NCBI GenBank assembly: GCA_016744375.1
Contig: JADGEM010000004.1
Location: 46,930-110,929 of the forward strand
Source of the DNA: Gammaproteobacteria bacterium
GTDB taxonomy: Bacteria > Pseudomonadota > Gammaproteobacteria > GRL18
Reading direction: 5' to 3'
DNA length: 64,000 bases
In this document: one piece after another, positions 1-64,000 of the stretch
Layout: the number at the start of each line of letters is the position of its first letter
Numbering within the stretch: the stretch's first letter is position 1
Translations under genes and position numbers: made by a program
Notes under the pieces: generated by a model
What the model was told of the DNA's origin: nothing
The model's database searches: none
Seen by the model: only the letters and a program-made list of their open reading frames with translations

Positions 1-797
1 TTGACCTGAGCTTTAAAACCATTAGGGCCTAAAAATGGTGTAAGAATGGAATTAACCCGTTCAATATAATTGTGTTCAACCCGGTTTGTATATTCAAGCT
101 GTTCTGAATTCAATACTTGTTCTTTATCACCGGACTCTGTTAATAAACGTCCCATTTGATCAACCACCGTCACTTCTTCAACTTGCAGGTTCGGGACACT
201 TGAAGCAACCATATAGGTAATCGCAGACACTTGATCATCCGTCATACGATGCCCGGAATACAAATTGGTAACAACGGATGCACTGGCTTTTTTACGATTT
301 CTGACAAAAACAGATTCTTTGGGCAGTGCTAAATGAACCCTGGCTGATTTCACATTTCTCAGTGCTGAAATAGAGCGGGAAAGCTCCTCTTCAAGCGCAT
401 GCTGATAGCGTGCTGACTGGATAAACTGACTGGTACCGAAGCTTTGTTCTTCACTTAAAATATCAAATCCTTCCGGACGGATATTGGGCAGTCCCTGAGC
501 AGCCAATTGCATGCGTGATTTTTCAACATCATTGGCAGGCACCATAATATTACCGGCATTTATTTTGTACTTGATACCACTCTGCTTCAGGGCATCCGCA
601 ACAGAAGAAAGTTCAGCATCCGGTAGTTCTGCATATAACGTTGTATAATCCGGTGACTGCGACCAGAAAACAATCGCCACACCTAAGGCGACACTGGCCA
701 CCAGACCAACCAACAATCCTGCTTGTCTTAATAACGGATATTCACTGATGTTCTGCAATGCCATCATTGAGTTATTGTTCTTTCCTTCTTCAGCCAT
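1..797 (-). CDS. fliF: Flagellar MS-ring protein FliF, N-terminal part (runs off window)
   Basis: Minus-strand translation from ATG at 797: MAEEGKNNNSMMALQNISEYPLLRQAGLLVGLVASVALGVAIVFWSQSPDYTTLYAELPDAELSSVADALKQSGIKYKI..., followed by RVHLALPKESVFVRNRKKASASVV; typical FliF. No stop in the window. Confidence 0.95.
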   Translation of the reverse strand, partial: MAEEGKNNNSMMALQNISEYPLLRQAGLLVGLVASVALGVAIVFWSQSPDYTTLYAELPDAELSSVADALKQSGIKYKINAGNIMVPANDVEKSRMQLAAQGLPNIRPEGFDILSEEQSFGTSQFIQSARYQHALEEELSRSISALRNVKSARVHLALPKESVFVRNRKKASASVVTNLYSGHRMTDDQVSAITYMVASSVPNLQVEEVTVVDQMGRLLTESGDKEQVLNSEQLEYTNRVEHNYIERVNSILTPFLGPNGFKAQV

Positions 798-812
798 CAG
801 TAACTACTCCAC

Positions 813-1169
813 TTAAACACGAATATTTTTAACTTCTTCATAGGCTTTTAATAATTTATTTCGAACTTCGACCAATGCACCAAAAGCAACACCGGCTTTT
901 TCAGAGGTAATCATAACTTGTGCCAGACTAACTCCTTCTTTTCCTGCGATAAAATCATTCCTTAAATCCCCGGAAGCGCCCTGAATAGAATTAACCTGTT
1001 GTACAGCAGATTTTAACAAGCTGCTAAAATCAACATCTGGTGCACTTTTATCATTAAGGGCAGACAAACCTTCATTATTAATCTCTAGTGGCGTAGTTTT
1101 AGCACTGGCCATATCATTCATTGAACGCATTTGCAGCATCATACTGGAGGTATTAATATCATTAATCAT
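813..1169 (-). CDS. fliE: Flagellar hook-basal body complex protein FliE
   Basis: 118 aa; C-terminus ...VSLAQVMITSEKAGVAFGALVEVRNKLLKAYEEVKNIRV is FliE-like; adjacent to fliF. Confidence 0.93.
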   Translation of the reverse strand: MINDINTSSMMLQMRSMNDMASAKTTPLEINNEGLSALNDKSAPDVDFSSLLKSAVQQVNSIQGASGDLRNDFIAGKEGVSLAQVMITSEKAGVAFGALVEVRNKLLKAYEEVKNIRV

Positions 1170-1251
1170 TGGTCTGCCCTTTTCTATTTACAGGTGTCAA
1201 AAAATAGTCATCTGAAAGATTTGTTCGTTCTTATTTCGCTATTAATAATAG

Positions 1252-2724
1252 TTAAGCAGTTTTCGCGCCAAAACCACCAGGCACAATAATTCCATTGTCT
1301 CGCATTTTTGCCAGCTTATATCTTAGAGTTCGTTGACTGATACCCAACTTCTCTGCAGCCATTTTACGATTGCCCATAGTGGTATGAAGTATCTCTAAAA
1401 TTTTGTCAAATTCCCGACCACGTAGCTCATCATTTAAATTTGAGCTAACTTTACTTGATTCTTGTTGATTTGTACTATTCTCTTTTATAACAACATCAGC
1501 TTGTAATTCAGCTGGTAAAGGTTTTACAGATCCAACACTTACAGAATCATCCATCACTGGAAGACCATCAGAAATCAACTCCATAGGCATATCATCCGGG
1601 GTAATAATATGATCGATATGAAGAATAAAAGCACGCTGAATCACATTGTCCATTTCACGAATATTACCGGGCCAGCGATGATTGAGCAATTTAGACTCGG
1701 CTTCTTTTGAGAGTTCAGGTATTTCACTGCCACTTTGTTTAGCCATTTTATTAATAATATGTTTAGCCAGTGGAACAATATCCTCAGCCCGATCTTTTAA
1801 ATCAGGAATAATCATAGGAAATACATTCAGGCGGTAAAATAAATCTTCTCGAAATTGGTTCTGCTTAACCTGCTCAGCCATATTTCGATTAGATGTTGCC
1901 AGGATCCGGACATCCAAAGAGATCAATTCCTGCCCACCCAGACGCTCCACTTCTTTTTCCTGCAGGACACGTAATAGCTTTGCCTGCAAGCTGAGATCCA
2001 TTTCAGATATTTCATCCAATAATAAAGTGCCACCCTGAGCCTGTTCAAACTTTCCAGAAGAAGCCTTGTAGGCTCCAGTAAAAGCACCCTTTTCATAACC
2101 AAAAAGTGTTGCTTCCAACATATTATCAGGAATGGCCGCACAGTTGATGGCAATGAAAGGCTTATCTTTTCGATTTGAATGATTATGTATATAGCGTGCC
2201 AGAACTTCTTTGCCCGTACCACTTGAACCACCAATCATCACCGTTGCATCACTGGCAGCCACACGTTTAGAGAGCTGAGCAATTTTCTGCATGCTGGCTG
2301 ACTCGGCAATCATCTGGTGATCTTCAACACTCTTCCCTACATAGCGACTGATCACTGAAACCAGCACCTCAGCTTCAAAAGGCTTCACCAGATAATCAAC
2401 CGCACCATCTTTCATCGCCTCAATGGCTTTACTGATTGTGCCATAGGCAGTCATAAGCAAAACCGGTATATCATAGTGTCTCTTTATTTGCTTGAGCAGT
2501 TGATGGCCATCCATTTTCGGCATTTGTACATCACTGATCACAATATCAATTTCACTATTTTCATCCTGTGACAGTAATTCCAAAGCAGAACGGCCATTAT
2601 CAGCTTCAAGTATGTTGTAACCACCCATATCCAGAGTATCAACCAGTGCTTCACGCAAAGCCTCATCATCTTCAACAACCAGAATTAGAGGCGCCTGAGG
2701 ATTGCTGTTTTTTCCGATGATCAT
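1252..2724 (-). CDS. flrC: Sigma-54-dependent response regulator FlrC/FleR
   Basis: REC domain (DIVISDVQMPKMDG), AAA+ with GAFTGA, C-terminal HTH (KMAAEKLGISQRTLRYKLAKM); next to a histidine kinase and fliE. Confidence 0.92.
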   Translation of the reverse strand: MIIGKNSNPQAPLILVVEDDEALREALVDTLDMGGYNILEADNGRSALELLSQDENSEIDIVISDVQMPKMDGHQLLKQIKRHYDIPVLLMTAYGTISKAIEAMKDGAVDYLVKPFEAEVLVSVISRYVGKSVEDHQMIAESASMQKIAQLSKRVAASDATVMIGGSSGTGKEVLARYIHNHSNRKDKPFIAINCAAIPDNMLEATLFGYEKGAFTGAYKASSGKFEQAQGGTLLLDEISEMDLSLQAKLLRVLQEKEVERLGGQELISLDVRILATSNRNMAEQVKQNQFREDLFYRLNVFPMIIPDLKDRAEDIVPLAKHIINKMAKQSGSEIPELSKEAESKLLNHRWPGNIREMDNVIQRAFILHIDHIITPDDMPMELISDGLPVMDDSVSVGSVKPLPAELQADVVIKENSTNQQESSKVSSNLNDELRGREFDKILEILHTTMGNRKMAAEKLGISQRTLRYKLAKMRDNGIIVPGGFGAKTA

Positions 2725-3905
2725 TTTAAGTTCTCCATAGGATTACTGCTTTTTTTTATCAGAGATTGAATTTGTGCAGGGATTCGCATTCTAAAAACAC
2801 TGCCTGATGCAGAGCTATTTTCAGATTGGGATGCTGACGTAAATGAAGAGTCAAGCCAGAGTTCACCATCATGCGCATTAGCAATTGCTTTAACGACTGC
2901 CAGCCCCAGTCCGGTTCCTTTTTGTCTGGTGGTATAAAAAGGTTCAAAAACTTTATCTCTGTTTTCTTCTAAAATACCTCTGCCATTATCATGAATACTA
3001 AAATCAATTGCACCATAGACAGGTTGTGACACTTTAACCATTACTTCAGAAGAGATACATTGCTCAGAATCACTAACAGCATGAAGTGCGTTATTCACAA
3101 TATTAACCAGACCGCTAATGAGAAGGTTTCGATTTCCTGAAATATAGGTCTTTTCATTGGGTTGATAATCAAAAGTAATTTTTACATTCTGTTTATCTTC
3201 GGGAATCACAATAGTTTGCTCAAGTTCACTTAACAATTGCTGAATTGAAATGCTCTCACGGTTTTGCATACCGTTTCTGGAAAACAGCAACATATCATTA
3301 ATAAGCTGCTCAAGACTCTGTATGCGTGTCAGGATTTTATCTGCAAAACGTAAGCGCTTTTCATTGTCTAATTGCGGTGATTTTAAATGTGAAGCATACA
3401 GTAAAGCAGCTGAAATCGGAGTTCTGATTTGGTGAGCCAGCTGAGCAGCCATTTGCCCCATAGAGGCAAGACGCTTTTGTTGATCATACTTGGTCTGCAA
3501 CTGGCGTTTTTCAGTCACATCCTGCAACAAGATAATTTGTCCCGGCACGCTATCACCAAGGGGACAGGTAGAGATGCTGACAATCCGACCTTTTTTAGTG
3601 ACAGAATCCTGCCCGGAAATCTGGCTTTGATCAAAAGCCCGATCAATAACAGAGCGCCAAGCCAGGCCAATCAAGGGTTCATCTAATAATTCAATCGCTG
3701 CCGGATTACATTCCTGTACAAGCCCTTTACCGTCAAGGACAATGACCCCAGCAGGTAAGGCTTTTAATAAGGCTTTTAATCGAGTTACTGTAATTGACTC
3801 TTGAAGCGCTGTTTGTGATAACCTGCTATCAAGCTTATTTTCATCAAATGAAGGAATTGTTCCTGTTTCTGCTAATGCAGACTCCAGTATTGCAGCCAAG
3901 CCCAT
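2721..3905 (-). CDS. flrB: Flagellar sensor histidine kinase FlrB/FleS (PAS-HisKA-HATPase)
   Basis: H-box LASMGQMAAQLAHQIRTPISAALLYASHL and HATPase motifs NNALHAV, DNGRGI, GTGLGLAVVKAI; 4-nt overlap with flrC. Confidence 0.92.
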   Translation of the reverse strand: MGLAAILESALAETGTIPSFDENKLDSRLSQTALQESITVTRLKALLKALPAGVIVLDGKGLVQECNPAAIELLDEPLIGLAWRSVIDRAFDQSQISGQDSVTKKGRIVSISTCPLGDSVPGQIILLQDVTEKRQLQTKYDQQKRLASMGQMAAQLAHQIRTPISAALLYASHLKSPQLDNEKRLRFADKILTRIQSLEQLINDMLLFSRNGMQNRESISIQQLLSELEQTIVIPEDKQNVKITFDYQPNEKTYISGNRNLLISGLVNIVNNALHAVSDSEQCISSEVMVKVSQPVYGAIDFSIHDNGRGILEENRDKVFEPFYTTRQKGTGLGLAVVKAIANAHDGELWLDSSFTSASQSENSSASGSVFRMRIPAQIQSLIKKSSNPMENLK

Positions 3906-3941
3906 AATTTACTCCGGAATATATTTCTATACTATGACTGA

Positions 3942-3957
3942 AGCAAAAAACAAACCA
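3942..3957 (-). promoter_or_regulatory. Candidate sigma-54 promoter for flrBC
   Basis: Minus strand TGGTTTGTTTTTTGCT: invariant GG and GC separated by exactly 10 nt, about 38 nt upstream of the flrB ATG; flrBC is expected to be sigma-54/FlrA dependent. Confidence 0.55.
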
Positions 3958-4246
3958 TATAACAATTTATTGTTATAAAACAATTATTTAAATATATTAT
4001 TATCTTTATTTCTAAGTAAAATTAATTAGGAGTGACATTTTTATGACGAAATTTTTCTAAAGACTATAGATAATTATTTCATTGTTTTAGAAGGAAACAT
4101 AATCTCATTTTTTTTCATACTATTTAAATTGCTGTCTCTGAATATTGTACTGTTTTTTGACATTTATTATAAACTGACTCAATAGTAGAGCAAGCCACTC
4201 TTGCATTTTCGAAGTTACAAGACTTAATTTAACAGTTCACAATAAG

Positions 4247-7132
4247 CTAAGCTAACAAGCTACGATTTTCTATTAGAAGCTTTTCAAAATCTGATGCAGA
4301 TACGGGTTTACTATACAAATATCCCTGAATTCCATCACAGTTCATTTGTTTTAACATTAAAAATTGCTCTTGAGTTTCAACCCCCTCAGCAATGGTTTTA
4401 AGTTCTAAATCATGCGCCATTGTGATGGTTGATTTGACTATTGCCTGTTCTTTATGTGACTGGACCAAATTTATAATGAATGCACGGTCAATTTTTAAAG
4501 TATCAACAGGAAAATCTTTGATATATTCTAAAGATGAATAGCCTGTACCATAATCATCAAGACTGAAAGTGATACCTATTTTTTTGAGTTGATGTATAAT
4601 TTTAGTAGATTCTTCAAGGTTGTCCACTGCAACAGTTTCGGTTATTTCCATTTCCAAATATTGAGCTTCCAGCTCTGAATCTTTTATAATTTGCTGAATG
4701 TCAGAAAAGAGTGACTCTTCCTTAAATTGTTTTGCTGACAAATTGACGGAAATCGGGATTTTTTTTAAACCTTTATCCTGCCACTCTTTATTCTGCCTGC
4801 AAGTTTCTTGAATAACCCAATGACCAATTGGGATAATTAAGCCGGACTGTTCAATTAAAGGGATGAAAAGCACAGGGCTTATAACTCCTTCTCCAGGGTA
4901 AATCCAGCGGATTAAAGCTTCTGCCCCGATAATCAGACCTGTTTTAGTATCAACTTTGGCCTGGTAGAATAACTGAAACTGATTTTTTTCAAGAGCATCA
5001 TGCAAATCTGCGTCAAGTAATAGTTTTTTCAACATACTTGAGTTTAATTCTTCCGAGTAAAATTGATATTGTGCCCGACCTTGTTTTTTTGCCTCATACA
5101 TGGCGACATCAGCATTTTTGAGTAATGTATTAACAGTATTTCCATCCTGAGGGTATAGAGCGATACCAATACTACCAGTTACTCGCAGAGAATTTCCTTC
5201 TAAAATAATGGGCTTGGATATTTCAAATAGAATTTTTTTGATGGTTGTGATTATCGAAAAAGAAGTTTTTTTATGAGTTCCTGAGATAATAAAAACAAAT
5301 TCATCACCACCAAGGCGAGCAACCGTATCGGTTTTACGTAAACACATTTTAACCCGCTCAGCCACTTTCTTCAGTAATGCATCACCAAGCATATGTCCCA
5401 GGGAGTCATTAATAAACTTAAACCCATCTAAATCTAAAAATAATATAATGGGGGTAGACTTATCCCGTTGTGCTTGATCAATGGTATATTGTAATCGGTC
5501 ATTGAACATGAGTCTGTTAGGTAAACCGGTTAATGAATCAAAGTATGCTTGCTTGTATAGCTGTTTTTCCCAGGATGAATTTGCAAAAGCAACGGCAATA
5601 CGATCTGAAAATTCTTGTCCCCATTTTTTTTCAATATCTGTTAGAGTTGGCGACTCATGGTAAGCAAAACTGAGAAAAGCAATGTTCTTACCCTGATTAC
5701 GAATAGGAATAATAAGAAAATATTTAAATCCATTATTAATAAATGGTTGAACAAAACTGTGTAAAGGTGTTTCCTTTAGGCTAAATTGAAAAAACTCTTG
5801 TTCTGATAAGGTCTTTAACAGGCTATTCTTAATTTGATAGGACTGCTGTAAAGTTTTATTGCTTGATTGGTGATCATCTGTATACATTATTGCTGTTGAA
5901 CTGTGTTCTTTCGAAGAAGGCTTTTCTGTACTGGGTTCCTGAAGAGTCAGACTCGTAAAACTCACGCCATCAGAATCAATAATATCATTTGCGTGCTTAA
6001 TAGCCATGTTGATAATATCATGTGTTTTTAATCGTGAGAGGATTAATTGGTCAACCTCAGCTAATGCTTTAAGTACATTGATTTGTGAAGAAATGCGCTT
6101 TGACATACGATTAAATGATTCTGATAACTGCCCAAATTCATCATTGCCAGCTATCGGTACCACCTGTTTAAAATTGCCATGACTAATATGCGAAATACCT
6201 TGCATTAATGCATCTAGAGGGCGCATTAACTGACGAATCAATAGAGAACTGGCATAAATAACGCTAAGTAAGGTGATAGCAATGATACTATAAAAAAGTG
6301 TCTTAAAATCCTCCCGGTAAAATATAGATTCAATTTTTGGTTGAGCAAAAATAATCAACCAGTCTTTCTGAAAATAATGATACTCTAAAAATAAATTACT
6401 ATAACCCGCATACAAAGAGGTTTCTTTATTAGACCAGATTAATTTACCACGTGATTGTAGATCAATATTTGATATCATTGCGCCTATTGATTTTTTAATA
6501 TCTATTTGCGAACAAAATAGCGCTTGTTTCATATGATTGAACAGACAGAAACCAGTATGATGATCAAATTCATCTTCGTGACCTAATAATTCTGAATTAT
6601 TGAGAACAGAGATAAGAAACTCTTTCTGCATATTATTGCTTTGTTTGTCCAATGGAAATAGCTGCCTGATCATAATGAATCCAGGGGATCCAGGTGAAGA
6701 CTTGAGGTTAACTTGTAATAATGTCTTCCCAGTTGATAAAAACTGTAAATTATCTATCGATAAATTCTTTATAATGGGAGGCGCGCCCCAAAATGTTTTA
6801 TTTAAAACATTACCTTTAAATAAAGAAAGACTGCCAAACCAGGCTTTATGTGTGTGTTCTAATGGCCATTCAGAAGAATCATAACTTGAACTAATCAAAG
6901 AGGCTATCTGCATCATTGCAGTGCTTCGAGCTGACAAACGATCATTCAGCACATAGGAATATGCCTTGGAATTTTTTTGAAGCTGAATCAGGATATTCTC
7001 TTCTGTCATTTGATCAATTTGACGGGTTGAAAAAAAAGTAAATATACAAACTGGTAGGAAAGCTGCAAGGATAAAAAGAAAAAATATTTTTTTTGATACT
7101 GTATTTTTAAAAATGCTTAATTCTACTTTCAT
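4247..7132 (-). CDS. Membrane-bound HAMP-GAF-GGDEF-EAL cyclic-di-GMP enzyme
   Basis: 961 aa; N-terminal TM segment and periplasmic region, second TM and HAMP, GAF-like region, intact ARLGGDEF and GAEALIRW motifs, DDYGTGYSSL. Confidence 0.92.
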   Translation of the reverse strand: MKVELSIFKNTVSKKIFFLFILAAFLPVCIFTFFSTRQIDQMTEENILIQLQKNSKAYSYVLNDRLSARSTAMMQIASLISSSYDSSEWPLEHTHKAWFGSLSLFKGNVLNKTFWGAPPIIKNLSIDNLQFLSTGKTLLQVNLKSSPGSPGFIMIRQLFPLDKQSNNMQKEFLISVLNNSELLGHEDEFDHHTGFCLFNHMKQALFCSQIDIKKSIGAMISNIDLQSRGKLIWSNKETSLYAGYSNLFLEYHYFQKDWLIIFAQPKIESIFYREDFKTLFYSIIAITLLSVIYASSLLIRQLMRPLDALMQGISHISHGNFKQVVPIAGNDEFGQLSESFNRMSKRISSQINVLKALAEVDQLILSRLKTHDIINMAIKHANDIIDSDGVSFTSLTLQEPSTEKPSSKEHSSTAIMYTDDHQSSNKTLQQSYQIKNSLLKTLSEQEFFQFSLKETPLHSFVQPFINNGFKYFLIIPIRNQGKNIAFLSFAYHESPTLTDIEKKWGQEFSDRIAVAFANSSWEKQLYKQAYFDSLTGLPNRLMFNDRLQYTIDQAQRDKSTPIILFLDLDGFKFINDSLGHMLGDALLKKVAERVKMCLRKTDTVARLGGDEFVFIISGTHKKTSFSIITTIKKILFEISKPIILEGNSLRVTGSIGIALYPQDGNTVNTLLKNADVAMYEAKKQGRAQYQFYSEELNSSMLKKLLLDADLHDALEKNQFQLFYQAKVDTKTGLIIGAEALIRWIYPGEGVISPVLFIPLIEQSGLIIPIGHWVIQETCRQNKEWQDKGLKKIPISVNLSAKQFKEESLFSDIQQIIKDSELEAQYLEMEITETVAVDNLEESTKIIHQLKKIGITFSLDDYGTGYSSLEYIKDFPVDTLKIDRAFIINLVQSHKEQAIVKSTITMAHDLELKTIAEGVETQEQFLMLKQMNCDGIQGYLYSKPVSASDFEKLLIENRSLLA

Positions 7133-7144
7133 ATTGACATTATT

Positions 7145-7624
7145 TTAATAATCTTCAGCGACACCAACAAAGTCACCATTATTGGCACGTACAATATCAT
7201 CACGACTGGGCTTTGCTGTTAAAGGTGGTACCGTACTACCGTCCGGGCCTGCGCTGTAGAGATCATAGTCAGAATTAATAGGAACCAGTCTTTTGTCTTT
7301 ACGTTTTGCCCCTTTACCTTTTATTGTATCAAAATTTAGAAAAGCATAAGGTCGTCCCCATGGATCTTCTTTTTTCCAATTTATCTCTGATAAATTAAGT
7401 GGGTAACGTTTTGCAATAGTAAAAAAAACCTCAATATCTTGTTCAATACTTATAATATCAGAAACTGCAGTAGTAATTTCTGCTTCTTCTATATGCTCCC
7501 GGTAAGAAGGGTAGGCAAATGATGCGATAATCCCAATGATTGTTATAGCGACTAACAATTCTAAGAGTGTTATTCCAAGTGCAGTAACAAAGTCTGTTGG
7601 TTTATTTATTATTACTTTTGCCAT
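7145..7624 (-). CDS. Type IV prepilin-like / GspG-like pseudopilin
   Basis: Prepilin cleavage motif and hydrophobic helix G|ITLLELLVAITIIGIIASFAYPSYREHIEEAE and C-terminal DPWGRPY...YDLYSAGPDG, typical of GspG-type proteins. Confidence 0.82.
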   Translation of the reverse strand: MAKVIINKPTDFVTALGITLLELLVAITIIGIIASFAYPSYREHIEEAEITTAVSDIISIEQDIEVFFTIAKRYPLNLSEINWKKEDPWGRPYAFLNFDTIKGKGAKRKDKRLVPINSDYDLYSAGPDGSTVPPLTAKPSRDDIVRANNGDFVGVAEDY

Positions 7625-7635
7625 GATATATTAAT

Positions 7636-7666
7636 GATAGTAGTAATTTTTCAAATTACTACTATC
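7636..7666 (-). repeat. Perfect 14-bp inverted repeat (3-nt loop) just upstream of the pseudopilin gene
   Basis: gatagtagtaattt-ttc-aaattactactatc; arms are exact reverse complements. Confidence 0.9.
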
Positions 7667-7787
7667 TGTCCAAGAAATTCAGGCGTACCAAAATAGGTAG
7701 CTCGTGCCCATCCATTTATTCCAGGCAATTATTAGCTGGCAACAACGAAAATACATTACTTTTCTTCATAGAGCTACTCTGATTTCC

Positions 7788-8942
7788 CTACCCCTGACCA
7801 AACATAGTCTCATATTTCTTCATCTTTTCCACCAGGGTTGTTCTTCTCATATTCAGACGTTTAGCAGCATGCGCGACAACACCATCTGATTCTTCCAGAG
7901 CTTGTTGAATTAAGGAGTATTCAAGATTTGCCATGTGATCTTTTAAGTCAAAACCGTCTTTAGGTAAGACTTCTCTGGTAACAACATCGTGCATTGATGA
8001 GGAATCATCAGAGTTTAAAGCTTGTACATCATCAGATTGATCTGCTTCATGTGAATGATTATTATCAGCAATAGTGTCATCAGATGCCGTTGACGCATCA
8101 TTGCTCTGTGCTTGAGAGACATCAGGAACCGGCAATTCTTCTATATGTGAAATGTCATATTGGTATTTTTCAGGTAAATCATCCCAGCTTACGGGCTCCT
8201 CAGGAAACATAATACCCAGGCGCTCGACCAGATTGGAGAGTTCCCGAACATTTCCCGACCATTGATGCTGCATAATTGAAGCCATTGCTTCGGGGGTAAG
8301 TTGCACTGAACTTCCCGAGTCTTCTTTCATACGCTCATTCAATACATGAAACAATAATGGAATATCATCAGTGCGTTCTCTCAGTGAGGGGATTTCTATG
8401 GGGAAGACGTTCAGGCGATAAAAGAGATCTTCTCTAAAACGGCCGGCTTTTACTTCATCTTCCAGCTCTCGATGTGTCGCAGCAATGACACGTACATCAG
8501 CATGAATACTTTTATTACCCCCAACTCGCTCAAAAATTCGCTCTTGAAGAACACGCAGAATTTTAACTTGCATCGCCAGAGGCATATCACCAATTTCATC
8601 TAAAAATAAAGTCCCTTCTTCCGCCATTTCAAAACGACCCTTACGCATCGTCAAGGCACCAGTAAAAGCCCCTTTTTCATGGCCAAAGAGTTCACTTTCC
8701 AATAAATCCCGGGGGATTGCTCCACAATTCACCGGAACATAAGGGCCTTTATTGCGTTTGGACATTTGATGCAAACAGTTAGCCACAACTTCTTTGCCCG
8801 TACCTGACTCACCTAAAATGAGAACATTGGCATTACTTTTAGCCACTTGAATGATTAATTTTTTAACCTGCCTGATAACAACACTTTCACCAACAAAAGA
8901 GGCATCTAAAAAAGAATTCTGTGTTTCTGAATGGAAAGTCAA
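7788..8942 (-). CDS. flrA: FlrA/FleQ-like sigma-54 activator lacking the N-terminal receiver-like domain (TTG start)
   Basis: AAA+ with GESGTGKE and GAFTGA; C-terminal [25 protein letters not shown] is FleQ/FlrA-like. Initiation codon is TTG with GAGG upstream; an in-frame TGA lies just upstream. Confidence 0.82.
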
Positions 8943-9191
8943 CTCACTACCTCAACTCTGTCAAATAATTGTCATCAATAAAACAAAACCGCATAAAAAC
9001 AATGAAATCTGCGATACGAATACCAATAATAATACATATTATTTTTTTATAGTAGAAATATAGTGGATATTATATGAATGTAAAGTCAAAATATTGTTAC
9101 AAGTCAAAAAAATGTCACTTTTTTTATTCTGTTTCCCTTCATGAAATCAAATGGGGCATTCAATTGATTTATCCAGCTTTAATCTGTATTT

Positions 9192-9220
9192 TTGACAGAT
9201 TATAAGTTATAAGTAATAAT
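9192..9220 (+). promoter_or_regulatory. Candidate sigma-70 promoter for fliW
   Basis: TTGACA-N17-AATAAT, about 107 nt upstream of the fliW ATG. Confidence 0.35.
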
Positions 9221-9327
9221 AGTTTTTATAAAATAATGGCTTATCTGACTTAACTTATTTTTTTATTCAGTAATTATCTAACACAATAACATTTACTTTA
9301 AAAAAGCACTTTAAAAAAAGGTCTGTA

Positions 9328-9798
9328 ATGAAAATTGAAACAACTCGTTTTGGCTCACAGGAAGTTGAAGAAGAGACAATTATCCATTTCCCCTATGGTC
9401 TGTTAAATGACACTAAACCTCAGGATTTTAAATTGTTTCACAAAAATGATTCTGAAACAGGCCCGGTTGTTTTCTGGTTACAGTCAATTACCGATCCCAA
9501 AATTGCCTACACAATTTTTGATCCCTCGCTGGCCAACTTTTATTATGAAGTTTCATTACCCGATGAGGAATACGAGTTGCTGGAGTCTAAAAGCTCGGAT
9601 GAGATTGCTATGATGGTTATTGTGACCAATACAGAAAAAGATAATAGCAAGATAAAAAAAGACGGCCTGGTTCTAGTCAATGCCAACATTACTGAACCCC
9701 TTTTTATCAATTTAAATTCACTGAAAGGTCTGCAACGTTCTTTAAAAGATTTGGATTATGATATCTTTATGAATGTGCCGGTTGTTGAAACGAATTAA
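9328..9798 (+). CDS. fliW: Flagellar assembly factor FliW
   Basis: 156 aa; MKIETTRFGSQEVEEETIIHFPYGLL... and C-terminal NITEPLFINLNSLKGLQ resemble FliW; beside flagellin chaperone genes. Confidence 0.87.
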   Translation: MKIETTRFGSQEVEEETIIHFPYGLLNDTKPQDFKLFHKNDSETGPVVFWLQSITDPKIAYTIFDPSLANFYYEVSLPDEEYELLESKSSDEIAMMVIVTNTEKDNSKIKKDGLVLVNANITEPLFINLNSLKGLQRSLKDLDYDIFMNVPVVETN

Positions 9799-9835
9799 TA
9801 CAAAAGAGCTTTATCAAAGCATATTTATTTGAACA

Positions 9836-10162
9836 TTATTTATTTTCAAGATAAGCAGAGTGAACATTCTGCTTTTGTTTCATACTGTGCAGCTGCTGAC
9901 TGATTGTTATTTTTTCCTTTTGAGCCAGTTTTTCAATTTGCTCGTTAATTAATAATACTTTTTTTATTGTCTGTTCAATCTTATCTGAATCACCAATCGA
10001 ACCTTCTTTCAGAGCAGATGACTCAAAAAAAGAATGCATCACTTCTGTTCGCTTTATTTCTAATTCTGAAAATTCTTCCCAGTCGCTATTCTGGGCCAAC
10101 CCAAGCATTCGTTGGCTAAAATTTAACAAGCTGACAAGTTCTGTATCCCTGGATTCATCCAT
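9836..10162 (-). CDS. fliT: FliT-like flagellar chaperone
   Basis: 108 aa small helical protein directly downstream of fliS; MDESRDTELVSLLNFSQRMLGLAQNSDWEEFSELEIKR. Confidence 0.65.
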   Translation of the reverse strand: MDESRDTELVSLLNFSQRMLGLAQNSDWEEFSELEIKRTEVMHSFFESSALKEGSIGDSDKIEQTIKKVLLINEQIEKLAQKEKITISQQLHSMKQKQNVHSAYLENK

Positions 10163-10195
10163 GTATTTTTTCTCTGTTGTTTAAATAAACAGTTT

Positions 10196-10654
10196 TTAAA
10201 TTTTAGCACTTGCAAGCGATTTGGGTTGAGTGCCTGCCGCACTATTGGCATGCTCATCAATCACATCCTTAGGGATAGCATCCCAACCGGATTTAATGTC
10301 TATAAGCAAGTCAGATACTTCATCCAGCATTTTAATCGAGCTATTTAGGTTCGCTTGTGTTAAACGGCTGTTCATATAAATATATAAAGACTCCAGATTT
10401 TCTGAAATCTGACCACCCTGGCTATGATCCAGACTTACCCTCAAACCTTCAATAATTGAAATGGCCCAGCTAATATGTTCCCCTCTTTTAGCAATATCTC
10501 CATTTTTCATAAACCCCTTTGCTTTGGATATTTTTTCCAGAGCACCTTCCATAAGCATTTGAATTAAACGATGAGGGTTTGCAAAAGCAGCAGTGCTTTG
10601 GTTACCTACCTGGGCATATTTATTCATTGCTGAGTGGTTATTTGCATAATTCAT
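10196..10654 (-). CDS. fliS: Flagellin export chaperone FliS
   Basis: 152 aa; NPHRLIQMLMEGALEKISKAKGFM..., YIYMNSRLTQANLNSSIKMLDEVSDLL...GWDAI. Confidence 0.93.
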   Translation of the reverse strand: MNYANNHSAMNKYAQVGNQSTAAFANPHRLIQMLMEGALEKISKAKGFMKNGDIAKRGEHISWAISIIEGLRVSLDHSQGGQISENLESLYIYMNSRLTQANLNSSIKMLDEVSDLLIDIKSGWDAIPKDVIDEHANSAAGTQPKSLASAKI

Positions 10655-10702
10655 AAAGAATTCCTTTAAAGATATTAACTATAAACTGTGTGTCTATATA
10701 TA

Positions 10703-10729
10703 TTATCGGCTTATTTAAAATTTTCTATA
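10703..10729 (-). promoter_or_regulatory. Candidate sigma-28 (FliA) promoter for fliS-fliT
   Basis: Minus strand TATA-N15-GCCGATAA: -10 matches the canonical GCCGATAA 8/8 with 15-nt spacing; lies between the fliD stop and the fliS start. Confidence 0.65.
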
Positions 10730-10731
10730 GT

Positions 10732-12093
10732 TTATTTACTGCTAAAACCAGGTAAATTTGACAGCTGTTGTGTCAAATAAGAGCTGGTGGCATTCGATTG
10801 TGAGATAAGTGAATCAAGAGCGCTAAATTGCTTTAAAAAACGAGATTCAATAAGTCCCAGCCGATATTCCATTCTGATTTGAGATTCTTCATTACTATCA
10901 ATTCTTGCCTTCAGGCCTTCTTCTCTGGTTTTAATTAGTCCATCAAAACTCAGATAATCATCCATTTTTCCTTCCAGACGAAAAGCAATCCCTTTATCAT
11001 CATTAGCAAATAATTCCGATATGCCAGCATAATCCTCAGCAACAGCTTCATCAAGTTTCGAGCTATCCAGCTTTAATTCACCTGTTGTCGCATCTGTAGT
11101 AATACCGACTTCAGACAAAAAATTAAACGAACTGCTCAGCCCCCCACTGGTGTTAAACTCACTTCGAATGCTGGATAAAATACGATTCAAACTGCTGTCG
11201 CCCTTTAATCCACTCTCTTTTAAGGCATTAACCGTACTTAAAAGTGTATTAAAACCGCTGACAAAACCATCAATACTTTCTCGTGCTTTCTCTGCATCAA
11301 CTTCAACCGTCATCTTGCTGGCTGAATCAGAAACCTTCAGCAAATTCAATGTCACACCTGAAATGGCATCAACAACTGTATTGCTCGCATTTGAAATGGT
11401 ATATAGATTATCAACCAGCACATTTGAATTGAGCGCCGATTGTATTTCCATTGAGGTACCCGTTCCCAGATGTAAGGCAGTTTTTGCCGCATTATCATCA
11501 ATCGAAACGGCATTATCTGTGCCTGTTTCAGTACCAGTAATAACCAGGAAGTGTTCATTCTCCTGAGTGGAAACAATGGAGGCTGAAACCGATAAGCTAT
11601 TTGCTTCGGCAGCATCATTAATTGCATCACGGACACCTTGTAAGGTTAAGCCGTCAACATTCACAGCCATTGAATCCGTGCCGACATTAATAGCCAATTG
11701 ATCACCAGAAGTATTCAATGTGGTTGTGTCTGCATCACTAAAAGCATTTAAGCTATCGGAACCATACTTGGTTGAACGGGCAAGCTGAGTAACTTCGATA
11801 TTAAAGTTTCCCGCCACAGCATTACTGTCAACCGTTGCAGTATAACTAGGATTGGTACTGGATTCTGATGAGGAGACTTGATAGGTTTCAAACTTATCAA
11901 GAGAAGCCAGCTTACTCATAGATGTTTGAAAAGAAGACAATGCACTCTTTAAACGACCAAATGCACTAAGCTGTGATTGAAAGGTACTTTCTTTTTCTTG
12001 CAATCGGGTAAGAGGAGCACTCTCAATTTGCATAAGTTGAGAAACAAGCCCCTGTACATCAAGGTTGACACCACCAAGAGACAGACTTGCCAT
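10732..12093 (-). CDS. fliD: Flagellar filament cap FliD (start corrected to MASLSLGGVNLDVQG)
   Basis: FliD N-terminus LGGVNLDVQGLVSQLMQIESAPLTRLQEKE and C-terminal helix. ORF track starts 8 codons earlier; AGGGAG Shine-Dalgarno precedes the internal ATG. Confidence 0.93.
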   Translation of the reverse strand: MASLSLGGVNLDVQGLVSQLMQIESAPLTRLQEKESTFQSQLSAFGRLKSALSSFQTSMSKLASLDKFETYQVSSSESSTNPSYTATVDSNAVAGNFNIEVTQLARSTKYGSDSLNAFSDADTTTLNTSGDQLAINVGTDSMAVNVDGLTLQGVRDAINDAAEANSLSVSASIVSTQENEHFLVITGTETGTDNAVSIDDNAAKTALHLGTGTSMEIQSALNSNVLVDNLYTISNASNTVVDAISGVTLNLLKVSDSASKMTVEVDAEKARESIDGFVSGFNTLLSTVNALKESGLKGDSSLNRILSSIRSEFNTSGGLSSSFNFLSEVGITTDATTGELKLDSSKLDEAVAEDYAGISELFANDDKGIAFRLEGKMDDYLSFDGLIKTREEGLKARIDSNEESQIRMEYRLGLIESRFLKQFSALDSLISQSNATSSYLTQQLSNLPGFSSK

Positions 12094-12110
12094 GTTACTT
12101 CTCCCTATGA

Positions 12111-12138
12111 GCTTCACTCTCTAAAGTAAGAGTGAAGC
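12111..12138 (-). repeat. Perfect 10-bp inverted repeat in the fliD leader
   Basis: gcttcactct-ctaaagta-agagtgaagc; exact complementary arms, 18 nt upstream of the corrected fliD start. Confidence 0.9.
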
Positions 12139-12175
12139 TTCTATATACATGTTTAAACAGATTAAATTCTGATTT

Positions 12176-12658
12176 TTAAACACTGGTTTTTAAAAATACA
12201 CCTCCAGTTGAAGACTGGGATGTATAAGAATCACTACGTTCACTGATATCCTGATTCAGCTGCATACTAGCATGATGCAAGTTTCTAGCCAACTCAAGAA
12301 CCTCTTCTGATGGAATTTGCCTGAGCACTTCATCCGTTTCCTTGTCTTTTACATTGATAACAATCCTTCCGGCATCTTTATCAACACTGAATTCAAGGTT
12401 TCGCTGAACATTCTGTAAAGAATCATTCAACTGACGAATTGTTTCGTCCAGTTCTTCCTTGGGCAAAGCTTCAGCAGACGATGAATCAGTGGCAATTGTT
12501 TGCCGCTTTTCATCACTAAGGATATTTTTCATTTCATCTTTAGAATCTGCAGATCCTGCTTTTTGACTATTTTGAAGAGGTTTAACCAGATTTTCACGTA
12601 CGAATCCATTAATTGCATTTAAATTTGGCAACTTTGTATTCATATTTAAATCGGCCAT
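12176..12658 (-). CDS. flaG: FlaG family protein (start corrected to MADLNMN...)
   Basis: Between fliC and fliD; C-terminal KDKETDEVLRQIPSEEVLELARNL is the FlaG signature; AAGGAG SD upstream of 12658. Confidence 0.9.
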   Translation of the reverse strand: MADLNMNTKLPNLNAINGFVRENLVKPLQNSQKAGSADSKDEMKNILSDEKRQTIATDSSSAEALPKEELDETIRQLNDSLQNVQRNLEFSVDKDAGRIVINVKDKETDEVLRQIPSEEVLELARNLHHASMQLNQDISERSDSYTSQSSTGGVFLKTSV

Positions 12659-12672
12659 ATTAAAACTCCTTA

Positions 12673-12716
12673 AAAAAACATCAACGTTCAAACTAAATTT
12701 CTAATTTAAACGTTGA
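12673..12716 (-). terminator. Intrinsic terminator-like hairpin between fliC and flaG
   Basis: Minus-strand RNA CAACGUUUAAA-N12-UUUGAACGUUG (11 bp, one G-U) followed by AUG and U7. Confidence 0.6.
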
Positions 12717-12730
12717 GAATTTTTTATCCT

Positions 12731-13540
12731 CTACCCTAATAAGCCCAACACACTTTGTGGCAAAGCATTTGCCTGAGACAGAACGGAAATACCAGCCTGT
12801 TGAAGAATCTGGAATTTGGTCAGTTTTGCTGTTTCCTGTGCAAAGTCTGCATCTTCAATACGGCTACGAGCAGCACTCAGGTTCTCTGCTGCATTTTCAC
12901 CATTACGAATGACTGATTCGAAACGATTCTGAACAGCACCCAAAGTTGCCCGTTGAGTATTAATTGACGCCAGAGCAGTATCAACTGTCGCAATCATTGC
13001 AGAAGCCGCAGCTACCGTAGCAACACCACCTGTTAATGTAGCATCAACGGAAGTTGTTGTGACAGTAATCACATTATTACCACCCGCATCTGGTCCTACC
13101 TGGAAAGCAAATGCCTGAGCACTGGCCCCAATTACTGCAACACCATTAAATTTAGTTTGTTGAACACGAATAATCTCTTCTTTAAGCTGTGTCACCTCTG
13201 TATTCAGAGCGGCCCGGTCAGTCGAGCTATTAGTTGCATTCGCTGATTGAACCGCTAACTCACGAATACGCTGCATGTTTATTGACATTTCATCATAAGC
13301 ACCCTCAGCAGTTTGTGCTAATGAAATCGCATCCGCTGCATTGCGAGTACCCTGATTATAACCACGGATCTGAGAAGTAAAACGTGACGCAATCGCTATA
13401 CCGGCCGCATCGTCTTTAGCACTATTAATGCGCTTACCTGATGATAATCTTTCCAGAGCTGTAGCCAAACCTGAATTTGTGCGATTTAAACTACTTTGTG
13501 CATTTAATGATGGAACATTAGAGTTAATTACCTGTGCCAT
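12731..13540 (-). CDS. fliC: Flagellin (269 aa; start corrected to [15 protein letters not shown])
   Basis: Canonical N-terminus [50 protein letters not shown] and C-terminus [53 protein letters not shown] before 13540. Confidence 0.97.
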
Positions 13541-13673
13541 GATGACATCTCCTGTGATATGCCCCACTAATCCCGTATTGTTTATATAAAACAATGCTTA
13601 AAGCAACGAATTGTGGAGAAATTTACTATGCGGATATACTCTCAAATGGAATATTCACCGCCTCTTGAACACA

Positions 13674-13700
13674 TTAGCGTCGGGATATTTATTTTCTTTA
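13674..13700 (-). promoter_or_regulatory. Candidate sigma-28 promoter for fliC
   Basis: Minus strand TAAA-N15-GACGCTAA (6/8 to GCCGATAA), about 134 nt upstream of the fliC start; same -10 octamer as at flgK. Confidence 0.65.
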
Positions 13701-13710
13701 GAAAATAAAT
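13687..13710. repeat. Perfect 10-bp inverted repeat centred on the fliC -35 element
   Basis: atttattttc-ttta-gaaaataaat; the 4-nt loop is exactly the -35 TAAA. Confidence 0.85.
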
Positions 13711-13792
13711 GAAATTTTTTTAATTAATTTATTTTACAAGCCGTATTCAATCATCAAAGGTACAATCTAATCAATATGAACTAAAACTGGAG

Positions 13793-16700
13793 ATGCTTAA
13801 TGAAACAATAAGTTTGGCATATTTTATGCTATATTTATTAAGAGAGAAATCCGTCAAAAAACAGGTACTAGAAGTGATTAAACTAAGTAACGACACCCAG
13901 TTAGGCACATTAATTGAAAATAATTTTGGTGATAAGTACCTTTTTTCAGTGAATCGAAAGAATTTTGAACAACTTGATTATCAGACCCAATTTAACAAAG
14001 AATTTAATAAAACATTTGAGCAGAAAGATACACTCTACATTATAACTGGCACAGATTCAGGAATGATGGTTCAACAACTATTAAAAACGCCACCTGAAAA
14101 AGGTAGTGCTTATGTATTTATTGATTTCCCTGAAGTTATTGAATTGACAAAACATCTGTATAACCTGTCTAAACACAAAAGAATTATCGTAAGCACTGAA
14201 GACCAATGGGAGCAAGAAGCAAAAAAAATAGGGCTTGAAATTTATTTTACCATTAACAAAGTAGAACGAATAAAATCTTTTGCGGCACAATATTCTTATA
14301 TCAATGAATACATTTTTTTAAGGCAAACTATTGAGGACACAATAAACCATCTCATCTGGCAATATCAATCACAACTAGGCAGCAAGATATTTATCCAGAA
14401 ACAACTTGAAAATTTAGCAGAAAATCACACCCCAGCCATTATTCTGGAAAATTACTTTGAGGGGAAAGCAGCACTCATACTCGCAGGAGGCCCTTCTCTT
14501 GATCATTATATTGAATGGATTGAAGAAAACCAGGATCACTATGTGGTGATCGCAGTCACACGAATTGCCAGGCGTTTATTAGAAACCAAAATCAAACCTG
14601 ACATTTTTGTTTCAGTTGATCCTTTTCCTTCTAATTTTAATGCCAGTAAAGAAGTCTTTAATTATGAGAAAGAATGTCTGTTAGTCCATCAATACCATTT
14701 ATCCCCCATGCTATTGGGAAACTGGTTGGGAATCAATTTATATTTAGGTGACCTATTTCCCTGGAAGACCAATCTCAATCAAAGTAATCTAACAGGTATT
14801 GGGCCAACAGTAACTAATACAGCAATATTACTAGCCATTAAAATGGGCATCAGAGAGCAAATTCTTTTTGGCGTTGATTTGTGTTATAGCCCCGATGGAT
14901 ATACCCATGCATTAGGTAGTCAAGAATATGAAGCGGGACCTGATCTTAATAACATTGGTCAAACTGTTATTACCAATAAAGGTGAAAAAGCAGAAACAAA
15001 TTCTGCCTATTATGAAGCAAAAACAACCATTGAAAAATTAGCTATACTTGCAAAAGAATCTGGAGGCAGTATATACAATCCTTCACCAAACTCAGCTAAA
15101 ATAAATTATGTAAAATATATTTCAATTGATGAGATAAAAATAAATAAAGAACACATTAGTATTTCAAAATTCCTGAAAAAACAATTATCACAACATAAAG
15201 AACACTTTTATTTAAAAATAAAACATTATCAAAATATTATCAAAGAGCTTAATGCTGCACAATTTAAAGTCAATAAAATTGAAGAATTAGCAAAAAAAGG
15301 ATTGGAGTATAATCGAAATTTTTTTGCAGATGATAATCCTGAAGCAAATTTTAAATTCAAGCTTAAAATGGATAAGCTGGAAAAAGAATTAAATAACAAA
15401 AATTTGATTAATTTTTCAGAGTTAGCAAAAAAATTTGGTATCAATGAGTTTTTATATTTTCTGAATACTGATACTGATCGAGAATGGAGCAATGAAGAAA
15501 TAAAAAAATCTGGAGATATTTATTATAAAGCATTCAAAACTGGAGCAATAGAATTAGGCAGGCAGATATTTACAGCAGTGAATCGAACTGAAGCAAGACT
15601 TTTAGAATGTAACAATCTCAATATTAACAATAATTTAATAAAAAGGCATCTCTGTTCTTTTAACCAATCTTATTTACTTGAGAGACAAATTTACAATCAA
15701 GTAAATAGACTAGATAGAATAAATAGAAAAATAGAAAAAACCTCCTTTGCTCAAAAACAACAACAATTAGTAAAGTTAGATTACTTAAAACAAACCAAAA
15801 ATGACACTATCAAAAAATGTAAAGACTTATACACTACATTTAAAGCAAACGAAGAAACTATAGGAATAAATAATAAAGAAAGATTACAGTCTATCGCTTT
15901 TTATTTAATTATGTTACAAAATGAAGAAAACTATCAAACAAGAAGAATACAGATCCTACAGAACAAAAATCCGGAACTTTTTTTTATTTCTCATACAATA
16001 AACTTTCTTGGCGCATCACCACTTGATTACATTAACAGACAAAACAATATCAATGAAAAATTTTTGGCTACCAAAAGATTAAACAAAAAATCAATCATAA
16101 TAAACCAAATAAAAAATCTTACAGAAAATCACACTCCTGTCACTGTATTAAAAAAATTATTTTCAAAGGAATCAGCTCTTATTCTTATAAATGAAGAATC
16201 CATTAATAACCATATTGAGTGGCTTGAAAAAAATCAAAATAATTTTGTTGTAATCACTAATAGCAGAATATCAAAATACTTATTAAAGACAGCAATAAAG
16301 CCCGATTTCATAATTGCCAAAAGCTCAAATATAAATGACTTCAATGTGCACAAAGATACTTATCACTATGAAAAAAACAGTATCTTGGTCCATCAAAATA
16401 ATCTTTCACAAATATTTCTAGGTAATTGGTTTGGGGTCAATCTCTTTTCTGGCTCATTATTTCCGTGGGAATCAGAAATTGATATTGAAAATTTATCCAG
16501 TACAGTTTTAGATATTGATCCTGCATCAGAGGACATAGTCAACATGGCTGTTTCTTTTGCACATCAAACAGGTATTATCCGACAAATAATCTTTACTGAT
16601 TCATATCATAGTTCATTTACAAAAATTTCTAAGGATGTAGATAATTCAGGTAGTACATTATTAACCCCCGTTAAAAACAAAAACAAACCTGACATAGTCA

Positions 16701-18091
16701 CTCAAATAAAGATAGATGACATTCAAATCCCAGAAACATCTATTGACATCCAGGAATTAATTAAGATTAAACAACTCTCCACAACTTTTTCCTCCAAAAA
16801 TATAGTTCATTATAAAAATATATTAAAAGAATTGATTTATATACAGGATATACTTATAAAAATGAACACTATTGTCAGTAATGCAACTGAAACAATACAA
16901 GCACACTTTTCTAATACCTTACAACCCAATGATGAAATTAATCAACTGGAGAAGAAACTTAACCAAAGTGAATATAAACATATTTCAAAATTATTGATAC
17001 TTTTTTCAGGTACTCCTTTTTTATACTTTCTACAACAAAATGAATCTGAAGAACATAGGCTAGAGACTTATTCAGAAATCAGATTATTTCTATCAACTCT
17101 TACTAATCTTAGAAAACAAATTTTTACAGCAATTAATCGAACTGAAATTAGATTACTCGAACAAGATCAACTCATTTTATCAGATGATGTGATCAATAGA
17201 CACATAGATTCATATGATAAAACTTACTTAATGGATACCTTAAATTCAGCACAAAAGAAAACTATTCTTGCTCAACAGAATGAAAAAATTAAGGCTTATT
17301 ATCACCAGGATAAACTCATTGGAAAAACAAAAATAGACAGACAAAATGCCATGTCTTTTATATTACTAACCGAACAATATGGACGAGACACTACAACCAG
17401 AAGAATTTATATTTTTGAACAGAAAAACAAAAGTCTATTTAAGTATTCAGAAAATAGTGCCATATTGGGTGTAAAGAATAAAGAGATTAAAGAGATGCAT
17501 AAAGCAAGCTTTGAAAATCTTATATCTGCAAATGATAAAGTTAAGTTAGAAGGACTCGAAATAAAACTTTACAACCTATTTAATCTTAAAGAAACAAAAT
17601 CTATTAAACAAATTATTAGGGGCATTAATTTATTTGGAAGTATTCAACCAGAAAGTGAAGCATTATTACATTTAGCCAATGGTTATTATTGTGAATTATC
17701 AAACAACATAGATCAGGCAATTATAGAATATGGGGCTGCAGATCACCCCAAAACGATTGAAAGTGCACTAAAAAGGCTTGCCGCCATTACATTGGGGCAA
17801 GGTAACCTGCAATATGCTCACGAGGTACTAGTGCTGCTTTCTGATATCTCCCCAACATACCTTCCTCAACTTGCAGAACTGTACATCATTAGTAAAAATT
17901 ATAAAAACGCATTAGAAATATATACTCAATATTTAGAATATAACATGTCAGATGTATTCATTTTATTAAAAGTCGCTAATTTATATGAATCACAGGACAT
18001 TACTGATGGAGCACAATTTATATACAAGCATATTCTTGAAATAGAACCCGAAAACTCTATTGCATTAAAAGCAACAAGAGAGATACATTAG
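13793..18091 (+). CDS. Maf-type motility-associated (flagellin) glycosyltransferase, duplicated architecture with TPR-like C-terminus
   Basis: 1432 aa; KAALILAGGPSLDHYIEWI...KPDIFVSVDPFPSN...TGIGPTVTNTAILLA...FGVDLCYSPDGYTHA is the DUF115/Maf core; divergent from fliC. Confidence 0.85.
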   Translation: MLNETISLAYFMLYLLREKSVKKQVLEVIKLSNDTQLGTLIENNFGDKYLFSVNRKNFEQLDYQTQFNKEFNKTFEQKDTLYIITGTDSGMMVQQLLKTPPEKGSAYVFIDFPEVIELTKHLYNLSKHKRIIVSTEDQWEQEAKKIGLEIYFTINKVERIKSFAAQYSYINEYIFLRQTIEDTINHLIWQYQSQLGSKIFIQKQLENLAENHTPAIILENYFEGKAALILAGGPSLDHYIEWIEENQDHYVVIAVTRIARRLLETKIKPDIFVSVDPFPSNFNASKEVFNYEKECLLVHQYHLSPMLLGNWLGINLYLGDLFPWKTNLNQSNLTGIGPTVTNTAILLAIKMGIREQILFGVDLCYSPDGYTHALGSQEYEAGPDLNNIGQTVITNKGEKAETNSAYYEAKTTIEKLAILAKESGGSIYNPSPNSAKINYVKYISIDEIKINKEHISISKFLKKQLSQHKEHFYLKIKHYQNIIKELNAAQFKVNKIEELAKKGLEYNRNFFADDNPEANFKFKLKMDKLEKELNNKNLINFSELAKKFGINEFLYFLNTDTDREWSNEEIKKSGDIYYKAFKTGAIELGRQIFTAVNRTEARLLECNNLNINNNLIKRHLCSFNQSYLLERQIYNQVNRLDRINRKIEKTSFAQKQQQLVKLDYLKQTKNDTIKKCKDLYTTFKANEETIGINNKERLQSIAFYLIMLQNEENYQTRRIQILQNKNPELFFISHTINFLGASPLDYINRQNNINEKFLATKRLNKKSIIINQIKNLTENHTPVTVLKKLFSKESALILINEESINNHIEWLEKNQNNFVVITNSRISKYLLKTAIKPDFIIAKSSNINDFNVHKDTYHYEKNSILVHQNNLSQIFLGNWFGVNLFSGSLFPWESEIDIENLSSTVLDIDPASEDIVNMAVSFAHQTGIIRQIIFTDSYHSSFTKISKDVDNSGSTLLTPVKNKNKPDIVTQIKIDDIQIPETSIDIQELIKIKQLSTTFSSKNIVHYKNILKELIYIQDILIKMNTIVSNATETIQAHFSNTLQPNDEINQLEKKLNQSEYKHISKLLILFSGTPFLYFLQQNESEEHRLETYSEIRLFLSTLTNLRKQIFTAINRTEIRLLEQDQLILSDDVINRHIDSYDKTYLMDTLNSAQKKTILAQQNEKIKAYYHQDKLIGKTKIDRQNAMSFILLTEQYGRDTTTRRIYIFEQKNKSLFKYSENSAILGVKNKEIKEMHKASFENLISANDKVKLEGLEIKLYNLFNLKETKSIKQIIRGINLFGSIQPESEALLHLANGYYCELSNNIDQAIIEYGAADHPKTIESALKRLAAITLGQGNLQYAHEVLVLLSDISPTYLPQLAELYIISKNYKNALEIYTQYLEYNMSDVFILLKVANLYESQDITDGAQFIYKHILEIEPENSIALKATREIH

Positions 18092-18102
18092 CGACATCAA
18101 TA

Positions 18103-19740
18103 CTACATCATAGCATAATTTGGGCCACTTCCTCCTTCTGGCACAACCCAATTAATATTTTGAGAAGGATCTTTTATATCACATGCTTTACAGTGTAGAC
18201 AATTTTGTGCATCAATCTGAAGACGAACTTCAGCGTTAGGCTGTTTGACTATTTTATAAACACCAGCAGGACAGTATCTTTCTTCAGGTGATGCATATTG
18301 TTTATAATTTATACTAATTGCTTTAGTAGCATCTTTTAATTGCAAATGACATGGCTGATCTTCAATATGGTGAATATTTGATAAATAAACAGAGGATAAA
18401 CGCTCAAAAGTAATAATTCCATCATATTCGGGAGAAATACTTTTCTTAGTTTTCCCTTTTCTCTGCAAATAAACGTGCTTATGTTTGAGAGTCCACACTC
18501 CCATACCTCTTAAAACATAGCTATCAAAAGCACTATATAACAGTCCAGTCTTTAACCCAAGGGAAAATGCAGGCTTAATATTCCTGGCCCGATACAATTC
18601 ATCCCACATCCAGTTTTCTTTAATTTGTTTTCCATAACCAATTACTTCTTTATTGGCTAAGTTTACATTACCTTTGAAATGTTGAATAAGAGCATCTGCG
18701 GCAACAACGCCAGATTGCATCGCCATATGAGTTCCTTTTAGTTTGGGAACATTTAAAAAACCGGCACTATCCCCTATCAACATACCGCCAGGAAAAGTGA
18801 GCTTTGGTAAAGATTGAAAACCACCTTCACTTAATGTCCTGGCGCCATAACTTATCCTTTTTCCACCTTTAATAATTTTTTGAATATAGGGGTGTGATTT
18901 AAATTGTTGAAATAAGTCATAGGGTGATAACCAGGTATTTTTATAATCAAGTCCAACCACTAATCCAATTGAGATAATATTATTTTCCAGTTGATAAAGG
19001 AATGATCCACCATAAACATCAGCTGGTAATGGCCAACCCACTGTATGAAATATTTCACCTTCTTCAAAATTGGACTCTTGAACCTCCCATAACTCTTTCA
19101 ATCCCAGACCATAAACTTGATCTTCAGACTGATTATCAAGTTTATATTTATTTATGATCTGTTTACTTAGTGAACCACGACATCCTTCAGCAAATATTAC
19201 TTGTTTTGCATAAATTTCAATTCCCTGCTGGTAATGGTCAGTTTGATTGTTTTTTTTATCTAACCCCATATCCGCTGTGACAACACCTTTAACTGAACCA
19301 TCTGAAGAGTACAAAAGTTTTGCTGCAGGAAAACCTGGAAAAATTTCAACGCCAAGTGACTCAGCTTGCAGAGCTAACCAGCGACAGAGTTTACCCAAAC
19401 TAATGATATAATTTCCATTATTACTAAATTGTGTGGGTATCGGTAGTTTAAAATAACTTGCCTGTGTTAAAAACAAAAAAAATTCCTGTGCAACTTTTGT
19501 ATATAGAGGCGCACCAAGGTTTTCCCAATCTGGAAACAACTCCGACAAAACTCGTGATTCAATAATGGCACCAGAAATAATATGCCCTCCCACTTCAGAT
19601 GCCTTTTCAAGTACACAAACGGATAGATTCATTTGTAATTTTTTTGCTTGCTGTTTTAATCGGATTGCAGCGCTCAAACCGGCAGGTCCCGCCCCAACTA
19701 TTAACACATCAAAGCTGATTGATTCGTTCTCAGAATTCAT
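18103..19740 (-). CDS. Electron transfer flavoprotein-ubiquinone oxidoreductase
   Basis: FAD motif VLIVGAGPAGLSAAIRL; GGMLIGDSAGFLNVPKLKGTHMAMQSG; C-terminal [4Fe-4S] motif NCLHCKACDIKDPSQNINW. Confidence 0.95.
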   Translation of the reverse strand: MNSENESISFDVLIVGAGPAGLSAAIRLKQQAKKLQMNLSVCVLEKASEVGGHIISGAIIESRVLSELFPDWENLGAPLYTKVAQEFFLFLTQASYFKLPIPTQFSNNGNYIISLGKLCRWLALQAESLGVEIFPGFPAAKLLYSSDGSVKGVVTADMGLDKKNNQTDHYQQGIEIYAKQVIFAEGCRGSLSKQIINKYKLDNQSEDQVYGLGLKELWEVQESNFEEGEIFHTVGWPLPADVYGGSFLYQLENNIISIGLVVGLDYKNTWLSPYDLFQQFKSHPYIQKIIKGGKRISYGARTLSEGGFQSLPKLTFPGGMLIGDSAGFLNVPKLKGTHMAMQSGVVAADALIQHFKGNVNLANKEVIGYGKQIKENWMWDELYRARNIKPAFSLGLKTGLLYSAFDSYVLRGMGVWTLKHKHVYLQRKGKTKKSISPEYDGIITFERLSSVYLSNIHHIEDQPCHLQLKDATKAISINYKQYASPEERYCPAGVYKIVKQPNAEVRLQIDAQNCLHCKACDIKDPSQNINWVVPEGGSGPNYAMM

Positions 19741-19743
19741 TAA

Positions 19744-20676
19744 CTATAATCTTTCAATTATTTCTGGTATAACATCAAATAAATCAGCAACAAGTCCAAT
19801 ATCTGCTGCTTTAAAAATCATAGCATTGGGGTCTTTATTAATTGCAATAATAAATTGAGAGTCTTTGATTCCTGCTAAATGCTGAATAGCCCCTGAAATT
19901 CCAATAGCAATATAGATTCCTGGAGCCACAATCTGTCCCGTTTGACCGACTTGAAAATTGCCTGGAACAAACTCTGCATCAACAGCTGCTCGTGAAGCAC
20001 CAATCGCGGCACCCAGCTTATCAGCTAATGGTTCTATGGTTATCTGAAATTTCTCTTTACTCTCTAAACCCCGACCACCAGAAACAATTATTTTCGCATC
20101 ACATAAGTGCGGCCTTTTGGAGCTTGAAAGCTCCCTTTTTAGCAATTCTGTTTCATAGACAGTTGTAGCATTATCAAGCTTCAAAATTTCAGCCGAGTTT
20201 GAGTTCATCACAGCATTAAACGCAACACTTCTTACAGTAATAATTTTGATTCGATCAGTGCTTAGTACAGTTTCCAACGCATTGCCAGCATAAATGGGGC
20301 GCACAAATGTATTATCAGAAATTACTGAAACAATACTTGATAACTGTGCAACATCCAGCTGAGCAGCCAGTCTGGGTAAAATTGACTTGCCAAAACTACT
20401 TGCTGATGCCAGAACATGACTATAATGTTCTGGTACGATTTCATTTAACAAAGAAGCCATCGTCTCTGCAAGCTGATGTTCATATATTTTTTTATCTGCC
20501 AATAATACCTTTTGTACTCCCTGTAATTTAGCTGCCGATTCAGCTACTGTCTGGCATTCAAAACCAGCCACGAGCACATCAATTTTTGAACCAATCTTAC
20601 TAGCTGCATTCACAACGTTGGATGTTACGGAACTCAATTGATTATTATCATGTTCAGCTAAAACAAGAATCGTCAT
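19744..20676 (-). CDS. etfA: Electron transfer flavoprotein alpha subunit
   Basis: VSGGRGLESKEKF...GASRAAVDAEFVPGNFQVGQTGQIVAPGIYIAIGISGAIQHLAGIKDSQFIIAINKDPNAMIF. Confidence 0.96.
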   Translation of the reverse strand: MTILVLAEHDNNQLSSVTSNVVNAASKIGSKIDVLVAGFECQTVAESAAKLQGVQKVLLADKKIYEHQLAETMASLLNEIVPEHYSHVLASASSFGKSILPRLAAQLDVAQLSSIVSVISDNTFVRPIYAGNALETVLSTDRIKIITVRSVAFNAVMNSNSAEILKLDNATTVYETELLKRELSSSKRPHLCDAKIIVSGGRGLESKEKFQITIEPLADKLGAAIGASRAAVDAEFVPGNFQVGQTGQIVAPGIYIAIGISGAIQHLAGIKDSQFIIAINKDPNAMIFKAADIGLVADLFDVIPEIIERL

Positions 20677-20678
20677 AT

Positions 20679-21431
20679 TTATATCATCCTTGTTCTTTCT
20701 TTAAGTTTAATGATTAGCTCATCGACATTATTGACAATTTCACCTTCTCGTTCATCAGGTGCAGGAACGACTTTTAATGTTTGTAATCTTGGTTCCACAT
20801 CAACGCTCAGGCTATCTGATGAAATAACATCAAGCTGTTTTTTCTTTGCTTTCATTATATTCATCAAGGTAATATATCGTGGCGTATTTAAACGCAAATC
20901 AGTAGAGATAACTGCTGGCAATGTAATTTTTAAATTTTCCAGTCCACCATCAATTTCAGTCGTTACTAATAGCTCATTCTCTGATTTATTTTCGATTTCT
21001 GTAACAAACATAGCTTGGGACCAGCCAGTCAGTCCAGCTAACATTTGAGGGACCTGACTTGCATCATCGTCAATAGCCTGTTTGCCACAGATTACCAAGG
21101 ATGGATTTTCAGTAATACAAACACGAGCGAGCAACTTTGCTATTGCCAGAGGCTGTAACTCCATATCAGTGGAAATATGTATACTGCGATCGACTCCCAT
21201 AGCCATAGCCGAATATAATACTGAAACAGCATCATCAGCACCACAAGTAACAGCAATCAATTCACTTGTTGCATCACTTTCTTTTAATTGAAGTGCTGCC
21301 TCAATCGCAATTTCATCAAAAGGATTGATTGACATCTTTTCATTAGTAATATCAACACCGGATTCATCACTTTTTACTCGTACATGGACAGCCGGATCGA
21401 GCACTTTTTTTATTGGAATTAATATTTTCAT
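20679..21431 (-). CDS. etfB: Electron transfer flavoprotein beta subunit
   Basis: MKILIPIKKVLDP...INPFDEIAIEAALQLKE...VICGKQAIDDDASQVPQMLAGLTGW. Confidence 0.96.
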   Translation of the reverse strand: MKILIPIKKVLDPAVHVRVKSDESGVDITNEKMSINPFDEIAIEAALQLKESDATSELIAVTCGADDAVSVLYSAMAMGVDRSIHISTDMELQPLAIAKLLARVCITENPSLVICGKQAIDDDASQVPQMLAGLTGWSQAMFVTEIENKSENELLVTTEIDGGLENLKITLPAVISTDLRLNTPRYITLMNIMKAKKKQLDVISSDSLSVDVEPRLQTLKVVPAPDEREGEIVNNVDELIIKLKERTRMI

Positions 21432-22102
21432 TATTCGAGAGATAAGTTTTTGTAATAAACACTGATGGGCATATTAAACTGCTTAAAAAATAAGTTCCAG
21501 CTTTCGACCGATTCTATTAGTTTATGTGTTGGATCCCAGTCAAATAAGGCTTTTCTAGAGTTCTGACTGCTTGAAATAATAATTTCGATATAGAATAATT
21601 TCAGCTTTGGACAATTTTTTTCAAGAAATTTGAACAACTCCGTTAACTCATCCTGCTCCAGATGTGGAAGAACATCTCTGGTTACTATAACTTCTATATC
21701 TGAAAGTTTCTTATCAGGAAGGTTAAAGACATTTTGATACAAAAACGGCTTTATTTCTCTTTTGGCATTTTGACGTGCATAATTGCTTATATCAATGCCA
21801 ATAACATTTTTTGACAGCTTATAAAATTCATATAGGAGATAACCTTTTGCACAGCCAAAATCCAGAATGTTTTGAAAAGGAATTAATGCATGTATCTGTT
21901 TCGCACAAGCTGCATATCTTCCATCATATTTATACCCGCCAAATCCTTGCGGAACATCTGGATTATCATAGTAGTCTTGTCCAAATTCAAGATAGTCATC
22001 AGTAACATCTCTGCTACAGTCTCTAATACATTGTAAGCGTGAAGAATAGCTACTTTTCTGTTTAATACTCGAATAAATAAGAGGCTCTGTCAAAATCTTC
22101 AT
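21431..22102 (-). CDS. Class I SAM-dependent methyltransferase
   Basis: ILDFGCAKGYLLYEFYKLSKNVIGIDIS motif I; stop codon overlaps the etfB start. Confidence 0.8.
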   Translation of the reverse strand: MKILTEPLIYSSIKQKSSYSSRLQCIRDCSRDVTDDYLEFGQDYYDNPDVPQGFGGYKYDGRYAACAKQIHALIPFQNILDFGCAKGYLLYEFYKLSKNVIGIDISNYARQNAKREIKPFLYQNVFNLPDKKLSDIEVIVTRDVLPHLEQDELTELFKFLEKNCPKLKLFYIEIIISSSQNSRKALFDWDPTHKLIESVESWNLFFKQFNMPISVYYKNLSLE

Positions 22103-23199
22103 AGGGCAAAATTACCGATTTCATCACAAATGCAATCAATTACTGAATCATTAATGTGTTTAGCAATGGGTAAGCTAACAATTCTCTCAGCCCGATAGTC
22201 AGTATTCGTCAAGCTATCATATATATTGACAATACTATTAGCACTCATCCTATGATATGGACGAGGGTAATGGACTTTTAACTCAATTCCATATTTATTG
22301 TGCATTAAGTCAATAAATTTGTCTCTATTATTGATACAAACCATTAATAGATGATGAGACGAATTTGAAATTTGGTCAATTTCCGGCATTTTAATTATAT
22401 TTGAAATTTCAGCATAATAACGAAGAACTTTCTTCTCTCTCTCTTCTATTAAATCTCTATAATATTTTAACTTTATATTCAAAATAGCTGCCTGAATTTC
22501 ATCCAGCCTTGAATTCATACTGGGAAATTCAATATCATCCCGATTAATGTGTCCATGTGAACGAGCTTTTCGCAACCAGGCTGCATGCTCATCATCATTT
22601 GTAATGATAAATCCTGCATCTCCCATACTGGCAAGATTTTTAAGTGGATGAGCACTGAAAGCACCAAATTCCCCAAAACAACCAGCATGCTTCTTATCAT
22701 CTCTACTGCCAAATGCCTGGGCACAATCTTCTATCAAGGTAAGATTATGAGCCGTGCACCATTGCGCTATTTCCTTTACATCTGCCAGATAGCCTCCTAA
22801 ATGAACAAGAATAACGGCTTTGCTGCGAGAGGTAAGAGAACGCTTAAGGGAGTCAATTGACATTAATCCTGTCTGCTTATCTACATCACATAATACAGGT
22901 TTAGCACCTGCTAGCATAATAGATGAAACCGTTGCTAAATAACTATTAGAAACAGTAATGACTTCATCATCCGACGTCAACCCCAGACGCTGCATTGCTA
23001 ATACAAGCGCATCGGTTCCATTAGCTACACCCACGCAGTGCCCTGCACCTGTTTCTAATTTTATCTTTTCTTCAAAATCATCAAGTTCTTTCCCAAGAAC
23101 ATACTGCCCACTGCGTATTACCCTATAAACAGCAGCCTCAATCTCAGAAAAGTAATCTTGATTTTCAGCGATTAAATTAATAAATGGAACTTTAATCAT
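22099..23199 (-). CDS. DegT/DnrJ/EryC1-family PLP aminotransferase
   Basis: FINLIAENQDYFSEIEAAVYRVIRSGQYVLGKEL...GVANGTDALVLAM...AFSAHPLKNLASMGDAGFI (catalytic Lys). Confidence 0.92.
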   Translation of the reverse strand: MIKVPFINLIAENQDYFSEIEAAVYRVIRSGQYVLGKELDDFEEKIKLETGAGHCVGVANGTDALVLAMQRLGLTSDDEVITVSNSYLATVSSIMLAGAKPVLCDVDKQTGLMSIDSLKRSLTSRSKAVILVHLGGYLADVKEIAQWCTAHNLTLIEDCAQAFGSRDDKKHAGCFGEFGAFSAHPLKNLASMGDAGFIITNDDEHAAWLRKARSHGHINRDDIEFPSMNSRLDEIQAAILNIKLKYYRDLIEEREKKVLRYYAEISNIIKMPEIDQISNSSHHLLMVCINNRDKFIDLMHNKYGIELKVHYPRPYHRMSANSIVNIYDSLTNTDYRAERIVSLPIAKHINDSVIDCICDEIGNFAL

Positions 23200-23214
23200 A
23201 GCTTCAATTCAACT

Positions 23215-24654
23215 TCATATTAAGCCATCACGATAGAGCTTAAACATGAGAGGAGGAATTCCCCAATCATGTGCTCCAGCCTTGTCATGAACATCATTCA
23301 CCTGTCGTTCCCAGTCATTTCTAATTTGCTCCACCTGCCTGATATTTGAGGCCACAAAACCATGCTGATATTGTTCACTCATTAAACTATCCACATTCGC
23401 ACTAACTGCTTCTTCTCTAGTTAAATCATGGATGACAGAACGAGTAGGAGAAAAGATGTCAATATCAAAGGGTAAATCTTTAGCTAAAATAATGCGAACA
23501 AGAAAATCAGAAAGAACAGGACTGAGATGAAAACCATCTCTATTCGTTCCCGATATCATAAATAAATTGTCACAGGCAACTTGACCAATAAGCGGATATT
23601 GGTCAATAGAAATAGGTCGATTTCCTACATTGACTGAAACCAGCTCAGCATTATAAAAATTTTGATTAATTTCATAGGTAGCACTATGCAAAAGGTGTGA
23701 AACACTTGAAATTCTGGCACCATACTCCGGTATGGATGAAACAAAGTTACTGGCTCCAACCAGAATATGACAATCATTGCCTTCTGGTTCTTTAAAATAA
23801 GGCACGGTATACACACCACAGGCACCACCTCTATTGGGTGTTCTGACAACATTCTTATGGGGATATCCCTGTGTCTTAATTTCCATAGAAAGACCAACAC
23901 CACAATAAATGGACTGCACACCATCATCCAGTCCACTACGCTTCAAAAGTGAGGTGGCATCAATGCCATTAGCAATAATAAAGGTATCTGCCTCCAGCTC
24001 CTCACCATTAGTTAAAATGACCTTTGATATTTTACCTTCTGTATCAACAATTGTTTTGACACTGGAATCAATGCACTGAACATTATGAGAAGCAGCCATA
24101 ATTCGATCCAGTTTTTTTAGCACTATTTTGGGGTTCAACCACCCTTCATTATGAATATATACAGCACGTAAGGCACGAGCTGCAGCTGCAGGTTGGTAGT
24201 TTGGAATATCAACTGGGTCAACCAGGCTATGCTGTTCATTAAACTCATTTAATGCTGATAAAATTGCATTAAAATTTTTGTCATCAAGTTCATCTGACGT
24301 TGCATTATTTATAACGAAGGTTCCTTTTGAAAAACAACCGCCAGTATGAACCTGGCAAGTCGAACATTCTTCCGGTAAATGATCTCCTGCCATGGATATT
24401 AATTCTTCTTCAAAATCAGGCCAAACCTGTGTGGCCATATGACTTAATTGAAAATGAGTCAGGCTGGCTTCAGATTGAAGTGATGATGCAGTTATTTCAG
24501 CAAATGAGTTTAACATAGCACCGGCAGGAGCAGTGGCTCCTCCTTTTCTGTTACTGGGTCCAATAATAGAAATTTTTGAGCCCGGTTCATTCTGTAACAA
24601 GCGAAAAGCAACACTTAATCCGATTATTCCATTTCCTATAATTATATATTTCAT
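23215..24654 (-). CDS. DAO-family FAD-dependent oxidoreductase
   Basis: N-terminal dinucleotide motif IIIGNGIIGLSVAFRL and C-terminal NVGNRPISIDQYPLIGQ...NLFMISGTNRDGFHLSP. Confidence 0.85.
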   Translation of the reverse strand: MKYIIIGNGIIGLSVAFRLLQNEPGSKISIIGPSNRKGGATAPAGAMLNSFAEITASSLQSEASLTHFQLSHMATQVWPDFEEELISMAGDHLPEECSTCQVHTGGCFSKGTFVINNATSDELDDKNFNAILSALNEFNEQHSLVDPVDIPNYQPAAAARALRAVYIHNEGWLNPKIVLKKLDRIMAASHNVQCIDSSVKTIVDTEGKISKVILTNGEELEADTFIIANGIDATSLLKRSGLDDGVQSIYCGVGLSMEIKTQGYPHKNVVRTPNRGGACGVYTVPYFKEPEGNDCHILVGASNFVSSIPEYGARISSVSHLLHSATYEINQNFYNAELVSVNVGNRPISIDQYPLIGQVACDNLFMISGTNRDGFHLSPVLSDFLVRIILAKDLPFDIDIFSPTRSVIHDLTREEAVSANVDSLMSEQYQHGFVASNIRQVEQIRNDWERQVNDVHDKAGAHDWGIPPLMFKLYRDGLI

Positions 24655-24690
24655 ATCATAATATCTTGTTTAAAATGAGAATGCTTGTTG

Positions 24691-25449
24691 CTAAGGTTTG
24701 AGTATAAAGATAAATGCCTTGCCAACATTTTCCTGATGAGTATTAATAGTATCAATAGTAAAATTTTGACAAATAAAATTTAATAAATTACATTTTGTTT
24801 CAGGGTTTAACCAGTCTTGAATGACCACAATACCATCAGGCTTCAGAGACTTTTTGACCAGAGTGATTGCTTCCTGCATATCATTTACAGCCATCTCGCT
24901 TAAAACATTATTACAAAAAATAACATCAAAACCATGCTCGGTGCTACCTAATTTTTTAGTAAGCATGTTGTCCTTTTCAGTGTGAATTTGTGTTAAATGA
25001 TCGGATAGTGCATGCTGAAGAAAATAATCTCTGACTATTGCAACGGGCTGAATATACTCTAATCCATAATAACTTGCACCATGTTCAAGAACTGGTTTTG
25101 ACAGCATTCCATGACCAGAGCCAAAATCAAGAACACACTTGTCGTTTAGATTGATAAAATGGCTAATATTATTAATTTGAGCTTCAGCACGTTCTACATA
25201 AGCTAATACACTCTGTGCATCTTCACTATTTGGAGGTATATCCAGTTTATTAAGCATATCAATAATTCTGGAAACATCCTTTTTCTCTGTATTGGCTTTA
25301 ATATAATATCGTTGAGCCAATCTCATCCATTTTAAAAATTTCTCTCTTGCAGGCATATCCTCAAATAAAAAAGGGTAGGTGCCAAAGTTATTTATAAATT
25401 GATATTCCCATTTTTCAATGGGTAAATAGTTGTGTATTTCATTGCTCAT
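24691..25449 (-). CDS. SAM-dependent methyltransferase
   Basis: CVLDFGSGHGMLSKPVLEHGASYYGLEYI...FDVIFCNNVLSEM. Confidence 0.8.
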   Translation of the reverse strand: MSNEIHNYLPIEKWEYQFINNFGTYPFLFEDMPAREKFLKWMRLAQRYYIKANTEKKDVSRIIDMLNKLDIPPNSEDAQSVLAYVERAEAQINNISHFINLNDKCVLDFGSGHGMLSKPVLEHGASYYGLEYIQPVAIVRDYFLQHALSDHLTQIHTEKDNMLTKKLGSTEHGFDVIFCNNVLSEMAVNDMQEAITLVKKSLKPDGIVVIQDWLNPETKCNLLNFICQNFTIDTINTHQENVGKAFIFILKP

Positions 25450-25503
25450 AAATCTACCTAACCGATTTCAATCTTATTCCGTTTATTCCGGGCTGGTTAT
25501 CTA

Positions 25504-26613
25504 TTATATAAAATTAATATGCTGCACATCTTGCATAATAATGGAATTCATATATCGGTTGACAGAGTCCATTCGACAGTTTACTCTGCAGCTCTTAATA
25601 TCAAGTTTATTTTTTACAAAGTTAAAATTATTCATCCGTTTTGAACCTTCCCAAATATCCTGAAATGTTGTGTTGTTAATATTTCCCAAATTAAATCGCT
25701 CATCAAGCAAATAGGCACTACAGCTATAAACACTACCGTCAGCCATTATATAGGCCCATAGATTTGGTGTGGCATAGCAAGTTGTATACCTTTGCCTATT
25801 TCCATCAACATATTTTTTCATTGTTTGATCTCTGAAGATTACCTGAAAATGATCCGTTGACATTGAATTTAAATCATCTTTGTTACAAAGGTATTCCTCA
25901 TAGTTAATTGCTGAATATTGAGAGGTATCACTAAACAAATGTTGTGAGTAAGGTTTAATCACCAGATAATCTAAACCAATAATATCACGGCATATTTTTA
26001 CTAACTCCTTCATTTCATCAGAATTTTCAGGTAACAACAAAGACTGAGCACCTAATACAACATCAAGATTATTTCTACTTCTGTAATCAACCATTTTCTG
26101 TAAATGTTTAATCACTTTTTCAAAATCATGTTTGTCTGTTTTATGTATCTGACTATAAGTATCAGCGCTACCCGCATTAATTGATGCTTTTAACCAGGAT
26201 GTATGTGGAAGAGCTCTATCAAGAAAATCCTTAGGCAGCACCGTAGCATTGGTAGTAAACGCAACATCAATTCCAGAGTTTTTTGTTACTTCAGCCATTT
26301 CAGCAATTTGTTTATGTAGAAGCGGTTCACCTTCACCTGCATACATAATACTTTTTATTCCCAGACTAGATAATTCAGGAACCCGTTGCTTTATCACCTG
26401 TAAATCAAACCGAACCGGATTATAACCAACATAATCTACAGCACAGAATGAACAGCGATGATTACAGGCACCTATTGGTGAGATCTCTACATAAATGGGA
26501 TAAACTTTTTTTGCTAAAGTCCAGTCATCGCCTGCATCTAACAGCTGTGCAACGCGTTCAGGGTGGTAAACCAGTTTATGGCTTTCAATGCCGTATTTAT
26601 CAGTCATAGTCAT
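25504..26613 (-). CDS. Radical SAM protein with SPASM-like C-terminus
   Basis: CNHRCSFC (CxxxCxxC), YAGEGEPLLHK, C-terminal Cys residues YTTCYATPNLWAYIMADGSVYSCSAYL. Confidence 0.9.
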   Translation of the reverse strand: MTMTDKYGIESHKLVYHPERVAQLLDAGDDWTLAKKVYPIYVEISPIGACNHRCSFCAVDYVGYNPVRFDLQVIKQRVPELSSLGIKSIMYAGEGEPLLHKQIAEMAEVTKNSGIDVAFTTNATVLPKDFLDRALPHTSWLKASINAGSADTYSQIHKTDKHDFEKVIKHLQKMVDYRSRNNLDVVLGAQSLLLPENSDEMKELVKICRDIIGLDYLVIKPYSQHLFSDTSQYSAINYEEYLCNKDDLNSMSTDHFQVIFRDQTMKKYVDGNRQRYTTCYATPNLWAYIMADGSVYSCSAYLLDERFNLGNINNTTFQDIWEGSKRMNNFNFVKNKLDIKSCRVNCRMDSVNRYMNSIIMQDVQHINFI

Positions 26614-27379
26614 CTATTAAATTATGAATGGGATTATTAGAAAATTTTATATGCCAGTCATCATTTCCATCCCAGGGGACAAGCTTAACAGGATCAGACT
26701 GAGCTTTTTTTAGCATGTTAATCGTGCCTATGTCTTTATGAATATCATTATTTTTCCATGTTGCAATATGATTGATAAAGTGAGGAATAACCTCTGTACT
26801 AAAGTCAGTAGAAAATTCATTCTGTTTGATCCAGTCTACAATCTCAGGCTCAAGAATATACACTGCCGCGTTTGCTAAACGGGAAGGAGGCTTTTTTACT
26901 TTTTCATAAAAATTAATAACAACGCCCTGCTCATTTATTGCTACCACACCACAGCTTTCCGGATGCTCAGCCTCAAAAGTCATCATCGTCATCAGAGTCC
27001 CAGCGGGTCTATGGTTTTCATGGTAGTCAATGAAATCAGAGAAATTACAGTGGCACCAGTTATCCGCATGAGCAAGCAATATTTTATCACCTTGAAGAAA
27101 ATGATAATTTTCCCTGATTGTTCCAGCTGTACCGAGTAGAATCGGTTCATAAACCGATTCTACCCAGCACTTAAAATAGTCAAGCTTCAGAAAATTATTA
27201 TAAGTACCAGCATGATGATGTGTATTAACCAGTACTTTGCTAATCCCTTGTTCCTTCAATGTTGCCAGCCAGAATTCAAGAATGGGTTTACCATGCACAG
27301 GCATCAGACATTTTGGCCAAATATCAGTCAATGGTTGCAATCGAGTCCCTAAACCAGCAGCTAACAACATCGCTCTCAT
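26600..27379 (-). CDS. Sugar-phosphate nucleotidyltransferase
   Basis: MRAMLLAAGLGTRLQPLTDIWPKCLMPVHGKPILEFWL. Confidence 0.9.
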   Translation of the reverse strand: MRAMLLAAGLGTRLQPLTDIWPKCLMPVHGKPILEFWLATLKEQGISKVLVNTHHHAGTYNNFLKLDYFKCWVESVYEPILLGTAGTIRENYHFLQGDKILLAHADNWCHCNFSDFIDYHENHRPAGTLMTMMTFEAEHPESCGVVAINEQGVVINFYEKVKKPPSRLANAAVYILEPEIVDWIKQNEFSTDFSTEVIPHFINHIATWKNNDIHKDIGTINMLKKAQSDPVKLVPWDGNDDWHIKFSNNPIHNLIDDYD

Positions 27380-28806
27380 GGATTAATCGCCCGTTTCACT
27401 TCATCCAGGGTAAGAGGCGTATTACCCAGGCGTCCAACCTGTATTGCAGAAGCTAATGACCCCAATAGTGCCGACTGCCATATAGTTCCACCTACACAGA
27501 GTATCATTGCAGTCACAATTAACATTGAATCCCCAGCACCTGCTACATCTTTAGGAGTACTGTTAAGAGCTGGAATTCGATCAGTTGCAAAACCAATCTC
27601 TTCATCCTTACCGGCATGTATCAGCACACCTTCTTCTCCCAGCTTGAGCAAAATATTAAGTGCATTAGTCTGTTGTCTCAATTTTTCTGCCAATACAACC
27701 AATCCACTGCTATTATCATGCACAGCAACTCTTGCCTCATGCTCTGTTGGAGTCAATAGCTTCATATTTTTATATCGAGAAATGTCCCCAATCTGTGAAG
27801 AGCTTTGACTATCAGCAACAACATAGATATTTTTTTGAATGGCTATGTCTGAAATCATGTTAACCAGCTTATCAGGTAGGCAACCATAATTGAAGTCGGA
27901 AAAAACTAATAAATCAATATCATCAGCGACCTCATTCATCGCCTTTAGTATTTTTTTCTGTAGCTTGTGACTGATATCAGTCTGATGCAAATGGCTGACA
28001 CGCAAGAGCGTTTTATTTTTGCATCGATATCGTTGTTTCAACGTCGTAGGTCGATGTTTATCAATAACAAAATGTACACGAACGCTCATATCCGTCAACA
28101 TTTCCAGAGCCTGCTCATGCATTTCATCTTTTCCACAGATTGAAATAAAATCAACATGAGCACCAAGCCCTGCTGCATGTGCAGCAACAATACCCGCACC
28201 ACCAACAAAAAGTTGTTTATCAATAGGGGTAACGACGACAGTCGGATCTTCTTGTGACATTCCCAAAGGATCACATATAATATATTCATCCAGAATAAGA
28301 TCACCAATAACCGCTATTCGTAAATTTGCAACCAGATTAAGCTGCCGACAAAGTTCTTGATAAGTAATACGATGGCGTTTCATATAATCAACTGGAAACT
28401 GGAATGTTATTTTGTCTGAGGCAGCAAACTCCTGACGTAGCACTTCATATGAAGAAAAAGATATTTCGCCCGAATCAAATAATAATTCACCACCATATTG
28501 CTTCAATAAGTTTTCTTCAATATTATCCCTGCCTTCAAATTCTCTCCCTTTAACAAGAACATCAGGCTTTAAACGCTGTATTAATTGTTCAACCGTTTCA
28601 TTGGTTAAAAAAGCATCATCAACACAACTAATGCTGGATACGCCTTCAAGCCTTAAATCTTCAGGTACATGAATTGATTGAGATGAGCTGTGATCGGTAT
28701 GAACAGCTACTGTCAAATGATCACCACATTCGCTGGCAAAACGTAAAAAACGAATATGCCCAGGATGCAAAACATTAAAAACACCGATGACCAGTACATT
28801 TTTCAT
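27376..28806 (-). CDS. Bifunctional HldE-like protein: N-terminal nucleotidyltransferase + C-terminal PfkB-type kinase
   Basis: GVFNVLHPGHIRFLRFA (HxGH motif) at the N-terminus; kinase IAVIGDLILDEYIICDP...VGGAGIVAAHAAGLGA...DVAGAGDSMLI at the C-terminus. Confidence 0.9.
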   Translation of the reverse strand: MKNVLVIGVFNVLHPGHIRFLRFASECGDHLTVAVHTDHSSSQSIHVPEDLRLEGVSSISCVDDAFLTNETVEQLIQRLKPDVLVKGREFEGRDNIEENLLKQYGGELLFDSGEISFSSYEVLRQEFAASDKITFQFPVDYMKRHRITYQELCRQLNLVANLRIAVIGDLILDEYIICDPLGMSQEDPTVVVTPIDKQLFVGGAGIVAAHAAGLGAHVDFISICGKDEMHEQALEMLTDMSVRVHFVIDKHRPTTLKQRYRCKNKTLLRVSHLHQTDISHKLQKKILKAMNEVADDIDLLVFSDFNYGCLPDKLVNMISDIAIQKNIYVVADSQSSSQIGDISRYKNMKLLTPTEHEARVAVHDNSSGLVVLAEKLRQQTNALNILLKLGEEGVLIHAGKDEEIGFATDRIPALNSTPKDVAGAGDSMLIVTAMILCVGGTIWQSALLGSLASAIQVGRLGNTPLTLDEVKRAINP

Positions 28807-29384
28807 TTGTTATTCGACTTCATATGTTGCAGTCGATCAGCAAAATTATGGAGAATAAATTGATGTGCTATTTCTACCATTCCATAATCTTTACTATTGT
28901 TCCAAAAATTTATTTCACCCAATTTTCTGAGATGATTATTCGGCTCAAAACCACTTAAAGTGATCACTTTGGCAGACTTTTCTTTCGCAGCCTGCACTGC
29001 ATTGATGATATTTCTGGATTGTCCGGAACTGCTGATGGCTATCAATAAATCTCCTGCTCTCAATGTATGTTGAATAATGGTAGAAAATGCATATTCATAG
29101 CCATAATCATTTGTCATACAGGTCATCATTGCTGGTTCATGCAATGTATGAGCACTTATTTTACCAATGTTCATAAAATCAATCGCGGCGTGACTGGCAA
29201 CTGCTGCGCTCCCACCATTGCCAATAATATACAAATTACTTTTTAATTCACGGACTTTTATAAGATCCTGGTAAACATTATTAATACCATTTTCTAATGA
29301 GCAGGCAGCATTAGTGGCAGTCACTTCAGTTCTATTGACAATATGATTGAATTGCTCAAGACGTTTGTTAATGATTAGTTCCAT
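28803..29384 (-). CDS. SIS-domain phosphosugar isomerase (GmhA-like)
   Basis: LYIIGNGGSAAVASHAAIDFMN...LLIAISSSGQSRNIINAVQAAKEK. Confidence 0.88.
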   Translation of the reverse strand: MELIINKRLEQFNHIVNRTEVTATNAACSLENGINNVYQDLIKVRELKSNLYIIGNGGSAAVASHAAIDFMNIGKISAHTLHEPAMMTCMTNDYGYEYAFSTIIQHTLRAGDLLIAISSSGQSRNIINAVQAAKEKSAKVITLSGFEPNNHLRKLGEINFWNNSKDYGMVEIAHQFILHNFADRLQHMKSNNK

Positions 29385-30375
29385 TAATATTTTTACCTAA
29401 ATGTTCAAACCAGGCAGCAGTAGCGTGCCTGATCGTATCGGGCTCCCAAACAGGAGCATCTCGCCAGTCATATAAATGCTCAAGCATCCTTTCAACACCC
29501 TCTTCAAAACTAATATTTGCTTGCCATTTCAAGAGTTTTTGTATTTCCGATATATCAGCAAATGTACAATCAGGCTCGCCAGGACGTTTAGGCAGGTACA
29601 CAACATCTCCACCTAATAGCTCCACTAGCTTGTTTACACTATAATGATTACCACTACCAACATTAAGTGAAATGGCTGTCTCTGCACTTTCGGCAGCTCG
29701 TAAAAATGCAGCAGCAACATCAGTGACATAGGTAAAATCTCTGGTTTGAGAACCATCGCCAACAACAGTAAAGGGTTTATGATGGATCTTTTGCGCTAAA
29801 AAGACACCAAATACAGCACCATAGGCTCCTGTAGTACGGGATCTCGGTCCATATACATTGAATAACCGTAGTGCAATTGCTGGCATATGGTATGTTTTTG
29901 CCCAATGCATGACTAATTCTTCACCCATATATTTTGTCAGCGCATAAGGATATTGAGGTTGAATTTCAGCTGTTTCAGGCGTCGGATAAACATCTGGTAT
30001 GCCATAACTGGACGATGAGGCAGCGTAGATAAATCGTTTTACCTTTGCCGCCCTTGCTGCTTCAAGCACATTAAAGGTCCCTGTGACATTACAATCATAA
30101 TATTTAGCCGGGTTTTCAATAGAAGGCACAATATCCGCCATGCCGGCTAGATGAAAAACCCAGTCAACCTCTTCAAAACAGGGTTTAATGGCGTACAAGT
30201 CACAGATATCAGCCTGATAAAACTTAAAGTTTTCCCGATCCATTAACTGGCTGATATTTTCAAGCCTGCCACAGTCAAGATTATCAATTACAACGACATC
30301 ATGCCCCAGCTCAATCAGCCTATCAGCAAGATGACTGCCAATAAAACCACACCCTCCTGTAATTAATCCTTTCAT
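29368..30375 (-). CDS. NAD-dependent sugar epimerase/dehydratase
   Basis: GLITGGCGFIGSHLADRLIELGHDVVVIDNL...YPYALTKYMGE (YxxxK). Confidence 0.93.
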   Translation of the reverse strand: MKGLITGGCGFIGSHLADRLIELGHDVVVIDNLDCGRLENISQLMDRENFKFYQADICDLYAIKPCFEEVDWVFHLAGMADIVPSIENPAKYYDCNVTGTFNVLEAARAAKVKRFIYAASSSSYGIPDVYPTPETAEIQPQYPYALTKYMGEELVMHWAKTYHMPAIALRLFNVYGPRSRTTGAYGAVFGVFLAQKIHHKPFTVVGDGSQTRDFTYVTDVAAAFLRAAESAETAISLNVGSGNHYSVNKLVELLGGDVVYLPKRPGEPDCTFADISEIQKLLKWQANISFEEGVERMLEHLYDWRDAPVWEPDTIRHATAAWFEHLGKNINGTNH

Positions 30376-30417
30376 AACAATCTTATGCCACTTGATGAAT
30401 AGTACAAAATAGCCAGA

Positions 30418-31470
30418 TTATGAGTCATATAAGAACCTTTCGAGATTTTTTGAAAATTTTGAAGATAAATTTAAACAAATGCAATTTTCTCGCTCCATTC
30501 TAACAGCGTTATCTATTGTATTATGTTCAGAGACAAATTCATTCAGCTTCTTAGCAGATAACGTTTGCAATTCTCTGTCATCAACAAAAAGAAGTTTGTT
30601 TCTAAAGTATCTGGCATACCACCTTGAGATTCTATGCCGTGGATCTGTAATCACATGAGTACCCGCTTTGATATAGGACATATATTTAATAGCGGCAGAA
30701 TACTCATAAACATTACTATTTTCACTGATTAATATGATTCCAAAGTGATATCGGGAAAGTACTTCATCAAACGCCTCAACCTTTATTGACTTTTGAAAAC
30801 GAATAGTAACATTGGAATTCCGGCATTTTTCTTCCATTTGTTTAGGTGAAATACCATGCCACAAAAAGACATCAACCTCAAAATCACTGCCCAACTTATC
30901 AATTTTAGCCATATATTCAAGGCTAAAATTGCCTAAAAAAACGATTCTATTGATAGCATATTTATGAGAGACGTCATATTCCGTAGGCTTGTTGATTTGG
31001 GGATAATAATCTGGAATAAACAGGAATTTTCTTCCATTTGGTGCTAATTGCTTTCTGTATTTATTTAATTCAAAACTGCGGGCAAAAAAAAGCTTGTTTT
31101 TATTAAAAATAACGGATTCATAATATTTGTATTTTTTATATGCCTCAGAATTATTGTTTGTTCTGATACCAAAGATATCATAAAAATCAATAATAGTTCT
31201 ATTGCATACAACTTTTGCGCATCTTGAATAAAAACTAACAAATTCAAGCATATCTGCGCTAACAATAAAAACCAGATAATTTTTTTTCCATATTGGCCAT
31301 ATTAGTGACAACATTTTAACAAGCAAAGTAATTTTTGTATTTTTTTGAGCATCAACGGTTATGATTGTACTATTTACAAATTTAGGTAAATGAGCTTGAA
31401 TGCATTCTGCTCGGAACTCTCTTCCTTTTGAGCAAATAAACGATATATTCAAATTTAATCCTAATTCCAC
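30418..31470 (-). CDS. Putative glycosyltransferase
   Basis: 350 aa; RIVFLGNFSLEYMAKIDKLG...FHFGIILISENSNVYEYSAAIKYMSYIKAGTHVI, GT-B-like C-terminal half. Confidence 0.55.
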   Translation of the reverse strand: MELGLNLNISFICSKGREFRAECIQAHLPKFVNSTIITVDAQKNTKITLLVKMLSLIWPIWKKNYLVFIVSADMLEFVSFYSRCAKVVCNRTIIDFYDIFGIRTNNNSEAYKKYKYYESVIFNKNKLFFARSFELNKYRKQLAPNGRKFLFIPDYYPQINKPTEYDVSHKYAINRIVFLGNFSLEYMAKIDKLGSDFEVDVFLWHGISPKQMEEKCRNSNVTIRFQKSIKVEAFDEVLSRYHFGIILISENSNVYEYSAAIKYMSYIKAGTHVITDPRHRISRWYARYFRNKLLFVDDRELQTLSAKKLNEFVSEHNTIDNAVRMERENCICLNLSSKFSKNLERFLYDS

Positions 31471-31535
31471 TATAGTTATAGACCAGAGGTCATTTTTTAA
31501 GAAACGCCATAAAATGTGCTAATAATACAATGGCA

Positions 31536-32147
31536 TCATTTGAAACAATCAACTACAATTGACATAGGTCTATAAGGTTTTTTAACACGAGGGTCATGAT
31601 CGGGCGTTCTTGCAATATAACCATTATTATAATCTATGGTTCTAGTAATAAACTTATCTCTGCTTACATAATAGTGCAGAAAATCAATTTTTCCACAATC
31701 AGAAAATAATGTTTGATCAAGTAAATTCTTAACGTTTTCATAGACAGGAAACCAGAGATGTCCAGGTTTTTCCAGAGTCCCTCCCCCATTGGGATCAAAC
31801 ACAATATTTCCGTCATGATCACATAATGATCTCTTATATAGAATGTCACAATTATAATCAGGTAAAGAGAGCCGAAACAAGCCATTGGGCTTTAAAACAC
31901 GGTAGATTTCATTAATAACCATGGAGACACTCTCATAAGAAAGGTGTTCAAAAACATCTTCAGATTGAAAGACATCAACCGAGCTATCCAGTAGAGGGAA
32001 TTTTTGCTGCAAATCAAATTTTATATGATTAGAATTCTCCTGTCTCAGGGATAATCCTATAAAACCATTATAATTAGTACCACGGGGTACAATATCCCCA
32101 GCATATAATCTGATTATATCTTGAGACATTAATTGCTGAAAATCCAT
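31536..32147 (-). CDS. SAM-dependent methyltransferase-like protein
   Basis: SSVDVFQSEDVFEHLSYESVSMVINEIYRVLKPNGLFRLSLPDY. Confidence 0.7.
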   Translation of the reverse strand: MDFQQLMSQDIIRLYAGDIVPRGTNYNGFIGLSLRQENSNHIKFDLQQKFPLLDSSVDVFQSEDVFEHLSYESVSMVINEIYRVLKPNGLFRLSLPDYNCDILYKRSLCDHDGNIVFDPNGGGTLEKPGHLWFPVYENVKNLLDQTLFSDCGKIDFLHYYVSRDKFITRTIDYNNGYIARTPDHDPRVKKPYRPMSIVVDCFK

Positions 32148-32218
32148 GTATTCATACTATATAGTTGTCACAAAGTGAATTCTAGCATAAGGGCGACACA
32201 ACCGTATAGAAGAAACAT

Positions 32219-32727
32219 AAATAAATACAAACCAATTCATAATCAGCTATCTAAAGAGGAACTAGCTGAGTTGATGAAAGCTGTAGCGGACAAAATTTTA
32301 TTAATTGGATAGATGATGTACTCCGGTACAATAATCATCATTTTTCACAATTTAATAAAGTACTAATATAGGATGATAGTTCATTTTCTGTTAAAAAAGT
32401 TTAAAAATATCTGACCTGGGCGATCCACCCAAATGGCTCCAGTCATCATAGAGCTTAATGCCACCATTAACTTACATCATGGCAGTTTTGAGCAAGCAAC
32501 GATTACACTGGAGATTTCCTCAGAAAGAGCAGAAATACCGGTGGTTGATGATTTAAAAGCTGGTTGTTTTTAACAGACAGAGGTTATTTTTCCAGTAATT
32601 TTATTCTCAAATTGGATGAAGCCTGTGGTTATTATGTTCTAAGAGCCAAAGGTTTAAAACGAGCAGAGGTTCATCAAGCAACTCAAAGTAACGGCAAGAG
32701 GCTGGTTAATATATTGCTTCTAAAGTA
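32219..32727 (+). pseudogene. Decayed IS4-family-like transposase remnant
   Basis: Discontinuous frames: NKYKPIHNQLSKEELAELMKAVADKILLIG*; MAPVIIELNATINLHHGSFEQATITLEISSERAEIPVVDDLKAGCF*; then frameshifted LFLTDRGYFSSNFILKLDEACGYYVLRAKGLKRAEVHQ (DRGYF DDE-type signature). Confidence 0.65.
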
Positions 32728-32781
32728 ATTCAAGGATTTTATATGATGCAAAATTTTGATAACGTTATATAATGAAAGTGC

Positions 32782-33693
32782 ATGAACTCAATAAATGAAA
32801 CCAGCATGAAATTTGCACCAATAGCACTTTTTGTATACAAGCGTCCCTACCATACGTTGAAAACCATACAAGCACTACAGAAAAATCCCGGTGCAGAAAA
32901 AACAGATCTTTATGTTTTTTGTGATGCCGCAAAAAATGAAGATGATGAAATTAATGTCAATAAAGTACGTAAAATTATTAAAAGTATTAGAGGCTTTAAA
33001 TCCGTTTCAATTGCTGAAGAAGAGACAAACAAGGGTCTAGCCAATTCAATTATTAATGGTATATCACATGTCATTGAAAAACATAGTAAAGTCATCGTTA
33101 TTGAAGATGATATTATTACCTCCCCCCTTAGCCTGAATTATTTCAATACATGTCTGAATTATTATGAAAACAACCCGGCAGTTTTTTCTATTTCAGGGTT
33201 TAACTACCCTGACACTCTATTTCAAATTCCTGAAAAATATGAATATGATGTTTACAGCATACCTAGAATGCAATGCTGGGGATGGGCAACCTGGAAAGAT
33301 CGCTGGTCCCACGCTGATTGGAATATGACAGATTTTAATCAATTTTATAGTTCTGAATCTTTAACTGCTTCCTATGAATACTGGATAGGTCGAAATAGTC
33401 TTAACACCCTCAAAAGTTGCGTCACAAATAACAAAGATGTATGGGCCTGTCGCTGGGTTTATACACATTTTATACATCATGCTGTTTGTATTTGCCCTGT
33501 AAAGTCCTATATAGAAAACATAGGAATCGATGGAAGTGGTGAAAATAGCGGTAAAACAAACAAATTTGATAACGCAATCAATTCTGATCAAAAGTCTGAT
33601 TTAAACTTACCCGAAGCCATTTTTATTGAACCTGAAATTTTTCAGTCATTTATGACTATTGCTGATCCTGGATGGGGCAAGAAAGATGCCTAA
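32782..33693 (+). CDS. Glycosyltransferase (GT2/GT13-like)
   Basis: APIALFVYKRPYHTLKTIQALQKN...LYVFCDAAKNEDD...VIVIEDDIITSPLSLNYFNTCL...WGWATWKDRW. Confidence 0.8.
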   Translation: MNSINETSMKFAPIALFVYKRPYHTLKTIQALQKNPGAEKTDLYVFCDAAKNEDDEINVNKVRKIIKSIRGFKSVSIAEEETNKGLANSIINGISHVIEKHSKVIVIEDDIITSPLSLNYFNTCLNYYENNPAVFSISGFNYPDTLFQIPEKYEYDVYSIPRMQCWGWATWKDRWSHADWNMTDFNQFYSSESLTASYEYWIGRNSLNTLKSCVTNNKDVWACRWVYTHFIHHAVCICPVKSYIENIGIDGSGENSGKTNKFDNAINSDQKSDLNLPEAIFIEPEIFQSFMTIADPGWGKKDA

Positions 33694-34429
33694 TAAAATT
33701 AGTAACTTCTTTTACTCAGTGTTAAGTAATACACCTCGCATTCCTCTATTTAAGTATGGTACAGACTATGGTGGCTGGTATTTTCCTGAAGCCAGCCTGA
33801 CTGAACAAGATATTATTATCTCAGCTGGTGCCGGAGAGGATATCTCCTTTGATATTGAGCTGGTAAATCGTTTTAACTGCTACATACACATACTGGATCC
33901 AACACCTAGAGCACTCACGCATTATAATAATACAAAATTACTTATCTCAGAGGGTAAAAAAGCCCCTATTAACTTCTCTAAAACTGATTTTTATCAAACT
34001 GATATCGACATTTATAATCGGATGATGTTCTATCCGGTCGGATTACTCAATAAAAATAAAACTGTTTTCTTTTATGAGCCAGCTAATAAGGACTTTGTCT
34101 CTCACTCAGTTGGTAACCGTCATAATACAAAAGACGGGTTTAAAGCACCATGTCTACGTTTAGACAAATTTCTTAAAAACATGCAGATTAATACTATTAA
34201 AGCCATTAAAATGGATATAGAGGGAGCCGAATATGGTATTATTAGAGATATGCTTGCATCAAAGATCAGACCAGACTATTTGCTAATAGAATTTCATACC
34301 GGTAACACTCTGTTAGAAAAGTTACTATCTAATAACAGAATATTACATTGCTTGATGCTACGCGTAGCAGGTTATTGTATAGTGTCAAGGCGCGGAAATG
34401 ACTTTACCTTCGAAAAACAAAGCCCATGA
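33686..34429 (+). CDS. FkbM-family methyltransferase (start corrected to MPNKISNFF)
   Basis: IISAGAGEDISFDIELVNRFNCYIHILDPTPRA...LRLDKFLKNMQINTIKAIKMDIEGAEYGII. Confidence 0.8.
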   Translation: MPNKISNFFYSVLSNTPRIPLFKYGTDYGGWYFPEASLTEQDIIISAGAGEDISFDIELVNRFNCYIHILDPTPRALTHYNNTKLLISEGKKAPINFSKTDFYQTDIDIYNRMMFYPVGLLNKNKTVFFYEPANKDFVSHSVGNRHNTKDGFKAPCLRLDKFLKNMQINTIKAIKMDIEGAEYGIIRDMLASKIRPDYLLIEFHTGNTLLEKLLSNNRILHCLMLRVAGYCIVSRRGNDFTFEKQSP

Positions 34430-35667
34430 AAATTTTGTACTTAAGTTATAGTGATATTTCAGGTGGAGCGGCAAAGGGAGCTTATCGATTACACCATGCT
34501 TTTTTAGATAATGGTATCGAATCTGAATTACTAGTACGTAGAAAATCATCAACTGACAACACCGTAACACAATACTCAGTAACTGTATCTGAACATCAAA
34601 AAAAGCTAAATGAATATCTAGCTCATACACTTTACCCTAAGTGGAAAAAGAAGGAAAAATCAACACAATCTTTTAATTTACGTTATACAGGTGTCCATAA
34701 TATCATCAACAATTCTGATGCCGATGCTATTATTTTACATTGGATTGGTGCTGATACCATTCATCTAAAGGAAATCCAAAAAATAAACAAACCTATTATC
34801 TGGAGGTTGGCGGACATGTGGGCTGTTCTTGGTTCCATTCATTATACAGATAATGATAATCAATATATTTCAGGTTATAACAAATACACTCACGTTATCG
34901 ATGATATTGAATCAGCAATCTGGCATAGGAAAAAACGTTACCTTTCTCATCTCGATATTACCTTTGTTTGTGGCAGCAACTGGCTGTCTAATAAAATTAA
35001 AGAAAGTTATCTTTTTTCCAAAAAAAAGATATTAACCATACCCAGCTCTATTGATACTGACACGTTTAAACCATTTGGCAAAATAAAATCCGTAAAGAAC
35101 AGATATCAGCTGGATGATAGAGCAATTGTTTTGTTTGGTGCACAAAGTGCGATAAATGATCATAGAAAAGGATTTGATTTACTAAAGCGGAGCCTTCAAA
35201 AGCTTAAGAAATTAATAAACCCAGATGCCTTCCAATTGCTTGTATTTGGTACAGAGCATTCAGGTAAAACAACACTGGTTAATACTCCAATAACCTTTAC
35301 TGGTTTTATTAATAATGAATCCGAACTTGCCCAGCTATACAGTATGAGTGATGTAATGATCCTACCATCCCGCATGGATAACCTTCCATTTACTGCAATT
35401 GAATCACTTTCATGTGGTACTCCTGTTGTGGGTTTTAACATTGGCGGCATTCCTGAAATAATTGATCATAAAAAAAATGGCTATATTGCCCAGGCATTTG
35501 ATACAAACGAATTAGCCAAAGGAATAGCCTGGGTGCTTTTAAATCCAGACAAAATGAAGTTAAGAAAATTGGCACGAGAAAAAGCACTCAGCCAGTATGC
35601 TTTAAAAGTTCAGGCTGAACGGTACAAAGCATTATTACAAGAAACCGTTTTATCAACACAGGTATAA
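34426..35667 (+). CDS. GT4-family glycosyltransferase
   Basis: YSDISGGAAKGAYRLHHAF...SMSDVMILPSRMDNLPFTAIESLSCGTPVVGFNIGGIPEII. Confidence 0.9.
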   Translation: MKILYLSYSDISGGAAKGAYRLHHAFLDNGIESELLVRRKSSTDNTVTQYSVTVSEHQKKLNEYLAHTLYPKWKKKEKSTQSFNLRYTGVHNIINNSDADAIILHWIGADTIHLKEIQKINKPIIWRLADMWAVLGSIHYTDNDNQYISGYNKYTHVIDDIESAIWHRKKRYLSHLDITFVCGSNWLSNKIKESYLFSKKKILTIPSSIDTDTFKPFGKIKSVKNRYQLDDRAIVLFGAQSAINDHRKGFDLLKRSLQKLKKLINPDAFQLLVFGTEHSGKTTLVNTPITFTGFINNESELAQLYSMSDVMILPSRMDNLPFTAIESLSCGTPVVGFNIGGIPEIIDHKKNGYIAQAFDTNELAKGIAWVLLNPDKMKLRKLAREKALSQYALKVQAERYKALLQETVLSTQV

Positions 35668-35668
35668 A

Positions 35669-36601
35669 ATGAAAAACATACTAATAACCGGTGGTTTAGG
35701 CTTTATTGGCACAAATCTGGTTCGTAGGCTACAGAACAATCACCATATTTCTATTATTGACAATTTATCAAATCTACTTATTTCACAATCAGATATTAGA
35801 GCTAAAGAAAATATCATTATCGGCGATATCCAGAATTACCAGGACTGTTTAAAAGCCACGCGCGATATTGATGTCATCATTCACCTTGCAGCAAAAGGCA
35901 ATGTGGTTGAATCAGTGAATGATCCGCTAGACAATTTTGAAAACAATGTTATCGGAACATTCAACATTCTTCGTTCTGCACAGGTAAATGGGATAAAACG
36001 TGTTATTCTTGCTTCAACTGGAGGAGCACTAATGGGTAATTGCGAATTACCTGTCTCAGAAACAAGTTTACCACACCCTATTGCACCATATGGAGCAAGT
36101 AAAATGGCCGGTGAAGGCTATGCCCATGCTTTTGCTAATGCTTACAACATGAGTACAACTATTGTTCGCTTTGCTAATATTTATGGTCCCTATAGTTTAC
36201 ACAAAAAAGGTCTGGTCAATAAGGTTATGAGTAATATTAAGCAAGGTCAGGCAACTAGCATCTATGGAAAAGAAATAAGTCGTGATTTTTTGTATGTTGA
36301 TGACTTATGTCTTGGTATTGATAAAATACTATCTTATGAACATGAAGGATCTGAAATATTTCATTTGGCTTCAGGGGTAGAAAGTTCTATCAAAAAGGTC
36401 GTCCAAAATCTATACAAAATTGCCGGAAAAGAATCATTACCTATACACATTTTATCCGAAAGAAAAGGAGAGGTAACAAACAATGTTGCAAGTTACCATA
36501 AAGCTCAAAAAATACTAAAATTTGAACCTGAAGTTGAGCTCTATCAGGGTTTAAAAATGACATGGGAGTGGTTTGAAACCATAAAGCAAGTACATACATA
36601 A
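35669..36601 (+). CDS. NAD-dependent sugar epimerase/dehydratase
   Basis: NILITGGLGFIGTNLVRRL...PYGASKMAGEGYAHAFANAYNM...RFANIYGP. Confidence 0.92.
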   Translation: MKNILITGGLGFIGTNLVRRLQNNHHISIIDNLSNLLISQSDIRAKENIIIGDIQNYQDCLKATRDIDVIIHLAAKGNVVESVNDPLDNFENNVIGTFNILRSAQVNGIKRVILASTGGALMGNCELPVSETSLPHPIAPYGASKMAGEGYAHAFANAYNMSTTIVRFANIYGPYSLHKKGLVNKVMSNIKQGQATSIYGKEISRDFLYVDDLCLGIDKILSYEHEGSEIFHLASGVESSIKKVVQNLYKIAGKESLPIHILSERKGEVTNNVASYHKAQKILKFEPEVELYQGLKMTWEWFETIKQVHT

Positions 36602-36626
36602 CTATAGCTTTATTTGGCAGAGCAGT

Positions 36627-37832
36627 TTAAACAGGTTTTTCCGAGCCTTTCAAATCAACCTTATATTCTCTATTCCACAAAGATTTACAGATAATTTTTT
36701 CTTCATCACAACGAGACTGATACTTTTTAGCAATGTCATAGACTTCGCTTAATAAGCCATTTTCTAGTGTTATTGGTTCCAGTCCCAAAGAAATAAGAGA
36801 GTCATTTTGTACCATCAACGTATTTTCAGTATCTTCTTTTCTAGGGTTATGATAATAGCGTATTTCTGCTCCAGTAAGTTTGGCAACAATATTTGCCAGA
36901 TTAATCAGAGTATGCGTTTCTGTCATTTGATTGTATATTTGCACCCGTTCACTATGATCAGGTGCATTTGTGATAGCCAGTCTTATACAATTTACAGTAT
37001 CATTAATATGAATAAACGCTCTGGTTTGTTTCCCTGTGCCATAAACCGTTAAAGGGTGTTCAATAGCAGCTTGCATTAAGAATCTATTTAAAACAGTACC
37101 ATAGTCACCATCATAGTCAAACCGATTGACTAATTCTGGCGCCATTTTTGTTTCCACAGTATTGGTTCCCCAAACAATTCCCTGATGTAAATCAGTTATT
37201 CTAACATTATCATTTTTATTATAATAAGCAAACATCAGAGCATCAGTCGTCTTTGTCATATGGTAAATGCTACCAGGGTTAGCAGGATACAAAATATCCA
37301 GATTCTTTAACTCCCCTTCAACATCTACCTGAACATTTAGATAGCCTTCTGGAATTTTTAAATCTGCTGTACCATATCCATAGACTCCCATAGTTCCGAG
37401 GTGAACAAGATGAATGTCAAGTCCTGACTCAACGATAGAACAAAGCACATTATGAGTCGCATTGGTATTATTATTAACTGTATACCGTTTCAAGTTTGAG
37501 TTTTTCATTGAATACGGTGCTGAACGCTGCTCAGCAAAATGGATAATAACATCAGGTGAGATTGTAATAATCAGGTCTAGTAGCTTCTGATATTCACAGG
37601 CAATATCAATATTATAATAAGAAATTTTTTTTCCTGAGATATCCTTCCAAACCTGCAAACGTTTCGTTATGGATTCTATTGGTGTCAGAGAGTCGCACTC
37701 AAGATCAATATCAATTTTTCTGCGTGAGAGATTGTCAACGATAGTGACATCACAGCCATCATTAGAGAGTCCTAAACTTGTAGGCCACCCACAAAAGCCA
37801 TCCCCCCCCATAATCAAAATTTTCTTTTTCAT
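36627..37832 (-). CDS. UDP-sulfoquinovose synthase-like protein (SQD1/SqdB/Agl3-like)
   Basis: GGDGFCGWPTSLGLS, DNLSRRKIDIDL, HFAEQRSAPYSM, HLGTMGVYGYG, YPANPGSIYHMTK, DLHQGIVWGT: the SQD1 motif series with intact T/YxxxK. Confidence 0.88.
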   Translation of the reverse strand: MKKKILIMGGDGFCGWPTSLGLSNDGCDVTIVDNLSRRKIDIDLECDSLTPIESITKRLQVWKDISGKKISYYNIDIACEYQKLLDLIITISPDVIIHFAEQRSAPYSMKNSNLKRYTVNNNTNATHNVLCSIVESGLDIHLVHLGTMGVYGYGTADLKIPEGYLNVQVDVEGELKNLDILYPANPGSIYHMTKTTDALMFAYYNKNDNVRITDLHQGIVWGTNTVETKMAPELVNRFDYDGDYGTVLNRFLMQAAIEHPLTVYGTGKQTRAFIHINDTVNCIRLAITNAPDHSERVQIYNQMTETHTLINLANIVAKLTGAEIRYYHNPRKEDTENTLMVQNDSLISLGLEPITLENGLLSEVYDIAKKYQSRCDEEKIICKSLWNREYKVDLKGSEKPV

Positions 37833-38405
37833 CTAGAAATATATAATTTAAGATTTAATATTCATGAACTATGTATTAGTTTACCATAAGAGAAGTACAC
37901 TCCCGTGTATTCATACCAACTCATTATATTACAACTCTTCCCTTAGCAGTATTACCGTTTGACTCTTATTCCTCAAAGCCGAAATGGCTGAGCAATCAAA
38001 GCTTTAACAATACCTTCAGCCAATCAGGGAGCTGATAAGATGGCACCAAATAATTTCAGTAAACCTCATTTCTCCAATTACTTCACGGGTTACAACTAAG
38101 CCACCATAAACAAAGCCAATACGTTAAACGTGTGGGATAAAGATATCCCTTCAATGCATTCCAATTAAGGCTAAAGCAATGCTCTTAATGATGCCTTTTT
38201 TGAATTCCAAAACTTTAATTATTAAATATTAATTGAAGATGTTTACAATGCATTGTAAAAGCTCAATAATATAAATTGTTTTTTATGCTATTTTAGATTG
38301 TTGGGAAACTAATTGCAAAGACTATAAATTTCTGAAATACATTTCAGACCTATATTTTCGACTTTCTACAAACAGACAATATAAATACATTATAAAATTA
38401 TTAAA

Positions 38406-39458
38406 ATGAATAAACAATCTTTAGTTACAATTATTACTGTGACATATAATGCTGAAAAGCATCTTGAGCAAACCATAAAAAGTGTCATAGAACAGGATTA
38501 CCCAAATATTGAGTATATTATAATTGATGGCGGGAGTTCAGATGGCACACTTGATATCATTAAACATTATAAAGATCACATAAATTATTATATAAGTGAA
38601 CCTGATAGAGGCATTTACGATGCTATGAATAAAGGTATTGAGCAATCGGCTGGTAATTGGATAAACTTTCTAAATGCAGGTGATACTTATTGTAAAAAAA
38701 CAACCATAAAGGAGATTTCAAGTTATATTACGGAAGATATAGATTTAATATCTGGAGATATTTATTATGTAAATAACAATAAAAAGAAATACCTTAAAGC
38801 AAGAGGATTAACCTCAGTTTTTAATGGAATGTTTTGCTACCATCAAACATTATTCACAAAAAGTAAACTTTTAAAAAAGTACAATTTTAATTTAACTTTT
38901 AATATTGCTGGTGATTATGACTTTGTTCTAAAATGTTATATCAACAATTATCACTTCAAGTTTCTTGATTTTGCAGTTGCCAATTATCTGGGTGGGGGTA
39001 TAAGTGAAAGAAATCGAATTTTAGCTCGAATTGAAGAAATATTTATCCAATCAAGATACTTAGAGCAGACTGGAGATGTTTTTGATTATGAGTCATTTCA
39101 TAAATTATCAAGCTATGTTCCTGACAACAATCAAAAATTTGCCTACTTAATCAACAATTTTTACAACTCATTAGATAAAAATAAATTAGAAGAAAAAGAA
39201 TTTATCCTATATGGATATGGATATATAGGAGAATTAATTTACAAAAAATATAAAAAAAATATTATTGCTATTGTTGATAAAAACAATAAAGAACTCAGAA
39301 AAAAACATAATCTAACTATTAACAATATTAATTACTTAAATAAAATAAATTTTAACTACATACTCATAACCCCTCTTGGAAGAGAAAAAGAAATAGAAAG
39401 TCATTTAACTAATGAACTGAATATTCCTTCCAAAAAAATTCTTAAGCTTGAAATTTAA
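38406..39458 (+). CDS. GT2 glycosyltransferase with C-terminal Rossmann-like domain
   Basis: VTIITVTYNAEKHLEQTIKSVIEQDYPNIEYIIIDGGSSDGT; C-terminal FILYGYGYIGELIYKKYKKNIIAIVDKN. Confidence 0.9.
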   Translation: MNKQSLVTIITVTYNAEKHLEQTIKSVIEQDYPNIEYIIIDGGSSDGTLDIIKHYKDHINYYISEPDRGIYDAMNKGIEQSAGNWINFLNAGDTYCKKTTIKEISSYITEDIDLISGDIYYVNNNKKKYLKARGLTSVFNGMFCYHQTLFTKSKLLKKYNFNLTFNIAGDYDFVLKCYINNYHFKFLDFAVANYLGGGISERNRILARIEEIFIQSRYLEQTGDVFDYESFHKLSSYVPDNNQKFAYLINNFYNSLDKNKLEEKEFILYGYGYIGELIYKKYKKNIIAIVDKNNKELRKKHNLTINNINYLNKINFNYILITPLGREKEIESHLTNELNIPSKKILKLEI

Positions 39459-39467
39459 TAGTCTGAT

Positions 39468-40844
39468 TTAAACTGGAAACAATGGATTATAATAATTTAT
39501 AACACTAATCTTTATACCACTTTTATTTTTAAAAACAAGAATTTCATTTGTAATATCAGAGGCATAAGCAATACTGGCTACTATTATATAGTTTGTCTGC
39601 CTTAAAAAGGCTATTTGATCAATTAACTTCGCTTCATACAACACACCATCAACAGTTTTTTTTATATTCTGTTTATCGACAAGCCCGATAAGTTTAATAT
39701 CTCTTTTTTTTAGATATGGTAATAAAACATCAAAGCTCTCACCTGCACCATAGATATATACATTTTTAATTAAAGGGTTATAATCCAGTTGCTTAATTAT
39801 ATTACGAAGCAACCCAATAGGAGAGGTCAAACTATTCAAAATATTTTCTATTATATTAGTTGAAACATTAATTTTTTTGACTAAAGGAATTATTTCTTTA
39901 TCATCTAGCTTGTTAAGCATTAATAGACTGATAAAAGTCCAATAAATTATCTTTGACAAATGTAATTTATATACGTCTTTAAATTGCCTAATCTCATCCC
40001 ATAAAATATTTAGCAAATACAAACTATTATTTTGCGAAATTGAATTTTTTTTTATCGTGCTTAATAATGCTCTTGTTAACATTTCAATTTTTCTAAAATA
40101 ATCATCCTCATAATACTCATAAATTTCATTTTCTAATAGAAATTTTTTTGTGTCACTGATAACGGCATACATATCTTTAAAATTATTCTTTGTCAACAGG
40201 TTAGATCTTGAGTTCTCATTGTATGAATAATTGTAATAGGGTTTATTAATAAAGGATGCTTTTTTTGAAAAATATAAAACTCTATATGCAACAGCAACAT
40301 CTTCATAAGTATTCTTTAAAGGGAAAAAAACCTTATTATCAACAAATAGTGATTTTTTATAAATCCCAAGAGGTATACATGAGGAAATTTCTGAAGCAAT
40401 CATCTTTTTTAATAAAGAATCCCTGTCATCTGACAACGAATAATTTAAAGAAGTTTTACTAACAGTTCCATCACTTTTTAAGTAATTAAGTTTTACATAT
40501 ACTATATCTAAATAATCAAGAAAAAGTTTATTATACATATCCTCAAGCATATTTAATTCTATGCAATCATCACTATCCACAAAAGCAAGAACATCAGAGC
40601 TGGAGGCTTTTATAGCATTATTCCTAGCATCACCAGGTCCGTTGTTTTTTTGATTTATAATTTTTATACGATCATCTTTTTGTTGATAATTATTTAGTAT
40701 TTCTAAGCTATCATCAGTAGATCCATCATTAATCAGAATAATTTCAATTTCATACATTGACTGATTAATTATTGAATCCAAGCATTTTGGTAAATACTTC
40801 GAAGAATTATAGACTGGAACAATGACACTAATTTTATTTTCCAT
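39468..40844 (-). CDS. GT2 glycosyltransferase with C-terminal Rossmann-like domain
   Basis: ISVIVPVYNSSKYLPKCLDSIINQSMYEIEIILINDGSTDDS; C-terminal VYIYGAGESFDVLLPYLKKRDIKLIGLVDKQ. Confidence 0.9.
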   Translation of the reverse strand: MENKISVIVPVYNSSKYLPKCLDSIINQSMYEIEIILINDGSTDDSLEILNNYQQKDDRIKIINQKNNGPGDARNNAIKASSSDVLAFVDSDDCIELNMLEDMYNKLFLDYLDIVYVKLNYLKSDGTVSKTSLNYSLSDDRDSLLKKMIASEISSCIPLGIYKKSLFVDNKVFFPLKNTYEDVAVAYRVLYFSKKASFINKPYYNYSYNENSRSNLLTKNNFKDMYAVISDTKKFLLENEIYEYYEDDYFRKIEMLTRALLSTIKKNSISQNNSLYLLNILWDEIRQFKDVYKLHLSKIIYWTFISLLMLNKLDDKEIIPLVKKINVSTNIIENILNSLTSPIGLLRNIIKQLDYNPLIKNVYIYGAGESFDVLLPYLKKRDIKLIGLVDKQNIKKTVDGVLYEAKLIDQIAFLRQTNYIIVASIAYASDITNEILVFKNKSGIKISVINYYNPLFPV

Positions 40845-40860
40845 TAGAAATGAAACATCA

Positions 40861-42522
40861 TCATAATTGTCGGTGTTTATTTACAGTTTCAAACGAAGGG
40901 CAACGCAAACAAATATCTTTAGGTTTCTCTTCTATTAAACTCAACACAAAATTATTGTATTTCTGAGAAGCAAATATCTCATCATAAGTTTGGTTTAATA
41001 GATTGCCAAAATTATAAACACTTGAATCTGGTCTTAAACAACAAGGAGTTACCCAGCCATCATGGGTAATAAATATTTTTTGACTTAAGCCACACTTATG
41101 GTATGAAAAATCATAATCAATATCCCTTTCCAGAAAAACATCAACATCTAACTTTTTTCCTAATTCTTTAGCTTCATTTACTTCAGAAAGGATCCAATTG
41201 ATATCCTTATAATTACTCTTAGCCATCCTATCTCTTACTAATAAGTTGTTGGCATCCAAAACATCTCCACCTCTATCATAATTTGTATTGAGTAATTTAA
41301 AATTCAGTGCCTTTACACCAAGTTCTGATACTTTTTCAACCATTAATTTTATTTCAGTATGATTATCAAATTGAATAACGCAGTTTACCCAAAACTCATC
41401 TAATAAAAAACTATTATTATTAATGACTTTAATTATTTGCTTTATATTCTTACAAACCAAATTAAAGTCACCTTTTAGTCGAATGGATTCAAATGATTGT
41501 GCGGTAGCACCATCTAATGAAATATTAAAAAAATCAAGATTTTCTAACACTTCTTCCAAGTATTCATCACTTACAGGAACCATAGCATTAGTGATAGTAC
41601 GAGTTAAAATGCCTCTTTTTTTTGCATAAGCGAGCATTTTTGGTAAATTTTTATTTAGAAAAGGTTCTCCATCACCATTAAAATTTATTCGTTTCAGATC
41701 AGGTAGAGCATCCATGATCTTAATGTATTTATCATAATGCAATGTACCGAATGATTTCCTTGATAATCTTGCACACATAATGCAATCTAAATTACATTGG
41801 TTAGTTGGCTCAATATGAGCCATAACTATTTTTCCAATATAATCTGCTGACAATTTATCAAGATTGGGTTTGATATTTTTTTTTAAATAAAATCCAAGTT
41901 TATTTAAATCTTTATTTGAATTAATAGAAAGATCAAGCTTCTGGTATTGATTAAATTTGGAATCAAATTGTTTTACTAAAGGTGATTTTTTTTTACTATA
42001 AGATAAAATGTTAATATCTTTTGTAGTATCAATATACTTATAGAACTCATTTGAATGACTCTGTTTTTTTAAAGAGTCAGAATTTAATACTTCTGAGGGA
42101 GTTAAACCTTTAGGAGCATTGACAAATGTAAGATAGTCTGCAGGATTATTATCTAAATATCTAAGACTATTCTGAATCAATTGAGATTCTACAAAAGGAT
42201 TATTGGCAATAACTCTTACAAAATAAGTCAAAGTGAATTTGTTAATGTAATTTACAATCGTTTTTGATATACCATCAGTACTGACAAGTTTATATTCTAC
42301 ATTATGCATCATTAACAATTTATTAATTCTATCAGAAAATAAATCATGGCTAATAAAAACAACAATATCTTTTGACGAAAAATCATCCAACAAATTAAGT
42401 AAGCTATACTCTAAAATACTTTTACCAAAATAATTTTTTTTATAAATTGAACTATCAGCCAAGATATCATGAGAAAAATAATACTGAAGCAGTATCTTGT
42501 ACTTGCATTTTATTTTATTCAT
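40861..42522 (-). CDS. Degenerate SpsF-like nucleotidyltransferase domain fused to a radical SAM/SPASM enzyme
   Basis: Radical SAM CNLDCIMC and NGDGEPFLNKNL; C-terminal SPASM-like Cys motifs (CGLSQKIFITHDGWVTPCCLRP...CLRCP); N-terminal ~200 aa resembles SpsF (RVIANNPFVESQLI). Confidence 0.82.
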   Translation of the reverse strand: MNKIKCKYKILLQYYFSHDILADSSIYKKNYFGKSILEYSLLNLLDDFSSKDIVVFISHDLFSDRINKLLMMHNVEYKLVSTDGISKTIVNYINKFTLTYFVRVIANNPFVESQLIQNSLRYLDNNPADYLTFVNAPKGLTPSEVLNSDSLKKQSHSNEFYKYIDTTKDINILSYSKKKSPLVKQFDSKFNQYQKLDLSINSNKDLNKLGFYLKKNIKPNLDKLSADYIGKIVMAHIEPTNQCNLDCIMCARLSRKSFGTLHYDKYIKIMDALPDLKRINFNGDGEPFLNKNLPKMLAYAKKRGILTRTITNAMVPVSDEYLEEVLENLDFFNISLDGATAQSFESIRLKGDFNLVCKNIKQIIKVINNNSFLLDEFWVNCVIQFDNHTEIKLMVEKVSELGVKALNFKLLNTNYDRGGDVLDANNLLVRDRMAKSNYKDINWILSEVNEAKELGKKLDVDVFLERDIDYDFSYHKCGLSQKIFITHDGWVTPCCLRPDSSVYNFGNLLNQTYDEIFASQKYNNFVLSLIEEKPKDICLRCPSFETVNKHRQL

Positions 42523-42644
42523 TTTCTATTTTTTTGGTTTGTATATTTAATATACTTTTCTGTTTCAGATTCAATTTTTTCTGACCTTGCCAACACTGCC
42601 TTTATCATTAAGCAGGCCACAATATGAGCAGGCATCTTTTTCAT

Positions 42645-43739
42645 TTAAACATTATTAATAAAGTCATCCGTCATTTTTTTTGCCTGATCATCAGTTAATT
42701 GTTTTAATGGATGCTTACAATAATAGGCAGACGGTCCCTCCAAAACACCTGAAATACCACGTTCCAGGGCAAGCTTAATGCAACGGATCGCATCTGCTGA
42801 AACACCGGCTGAATTGGGAGAGTCTTCAACGGACAGTCTGAGTTCAATGTTCATATCAACGTCACCGAATAACTTACCTTCCATACGCAAAAAACAGACT
42901 TTGTTATCATTTTGCCAAGATACGTAGTCACTCGGGCCAACATGAATGTTTTGCTTATCCAGAGGTTCACTGGCAACCGATTGAACAGCTTCAGTTTTGG
43001 AGACTTTTTTGGATGCCAGGCGAGTTCTGTCCAGCATATTCAGGAAATCAGTGTTACCTCCTGTGTTTAGCTGGTAGGTTTTTTCTACTCCAACCCCTCG
43101 TTTGTTAAATAAATCCATCAGAGTTCGGTGTACAATGGTGGCACCAACCTGTGCCTTGATATCATCACCAATAATAGGTAGTCCTTTGGCTTCAAATCGG
43201 GCAATCCATTCTGGATCACTAGCAATAAATACGGGAATGTTATTTATAAAAGCAATATTTGCTTCCAATGCACATTCAACATAAAAGCGTGTTGCCTGTT
43301 CTGAGCCCACTGGCAGGTAATTAACCAATATTTCTGCACCTGAGCTAACAAGCAAATTAACGACTTCCTCTTTAGTCATTTCATTTTGCTCAGATAAAAC
43401 AAATGTTTCATCCTGATCATATTGCGACATATGCTCAGAAACACCATCTAAAATGCTGCCCATTTTCACAGTGACATCATAAGATGGGATTTGATCACAA
43501 AAAATGCTTGTACAATTTGGCTTTGCAAAAATCGCTTCGCTGATATCTTTACCAACTTTACGTTTATCTATGTCAAATGCAGCGACAACTTTTATATCTG
43601 ATGGCAGATAACCGCCAATATTCCAGTGAATCAGGCCATTAGCATCATTTTCATCTTTGTTTTGATAATAATGAATGCCTTGTATCAATGAACTAGCACA
43701 GTTTCCCATACCAATAATGGCTACTTTAATTTTTTCCAT
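42645..43739 (-). CDS. Inositol-3-phosphate synthase (myo-inositol-1-phosphate synthase)
   Basis: KVAIIGMGNCASSLIQGIHYY...NYLPVGSEQATRFYVECALEANIAFINNIPVFIAS...GDDIKAQVGATIVHRTLMDLF...LNTGGNTDFLNM. Confidence 0.93.
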   Translation of the reverse strand: MEKIKVAIIGMGNCASSLIQGIHYYQNKDENDANGLIHWNIGGYLPSDIKVVAAFDIDKRKVGKDISEAIFAKPNCTSIFCDQIPSYDVTVKMGSILDGVSEHMSQYDQDETFVLSEQNEMTKEEVVNLLVSSGAEILVNYLPVGSEQATRFYVECALEANIAFINNIPVFIASDPEWIARFEAKGLPIIGDDIKAQVGATIVHRTLMDLFNKRGVGVEKTYQLNTGGNTDFLNMLDRTRLASKKVSKTEAVQSVASEPLDKQNIHVGPSDYVSWQNDNKVCFLRMEGKLFGDVDMNIELRLSVEDSPNSAGVSADAIRCIKLALERGISGVLEGPSAYYCKHPLKQLTDDQAKKMTDDFINNV

Positions 43740-43801
43740 GCAGCTAATAGTACCTTTATTTTAAATATTTTATATAATAGTCGTTTTAAATGGATAAACT
43801 C

Positions 43802-44524
43802 TCAACATAATGAACCATTATTTATTAACTTTGTTGCTTTTTGTAACATTTCAGGGGTATCAACATCAATCCAGAGCGCTTCTTTAAGTGGATACACTTT
43901 AGCTAAACCTGATTGTATCAATTGACTCATACCGCCTGATAATGATGTATTACCTTGGGCAATCGATTTCTCAAGAGCAGTGAATAACTTGGGTGATGAA
44001 TAAAAAATCCCCGTATCAAAAGCATTATATTTTTCTATATGTTTACCAATTTGAATAATTTTATCATTAAGATAGTGAACACGAGTCACATCATCCAAGT
44101 CAATTAATGGGTTATCTTTAATTTTAGTATCAATGGCTAATATCGTTTCACTTTTATTTTTATCAATAGACAATAATTCGCGTAACATATTAGCATGAAA
44201 AATGTGATCTGACATAAGCAATACAAAAGAGCTGTTGATTGACTTCTTTGCAGCTAAAACAGATAGACCATTCCCCTGTTTCCATTCAGGATTAAAAATT
44301 ATTTCTATGAAGACTCCTTCATTCTTAGAAATAGTCCTCAGCTCAGCTTCTATTTTTACTCTTTCGTAGCCAATGACTACAGTAAATTTCTTTATTCCAG
44401 CCTCCACCACATTATGGATAACATGTGCGATTAAAGGTATATTATTGATTGTCACCAGAGGCTTAGGTACCTCCATTTCTGATAATCGGCTGCCATTTCC
44501 GGCCGCTATAATTAAGCAATTCAT
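43802..44524 (-). CDS. Nucleotidyltransferase, possibly CTP:inositol-1-phosphate cytidylyltransferase-like
   Basis: LIIAAGNGSRLSEMEVPKPLVTINNIPLIAHVI, NPEWKQGNGLSVLAAK, LLMSDHIFHANML; next to inositol-phosphate synthase. Confidence 0.7.
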   Translation of the reverse strand: MNCLIIAAGNGSRLSEMEVPKPLVTINNIPLIAHVIHNVVEAGIKKFTVVIGYERVKIEAELRTISKNEGVFIEIIFNPEWKQGNGLSVLAAKKSINSSFVLLMSDHIFHANMLRELLSIDKNKSETILAIDTKIKDNPLIDLDDVTRVHYLNDKIIQIGKHIEKYNAFDTGIFYSSPKLFTALEKSIAQGNTSLSGGMSQLIQSGLAKVYPLKEALWIDVDTPEMLQKATKLINNGSLC

Positions 44525-44596
44525 AAATACGAAACATCTTTAAAATTTAAAATATTGATAATACTTTCTTTAGCATAAACCTATTCAAAGCAAATA

Positions 44597-46129
44597 TTAT
44601 GCCATTTTCTCTATTGATTGCCCAATTCGGAGCCAGGCCCTTCCATCCATATAGTCATATGCTAATTTAGAAATTTTCTTACGTTCATCCTGGTAGCCAT
44701 CTTCATTTTTTAATAAAAAGCGATCTATCCAGTTAATGAGTTCATCTTGAGTATAGGCTTTGGGACCTGGCGTCATCTCAAAATAATCAAATTGTATCAT
44801 TCTATGCTGTTTCAAATATTCATCAATATCATATGGAAAAAATAAGATAGGCTTTAAAGCATGTAGAAAATCCATATAAATTGATGAATAATCTGTAATT
44901 AACAAATCTGCAAATTTCAGTAAAGGGTAACCATCCCTATCATTTTTATAAGAAACAATTGGACCTCGATTATTTTCAGCCTCAGATTCAATTGCTTCCA
45001 CTACGATGCTGGTATGCCCTTTTATAACCAGAAGTAATTGTTCCCGATTTAAAAATTCTGTTAATTTGCCATAATCAATGATGGAAGTATAATCAAAATC
45101 AACTTGCATATCTCTGAATGTTGGAGCATAGACAATAATTTTTTTGCCACTTTCCTTCTCTTGTTTCAATATCTCGAGAATAGCACTATCTGTAAATATT
45201 TTTTGCCCTAAAATATCCTCATAAAAAAGATCATTTTTAGGGTAGCCTGAACAAATAATATTCTTTAATGGTGTATTATAAGCAGGTGATGAAACTTCTT
45301 TAGCATAAAATGATGATGTTGACACTAAGAGATCATTATAAAAAATCCTTTCATTTAATCTTTTTGATTCTATGGTCGTCAATGCATTTAAAAACTCCTT
45401 TGGAATCATCATTTTTTCAGTGTATTTCAAACCAACACCATGAGACATATGAATTGTTTTTACTTTCAAGTGCCTTAACCAAGGATATTTTCTTTGCCAG
45501 GTCATATTATCAAAGTAAAAAAAATGTGTTCTAAATAATAATAATTTTGTTATAGTTTCTGAAAACAATAATACAGGGATTTCTTCCTTCTTTAACTCAT
45601 CATAAAGCTCATTATCATCAACGACCCAATATACATTCCCGGATAATTTTTTACGCATTCTTAAAAAATAATATTTGTTATTGCCAATAAATTTTCCACC
45701 ATGCTCCCCAAAAAAAAGATGTATTTTATTGGTGAATATTTTTGCAGACAAATCAGAAAAAAAAGTCAATAATTTTCCAACCATTCTTTCTTTCAGTGAT
45801 TCTGTTAATATTTCTTTTAATAAATAACTGGGTGCAAACGCAACAATATGATGATGTAAATTATTTTTATTTAATTGAACTATTATCTCATTTTGATAGC
45901 TTGAAGCAACAATAATCAGATCATACTCATTATTGCTTTTTGTAGACATAAAACTGTCAAAATCAAACAGCACTTTTCCTGCTACTCTGCCTTTTGTATA
46001 GGTATCAATAAAACCAAGAACAGTCACATCTAAACGACACTTTAATAACCATGCATAAAGTGCTAAACCAGCTGATCCAGCGCCATAAATATATACTCGT
46101 GAGTTTTCTGATATTTCGGGTAAAATCAT
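44597..46129 (-). CDS. CDP-glycerol glycerophosphotransferase (TagF/TagB)-like transferase with N-terminal Rossmann-like domain
   Basis: N-term RVYIYGAGSAGLALYAWLLK; C-term IIVYAPTFRD...VIKGHTS...LLKFADLLITDYSSIYMDFL. Confidence 0.85.
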   Translation of the reverse strand: MILPEISENSRVYIYGAGSAGLALYAWLLKCRLDVTVLGFIDTYTKGRVAGKVLFDFDSFMSTKSNNEYDLIIVASSYQNEIIVQLNKNNLHHHIVAFAPSYLLKEILTESLKERMVGKLLTFFSDLSAKIFTNKIHLFFGEHGGKFIGNNKYYFLRMRKKLSGNVYWVVDDNELYDELKKEEIPVLLFSETITKLLLFRTHFFYFDNMTWQRKYPWLRHLKVKTIHMSHGVGLKYTEKMMIPKEFLNALTTIESKRLNERIFYNDLLVSTSSFYAKEVSSPAYNTPLKNIICSGYPKNDLFYEDILGQKIFTDSAILEILKQEKESGKKIIVYAPTFRDMQVDFDYTSIIDYGKLTEFLNREQLLLVIKGHTSIVVEAIESEAENNRGPIVSYKNDRDGYPLLKFADLLITDYSSIYMDFLHALKPILFFPYDIDEYLKQHRMIQFDYFEMTPGPKAYTQDELINWIDRFLLKNEDGYQDERKKISKLAYDYMDGRAWLRIGQSIEKMA

Positions 46130-46176
46130 TCGTTATTTAATACATTTTCTAAGTGAAATTTGTCCAGATTTCTGGC

Positions 46177-47148
46177 TTACAAATCAAAATAATCAACTCT
46201 CAATTGATCTGGGGTATTTCTATCTATATAGATACTCTTATGTTTTTCATCAAAAAACAAATTTCCATCCGTTGAATTTTCTATATATTTTAAAAAAAGA
46301 AGATCCTCTTTTGCTTTAAGAAAATACAAAGCAGTCGCATATATATAATGTCTAATGCCTGCTTGAACAATATTGTCAGCAACGCCCATTTTAGCAGCCA
46401 AAGCACAAACATTTAATTGATCATTTAAAACCTGTTCACGCCGTTCGAAGGAACACAAGGTTTTCGCACCAAAACTATCCTGATGGATACGATAACGTCC
46501 CAAAATTTCGCTAATAAAATCAATACTTCCCTTCCCATAAAGTAGGTTCAATGTATGCCAGGGATGATCTAACAATATTTGATTTTTTTCATCAACCGCA
46601 TCAATCATATGTTCATGTCGCCTCACCATCACCGTGCAAGCCTGCATAAAACAACCATATCGTATTACATGTTCTATTGTTGCTTTTTGAGGAATATAGG
46701 AATAGTTATAATAATCTTTTGTATAGGTCCAGAGTGTATTGTTCGTTTCGCTGTCAAAAACATCGGATTCATGATAAACAATAGTACAGTCTTCATTTTT
46801 ATCCAGATAATCAGCCTGAATTTGCAATTTCCCAGGCAAGGCAATATCATCACCATCTATATAAGCAATGTATTCTCCAGAGGTCAGGCTTAATAAGCGC
46901 TTCATTGTTTTAGCCAATCCAATATTAGCACTATTTCTGAAAACTTTAAGTGTTGTGCTGTATTTCCTGGCTAAATTAGTCAATAGAGTAAATGAATCAT
47001 CACTTGAGTGATCATCAACAGCAATGACTTCATATTTAAATCGAGTCTCCTGTGTACAAAGCCCTTTAATACAAGATTCAACAAAATCCTGTAAATTGTA
47101 AACCGGTACAATGACACTGACTTTTATTTTTTCTGTCTCGTGGCTCAT
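46177..47148 (-). CDS. GT2 glycosyltransferase
   Basis: VSVIVPVYNLQDFVESCIKGLCTQETRFKYEVIAVDDHSSDDS...YIAYIDGDDIALPGKL. Confidence 0.92.
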   Translation of the reverse strand: MSHETEKIKVSVIVPVYNLQDFVESCIKGLCTQETRFKYEVIAVDDHSSDDSFTLLTNLARKYSTTLKVFRNSANIGLAKTMKRLLSLTSGEYIAYIDGDDIALPGKLQIQADYLDKNEDCTIVYHESDVFDSETNNTLWTYTKDYYNYSYIPQKATIEHVIRYGCFMQACTVMVRRHEHMIDAVDEKNQILLDHPWHTLNLLYGKGSIDFISEILGRYRIHQDSFGAKTLCSFERREQVLNDQLNVCALAAKMGVADNIVQAGIRHYIYATALYFLKAKEDLLFLKYIENSTDGNLFFDEKHKSIYIDRNTPDQLRVDYFDL

Positions 47149-48269
47149 GCTGAAGCCTTATATCTTTTTGCAACCATTCTGCTGTTTGCAACTACCTGGT
47201 GCATATCTAAATAACGATATTGTCCGCATCGACCAATAAAGGTACATTTATTATTCTTTTTTGATAATTGCTCATATTGTTTAAAGCGTTGCTGCGGCAC
47301 ATTGTCAATTGTTTTAACAGGGTAATAACGTTCATTGTTGTTATCTTCATAGGAGCAGGGATATTCATAAGAAATAACAGACTCACTTTCCAGAGTTCCA
47401 CAACCGGGATATAAACGCCAGTCTGTATAGCGAGTAACCGGCCCTTCATCTGTTAAATTAACGGTTGGCACCGGCTGATGATGTTCTTTTTTTAGTTGAT
47501 GCCGGTATTTTATTGAGCGATAAGGCAAGGCATCAAATTCATAATCATAGTACTCATCGATTGCCATACTATTAAAGATATGATGATATTGATTTTCCAT
47601 GGTCCGCACAAAAGAAGTGTCGAGATATAAATGAATATCCGGATGATTCAACAAGTTTTCAAATAAGGCCACATAACCGTTTTGGGGCATAGCCTGGTAT
47701 TTATCATCAAAATAGCCTGAGCGGTCATCATAACGTAGAGGTAATCTTGCCACGACAGAAGCAGGTAGTTCCTCTAACTCCAGATCCCACATTTTTTTGG
47801 TATAACGAGCGAAGAACAACTCAACCAGTTCTTTCCCATAAGAATTTTCTGCTGCCTGACGAGCATTTTCAACTTTTTTATGGTGTTCACATAATTGACT
47901 CAAAAAATACTTCATTTCTGATTCTTTAGAGTATGATTTATTATACAAATGATTAATGGTTTGAATATTGATCGGAAAAGGGACAAACCCGATTCCTTCA
48001 ACCAATGCCTCGACTTTATGATTATAGGGCAACCACCCAGTAAAGCGTGACAGGTAGTCAAAGATATCCTGATTATTGGTATGAAAAATATGGGGGCCGT
48101 ATTGATGTATTCTTAATTTGTTTTTTTCATCATAGGGGTCAAAACAATTTCCAGCCGCATGTGGACGAGCATCAATGACATCAATTGAATATTGACCAGT
48201 GTCCGCTAAATCACGGGCAATAACTGCTCCAGCAAAACCTGCACCAACTACTAAGATATTTTTTTTCAA
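47145..48269 (-). CDS. glf: UDP-galactopyranose mutase
   Basis: ILVVGAGFAGAVIARDLADTGQYSIDVIDARPHAAGNCFD...YGPHIFHTNNQDIFDYLSRFTGW. Confidence 0.95.
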   Translation of the reverse strand: MKKNILVVGAGFAGAVIARDLADTGQYSIDVIDARPHAAGNCFDPYDEKNKLRIHQYGPHIFHTNNQDIFDYLSRFTGWLPYNHKVEALVEGIGFVPFPINIQTINHLYNKSYSKESEMKYFLSQLCEHHKKVENARQAAENSYGKELVELFFARYTKKMWDLELEELPASVVARLPLRYDDRSGYFDDKYQAMPQNGYVALFENLLNHPDIHLYLDTSFVRTMENQYHHIFNSMAIDEYYDYEFDALPYRSIKYRHQLKKEHHQPVPTVNLTDEGPVTRYTDWRLYPGCGTLESESVISYEYPCSYEDNNNERYYPVKTIDNVPQQRFKQYEQLSKKNNKCTFIGRCGQYRYLDMHQVVANSRMVAKRYKASA

Positions 48270-48273
48270 AATT

Positions 48274-49083
48274 TTAATCTATTTTTTTAACAAGAGAGGT
48301 AAGAATTTTCTGGTAACTGGTTATTTTCGCTAATTCATTCACCGTAAATTTAATCTGTGCCAATTTTTCAAGTTCCATAATTAATAATAATTGATGCAAA
48401 GAATCCCAATTGGCAGTAACGCCCAGTTCAGCATGTTCTATCACTTCTTTATGAGTCAGGTCTGGAAAGACGGTCTGAAAAGCCTTCAATATTATTTCTT
48501 CAGCAATTCGACTTGAACCCTTTACCTGAACGGGAAATTCATCACTGTTCTTTGAAGTGGGTTTTGATATAGCCTCTGAGAAGGCTTGAGTCTGACTGAT
48601 TTGGGAAGAAGAAGGATAAGCTTCTAAAAACTCAAATAATCCGTGTTCAGGATGCATTAGAAAAGCAACCCTACGACCATCAAAGGCATCATCTTCACGC
48701 TGCCCTACTATTTTGACAGCACCGTTCTTTTGGGCAGTTTCTACTGCATCATCAAGATCATTGACCAGAAAGCAGAGGTGATAGGCCCCTCCCCCTTTTT
48801 TTACATGCTCTGAGATTGGAGAGTTTTTTCTCACACCCAAAATTTCAATCGTCATCCCCTGAGAGGTTCTTACAAAGGCATAATCAACATTTTGACTCTC
48901 ATTAACCCCAGGACCACGAAGCAGCTCACAACCTTCAATCCCCAGATAATCATGTAAAACATGATTCAGATCCACAGTTGTCACTGCAATATGATCGATG
49001 GATTTAACACCGCATTTTTTCCAGAATGAGCCTTCAGCTTGTAATAAAGAACCTTCAGCCTGGAGAGAGCTATTATTAATCAT
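48274..49083 (-). CDS. VOC/glyoxalase-like domain fused to a C-terminal acyl-carrier-protein-like domain
   Basis: VOC: KSIDHIAVTTVDLNHVLHDYLGIEG...GGGAYHLCFLVNDLDDAVETA; ACP-like C-terminus with WDSLHQLLLIMELE (DSL phosphopantetheine motif). Confidence 0.8.
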   Translation of the reverse strand: MINNSSLQAEGSLLQAEGSFWKKCGVKSIDHIAVTTVDLNHVLHDYLGIEGCELLRGPGVNESQNVDYAFVRTSQGMTIEILGVRKNSPISEHVKKGGGAYHLCFLVNDLDDAVETAQKNGAVKIVGQREDDAFDGRRVAFLMHPEHGLFEFLEAYPSSSQISQTQAFSEAISKPTSKNSDEFPVQVKGSSRIAEEIILKAFQTVFPDLTHKEVIEHAELGVTANWDSLHQLLLIMELEKLAQIKFTVNELAKITSYQKILTSLVKKID

Positions 49084-51322
49084 TGTCTACTAAATCCTGA
49101 TTATTTTTTAGAGTAATCCATCCTGGTATAGGAATACTTTTATCAATTATGTTCATTTCATAGCAGTACTCTTCACGCTGTTGAAACCCCAGTTTAGAAT
49201 AAAGATCCCGCACCGGTGTATTTCGTTCAGTGGGTATAATTTCACCTCTGATTATTGATAGTCCTCTTTCTTTTGCGTAGTGATACAGCCATGCCAGAGC
49301 AGCTCTCTCAATATCACGTCCCAGTACTCGACATGACAATAAGAATGTATCAATTATTATTGATGCAGAAGACTCAATAGTAAACATTAAGACACCAATA
49401 ATTTCATCACTTCCAAGGCGATCAGTTAAACGTATTGCATAGCAAAATCCTGTTTTATTAAACAATTCAAATTGTGCTTTCTTATAACGTCTGCTTGTTG
49501 TGTTAAACTGACTGGTTTTATTAATTAACTGCAAAACGCGCTGTTGATTCAAATCACTCAATAATTCAAAAGATAGACTCATATCCAGTTTATCTAAAAA
49601 ATCAGTTCTGGAATCATCACTCAGATGCACTTTATTAATTTTTGCCCGAATTTTATACTGCTGCGCTCTTTTAGTATCTTCGTCACTGATTCCTATATCG
49701 GCCAATTCCGGTAATCTTTTAATTATTTCCGGCCATTCACTGATTTCTTCCGGTAATTCAGGAACAAAGACTTCAGGCAGTCGGTGCCTGATCGCCTCCC
49801 GTTCAACAGGGTTGTCATCAATCATACAAAATGAAGATAATGGCAGGCCAAGCTCTTCAGATAGTTCAATCAGGTTATCTGATTTAGGGTTCCAGTTTAT
49901 ACGCCAGGCAGTTAAATCATCCAGAGATAAAAGCATTCCAGGATGTCTCTTAAAGACCTCTAACGCTGTTTGCTCATTATTTTTGCTGCAAAGAGCTAAT
50001 AAAAGGCCTCTTTGTCGGTAGTTGAGCATAATTGCCTGTATATTCTGAAAAACATTAGCAGGATAATCACCATCAACCGCAATACCTTCCATACCATCAT
50101 CACCAATAACACCAGACCAAAGTGTATCATCCAGATCAAGGACAATCACTCGGGCATTTTGAGCTTCAATTGCCATCATTAAAGCAATTATTTTTTCGCT
50201 CAGATAGTCATTCAATATCGATGAAAATGGTGCTCGTGCCAGGTACCAGTATTTACCCGGATGGGCAGACAAACGTCCTGTATCCTTAATCAACCCATCC
50301 ATATCAAGGATATGGCTATCATGTAACTCCCCACAAAGTGTTTCCAGTTCTTGACGCATTTTATTTAATGCAAGGGCAATTTTTTTTCTTTCATCATTAG
50401 TTGGATCGGAGCTTGTTATCCAGTGACTGACACTGGCTGCATTGGCAATAATAAAAACACCTGAAACTTTTGACCGGAAATGCCTGATAAAATTGAGATA
50501 TTCTTGCCATCGGCTTATCAACTCATCTAGAATCTGACAAGAAAGAATTGAATTAAGAGGTAAAAAATCTTCAATACGTTCAAGAAAAATAACATAACCA
50601 TTGATTGCTGAATTATTTTTCATTTCAGCAGCATATGAGGTATAAATAGGGCTGGATGGATCATTAGCCGCTATTTGATACTGTCCATAAGGAATATCTG
50701 CTATCTGAAGGTCAATAGAGTAATGTTTAGCACTGCTCTGAAACGCATTTTTAATAAAATCAAGGTTAGAGCTTCCCATCAGCATGCAACAAGATTGAAA
50801 ACGAATAGAGGGTGACTTATTTTCTTGTACAACGTCTTCTGAATTTAAAACAGTAATCACAACCTCTTCAATAACATCACCTTTTTTACGTTGTTCAATA
50901 GCGGTTTCAACAAATCCAAAACGTTTGTGCATTTCTAAAACCGGCTGATTAAATCGAAAGGTTTCACAATAGAGCTTCTGACAATTCAATTCATTAAAGG
51001 CATATTGAATTGCCTCTTGTTCCAGTAATTGCCAGTTCTGAAACGCATTTTTAGCATAATTAAAATCATTAGAAAGATAAAACCCCCAATGGCATGTATG
51101 ATTGTCTTTATCAATATCAAAAAAATTTACAACGCCCGCAGCAATACCATCTCGAACAAACATCAAACATTGTTGAGAATTATTACTGTTTAAACTTTGC
51201 CACCAGACCAGGTGCTCATCTGCAGTGATTAAATGATCCGTAAACATGTTCTTGCGAACATCTGGAGAATTTCTCCAGCTTCGTATTATTTCAAGTTCGT
51301 TTTTGTGTATCTTTCTGAGCAT
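49076..51322 (-). CDS. PseH-like N-acetyltransferase domain fused to FkbH-like HAD-GNAT protein
   Basis: N-term LEIIRSWRNSPDVRKNMFTDHLITADEHLVWW (PseH-like GNAT); centre VIVLDLDDTLWSGVIGDDG...LCSKNNEQTALEVFKRHPGMLLSLDDL (FkbH); C-terminal GNAT. Confidence 0.88.
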   Translation of the reverse strand: MLRKIHKNELEIIRSWRNSPDVRKNMFTDHLITADEHLVWWQSLNSNNSQQCLMFVRDGIAAGVVNFFDIDKDNHTCHWGFYLSNDFNYAKNAFQNWQLLEQEAIQYAFNELNCQKLYCETFRFNQPVLEMHKRFGFVETAIEQRKKGDVIEEVVITVLNSEDVVQENKSPSIRFQSCCMLMGSSNLDFIKNAFQSSAKHYSIDLQIADIPYGQYQIAANDPSSPIYTSYAAEMKNNSAINGYVIFLERIEDFLPLNSILSCQILDELISRWQEYLNFIRHFRSKVSGVFIIANAASVSHWITSSDPTNDERKKIALALNKMRQELETLCGELHDSHILDMDGLIKDTGRLSAHPGKYWYLARAPFSSILNDYLSEKIIALMMAIEAQNARVIVLDLDDTLWSGVIGDDGMEGIAVDGDYPANVFQNIQAIMLNYRQRGLLLALCSKNNEQTALEVFKRHPGMLLSLDDLTAWRINWNPKSDNLIELSEELGLPLSSFCMIDDNPVEREAIRHRLPEVFVPELPEEISEWPEIIKRLPELADIGISDEDTKRAQQYKIRAKINKVHLSDDSRTDFLDKLDMSLSFELLSDLNQQRVLQLINKTSQFNTTSRRYKKAQFELFNKTGFCYAIRLTDRLGSDEIIGVLMFTIESSASIIIDTFLLSCRVLGRDIERAALAWLYHYAKERGLSIIRGEIIPTERNTPVRDLYSKLGFQQREEYCYEMNIIDKSIPIPGWITLKNNQDLVDND

Positions 51323-51345
51323 AATTTTTAAAGAATAAAAGCCAT

Positions 51346-52080
51346 CTAAGTCTTTAATTTTTTTTGTTCAATTGCTTTATTGATGTCATAAATGTAGGGA
51401 TTTTTATCCAGCATTGAAACCAATTCATCATATTTAAATCTTGTTTTACAGGAAAATTGTTTATAAATTTCCTGAATTACCCGATAGTCCGCCAGTTCAT
51501 CAAGTGTAATTCGATATTTAGATGCATCCTTAATACTTTTTAACTGACCTATTTTAAATTTATTCGGATTCGATTTATAAATATACGGAGTCACATGTTC
51601 TTTTTCATAGTCTTGTGTTGCATTTGAGGATGCTTCTTCAAGTAGGGCAAAGTTAAACACTTCAACATCCAGTCCTCTTGGAAAACCCGTGCTAGAATTT
51701 GCAATAACATAGTCATAGCCATACTCTTCATAATATGATACCGCTAATTGGATCACATCCGAATCAATTAAAGGGCAATCGCTGGTGCAGCGAACAATAA
51801 TGTCATCATTCTTTAGCTGATACGATAAGGCAGCCTGATAATATCGGGATAAAACATTATCCATATCACCTTCGAAGAAATTTATATCTAGTTGCTGGCA
51901 AAGCTCAACAATCGGCTTTTGAGTACCATCATTTGTTGTCGCAATAATGATATTTTTTTTGAATGAGGAGAGTCGCTCCAACATGACTTCCAAAACGGTT
52001 TTACCACAAAGCGGCAGCATAATTTTTCCAGGCAACCTTGTACTTGTCATTCTTGCCTGAATAATGATAAAGACTGACAT
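51346..52080 (-). CDS. SpsF/PseF-like cytidylyltransferase
   Basis: IIIQARMTSTRLPGKIMLPLCGKTVLEVMLERL...VRCTSDCPLIDSDVI. Confidence 0.85.
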   Translation of the reverse strand: MSVFIIIQARMTSTRLPGKIMLPLCGKTVLEVMLERLSSFKKNIIIATTNDGTQKPIVELCQQLDINFFEGDMDNVLSRYYQAALSYQLKNDDIIVRCTSDCPLIDSDVIQLAVSYYEEYGYDYVIANSSTGFPRGLDVEVFNFALLEEASSNATQDYEKEHVTPYIYKSNPNKFKIGQLKSIKDASKYRITLDELADYRVIQEIYKQFSCKTRFKYDELVSMLDKNPYIYDINKAIEQKKLKT

Positions 52081-52084
52081 CGTT

Positions 52085-53272
52085 CTAGAGGAACCGTGGG
52101 TTCAAGTTGCTCAATAAAATATCACTTATTTTATGAGAAATAAAATCAACTTGTTCTTCCGTTAAATCCGTAAATAAAGGTAATGTGAGTGCTTCTTGAT
52201 AATAGGATTCACTTTCAGGGAAATCACCTTGTCTGAAACCCCGTTCTTGGTAAAAAGGTTGTGTATGGATAGGAATATAATGCACATGCACACCGATACC
52301 TGCCTGACGTAATTGTTCAAAGACACTTTTTCTATCGATTTTTAATTGTTTTAAATTTAATCGAATGACATAGAGGTGCCAGGAAGACTGTGCTTCCGGG
52401 TTTTGCCAGGGCATGGTTAGAGGCAATGACTGCAATTGATGATTGTATCTTTCAGCCAATTTTTTTCGTTTACTGATGAATTCATCCAGACACCGTAATT
52501 GTGATAATCCCAATGCAGCCTGGATATCAGTAATACGATAATTGTATCCTAAATCTAACTGCTGATAGTACCAGCCACCGTGAGATTCTTCAGTCATTAA
52601 ACCTGTTTCCCGGGTGATCCCATGTGTACTTAAACGCTTTATTTTATCGGCCAGTTGTGGATTATTTGTCATAATCATTCCACCTTCACCACTGGTGATC
52701 ATTTTAGCCGGATGAAAACTAAAAATAGTCAGCTCCGAATAAGCGCAGGAGCCCACTTTTTGATCGGTGTATTCCGCACCCAGAGCATGAGCAGCATCTT
52801 CAATAATTAAAAAACCATATTTTTTTGATAGTGACTTAAGTGCTTTCATGTCACAAGGCTGACCTGAAAAGTGAACAGGAATAATGACTTTTGGTATACG
52901 ATTATCTTTTTCAGCTTGCTGAAGTTTCAATGTTAATGAATCAATACAAATATTATACGTATCCGGATCAATATCAATAAAATCGACCTCTGCATTGCAG
53001 TATATTGCACAATTAGCAGAAGCAACAAAGGAATTAGGAGAGGTCCAGACAATATCTCCCACTCTGACTTCAAGTGCCAGGCAGGCAAGATGTAATGCCG
53101 CCGTTCCATGACTCACAGCAATAGCAAATTTAGCACCACAATATTTAGCAACAGCCTCTTCAAACTGAGAAATAACTGGCCCCTGAGTAATAAAATCAGA
53201 ACGCAGAACTTCGTTGACTGCTTCGATATCCTGTTCAGAAATTGATTGCTTAGCGTATGGAATCATACTCAT
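52085..53272 (-). CDS. pseC: UDP-4-amino-4,6-dideoxy-N-acetyl-beta-L-altrosamine transaminase
   Basis: MIPYAKQSISEQDIEAVNEVLRSDFITQGPVISQFEEAVAKYCGAKFAIAVSHGTAALHLA...FSFHPAKMITSGEGGM. Confidence 0.94.
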   Translation of the reverse strand: MSMIPYAKQSISEQDIEAVNEVLRSDFITQGPVISQFEEAVAKYCGAKFAIAVSHGTAALHLACLALEVRVGDIVWTSPNSFVASANCAIYCNAEVDFIDIDPDTYNICIDSLTLKLQQAEKDNRIPKVIIPVHFSGQPCDMKALKSLSKKYGFLIIEDAAHALGAEYTDQKVGSCAYSELTIFSFHPAKMITSGEGGMIMTNNPQLADKIKRLSTHGITRETGLMTEESHGGWYYQQLDLGYNYRITDIQAALGLSQLRCLDEFISKRKKLAERYNHQLQSLPLTMPWQNPEAQSSWHLYVIRLNLKQLKIDRKSVFEQLRQAGIGVHVHYIPIHTQPFYQERGFRQGDFPESESYYQEALTLPLFTDLTEEQVDFISHKISDILLSNLNPRFL

Positions 53273-53288
53273 ATATAAACGTTAGCCA

Positions 53289-54305
<1,017 letters not shown>

Positions 54306-54398
54306 TTAAATTGTTGTTATGACTAAAAATAGCATATACTTAGCATTATTTCCATAAGTAAAAAACTTTATATTATCAATAACTTATTTAGAAAGTTT

Positions 54399-55553
54399 AT
54401 GCTAAAAAAAATTAATCATTTTATTTTATATAAAAATGAACGTTATTTTTCATCTTTCCCCAGTATTGTTTTATTAGACAAAGCATCATCAAACAGCAAG
54501 CAATTACTTTTAATGTTTCGCCGTGCAAGGGACAGTCGATGGTTGTTGGATGGTGATGATGAAGAATCCATCCTTATAAAACATCAGGTTGATCATGTTG
54601 ATAGCCGATCTCAACTGACAAAAATGTTTTTTGATCTGAATCTGAACCCACTTTCTGACGCTGAAGCTTTACCCATTAATCCAGAAGCTGCAGATCAGGA
54701 CGCCTGTTTATTAGTTTTATCTAATAAGCAAATCTTACTGTCTTCTTTTTCCTGGTATCCCATTCATTCCAGATTGCGTAAACCACTACAAAAGAGAGGT
54801 GTTTTTCTTTATGGACAGCCGGAAACGACCGGATGTTTTTATCTCTTATGGGGTGGTTTTACCCGACTTTCTCAGGATCTTGGAAAAACCTGGACAAATC
54901 ACAATTATTTACCTGATTTACCAGGTACTAACGAAACTATACCAGATAAACAGATTGCTCACAGTGGTTCTGTTCGGGGGCAGGCTATTGAAGTTGGTCA
55001 TAAAATTTTATTGCCGGTATATACCCGATTAGCAGGTGATAATGTTGACAGCTCTCATTTATATTGTTCAAACGATATGGGAAAATCCTGGTCATATTAC
55101 TCAATGATTGCAAAAGATCATCAACAAAAACTCAATTTAAATGAGCCATCCTTACTCCATCTTGATGGTGAACGGATTATGGCTTTTATGCGTAATACCA
55201 GTGGCAATGATCATTTAGTCACAGCTGTCTCTAATGATCTTGGCCGTACCTGGGAAGACTGGCAAGAAAAAAAAATCACGGGTCATCCAACTCATCCATT
55301 AAGATTATCAGATGGCAGAATTTTTCTCTGCTATGGTTACCGTCATGAACCTTATGGTATCCGAGCTTGTTTAATGGACGCTTCTGCCGAGAATTTTATC
55401 GGTGATGAAATCATTATCCGTGATGATGGTTTGTGTGGTGATGTCGGTTATCCCTGGGCCGTTGAGATGCCTGATGGAAAAGTTCTAGTGGTTTATTATT
55501 TTACGAAAGATGATGGGATTCGCCATATTGCCGGTAGTCTATTATCAATTTAA
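54399..55553 (+). CDS. Sialidase (BNR-repeat)-family protein
   Basis: Three Asp-box motifs SQDLGKTW, SNDMGKSW, SNDLGRTW; MFRRARDSRW near the N-terminus; no obvious signal peptide. Confidence 0.82.
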   Translation: MLKKINHFILYKNERYFSSFPSIVLLDKASSNSKQLLLMFRRARDSRWLLDGDDEESILIKHQVDHVDSRSQLTKMFFDLNLNPLSDAEALPINPEAADQDACLLVLSNKQILLSSFSWYPIHSRLRKPLQKRGVFLYGQPETTGCFYLLWGGFTRLSQDLGKTWTNHNYLPDLPGTNETIPDKQIAHSGSVRGQAIEVGHKILLPVYTRLAGDNVDSSHLYCSNDMGKSWSYYSMIAKDHQQKLNLNEPSLLHLDGERIMAFMRNTSGNDHLVTAVSNDLGRTWEDWQEKKITGHPTHPLRLSDGRIFLCYGYRHEPYGIRACLMDASAENFIGDEIIIRDDGLCGDVGYPWAVEMPDGKVLVVYYFTKDDGIRHIAGSLLSI

Positions 55554-55567
55554 GGCCCCATTATTTT

Positions 55568-56593
55568 TCACTTCACACTGACTTCATGATAAATTGATGA
55601 GGCAATTCGTTGAGCCCCTTTGCCATCAATTAAAGTCTGAGCGGTCTGACTTAATTTCTCAAGCGAGCTGGAACTGAGCATATGTTCCGCCAGTGTAACC
55701 AGTTCAACAGCACTCTTTGGGTTGTTGCGTTGATCTTTACAGTCAACTACCCGGCACCAGCCATATTGACATTGTTCTTTTACAGATAAAAACTGGTTAT
55801 CTGCAACCACAGCAAAGACAGAAGGCACACCACAATACGCAAGCTCAAATACTGTTGAGCCAGCAGCTGAAATGGCAAGTCTTGCCCTGGAAAACAAAAC
55901 GGCCATATTTTTAACATTATGCTGATGTTCAAAACCCATTTTCTGACAAGATTCAGCCACTTTAGCAGTATTTTTACAGCCACTGCCCGTGACCACAACC
56001 ACATCAAGATTAACCAATGATGTATTATTAATTAAATTCAGCACGGGCAGTGTGAGTTCTGTGACATCAGATCCGCCAAACGTAATGACAAGCAACTTTC
56101 GTTCATTATAAAAAGAGGGTTTCAAATAGTGTCTATTCAAATCCTTAAATAAAGATCTCAATAAAATATATTGTGGACCCAGTAATAATTTTGCACTGGG
56201 GGTCGCTTCTTTATAAGGTAAAGAAGACGTACTTTTCACTGGGTTAATCACTAAATCTGCATAGAGCTGACCACGATTGCATTCATCATCCAGAACCACT
56301 AAAAGTGAATGGGTCAGTTTGGACAACTCAAGAAATAACTCCGTTGTATAGTCATAATGATCAATAATGATGACATCATAGTATTGAGCCATTAATGAGA
56401 AATCGTCTTCAGAGCGGATTATCTCAAGTTTGTGTGGCGTAACGGCATTTTCTGAGTGGATACTTATTGCAGCAAACGTGCATTCTATTGAGCAATCAAA
56501 CAAAGCATCAGCCAGGGCTTTCGAACGCATAACATGTCCCAAACCATATTTCCCGCCAGAATCCAGACGAAACAGCGCTCTATAAGAAATCAC
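55568..56593 (-). CDS. pseG: UDP-2,4-diacetamido-2,4,6-trideoxy-beta-L-altropyranose hydrolase
   Basis: YRALFRLDSGGKYGLGHVMRSKALADAL...VITFGGSDVTELT...AISAAGSTVFELAYCGVPSV. Confidence 0.94.
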   Translation of the reverse strand: MISYRALFRLDSGGKYGLGHVMRSKALADALFDCSIECTFAAISIHSENAVTPHKLEIIRSEDDFSLMAQYYDVIIIDHYDYTTELFLELSKLTHSLLVVLDDECNRGQLYADLVINPVKSTSSLPYKEATPSAKLLLGPQYILLRSLFKDLNRHYLKPSFYNERKLLVITFGGSDVTELTLPVLNLINNTSLVNLDVVVVTGSGCKNTAKVAESCQKMGFEHQHNVKNMAVLFSRARLAISAAGSTVFELAYCGVPSVFAVVADNQFLSVKEQCQYGWCRVVDCKDQRNNPKSAVELVTLAEHMLSSSSLEKLSQTAQTLIDGKGAQRIASSIYHEVSVK

Positions 56594-57651
56594 TCTTTTT
56601 CTTCAATATGATCCCAGCAAATAGCAGTACCCGGCTGGAGATCATTCGTGGCTATTTTTCCTAAGAGGGATACATAATACCTGGGAGACAAGCCAAAGCC
56701 AGGTCTAATCACCCGGATATTGTCTTCAGTAAAAACATCACCTTTTGCAATACCCTTGCAGCAATAAATTGAGCGGCGGTATTTTTTTGATTTTTGCTCA
56801 TTCTCTGAACCGCCATATTGAATATGACCCAATGCCGCATTAATTTTTATTGATTCTGACACCAAATCACCCAATTCTTCCGGCTCAAGTGAAAACTCTG
56901 CATCAATCCCCCCGGCCTGTCGGTCAAGAACAAAATGCTTTTCAACCAGACAGGCACCTAGTGCAACAGCAGCAAGTGAAACCGTAATGCCATCAGAGTG
57001 ATCAGAAAGACCAACAGGACAGTGATATGTTTTTTTCATATGAGCAATCGTTGCTAAATTACTGTCTGAAGCATCGGCGGGATAATTACTGGTACATTTG
57101 AGTAATAGAATCTGGTTGTTTCCGGTGTCACGAATTGTGCTAATCAACTCTTCAATTTCAATTTCAGAAGCCATACCGGTTGAGATAATAATGGGCTTAC
57201 CCGTTTGAGCTGTTTTCTTTATCAGCGGCAAATCATTGTTTTCAAATGAAGCAATTTTATAACAAGGGACATCCAGGGTTTCAAGAAAATCAACCGCACT
57301 GGCATCAAACGGGGAACTAAAAGCAATCAGACCTAATGATTTTGCTTTATCAAAAAGTGGTTTATGCCATTCCCACGGGGTTGAGGCCTTAGCATACAGT
57401 CCATAAAGATTTTCACCCTGCCATAAGCTGTTTTCATCATCAACAAGAAAGTCATCATTCTGAAGATTAAGAGTCATTGTCTCAGGCGTATAGGTTTGAA
57501 GCTTAATCGCATGAGCACCCGCAGCAGCAGCTGCTTCAATCATTTTTTCTGCCAGTGCATAATCCTGCTGATGGTTTCCAGAAAGCTCTGCGACAATGAA
57601 GGGGGTACAGCCATCACCAATTTCCGTATCAGCTATTTTTATTATTTTCAT
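56590..57651 (-). CDS. pseI: Pseudaminic acid synthase
   Basis: PFIVAELSGNHQQDYALAEKMIEAAAAAGAHAIKLQTYTPETMTL...GLSDHSDGITVSLAAVALGACLVEKHFVLDR. Confidence 0.96.
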   Translation of the reverse strand: MKIIKIADTEIGDGCTPFIVAELSGNHQQDYALAEKMIEAAAAAGAHAIKLQTYTPETMTLNLQNDDFLVDDENSLWQGENLYGLYAKASTPWEWHKPLFDKAKSLGLIAFSSPFDASAVDFLETLDVPCYKIASFENNDLPLIKKTAQTGKPIIISTGMASEIEIEELISTIRDTGNNQILLLKCTSNYPADASDSNLATIAHMKKTYHCPVGLSDHSDGITVSLAAVALGACLVEKHFVLDRQAGGIDAEFSLEPEELGDLVSESIKINAALGHIQYGGSENEQKSKKYRRSIYCCKGIAKGDVFTEDNIRVIRPGFGLSPRYYVSLLGKIATNDLQPGTAICWDHIEEKE

Positions 57652-57698
57652 TATTCGTTAACGTTCCAGGGATAGGGATGCTTTCTGAAGATATTGGA

Positions 57699-58673
57699 TT
57701 ATATAAAATTAAACAGTGAAAGTCCCTGAATTTTAGTAAAGGTTTGCTGAGCTGCCTGCAGCCCTATCTGCTGCTGTTCAAGACGACTAATTGCCTCAGT
57801 ATAATCCAGGTCCTGAGTATCAGAAAGTGTCGAGGCAACCTGAACTAAATAATCTTCATTGACATTTTCCTGACTTTCCACGGCATTCATGCGTGCTCCA
57901 ATACCTGACTGGACATTTGCTATCTGACCCAATGCCGCATCAATATTTCCAATCGCACGAGACATAGTCTGATGAAATGTTTCCTGAGCAGAGCTTGGCG
58001 GTGTTACACCGGCATTCGTGCTCAGAGCAACTTCCAACTCTTTTACAACGGCAAAAACACTCATTGGTGGTCTGTTTATAACCGGGGTAATTGTCGTATT
58101 GCCATTATCTGTGCCCCTAACATTCATAAAGGTATCAAAGCCATTGTTACCACTGGCAACTTGGCGAGTGGCACTGATCTGAAGCAGCTGTTCTCCCTGA
58201 TCTCCTTTATAGTTAACCACTCCTGCTACATTTTCAAAAGGAACATCCCGATTATTATAACCGCCAAATAAAAACCCACCATTGCCATTGGTAGTATTTG
58301 CAAAAGCAGTAATGGCTTCAAAATGTTCCTGTATTTCCAGACCAATTGCTGCACGCTGAGTGGCATCATAGGTATCATTATTTGCCTGAATGGTTAATTC
58401 CCTGACTCTCTGTAAAATATCAACAACACCATTTAATGCCGTTTCTTCAACCTGTAAAGAACTTTTCAGAATATCAATGTTATCCTGAAACTGTTCAGTT
58501 CTTGATTTAGCCTGATTCAAGCCCAGTACCTTAGCTGCACCAGCAGGATCATCCGCAGGAGTCACAATCCTTTTTCCTGTTGATAGCTGCAGCATAGTTT
58601 TATTCAGATTGAAATTCTGGGTGTTCATGGCAGTCACACCCTGAGAATAAGCGGTACTTGTTGCAATACGCAT
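57699..58673 (-). CDS. flgL: Flagellar hook-filament junction protein FlgL
   Basis: MRIATSTAYSQGVTAMNTQNFNLNKTMLQLSTGKRIVTPADDPAGAAKVLGLNQ. Confidence 0.95.
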   Translation of the reverse strand: MRIATSTAYSQGVTAMNTQNFNLNKTMLQLSTGKRIVTPADDPAGAAKVLGLNQAKSRTEQFQDNIDILKSSLQVEETALNGVVDILQRVRELTIQANNDTYDATQRAAIGLEIQEHFEAITAFANTTNGNGGFLFGGYNNRDVPFENVAGVVNYKGDQGEQLLQISATRQVASGNNGFDTFMNVRGTDNGNTTITPVINRPPMSVFAVVKELEVALSTNAGVTPPSSAQETFHQTMSRAIGNIDAALGQIANVQSGIGARMNAVESQENVNEDYLVQVASTLSDTQDLDYTEAISRLEQQQIGLQAAQQTFTKIQGLSLFNFI

Positions 58674-58706
58674 TATTGATTACCTCGCATGTTGCTGTTC
58701 ATATTT

Positions 58707-60764
58707 TTAACCCACTGCACTTATAAGTGTTTGAAACATTTGATCCGCAATTGAAATCACCCGCGCCGATGCCTGATAGGACTGCTGAAACTTTAATAAA
58801 TCAGCGGCTTCCTCATCGAGATTGACCCCAGAATAACTGGCTCTTTCAGCCTTTGCCTGCTCACTTAATGTCTGTTGAGCTCTTAAATCAATTTCTGCAG
58901 AATGCGTCTTGGTACCGACATCAGAAACAATAATGCTATAACCAGCCTGGAAATCAGTTGAGCTATTTTCTAAAGTTTTTTTAGTCTGCAGAGCAGCCAT
59001 GATTAAACCATTTCTATTATCATTAAAAGGCGCCGTATTTTCTTTTAATTCAAACTGATCATTGGCATTGGGAACCCCCTGAACTGTAAATGTGACTGTA
59101 TCACCACTGGCATAATTTACTGTATAAGTAATACCGCCGGAATCAGTGGCAGGATCATACGGTAAAGCAGTGACCGGTGCCGCAATACTTTGTGGATTTC
59201 CGGCTGCATCAATATAACTAACAGTTGCTGTCGCTGGTAAATTAATATCAAATTCATTTGGTGTGCTGGCTTCAAAATCCAGTGTTATTGGTGCAGCCAT
59301 AGGCAAATCAGTCAGGGTACCAGTCGATACTGATGTCGCTACGACAGGCAGGCTGATTGAGCCTGTTCCAGAATTCCTGGCGCTGCCATCAGCATTCGTT
59401 ACCGCACCAGAAATAACAGGACCTGCAAGAGCAATGTCCAGAACATTATTAACCTCTACACCAATTCCTGCTGAGGCGGCATAGGTGGGTCTGATAAGAA
59501 ATGTTTCATTGGCAGTTGCAGCAACACTTTCTCCAATATCAAAGCCTTCTGCCTGTGCTGCAGCCTGTACTGCCGCCAAAGTACCACCAGTCACCATTGG
59601 CGGGGTTGGATTATTTAGCTGTATCAATGTATAAGTATTTGGCGCACCTGCAGTGACTTCGAGGCGATAATCACTGGTTGTCAGCAGTTTGCTATCTGTA
59701 ATCGTAGAAGTATAAGTACCGGTTGAGGTGGCTTGCCCTGGCAGGACTTGAGGAGAACTGGTCAGGCTGGTAAAAAAATTACCGCCCAGGTTAAAACCAG
59801 AGCCGCTATCCTGAAGTGTCATCCCAAGGTGATGCTGGTGATTCATTTCTTCTGTCAGTGCAACCGCAATACGGCCTAAAGAGCGGCGTCCCGGCTCAAG
59901 CACATCCTTTTTAAAGTCAAGAACACCCTGCAATTCTCCACCGGATACAGAACTGGTGATATTCACACTGCCTGCACCCTGGGTTAACATAACATCCAGA
60001 TCTTCTGTATTAAAACGGTTTGCCTGTGTTGATAAAATGGCAGATGTACCACCCACCACTAGAGACTGTCCGGAACCAATAAATATATTCGCCGCGCCAT
60101 CATCCTGCATCACAACACTGACATCAATATTATCAGCAATTTTTTTAATCAACACTTCCCGTTGATCGATCAGATCATTGGGCATATTGCCCTGCCCGGC
60201 ACCAATTTTTTGAATAATATCAACATTCAATCGGGCAATCGAACGGGCAGCATCCGTAATATCCTGAGACAAATCACTCAGCTGTTGATTGACCTGATTA
60301 TTTAAATCGATGAAACGATCATCTAATAATTCAAATCGACTGGTCAGAGTATTGGCTTCAGTAATCAACACCTGTCGTGCAGGTGTTGATGATGGATTAT
60401 CATTCGCTTCCTGCAAAGCACTAAAAAAGCTCTCCAGAGTAGGTGTCAAGCCTGAATCAGGGTTTGCAAGAATATTATCAATCTGAGTTGACAGCGCATG
60501 AAAGGCATCAAATTTTCCAAACTGACTATTGGCATTTCGGATTTGTTCTTCAAGAAAGTCATTAGCCAGACGCACAGTTGTCTGTACACTCACCCCCGAA
60601 CCAATATACCCCGAGCCGGAGAATTGTGGTCTGCGAGCTTCCTGTTCTGCTCTTTGACGTGTATAACCTTCAGTATTAACATTAGAAATATTATGGCTGG
60701 CTGTAGCAAGCTGCCTTTGAGCAGCCAATAGCCCTGATGTCCCAATACCAAAAATACTTGCCAT
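58707..60764 (-). CDS. flgK: Flagellar hook-filament junction protein FlgK
   Basis: SIFGIGTSGLLAAQRQLATASHNISNVNTEGYTRQRAE; C-terminal GVNLDEEAADLLKFQQSYQASARVISIADQMFQTLISAVG. Confidence 0.96.
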   Translation of the reverse strand: MASIFGIGTSGLLAAQRQLATASHNISNVNTEGYTRQRAEQEARRPQFSGSGYIGSGVSVQTTVRLANDFLEEQIRNANSQFGKFDAFHALSTQIDNILANPDSGLTPTLESFFSALQEANDNPSSTPARQVLITEANTLTSRFELLDDRFIDLNNQVNQQLSDLSQDITDAARSIARLNVDIIQKIGAGQGNMPNDLIDQREVLIKKIADNIDVSVVMQDDGAANIFIGSGQSLVVGGTSAILSTQANRFNTEDLDVMLTQGAGSVNITSSVSGGELQGVLDFKKDVLEPGRRSLGRIAVALTEEMNHQHHLGMTLQDSGSGFNLGGNFFTSLTSSPQVLPGQATSTGTYTSTITDSKLLTTSDYRLEVTAGAPNTYTLIQLNNPTPPMVTGGTLAAVQAAAQAEGFDIGESVAATANETFLIRPTYAASAGIGVEVNNVLDIALAGPVISGAVTNADGSARNSGTGSISLPVVATSVSTGTLTDLPMAAPITLDFEASTPNEFDINLPATATVSYIDAAGNPQSIAAPVTALPYDPATDSGGITYTVNYASGDTVTFTVQGVPNANDQFELKENTAPFNDNRNGLIMAALQTKKTLENSSTDFQAGYSIIVSDVGTKTHSAEIDLRAQQTLSEQAKAERASYSGVNLDEEAADLLKFQQSYQASARVISIADQMFQTLISAVG

Positions 60765-60788
60765 AATGTTTCTCCTGTTTGCTCTCTA

Positions 60789-60815
60789 TTAGCGTCCGCA
60801 AACTTGTTATTTTGA
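60789..60815 (-). promoter_or_regulatory. Candidate sigma-28 promoter for flgK-flgL
   Basis: Minus strand TCAA-N15-GACGCTAA; -10 octamer identical to that upstream of fliC; overlaps the flgJ stop codon. Confidence 0.6.
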
Positions 60816-61847
60816 TGCCAGTCTGGTCAAATTGTGACTCTGGTTTTGATGAGCCTGACCTTGATGAACCTGGTTAATTAACTGGTTTTGAATGGTGTCA
60901 CTTTTCAACACTCTCAAAACCTTATCTGAATAAGCCGGATCCGTAGCATAACCGGCCTTGTGTATTCCTTTTATATAACGTTCATCATGCAAGGATTGTT
61001 CCGCTTTACCAGTTTTATCATCAAGTTTGTTCAAATAGGTCTGATATCGAGGGCTATTTTTGATAAAATCAACATAATCATCAAAACTTTGTGCAAAAGA
61101 ATCATAAACTCTAAAGTGGCTTTTCTGTTGTACTATCTGCCGGCCTGAATCTTTTATGCTATCTGAAAACTCAGCAGAATTTTTTTCCACCTGCTCACCA
61201 GACCAGTTATTATTAGCTTTAATATTGAAAAGGTTATAACTGCTTCTAGGCCCATCCGAAATAATATGTTGACCCCATCCCGTTTCCAAAGCAGATTGAG
61301 ACAGGATTATTTCTGCTGATACATCCAGCTTTTGGGCTGCTTTTTCAGCCAGAGGCCATAATTTTTCCACAAAATGTTGCGGGGATTCAAACTGGGCAGA
61401 AAGGTTCTTTGTGGTTTGTACAGGATTAACCGATGTTGACGGATTCTTTACACGAAAAGCCTGTTCAGAAGCACGCTGATAGGAGAAATTTCGTCGCTCC
61501 GGCAGTTGCAATCCCCCTTCTTCCGAAGACGGAGGCTTAATTTTACCCTGTTGATATTGCATTTGTTCAACAATTGCTTTAGCAAAGCCAATGCCCTCCC
61601 CTTTTGATAACTCCAGACCTAACTGCTGATCATACATATCACGATAGCTGTCCATAGCCTGACTCTTAAAAATGGGATCTTCCATGCCGGATTTCCGCAA
61701 ATTCTTAATCATCATACTGATCATTACGGCTTCAAATTGCCGGGCAGCTTCTGGCAAGGCACTGTTTGAGTCTTTTCTTGCCGAGGATTTTAAATTTTTC
61801 AGACTGTTTAAATCCGTATAAATATCTGTTTTTGTATTTACACTCAT
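60807..61847 (-). CDS. flgJ: Flagellar rod-binding peptidoglycan hydrolase FlgJ
   Basis: N-term ARQFEAVMISMMIKNLRKSG...YDQQLGLELSKGEGIGFAK; C-term glucosaminidase ILSQSALETGWGQHII...NLFNIKA. Confidence 0.95.
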   Translation of the reverse strand: MSVNTKTDIYTDLNSLKNLKSSARKDSNSALPEAARQFEAVMISMMIKNLRKSGMEDPIFKSQAMDSYRDMYDQQLGLELSKGEGIGFAKAIVEQMQYQQGKIKPPSSEEGGLQLPERRNFSYQRASEQAFRVKNPSTSVNPVQTTKNLSAQFESPQHFVEKLWPLAEKAAQKLDVSAEIILSQSALETGWGQHIISDGPRSSYNLFNIKANNNWSGEQVEKNSAEFSDSIKDSGRQIVQQKSHFRVYDSFAQSFDDYVDFIKNSPRYQTYLNKLDDKTGKAEQSLHDERYIKGIHKAGYATDPAYSDKVLRVLKSDTIQNQLINQVHQGQAHQNQSHNLTRLASK

Positions 61848-61857
61848 AACTTATGAC

Positions 61858-62955
61858 CTATATGATAATCAGCTCCGCATTTAAAGATCCTGCCGCTTTC
61901 AAAGCTTCCAGTATTGCCACTAACTCTGCAGGACTGGCACCAATATTATTAATTGCCCTGACCACTTCATCCAGAGTCACACCAAGATTGAATAGAAAAG
62001 CCCCTTTATTATTAACCGCTACATCAACATCCGTCTTAGGAACAACCACCGTATCACCTCTTGAAAAGGCAGGAGGCTGACTAATTAACGGATCATTTGT
62101 GATTGTCACAATTAAATTGCCATGAGAAACAACCGCAGGCTGAACAATGACATTCTGTCCAATTACCACAGTCCCTGTGCGTGCATTAACAACAATTTTT
62201 GCTGCCGCAGCACCCGGAAGAAAGGTCAGATTTTCCAGCATGGAAAGATAAGAAACTTTTTGTGATAATTCCTTAGGCGCACTGACTTTGACAGAAGAAG
62301 CATCAACTGCCTGTGCTGTGCCAAGTCCCATGGTTTCATTAATGGTTTCAGCTAAACGATGAGCCGTAGTGAAATCAGGGCGATGCAGATTTAAAGTAAT
62401 GGAATTACCACCAATAAATGATGTCAGTACTTCACGCTCAACCGTTGCACCGTTAGGAATGCGCCCGCCAGTTGGAATATTAACCGTAACCGATGACCCA
62501 TCATCACCCGAAGCATTGAGCCCCAAAACAACTAAATTACCTTGAGCAACGGCATATATCTGACCATCAGCTCCTTTTAGCGGCGCCATTAATAAGGTTC
62601 CACCCCGCAAGTTTTTTGAATTACCAATGGATGAGACATTAACGTCAATTTTTTGACCGGGCTTGGTAAAAGGCGGCAACTCCGCACTCAGTGACACTGC
62701 TGCAACATTTTTTATGGGCAGATTAGCCCCCGGCGGCAGAGTGATCCCTAATTGCTCCAACATATTTCGCATACTATCATCAGTGAATGATGCGCTGGAA
62801 TCACCTGAGCCATCCAGACCAACCACCAGACCATATCCCACCAAATGATTACCTCGGATACCTGCCACTGTAGCAATATCTTTAATGCGCTCAGCAACAA
62901 CTGTACTCGAAATCAAGCCCATTATAAGAAAAGAAAAAAGCATATATCGCTTCAT
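61858..62955 (-). CDS. flgI: Flagellar P-ring protein FlgI
   Basis: [32 protein letters not shown]...[34 protein letters not shown]. Confidence 0.97.
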
Positions 62956-63070
62956 AACTTACCGTCCTGTACTCTCAAAGAAAGTCAAAAAAACCACGAA
63001 TAAATAATTCTATATTAAGAACTGCAAGAAGTGAGCCAGAAAGTGAGGGAAAGAAAATCGGTTGTCGATT

Positions 63071-63138
63071 GTCAATAGTCTGTTGTCAAAAGCGAGATCA
63101 TAAGCATTGGTTTATTCTTTTGACAAAAGACTATAGAC
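63071..63138. repeat. 22-bp near-perfect inverted repeat between flgI and flgH
   Basis: gtcaatagtctgttgtcaaaag - 24 nt - cttttgacaaaagactatagac; arms match 20/22; degenerate copies of gttgtcgattgtc next to it. Confidence 0.8.
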
Positions 63139-63142
63139 GTTT

Positions 63143-63886
63143 TTAAAACGGCCAGACATCACTCAGGAAGAAGCGGCTGCCCCAGCCGGCTGAATTTGAA
63201 TCATGGGTCAAACCAACACCACTATAAACAATCTGTGCATTAGCCACTTTTGAAGAAGATATTTTATTATCCAGGTCTACATCTCGACCCCGGATAATAC
63301 CTGATAGCTGAATGTACTCATCACCCTGGTTAATGGTGACCAGTTTTTCCCCCTGAACTCTCAGGTTACCATTTGATAACACTTCGACAACAGTCACGCC
63401 GATATTGCCTGTCAGACTATTTTTTTGCTCACTTTTACCTTTGGATTTAAAATCATTATTCGATGAGATACTGGTATTGAGAGCTCTGAGCAGTTCATTG
63501 GCCAGACCAAACCCGGCATCTGATGTGGCATTACCAGTAATGGCATCTGTTTGAACCGCTTTACCAAAGACCGTAGGATTTGACAATCCGACCGTCATGC
63601 CTTTTTTATCTTCTGTTTTTGTTTCTTTTTTACCTGTGGTTTTTTCATCAAACACGACAGTTAGAATATCACCCACTCGATGCGCCTTTACAGTTTCAAA
63701 TAGATTAATATTATTACTATTTAAGTAAATTGATCCTGAGTTTTTAGGCTGGGTAATCACCGCCTGTGGTCTTACAGGCGCATATTTCGGATCATGTTCC
63801 AGGCGTTGAGCCGCACAACCGGATAATATTGTCAAAATAAGACCTGAAAATAGAAGACGTTTTTTTATAATCATTTTGTACCTCAT
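63143..63886 (-). CDS. flgH: Flagellar L-ring lipoprotein FlgH
   Basis: Lipobox LTILSGC; FETVKAHRVGDILTVVFDEKTTGKKETKTEDKK...QLSGIIRGRDVDLDNKISSSKVANAQIVYSGVG. Confidence 0.96.
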   Translation of the reverse strand: MRYKMIIKKRLLFSGLILTILSGCAAQRLEHDPKYAPVRPQAVITQPKNSGSIYLNSNNINLFETVKAHRVGDILTVVFDEKTTGKKETKTEDKKGMTVGLSNPTVFGKAVQTDAITGNATSDAGFGLANELLRALNTSISSNNDFKSKGKSEQKNSLTGNIGVTVVEVLSNGNLRVQGEKLVTINQGDEYIQLSGIIRGRDVDLDNKISSSKVANAQIVYSGVGLTHDSNSAGWGSRFFLSDVWPF

Positions 63887-64000
63887 AGAACTGCTTACAA
63901 CTTTAATTAGTGCCCATCCGTAAATAGCATTTTTTTGTGATTCAGCCTAAAAAATTCTATACAGGATTGTCATCAGTCTTTTTAAGTTTCAAAAAACTGA

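Follow-up and report, generated by a model that had tools for sequence, protein, structure and literature searches.

A Maf-type glycosyltransferase encoded beside a flagellin gene carries an internal duplicate that lost its catalytic motifs and is retained under selection

Maf glycosyltransferases recognise flagellin without a sequence motif, and this recognition is the question at stake in a gene that encodes the Maf unit twice, once with and once without its catalytic motifs. The window analysed was a stretch of 64,000 nucleotides from a gammaproteobacterium (assembly GCA_016744375.1, contig JADGEM010000004.1). The duplicated Maf-type glycosyltransferase was encoded by an open reading frame at positions 13793–18091 on the forward strand, with 1432 aa and no internal stop. 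The translated part is likely 13874–18091, starting at GTG 13874 and giving 1405 aa, and residues 1–27 of the frame are probably untranslated. This start was favoured because a conserved −24/−12 element lies inside the beginning of the frame (13816–13829 within 13813–13831, plus strand; TTTGGCATATTTTATGCTA, GG-N10-GC), which we take, from its match to the consensus, to be a putative sigma54-type promoter. Directly 5' of the start, GG-N10-GC was found at 9 of 11 distinct orthologous loci; the tenth showed it with one mismatch and the eleventh farther off. In the window, 0.13 matches to this element would be expected. At most orthologous loci it preceded the frame instead of falling inside. The N-termini of homologs coincided in the alignment with the position of GTG 13874, and the predicted model had low confidence at residues 15–27. 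A second conserved stretch at several loci, 13647–13700 (GGAATATTCACCGC...), was located between the flagellin and Maf genes and probably belongs to the promoter or leader of the flagellin gene, which is read from the minus strand.

All parts of the protein are encoded on the plus strand. The Rossmann-like N-terminal domain of Maf proteins (13874–14371, residues 28–193) was assigned by alignment and a structural match to 5MU5. Copy 1 followed with a Maf catalytic domain in which every motif was intact (14372–15142, residues 194–450) and a helical region (15143–16015, residues 451–741). Copy 2 comprised a pseudo-Maf domain lacking the catalytic motifs (16076–16792, residues 762–1000) and a second helical region (16793–17512, residues 1001–1240). 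The C-terminal tail (17513–18091, residues 1241–1432), present in single-copy orthologs as well, had been described as TPR-like in the initial annotation and was confirmed as TPR by sequence and structure matches.

The two copies had been reported to align along their length, and this was borne out. Copy 1 (residues 194–741) and copy 2 (762–1227) shared 32% identity over 560 columns (221 bits, E=1e-66), and their best local score was 602 versus 57 ± 9 (maximum 106) in 300 shuffles. The profile PF01973, with a curated cut-off of 34.6 bits, matched the protein twice, with 136.8 bits for copy 1 and 59.2 bits for copy 2, and a profile search of the rest of the genome found no further PF01973 gene. 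The reported repetition of the helical segments was likewise found: RQIFTAxNRTExRLLE was present after each copy, the repeated element being located at 15560–15658 in copy 1 (IFTAVNRTEARLLE...IKRHL) and at 17108–17209 in copy 2 (IFTAINRTEIRLLE...INRHI), and the TRRIxI...KNxxLF segment, also noted before as repeated, was seen in both. An assembly artefact was rejected, as three other genomes share the arrangement at 50–56% overall identity. Fusion with an unrelated second Maf gene was rejected as well, since copy 2 branched inside the family's own clade and shared a lineage-specific helical extension with copy 1.

Copy 1 retained the residues that are invariant among 17 Maf sequences with intact motifs, and held the invariant residues of GGPSLD, DP, GPTVTN, GVDLC and GxxHA. 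The model of copy 1 with the N-terminal domain showed the three-part Maf fold (N-terminal Rossmann-like, Maf and helical), and residues 33–638 matched 5MU5 with Z 25.0, 501 aligned residues and an rmsd of 8.2. The catalytic domain of copy 1 was also structurally similar to CMP-bound CstII (Z about 10). From this likeness and from family knowledge it follows that the Maf motifs would form the CMP-sugar site. The PF01973 cut-off, the motifs, the fold and the flagellin and nonulosonate context all placed copy 1 in the Maf/PseD group. No NCBIfam profile matched the window protein, including NF050051, the curated NCBI model for PseD, which is narrower than the Maf family; a single-copy ortholog (L025) scored 35.5 against it, far under the cut-off of 670. 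Copy 1 is most likely the catalytic unit.

For copy 2, residues were scored in four copy 2 sequences, in copy-1 numbering and with the same 17 intact Maf sequences as reference. Nearly all positions of the four nucleotide-sugar motifs were lost in most or all of the four, and most of these sites were retained by none or one of them. None kept G232, G233, P234, D237, V340, G360, D362, C364, G369, H372 or E378, and DP was still present only in the copy 2 of L023. All four kept W242, P269, D270, W311, G313, P323, W324, R602, E605 and R718. There were almost no new conserved sites specific to copy 2 that could point to a binding partner. The initial annotation had called all the motifs of copy 2 eroded, which held for GGPSLD, SVDP and GPTVTN, all replaced; GVDLC...GYTHA was deleted or unalignable rather than eroded. 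The AlphaFold model of copy 2 with the tail reached a pLDDT of 85.5. Its best PDB match was the Maf structure 5MU5 (Z 19.8, 333 aligned, rmsd 4.9), a match that is not independent of active Mafs, as these were contained in the alignment fed to AlphaFold. A different fold for copy 2 was dismissed on this match. CstII was missing among the copy-2 model matches listed, which is uninformative as TPR chains fill the list. A model of the whole chain folded both Maf and helix units.

In four genomes, selection has retained copy 2. When neutral drift was simulated up to the third-position divergence that was measured, it produced about 30 stops and 10–15% identity between lineages. Among the copy 2 sequences, no stops were observed, and identity was 33–40% in the Maf part and 26–38% in the helices. 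The lack of stops is partly forced because the TPR tail lies downstream; the identity is not so forced. Copy 2 evolved more rapidly than copy 1, the NG86 dN/dS being about 0.3–0.7 for copy 2 versus 0.07–0.3 for copy 1, with synonymous sites near saturation. Constraint on copy 2 is patchy: the first Rossmann half and one helical element are kept and the active-site half has collapsed. Within its Maf domain, identity among copy 2s was 36–52% in the first half and 17–24% in the second. The helical segment 1110–1139 showed 56% identity among copy 2s versus 62% among copy 1s, and 54% between the copies. The segments just N-terminal of it showed 17–20% among copy 2s versus 63–69% among copy 1s, and L020 showed a loss of about 60 residues in its copy-2 helical region. 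In G005 and G023, whose single-copy Mafs are more distant, segment 1110–1139 was weakly conserved; it is therefore a lineage feature, doubled in the duplicated proteins. With a Maf fold, no catalytic motifs and retention under selection, copy 2 fits the pseudoenzyme copy initially proposed; that it is kept for flagellin or acceptor binding, the other part of that proposal, is a tentative reading.

The double architecture was also found in G004 (L023), G008 (L020, Gammaproteobacteria isolate BB34) and HyVt-500 (L021). Single-copy orthologs with a TPR tail were present in three genomes of the same genus, G007 (942 aa), G012 (918 aa) and G005 (849 aa), and one of the same family, G023, was single-copy on a contig that stops within the TPR tail. 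Two overlapping samples, of 369 genomes from Gammaproteobacteria and 397 from across Pseudomonadota, with PF01973 matches in 40 and 72 genomes, respectively, contained no frame with two complete PF01973 domains apart from the window's own; such a count could overlook a second copy that had decayed badly. By these sequence searches, tandem Maf is restricted to one small lineage among the Pseudomonadota genomes sampled. Copy 2 was not scored in G010, G018, G021 and G022, where contigs end within the gene. At L031, L033, L034 and L022, the contigs break off inside the Maf gene, at three of them shortly past copy 1. No plasmid relatives were found.

The four copy-2 Maf domains formed one clade (100/99) within the Maf clade of the family, and therefore derive from a single duplication event. 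In the tree of the N-terminal domain with copy 1, the single-copy protein of G007 was nested among the duplicated proteins (AU p 0.02, for a group chosen after the first tree had been seen). The simplest reading of these trees is one gain followed by loss of copy 2 in G007. G012 may predate the gain of copy 2 or have lost it, and interspecies transfer is possible in the history of this gene. Shortly downstream of the gene for its single-copy Maf, G007 also encodes a second, unrelated PF01973 protein (365 aa; L024:9236–10330, minus strand), and the cluster that contains it includes a second NeuB. This gene was considered as a split-off copy 2 and rejected, as it showed no similarity. NeuB domains in frames of about 750 aa (L026:5349–7598 and G000:C79:47755–48462) point to NeuB fusions in the genus.

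The divergent neighbour of the Maf gene is a flagellin gene (12731–13594, minus strand). This arrangement was shared by most orthologous loci and was not found in G004 or the partial locus L022. At most loci, double or single, flagellin preceded relatives of the four genes that come next in the window; judged by sequence, these look like flaG, fliD, fliS and fliT. Among the loci compared, the presence of copy 2 showed no link to flagellin size or Ser/Thr content. Pseudaminic acid genes were located at 49076–57651 on the minus strand, encoding a PseH-FkbH fusion, a CMP-sugar transferase, PseC, PseB, PseG and PseI. PseB, PseC, PseG, PseH and PseI exceeded curated cut-offs within the window, and the cluster also encodes the CMP-sugar transferase family protein; the donor is therefore probably CMP-pseudaminic acid. 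In the fusion (49076–51322, minus strand), a PseH acetyltransferase domain is joined to an FkbH domain. Amid the cluster, a BNR-repeat (sialidase-like) protein outside the pathway is encoded on the opposite strand (54399–55553, plus strand). Elsewhere in the window, a CMP-sugar transferase-like part is joined to a radical SAM/SPASM part (40861–42522, minus strand), and an HldE-like protein has its domains reversed, with the adenylyltransferase-like domain before the heptose kinase (27376–28806, minus strand).

Like the known Maf proteins (5MU5 of Magnetospirillum, PseD and Aeromonas Maf1), the window protein has an N-terminal Rossmann-like domain, a motif-complete Maf domain and helices, and as in Maf/PseD systems a flagellin gene adjoins it and pseudaminic acid genes are nearby. 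The catalytic half of the window gene is an ordinary Maf. The protein differs from a typical Maf in the added motif-less Maf and helical unit and the TPR tail that follows, and in its length of 1405–1432 aa compared with about 830–870 aa for typical gammaproteobacterial Mafs. The orthologs of G007, G012 and G005 have the same gene position, N-terminal domain, Maf, helices and TPR tail and differ in lacking copy 2. The sialyltransferase CstII (1RO8, 2X63) resembles the copy 1 catalytic domain in fold; unlike the window protein, it has no repeat, helices or TPR tail, and its acceptor is a sugar, not a protein. The flagellin O-glycosyltransferase FlmG of Caulobacter shares with the window protein a TPR domain, which in FlmG is the flagellin-binding part (PMC7591256). 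However, FlmG-type proteins are defined by a GT-B fold and an N-terminal TPR, whereas the window protein is CstII/Maf-like with a C-terminal TPR, and the catalytic parts are not homologous. In the open literature searched, no description of tandem Maf domains and no earlier description of a pseudoenzyme within the Maf family were found; on that literature, the fused, conserved, catalytically dead Maf copy is what is new.

Judged by what is known of the family, the acceptor is most likely flagellin and the donor pseudaminic acid. A Maf/PseD-type enzyme would move pseudaminic acid from CMP-pseudaminic acid onto the adjacent flagellin in the cytoplasm, with copy 1 performing the catalysis. One internal duplication of the Maf and helical unit would have produced copy 2, which would then have lost its nucleotide-sugar site and stayed as a non-catalytic module. 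Copy 2 would pack as a structural partner supporting copy 1 and supply a second helical element (IFTAxNRTExRLLE...INRHL). Together with the TPR tail, this element might give the enzyme two places at which to hold either its protein substrate or another enzyme chain. Aeromonas Maf1 binds flagellin without sugar and acts ahead of the chaperone (PMC4065374). For copy 2, docking or a pseudo-dimer function is a proposed role, and acceptor binding could equally well fall to the helices of copy 1 or to the TPR tail. Copy 2 also appears dispensable from the sequences compared, as single-copy orthologs exist and G007 apparently lost it.

We regard it as somewhat probable that copy 2 is a retained non-catalytic structural or docking module beside the active copy 1. 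Its rapid divergence and in-frame deletions, like its apparent loss from G007 and its lack in G012, could instead mark a decaying passenger, fixed by drift and eroding in frame with a TPR tail that would suffice to hold the frame open. Such decay is unlikely, because copy 2s share two to four times as much amino-acid identity as neutral drift would leave and because constraint differs between segments, one helical element being conserved almost as well as in the active copy. Copy 2 might also descend from a homodimeric ancestor as the dead half of a pseudo-heterodimer, now stabilising or regulating copy 1 and making no contact with flagellin. The repetition of the entire Maf and helix unit, with both units predicted to fold in one chain, would suit this, as would the structural core and helical element kept around a lost active site; the single-copy orthologs of the same lineage speak against it, and we consider it quite unlikely. 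Copy 2 stays folded in the model and under some selection, as an enzyme with a new activity would, for example another sugar transfer or a sugar modification. This is very improbable, as the C-terminal half of the domain, where GVDL and GYTHA lie in active enzymes, is missing or not conserved and hardly any new conserved residues replace those lost.

Within the structural or docking reading, it is a tentative proposal that the motif-less copy acts together with its helical element as an allosteric or docking subunit, forming a second flagellin- or chaperone-binding site. If it is true, one chain could hold flagellin while multiple sites are modified. Copy 2 separates catalysis from the other roles of the Maf and helical unit, and the constraint left in it after catalysis was lost falls on the first Rossmann half and on a single helical element. 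For these roles, the single-copy orthologs at the same locus are natural controls.

Follow-up and report, generated by a model that had tools for sequence, protein, structure and literature searches.

The sqdB-type gene and the island around it

The window analysed here, a 64,000-nucleotide stretch of a gammaproteobacterial contig, carries on its minus strand, at 36627–37832, an sqdB-type UDP-sulfoquinovose synthase gene encoding 401 residues, which we assessed by homology, phylogeny and predicted fold. A first-pass annotation had given exactly these coordinates for an SQD1-like reading frame, leaving the strand unstated; the plus strand of the same interval contains 21 stops in the same frame as the sqdB reading frame. 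The SQD1 motif series named there is present in full, with GGDGFCGW at residue 9, HFAEQRSAPYS at 98, GTMGVYG at 146, YHMTK at 190 and HQGIVWG at 216. A phmmer comparison revealed full-length homology to Arabidopsis SQD1 (PDB 1qrr; E 1.5e-91, 42% identity), and the predicted model matched the SQD1 structure 1i24 with a Z score of 38.6 (r.m.s.d. 3.0, 350 aligned), the other structures among the entries listed reaching about 27 or less. Mean pLDDT was 74, and since the loops at about residues 103–120 and 148–166 are of low confidence, we make no claim about pocket geometry. Enzymes of this kind are known from sulfolipid synthesis and from archaeal N-glycans. The gene occurs as a single copy in its genome and was not found in the other genomes of the same genus that were searched, for which reason we regard it as accessory. 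Phage or viral carriage was considered and rejected, with zero matches in phages and zero in viral contigs, the latter in a scan that picks up close relatives only. A promoter and terminator scan around the gene yielded nothing above chance.

As previously annotated, sqdB lies between flgL (57699–58673, minus strand, above the family cut-off), which forms the island border, and fliC (12731–13594, minus strand; PF00669, PF00700), whose flagellin is the presumed glycan acceptor. The island further contains a 1,432-residue tandem Maf-type flagellin glycosyltransferase (13793–18091, plus strand; PF01973 in two stretches), fliW (9328–9798, plus strand) and a pseudaminic acid pathway on the minus strand, comprising PseC (52085–53272), PseB (53289–54284), PseG (55568–56593), PseI (56590–57651) and a 748-residue fusion of PseH to FkbH (49076–51322), all scoring above their cut-offs, the fusion in both of its parts. 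Flagellar genes, Maf and a nonulosonate pathway thus occur together, the combination by which we recognize a flagellin glycosylation island. Convergent with sqdB across a 25-bp gap is a GalE-type NAD-dependent sugar epimerase (35669–36601, plus strand), preceded on the same strand by a GT4-like glycosyltransferase (34426–35667), an FkbM-family methyltransferase (33659–34429) and a protein without NCBIfam match that we read from its sequence as glycosyltransferase-like (32782–33693). Two GT2-like glycosyltransferases lie on the other side, one divergent from sqdB (38406–39458, plus strand) and one on the minus strand (39468–40844).

Several further gene groups occupy the island. A cluster at 25504–30375 encodes a radical SAM/SPASM protein, a nucleotidyltransferase, an HldE-like kinase/transferase, a SIS isomerase and an SDR, and has the look of a pathway to a heptose-like nucleotide sugar; another radical SAM/SPASM protein (40861–42522) bears a nucleotidyltransferase-like N-terminal extension. 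One run at 42645–48269 combines a relative of inositol-3-phosphate synthase, an inositol-1-phosphate cytidylyltransferase-like protein, a CDP-glycerol-type phosphotransferase and UDP-galactopyranose mutase, making an inositol-phosphate or galactofuranose decoration possible. The PseH-FkbH fusion adjoins a glyoxalase-fold protein with an acyl-carrier-like C-terminal part (48274–51322 in total), an arrangement that suggests transfer of a carrier-loaded acyl or glyceryl group to a pseudaminic acid precursor. Within the pseudaminic acid gene run, a BNR-repeat sialidase-like protein is encoded on the opposite strand (54399–55553). The island therefore resembles known pseudaminic acid/Maf flagellin islands in placing PseB, PseC, PseH, PseG, PseI and Maf beside fliC and flgL, but adds to them sqdB, the epimerase and the heptose-like, inositol-phosphate and UDP-galactopyranose mutase genes.

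Enzyme sub-type and active site

Homologues of the window SqdB split cleanly in two. Its own group is 53–68% identical to it and carries the motif HLGTMGVYGY...IPEGY, and the second, plant/cyanobacterial-like group is 34–39% identical and has KLGTMGEYGTPNIDIEEG. The first-pass annotation had proposed a phylogeny against non-sulfonating epimerases as a check on its reading; in our tree, the protein nests, with a support of 100/100, inside a proteobacterial SqdB clade that includes sqdBDC operons, with loci L090 and L123 as its nearest rows. The same clade contains a Sinorhizobium meliloti protein, 57% identical to the window SqdB, whose gene is followed by a glycosyltransferase gene in a locus between ybgC and ruvBA and which we take, from this neighbourhood and what is known of the locus, to be the genetically studied SqdB. 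Roseobacteraceae plasmids display the complete sqdB-GT8-SDR order, and it is on these operons and on S. meliloti that the placement relative to Agl3 and Rhodobacter sphaeroides SqdB rests. In R. sphaeroides, which has the sqdBDC operon, deletion of sqdB abolishes SQDG (PMC11346425). The window SqdB shares with the sqdBDC type (S. meliloti, R. sphaeroides) its clade and its active-site letters, including HLGTMGVYGY; there, however, the gene is followed by the GT8 SqdD and an SDR (SqdC) and serves the sulfolipid, whereas here it sits in a flagellar island devoid of SqdD. A third SQD1-like clade, with GGDGYLGWPTAM, occurs in L101, L119, L121 and L122, where it adjoins a CapD/PseB-like SDR in polysaccharide loci.

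Two marks of the plant/cyanobacterial sub-type, a score above the curated cut-off of 575 bits against the UDP-sulfoquinovose synthase model NF041015 and a Glu at Agl3 position 147, are both absent from the window SqdB, which scores 328.5 bits (E 5e-98) and has Val150 at that position. On these two grounds we had first read the protein as a member of a divergent, non-sulfonating subfamily, a reading rejected because S. meliloti SqdB belongs to the same clade and carries the same letters; it likewise falls below the NF041015 cut-off (332 versus 575 bits). Relative to Arabidopsis SQD1, fold, catalytic triad and the use of NAD and UDP-glucose are alike, but SQD1 has Glu in place of Val150, lacks the YG insertion after GTMGxYG and acts in chloroplast sulfolipid synthesis.

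Alanine scanning of Agl3 found His95, Arg101, Met145, Tyr182 and Lys186 to be essential, Ser180, Thr185, Glu147 and Tyr148 to be important and Thr144 to be dispensable (PMC4388408). Compared at these published residue positions, the window SqdB keeps all the essential residues (H98, R103, M148, Y190, K194) as well as S188, T193, Y151 and T147 for Ser180, Thr185, Tyr148 and Thr144, respectively, and thereby the Thr-Tyr-xxx-Lys triad (T147, Y190, K194); the sole change is Glu147 to Val150. All 50 clade proteins compared, S. meliloti SqdB among them, have this valine, so that either proteobacterial-type enzymes can do without the Glu or some other group takes over its role. The exchange might instead signal a related reaction that proceeds without sulfite, such as that of a UDP-glucose 5,6-dehydratase or an epimerase, as Agl3 E147A keeps just 12% of its activity and Agl3 lacking sulfite yields UDP-glucose-5,6-ene (PMC4388408). 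Both the valine of S. meliloti SqdB and the rest of the clade, and relatives that adjoin sulfite-making reductases, in one case within a single open frame, make this very improbable. We thus strongly favor the assignment of 36627–37832, by sequence, to a UDP-sulfoquinovose synthase of the proteobacterial type, because of the fully supported clade with sqdBDC operons, the retained Agl3-essential residues and the clade-invariant Val150; as an enzyme, it is a further member of a known family.

Glycan or sulfolipid

Genes around sqdB in related genomes bear on where its product might go. In L123, from the same family but another genus, the order is sqdB-epimerase-fliW-fliS-fliD-flaG-fliC-maf, with FliW directly after the sqdB-epimerase pair and 75%, 65% and 65% identity to the window in FliC, FliW and Maf, respectively. 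In L012, a Helicobacteraceae metagenome-assembled genome (Campylobacterota), flagellin, Maf and a small Nudix-like reading frame precede sqdB, which is followed by a glycosyltransferase-like protein. The sqdB genes of L123 and L012 belong to separate branches of the tree. Weak relatives (25–29%) of the window's glycosyltransferase-like protein directly follow sqdB in L005 and L012, and the L005 sqdB cluster also holds a gene 39% identical to the window's GT4-like glycosyltransferase. Flagellar settings therefore number three (the window, itself chosen for its flagellar location, L123 and L012), two of them in one family, with none among the lipid-type loci. A flagellar habit shared by Campylobacterota at large was rejected, as their 397 genomes yielded a single gene of the kind.

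If the gene served the sulfolipid, UDP-sulfoquinovose would be turned into SQDG by a lipid glycosyltransferase encoded elsewhere and the flagellar placement would be accidental. Many clade members do sit in sulfolipid operons, with the GT8 SqdD or a GT4 resembling SqdX, the window's genome has generic GT4 proteins, and a lipid glycosyltransferase of a new kind is conceivable in a genome that is 95% complete. Yet within that 95%, S. meliloti SqdD had no match, and for the SqdX-like GT4 that adjoins sqdB in several gammaproteobacteria we found only short, generic GT4 matches instead of an orthologue, the best spanning 58 residues (E 1e-9). Neither partner that would mark a sulfolipid operon is therefore found, and the earlier remark that no lipid-synthesis genes were recognised, along with its suggested look for SqdX-like genes elsewhere, now extends to the whole genome as sequenced. 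Moreover, the window SqdB clusters with non-lipid loci in the tree, and flagellar placement recurs in L123 and L012. Overall, we consider a sulfolipid role unlikely.

A closer competitor is a surface polysaccharide, whereby island enzymes would pass UDP-sulfoquinovose to capsule, exopolysaccharide or LPS rather than flagellin. It is a live alternative because most close relatives, those at 62–68% identity included, lie in ordinary polysaccharide loci, in clusters with rml, glycosyltransferase, flippase or sulfotransferase genes. The inositol-phosphate branch, UDP-galactopyranose mutase and several glycosyltransferases are, in addition, atypical of a simple nonulosonate glycan on flagellin. Against this stand the position of the island between flgL and fliC, together with Maf and the Pse pathway, and the fliW or Maf neighbourhoods that sqdB also abuts in L123 and L012, leaving this reading possible, at well below even odds.

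The reading we prefer, and hold to be fairly probable from sequence comparison, is that SqdB makes UDP-sulfoquinovose, which may be used as its C4 epimer, for a flagellar or cell-surface glycan and not for sulfolipid. The sulfonated sugar in a flagellar or surface glycan that the first-pass annotation had proposed is supported by the SqdB clade, the lack of SqdD and SqdX-like orthologues, the recurring flagellin/Maf neighbourhoods and the sulfite-reductase neighbours of relatives, sulfonation and flagellin attachment being themselves deduced. Clade membership, the conserved catalytic residues, the flagellar location with its recurrence and the lack of recognizable SqdD and SqdX orthologues are observations; what SqdB makes, where its sulfite comes from, and that a glycan is the destination and flagellin the acceptor, we infer as follows. 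SqdB would bind NAD+ and UDP-glucose, oxidize C4, dehydrate across C5/C6, add sulfite, presumably supplied by sulfur oxidation, at C6 and reduce C4 again to give UDP-sulfoquinovose. This sugar nucleotide, or its C4 epimer formed by the adjoining GalE-type enzyme, would then be the donor for an island glycosyltransferase that builds the glycan on flagellin or the cell surface.

Sulfite, the adjoining epimerase and biological meaning

Four close relatives have an APS/PAPS reductase adjoining sqdB: L011 (Parvularcula), L088, and L112 and L113, which are Rhodobacterales plasmids with polysaccharide genes. In L088 (607–2643), a single 678-residue open frame encodes both the reductase (PAPS_reduct) and SqdB; it contains an internal ATG with AGGAG upstream, so that gene fusion and translational coupling are both possible. 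The stretches around lipid-type sqdB members contained no reductase of this type. Genome G528 harbors sqdB twice, beside the reductase in L088 and beside a lipid-type GT4 in L089, as if the two copies divided the work between them. A CysH of the host's own was rejected as local sulfite source, since no homologue was found in the window's genome (95% complete). AprA, as expected in a sulfur oxidiser, is present there (1,090 bits), and with AprA but no CysH homologue, sulfite for the window SqdB is probably an intermediate of sulfur oxidation.

The GalE-type epimerase, in turn, directly follows sqdB in L090, L123, L004 and L092 (45–49% identity to the window's), bringing the loci with this adjacency to five. 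As read from its sequence, the window enzyme has the GalE-like STGG...Y...K arrangement and lacks the Asp-Glu dehydratase pair. Given its recurrence beside sqdB in five loci, the final sugar could be sulfofucose, a constituent of Thermoplasma N-glycans and algal lipids that still lacks an assigned biosynthetic route (PMC12421959). Action of the epimerase on C4 of UDP-sulfoquinovose is at this stage a lead, since the enzyme may simply supply UDP-galactose, and we regard it as rather doubtful that the pair makes UDP-sulfofucose and the filament carries 6-deoxy-6-sulfo-galactose. If true, sulfofucose would gain its first biosynthetic route and bacterial flagellin its first sulfonated hexose. With only two proteins to purify, the pairing lets the question of where sulfofucose comes from be tested directly.

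Sulfonated flagellar glycans have precedents. Sulfoquinovose occurs in the N-glycan of the Sulfolobus S-layer and archaellin (PMC4388408), and the window SqdB, which keeps all residues essential in Agl3 of Sulfolobus acidocaldarius, resembles that enzyme, whose UDP-sulfoquinovose goes into the glycan of surface glycoproteins, among them archaellin (PMC4388408). Agl3, however, has Glu147 and serves an archaeal N-glycan, whereas the window gene shares a bacterial flagellar island with Maf and Pse genes. Among bacteria, the Type B glycan on Clostridioides difficile flagellin likewise bears a sulfonated group, though there the sulfonate belongs to a taurine cap and no sulfonated hexose is involved (PMC5207245). 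A literature search, with most subscription papers outside its reach, returned no report of sulfoquinovose on bacterial flagellin. What is new here, judged by genomic context, is the suggested use of SqdB in a bacterial flagellar glycosylation island.

Together, these findings suggest that the sulfur-oxidising host and at least two other bacteria place on their filament or cell surface a sulfonated sugar that has mainly been known from lipids of photosynthetic membranes and from glycoproteins of archaea. Bacterial SqdB enzymes tied as a clade to glycan loci would bring sulfonated sugars into the surface structures of bacteria, give the flagellar sugars a strongly acidic member with a carbon-bound sulfonate and point to an origin of sulfosugars other than photosynthetic membranes.

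Follow-up and report, generated by a model that had tools for sequence, protein, structure and literature searches.

The window analysed here, a 64,000-nucleotide stretch of a gammaproteobacterial contig, carries a pseudaminic acid (Pse) operon on its reverse strand in which two overlapping genes encode fusion proteins. The larger gene (49076..51322) is an intact reading frame with an ATG start for a 748-aa protein, and the original prediction that it joins a PseH-like GNAT to a full FkbH module was borne out by domain models that score over their cut-offs for both parts: residues 2-145 score 120 bits with the PseH model TIGR03585 (cut-off 93), and residues 391-715 score 262 bits with the FkbH domain model TIGR01686 (cut-off 147). 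The PseH GNAT domain (residues 1-165, 50828..51322) also matches a PseH structure (PDB 4xpk, E=3e-11) and is a predicted N-acyltransferase on the C4 amine of UDP-4-amino-AltNAc. Here and in the Vibrio fusions, R, H and Y occupy the positions of Arg30, His49 and Tyr94, which are acceptor residues of H. pylori PseH (PMC4363471). The N-terminal region of the FkbH module (residues 178-385, 50168..50791) was delimited by a weak PF21211 match (E=0.006) and by alignment with B. fragilis BF1531 (PDB 3slr), which matches fusion residues 199-536 at E=1e-37. It is followed by a HAD-IIIC domain (residues 391-535, 49718..50152; TIGR01681, 63 bits, cut-off 36) with the motifs DLDDTLW (D396, D398) and DDNP (D502) as well as K480, and by a C-terminal GNAT region (residues 540-736, 49115..49705), where TIGR01686 reaches residue 715 and Cys664 of an SCRV motif is conserved in two alignments. 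The HAD and glyceryl-transfer motifs are unbroken, with D396, D398, K480, D502/D503 and C664 conserved in the alignments and none of the catalytic Asp residues mutated.

The second gene (48274..49083), also intact and with an ATG start that overlaps the stop of the fusion gene by 8 bp, encodes a 269-aa protein that, as anticipated, consists of a VOC domain and an ACP-like domain with a DSL motif. The VOC domain (residues 26-155, 48619..49008) was recognised by PF13669 (E=1e-14), and AlphaFold2 models it with pLDDT above 90; Foldseek matches it to 3hdp, a Ni-glyoxalase I (TM 0.91). The four predicted metal ligands of VOC metalloenzymes of the glyoxalase I or methylmalonyl-CoA epimerase type are present (H31, E80, H102, E151). 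Since the methylmalonyl-CoA epimerase model TIGR03081 scores 47 bits, under its equivalog cut-off of 115, we assign the protein to the VOC family only. The C-terminal domain (residues 190-268, 48280..48516) has no Pfam or NCBIfam match, and we therefore call it ACP-like; Pfam also misses this domain in the V. rotiferianus and L056 protein. It could be aligned, across a WDS motif, with 13 ACPs that stand alone and are linked to FkbH, and AlphaFold2 predicts a confident four-helix domain in which Ser228 of WDSL, the predicted phosphopantetheine site, begins helix II. The stand-alone ACP partners in loci L105, L283 and L285 do match PF00550, and a phosphopantetheinyl transferase is present.

The neighbouring genes, all on the same strand, are a pseF-like cytidylyltransferase of the SpsF/CTP_transf_3 type (51346..52080; PF02348, E=3e-31), pseC (52085..53272; TIGR03588, 551 bits) and pseB (53289..54284; TIGR03589, 538 bits), which confirms the neighbourhood first read from the sequence, followed by pseG (55568..56593; TIGR03590, 171 bits) and pseI (56590..57651; TIGR03586, 479 bits). 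The Pse pathway is thus complete, with PseB, PseC, PseG and PseI over their equivalog cut-offs and a PseF that is SpsF-like rather than NeuA-like. The claim that the window has no separate pseH extends to the whole 4.29-Mb assembly (94.7% complete), in which no second PseH was found over the cut-off and the next best match reached 42 bits. The window also encodes a flagellin on the reverse strand (12731..13594; PF00669, PF00700), the probable glycosylation target, and, on the forward strand, a Maf-type (MptE-like) protein (13793..18091; PF01973 in two stretches, E=4e-55) that is a probable flagellin nonulosonate transferase.

Recurrence of the gene set

The pairing of the two fusions recurs. 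Across 297 Vibrionaceae genomes, a VOC-ACP gene comes after all eight full-length PseH-FkbH fusions, within Pse operons of the order PseB, PseC, PseF, PseG, PseH-FkbH, VOC-ACP and PseI. With the window included, this holds for 9/9 known fusions, more than expected by chance. The window VOC-ACP protein is 41% identical to one Vibrionaceae VOC-ACP over its length, and in the closest Vibrio pair dN/dS is about 0.08 in all four domains, which shows them to be under selection. A search of genome contigs with the VOC-ACP protein alone gave no matches; a second contig search was based on an alignment of FkbH proteins with the window fusion as its first sequence, and a plasmid search returned a weak VOC match only. 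One such cluster had been described in 2020: the nab cluster of Vibrio sp. B9-25K2, in which a PseH fusion and an epimerase-like gene were noted without function (PMC7371886). By its description it resembles the window, with PseB, PseC, PseG, a bifunctional-protein PseH, then a gene with a methylmalonyl-CoA-epimerase-like domain, and NeuB; our Vibrionaceae locus L231 is arranged in the same way and includes a two-domain protein of the SpsF type. That report left the second domain unknown and the ACP unremarked, proposed no pathway, and gave a diacetyl-Pse mass.

Outside Vibrionaceae the same components occur unfused. Seven Lachnospirales Pse loci carry separate FkbH, ACP and PseH genes, with VOC optional and absent from most, and one of the seven (L285) has a third type of fusion, PseH-VOC. 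More broadly, VOC lies within 2.5 kb of 27 of 133 FkbH genes, with none in 850 kb farther away, and ACP adjoins 84 of the 133; VOC stands as a separate gene beside FkbH in several phyla. FkbH-ACP loci were also found in the Bacteroidales sample, in which there was no Pse cluster of FkbH-ACP layout.

The donor site of the PseH domain

Residues 84-97 of the fusion, SNDFNYAKNAFQNW (51032..51073, reverse strand), stand in PseH alignments at the place of the G-x-G CoA-pyrophosphate loop of standard PseH, where Gly103 of HpPseH has a role in the CoA pyrophosphate contact (PMC4363471). The loop is kept in standard PseH and missing from 16/16 FkbH-linked PseH examined, the window protein among them. 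This argument is made without the AlphaFold model of the fusion, whose PseH part has pLDDT mostly below 55. In a first PseH tree the window PseH and the Vibrio fusions grouped with support of 90/93; that tree held long-branched GNATs, and in a tree rebuilt after dropping three of them the two do not group. The rebuilt tree rejects a single clade for FkbH-linked PseH (AU p=0.00087), and the loop has been lost more than once among them. GNATs next to FkbH and VOC in two other lineages also lack G-x-G; it is retained in one GNAT that lies 1.7 kb away from an FkbH gene. Given that G-x-G is replaced in the window protein, we do not claim for it the identity of an acetyl-CoA-using PseH. Two further candidate signs of an altered donor were dropped: the change of the general acid Tyr138 to His, as standard PseH also have His, and the loss of Lys133, as the same state occurs in standard PseH.

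A proposed glyceryl route

We propose that the operon encodes a branch of the Pse pathway whose third step probably takes its N-acyl group from a carrier protein, as glyceryl-ACP, and not from acetyl-CoA, with Pse5Ac7Gra as the product. The FkbH module would dephosphorylate 1,3-bisphosphoglycerate and hand the glyceryl unit, by way of Cys664, to the phosphopantetheine arm that the VOC-ACP protein would carry on Ser228. The VOC domain, on one chain with its substrate, may epimerise C2 of glyceryl-S-ACP, a less certain and likely optional step. The PseH domain, which is joined to FkbH and has no CoA-pyrophosphate loop, would then use this glyceryl to acylate UDP-4-amino-4,6-dideoxy-AltNAc on its C4 amine, after which PseG, PseI and PseF would lead to CMP-Pse5Ac7Gra, and Maf would put the sugar on flagellin. 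The core idea, that FkbH-made glyceryl-ACP is used by PseH, has strong comparative support, as it is strengthened by the Vibrio two-gene unit, the unfused Lachnospirales set, the PseH-VOC fusion and the repeated loop loss.

The route fits two known Pse derivatives. The di-O-methylglyceryl Pse of C. jejuni 11168 exceeds Pse by C3H6O2, which by mass means that one acetyl is replaced, and the genes of its flagellar locus include cj1302, of the fkbH type, and cj1301, an "epimerase" (PMC3068675, PMC4975691, PMC7099621). Compared by published description, C. jejuni thus shares with the window a glyceryl-derived group on flagellar Pse and both types of gene; in contrast to the window, the genes are separate, the product is methylated and Cj1295 is required. 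The Pse5Am7Gra of T. forsythia ATCC 43037 bears N-glyceroyl at C7, and the gene for that step was reported as "elusive" (PMC6120980); compared by structure alone, C7 is the position acylated by PseH. The original prediction had allowed for glyceryl transfer to the altrosamine amine in place of acetyl or after it. The FkbH and PseH core of that claim is supported by comparison, and replacement is favoured over later addition because the fusion holds the only PseH in the genome and because the dimethylglyceryl of C. jejuni replaces an acetyl. The main datum against the route comes from Vibrio sp. B9-25K2, where a quinoxaline of m/z 451 equals the diacetyl-Pse mass, although only known masses were sought and the fragmentation was unusual (PMC7371886). 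We also count against it that the ACP is unseen by Pfam, that VOC is absent or has lost its ligands in some loci, and that one GNAT near FkbH keeps G-x-G.

Other systems share parts of this chemistry. The Neisseria PglB2 product is a glyceramido-acetamido-trideoxyhexose. As in the proposed route, a diamino-trideoxy sugar carries glyceryl in amide linkage on one of its amines, and an alternative allelic form of a pathway enzyme determines this. However, the PglB2 glyceryl step is carried out by an ATP-grasp domain, a different enzyme type that acts on another sugar and involves no ACP. Polyketide FkbH systems likewise combine an FkbH-type protein, an ACP and 1,3-bisphosphoglycerate, but there glyceryl enters polyketides and no sugar amine (PMC7489565). 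The group II flagellar glycosylation islands of Aeromonas resemble the window in having ACP and acyl-chemistry genes beside pseFGHI, but these are fatty-acyl genes (luxC, luxE, AMP ligase), and FkbH and VOC are not mentioned (PMC7874193).

Alternatives and significance

The role of VOC as a modifier of glyceryl-ACP is putative. It is quite conceivable, if not favoured, that VOC serves the ACP protein as a docking or structural element rather than as an epimerase and that D-glyceryl is transferred unchanged, which is compatible with our main explanation except for the epimerisation step. The loss of the metal ligands in two related vibrios (L056 and L225) and the absence of VOC from most Lachnospirales loci of this type are in line with such a role. 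In contrast, all four ligands are kept in the window, in the other six Vibrio proteins and in stand-alone VOCs; where the ligands are kept, none of the four domains is more conserved than VOC, and where they are lost VOC is relaxed, and its occurrence as a separate gene beside FkbH argues against a purely structural part.

It is unlikely that PseH keeps acetyl-CoA and yields Pse5Ac7Ac, with the FkbH/ACP/VOC acyl group going elsewhere (O-acylation of Pse or of another island sugar) and the fusion serving co-expression only. The diacetyl-Pse-like mass reported from a fusion-bearing Vibrio and the score of the PseH domain over the PseH equivalog cut-off speak for this, but several points speak against it: the CoA-pyrophosphate loop is absent from all 16 FkbH-linked PseH and was lost more than once, L285 has a PseH-VOC fusion, the module occupies the PseH slot of the operon, and in C. 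jejuni an acetyl is replaced. Also doubtful is carrier-bound transfer of an acyl group other than plain glyceryl, whether because VOC or another enzyme makes a different C3 acyl or because FkbH loads another phospho-acyl. Indeed, PKS pathways remodel glyceryl-ACP to methoxymalonyl-ACP (PMC7489565), and in loci L069 and L133 the VOC-FkbH-ACP set is found together with genes that resemble KAS and SDR; however, the two-gene unit of the window is without dehydrogenase, KAS or methyltransferase, and known Pse derivatives bear glyceroyl or dimethylglyceryl. Finally, although the cassette lies in a low G+C island, is missing from the same-genus genomes examined and has a V. rotiferianus homologue that adjoins a split pseI, it is most improbable that it is decayed or unexpressed and functionless in this organism, given its long unbroken reading frames, its preserved catalytic residues, the overlap between the two genes and the complete Pse pathway.

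Beyond transfer of glyceryl from the carrier by PseH, we offer only tentatively a wider reading in which a glycolytic acyl phosphate is drawn off onto an ACP, a fused VOC epimerase sets its stereochemistry, a PseH that no longer binds CoA depends on this donor, D- and L-glyceryl Pse both exist in nature as alternative surface sugars, and the logic extends to other amino sugars. Within it, D-glyceryl would be found where VOC is absent or dead and L-glyceryl where VOC is active, and other amino sugars would be served by a GNAT without the CoA loop beside FkbH, ACP and VOC.

The Pse pathway, FkbH-made glyceryl-ACP and glyceryl-type Pse were all known already; what is new is the proposal of a carrier-fed variant of the Pse pathway, which we regard as a candidate. 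Surface and flagellar glycans are known to bear N-glyceroyl and dimethylglyceryl Pse, the literature says of the gene behind the acyl step that it "remains elusive" and speaks of "a major challenge", and the cassette provides candidate enzymes for this decoration. A PseH without G-x-G beside FkbH would indicate an acyl group other than acetyl, a rule by which nonulosonate structures may become predictable from genomes, and automatic calls that equate PseH with diacetyl-Pse may mislead for FkbH-linked strains. If the proposal is true, surface sugars would be tied to glycolysis through an ACP.

The two-gene unit and its recurrence

The PseH-FkbH fusion (748 aa; 49076..51322, minus strand) and the VOC-ACP protein (269 aa; 48274..49083, minus strand) described in the original prediction were confirmed as real, intact and adjoining ORFs that overlap by 8 bp. 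The N-terminal PseH domain of the fusion scores 120 bits against TIGR03585 (cut-off 93), and the remainder is a full FkbH (FkbH N-terminal region, HAD-IIIC domain and GNAT-like domain) that scores 262 bits against TIGR01686 (cut-off 147) and keeps the residues expected for FkbH chemistry, D396, D398, K480, D502/D503 and C664. By sequence, the fusion is a member of both the PseH and the FkbH families. The VOC domain carries the ligands H31, E80, H102 and E151, and its nearest solved folds are the Ni-bound glyoxalase I of C. acetobutylicum (TM 0.91) and methylmalonyl-CoA epimerases; we do not claim it as a methylmalonyl-CoA epimerase. Pfam did not detect an ACP in this protein. The ACP-like domain has Ser228 within a WDSL motif and is predicted by AlphaFold2 as a confident four-helix fold with Ser228 opening helix II, and comparable stand-alone ACP partners at other loci match PF00550.

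One genome per species (85,462 species) was scanned with an FkbH alignment led by the fusion; among the matches listed, the best 80 of at least 588 stretches, Vibrio rotiferianus showed a homologue of the fusion and Lachnospiraceae P6B14 a set of unfused genes. Full-length PseH-FkbH fusions occur in 8 of 297 Vibrionaceae genomes, V. rotiferianus among them, each time directly followed by a VOC-ACP fusion (8/8), in the order PseB, PseC, PseF-like gene, PseG, PseH-FkbH, VOC-ACP, PseI. The window proteins share 36% and 41% identity with one such pair over their full lengths. FkbH, ACP and PseH are also neighbours in seven Pse loci of Lachnospirales, most with PseI adjoining, and one of the seven (L285) has a PseH-VOC fusion with ACP and FkbH beside it. 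The four activities are therefore tied together by three different fusions: PseH-FkbH, VOC-ACP and PseH-VOC.

Loss of the CoA-pyrophosphate loop in FkbH-linked PseH

H. pylori PseH holds the pyrophosphate of CoA through the Gly103 main chain (PMC4363471), and standard PseH proteins keep a G-x-G at this position. This motif is missing from all 16 FkbH-linked PseH compared (the window, 8 Vibrionaceae, 7 Lachnospirales), the gammaproteobacterial ones having a longer segment in its place. For the comparison, the H. pylori sequence was verified by the residue numbering given in PMC4363471, and that of C. jejuni came from a PDB match. No FkbH match was found in gammaproteobacterial control genomes with standard PseH. 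Because FkbH-linked PseH of Lachnospirales and of Gammaproteobacteria are separated in a PseH tree built without the loop columns, with their joint grouping rejected (AU p=0.00087), the loop was probably lost on more than one occasion, in every case beside FkbH. At loci L236 and L055, which represent two other lineages, the GNATs adjoining VOC and FkbH also lack it; the exception is a more distant GNAT, 1.7 kb from FkbH, which keeps the loop (L084). The window and Vibrio proteins retain the acceptor-site residues Arg30, His49 and Tyr94 (H. pylori numbering), and the simple reading would be that the PseH acceptor is unchanged while the donor is no longer CoA. Since the CoA-loop feature is lacking, we do not claim the PseH part of the fusion as an acetyl-CoA enzyme. 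The interpretation that FkbH-made glyceryl-ACP would serve PseH is thus strengthened by comparison of sequences, through recurrence, fusions and loop loss.

The VOC partner and the predicted product

Within 2.5 kb and on the same strand of 133 FkbH genes, an ACP was found at 84 and a VOC gene at 27, counts that express association and not probability, as some of the counted proteins went into building the VOC profile and the loci are not independent of one another; no VOC matches lay more than 5 kb from FkbH in 850 kb of flanking DNA. VOC is optional in the FkbH/ACP/PseH set: several Lachnospirales loci lack it, and in V. rotiferianus and one relative it has lost ligands and shows a raised dN. 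In the other Vibrio proteins it ranks with the domains that change most slowly, and for the closest pair dN/dS is near 0.08 across all four domains. In V. rotiferianus CAIM 577 (L056, 12869-13911), pseI is in two ORFs and the adjoining VOC lacks two metal ligands, reflecting either a decaying cluster or a sequencing error. Given that VOC is optional and metal-binding, lies beside an alpha-hydroxyacyl thioester and resembles both glyoxalase I and methylmalonyl-CoA epimerase, our best guess, with about an even chance of being right, is that it would epimerise C2 of glyceryl-ACP.

Other FkbH loci have related sets. L236 and L055 each contain a methyltransferase, the loop-less GNAT, VOC and FkbH, with a sugar aminotransferase nearby, plus an ACP in L236 and a phosphopantetheinyl transferase in L055; they may apply the same logic to another amino sugar. 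FkbH genes in archaeal records (L078, L088 and L092; Thorarchaeota, Asgard group, Nitrosotenuis) lie close to an AcpS-like holo-ACP synthase, with VOC also present in L078 and L088. VOC-FkbH-ACP sets of Bacteroidota and Ignavibacteria (L069, L077, L095, L133, L174) lie by FabH-like and SDR-like genes and further ACPs, and probably belong to a different acyl pathway.

The position acylated by PseH becomes C7 of Pse. The product predicted here is Pse5Ac7Gra, with a residue mass of 362.13 (316.127 + 46.005). C. jejuni 11168 has a dimethylglyceric acid derivative of Pse, C16H26N2O9 versus C13H20N2O7 for Pse, and cj1302 (fkbH) and cj1301 (an 'epimerase') are among the genes of its locus (PMC3068675, PMC4975691, PMC7099621). 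The difference in formula, C3H6O2, equals dimethylglyceryl minus acetyl, and one N-acetyl is therefore replaced; the likeness extends from the FkbH gene and 'epimerase' to a glyceryl-derived group in acetyl's place. The terminal sugar of T. forsythia ATCC 43037 is Pse5Am7Gra, with glyceroyl at C7, for which 'a candidate gene ... remains elusive' (PMC6120980).

What speaks most strongly against glyceryl is a diacetyl-Pse-like quinoxaline (m/z 451) reported from Vibrio sp. B9-25K2; its fragmentation was unlike Moritella's, and the authors sought only known masses and urged caution (PMC7371886). The same 2020 paper described the PseH homologue of that strain as one half of a bifunctional protein, the other half having no assigned function, with a methylmalonyl-CoA-epimerase-like protein following it (PMC7371886), the same layout as in the Vibrionaceae locus L231.

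Genomic setting and pathway assignment

The pseB, pseC, pseG and pseI of the window pass equivalog cut-offs, its pseF is an SpsF-like cytidylyltransferase, and flagellin and a Maf-type protein lie in the same island. This Maf-type protein (1432 aa; 13793-18091, plus strand) has two MptE-like stretches and is possibly a tandem Maf. The genus- and family-level relatives sampled lack both genes of the unit, and island G+C is mostly 0.34-0.41 versus 0.42-0.44 for flagellar genes, which suggests that the island was acquired. A BNR-repeat sialidase-like gene (PF13088; 54399-55553, plus strand) sits inside the nonulosonate cluster, flanked by pseB and pseG and oriented against them. At 42645-46129 (minus strand), inositol-3-phosphate synthase-like, nucleotidyltransferase and CDP-glycerol glycerophosphotransferase-like genes stand in a row, the second being similar to the NF041135 inositol-1-phosphate cytidylyltransferase domain; a surface glycan might be decorated with inositol phosphate. 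A further gene (40861-42522, minus strand) fuses a CTP_transf_3-like N-terminal domain to radical SAM and SPASM domains.

Genome-wide (4.29 Mb, 94.7% complete), no second protein reaches the PseH cut-off, the next best scoring 42 bits. In the known pathway, N-4 acylation by PseH precedes the PseG and PseI steps, so any Pse made by this organism must get the N-acyl group from the fusion. The two-gene unit would then represent a variant form of the known Pse pathway, in which glyceryl-ACP loading by FkbH may be coupled to sugar N-acylation.
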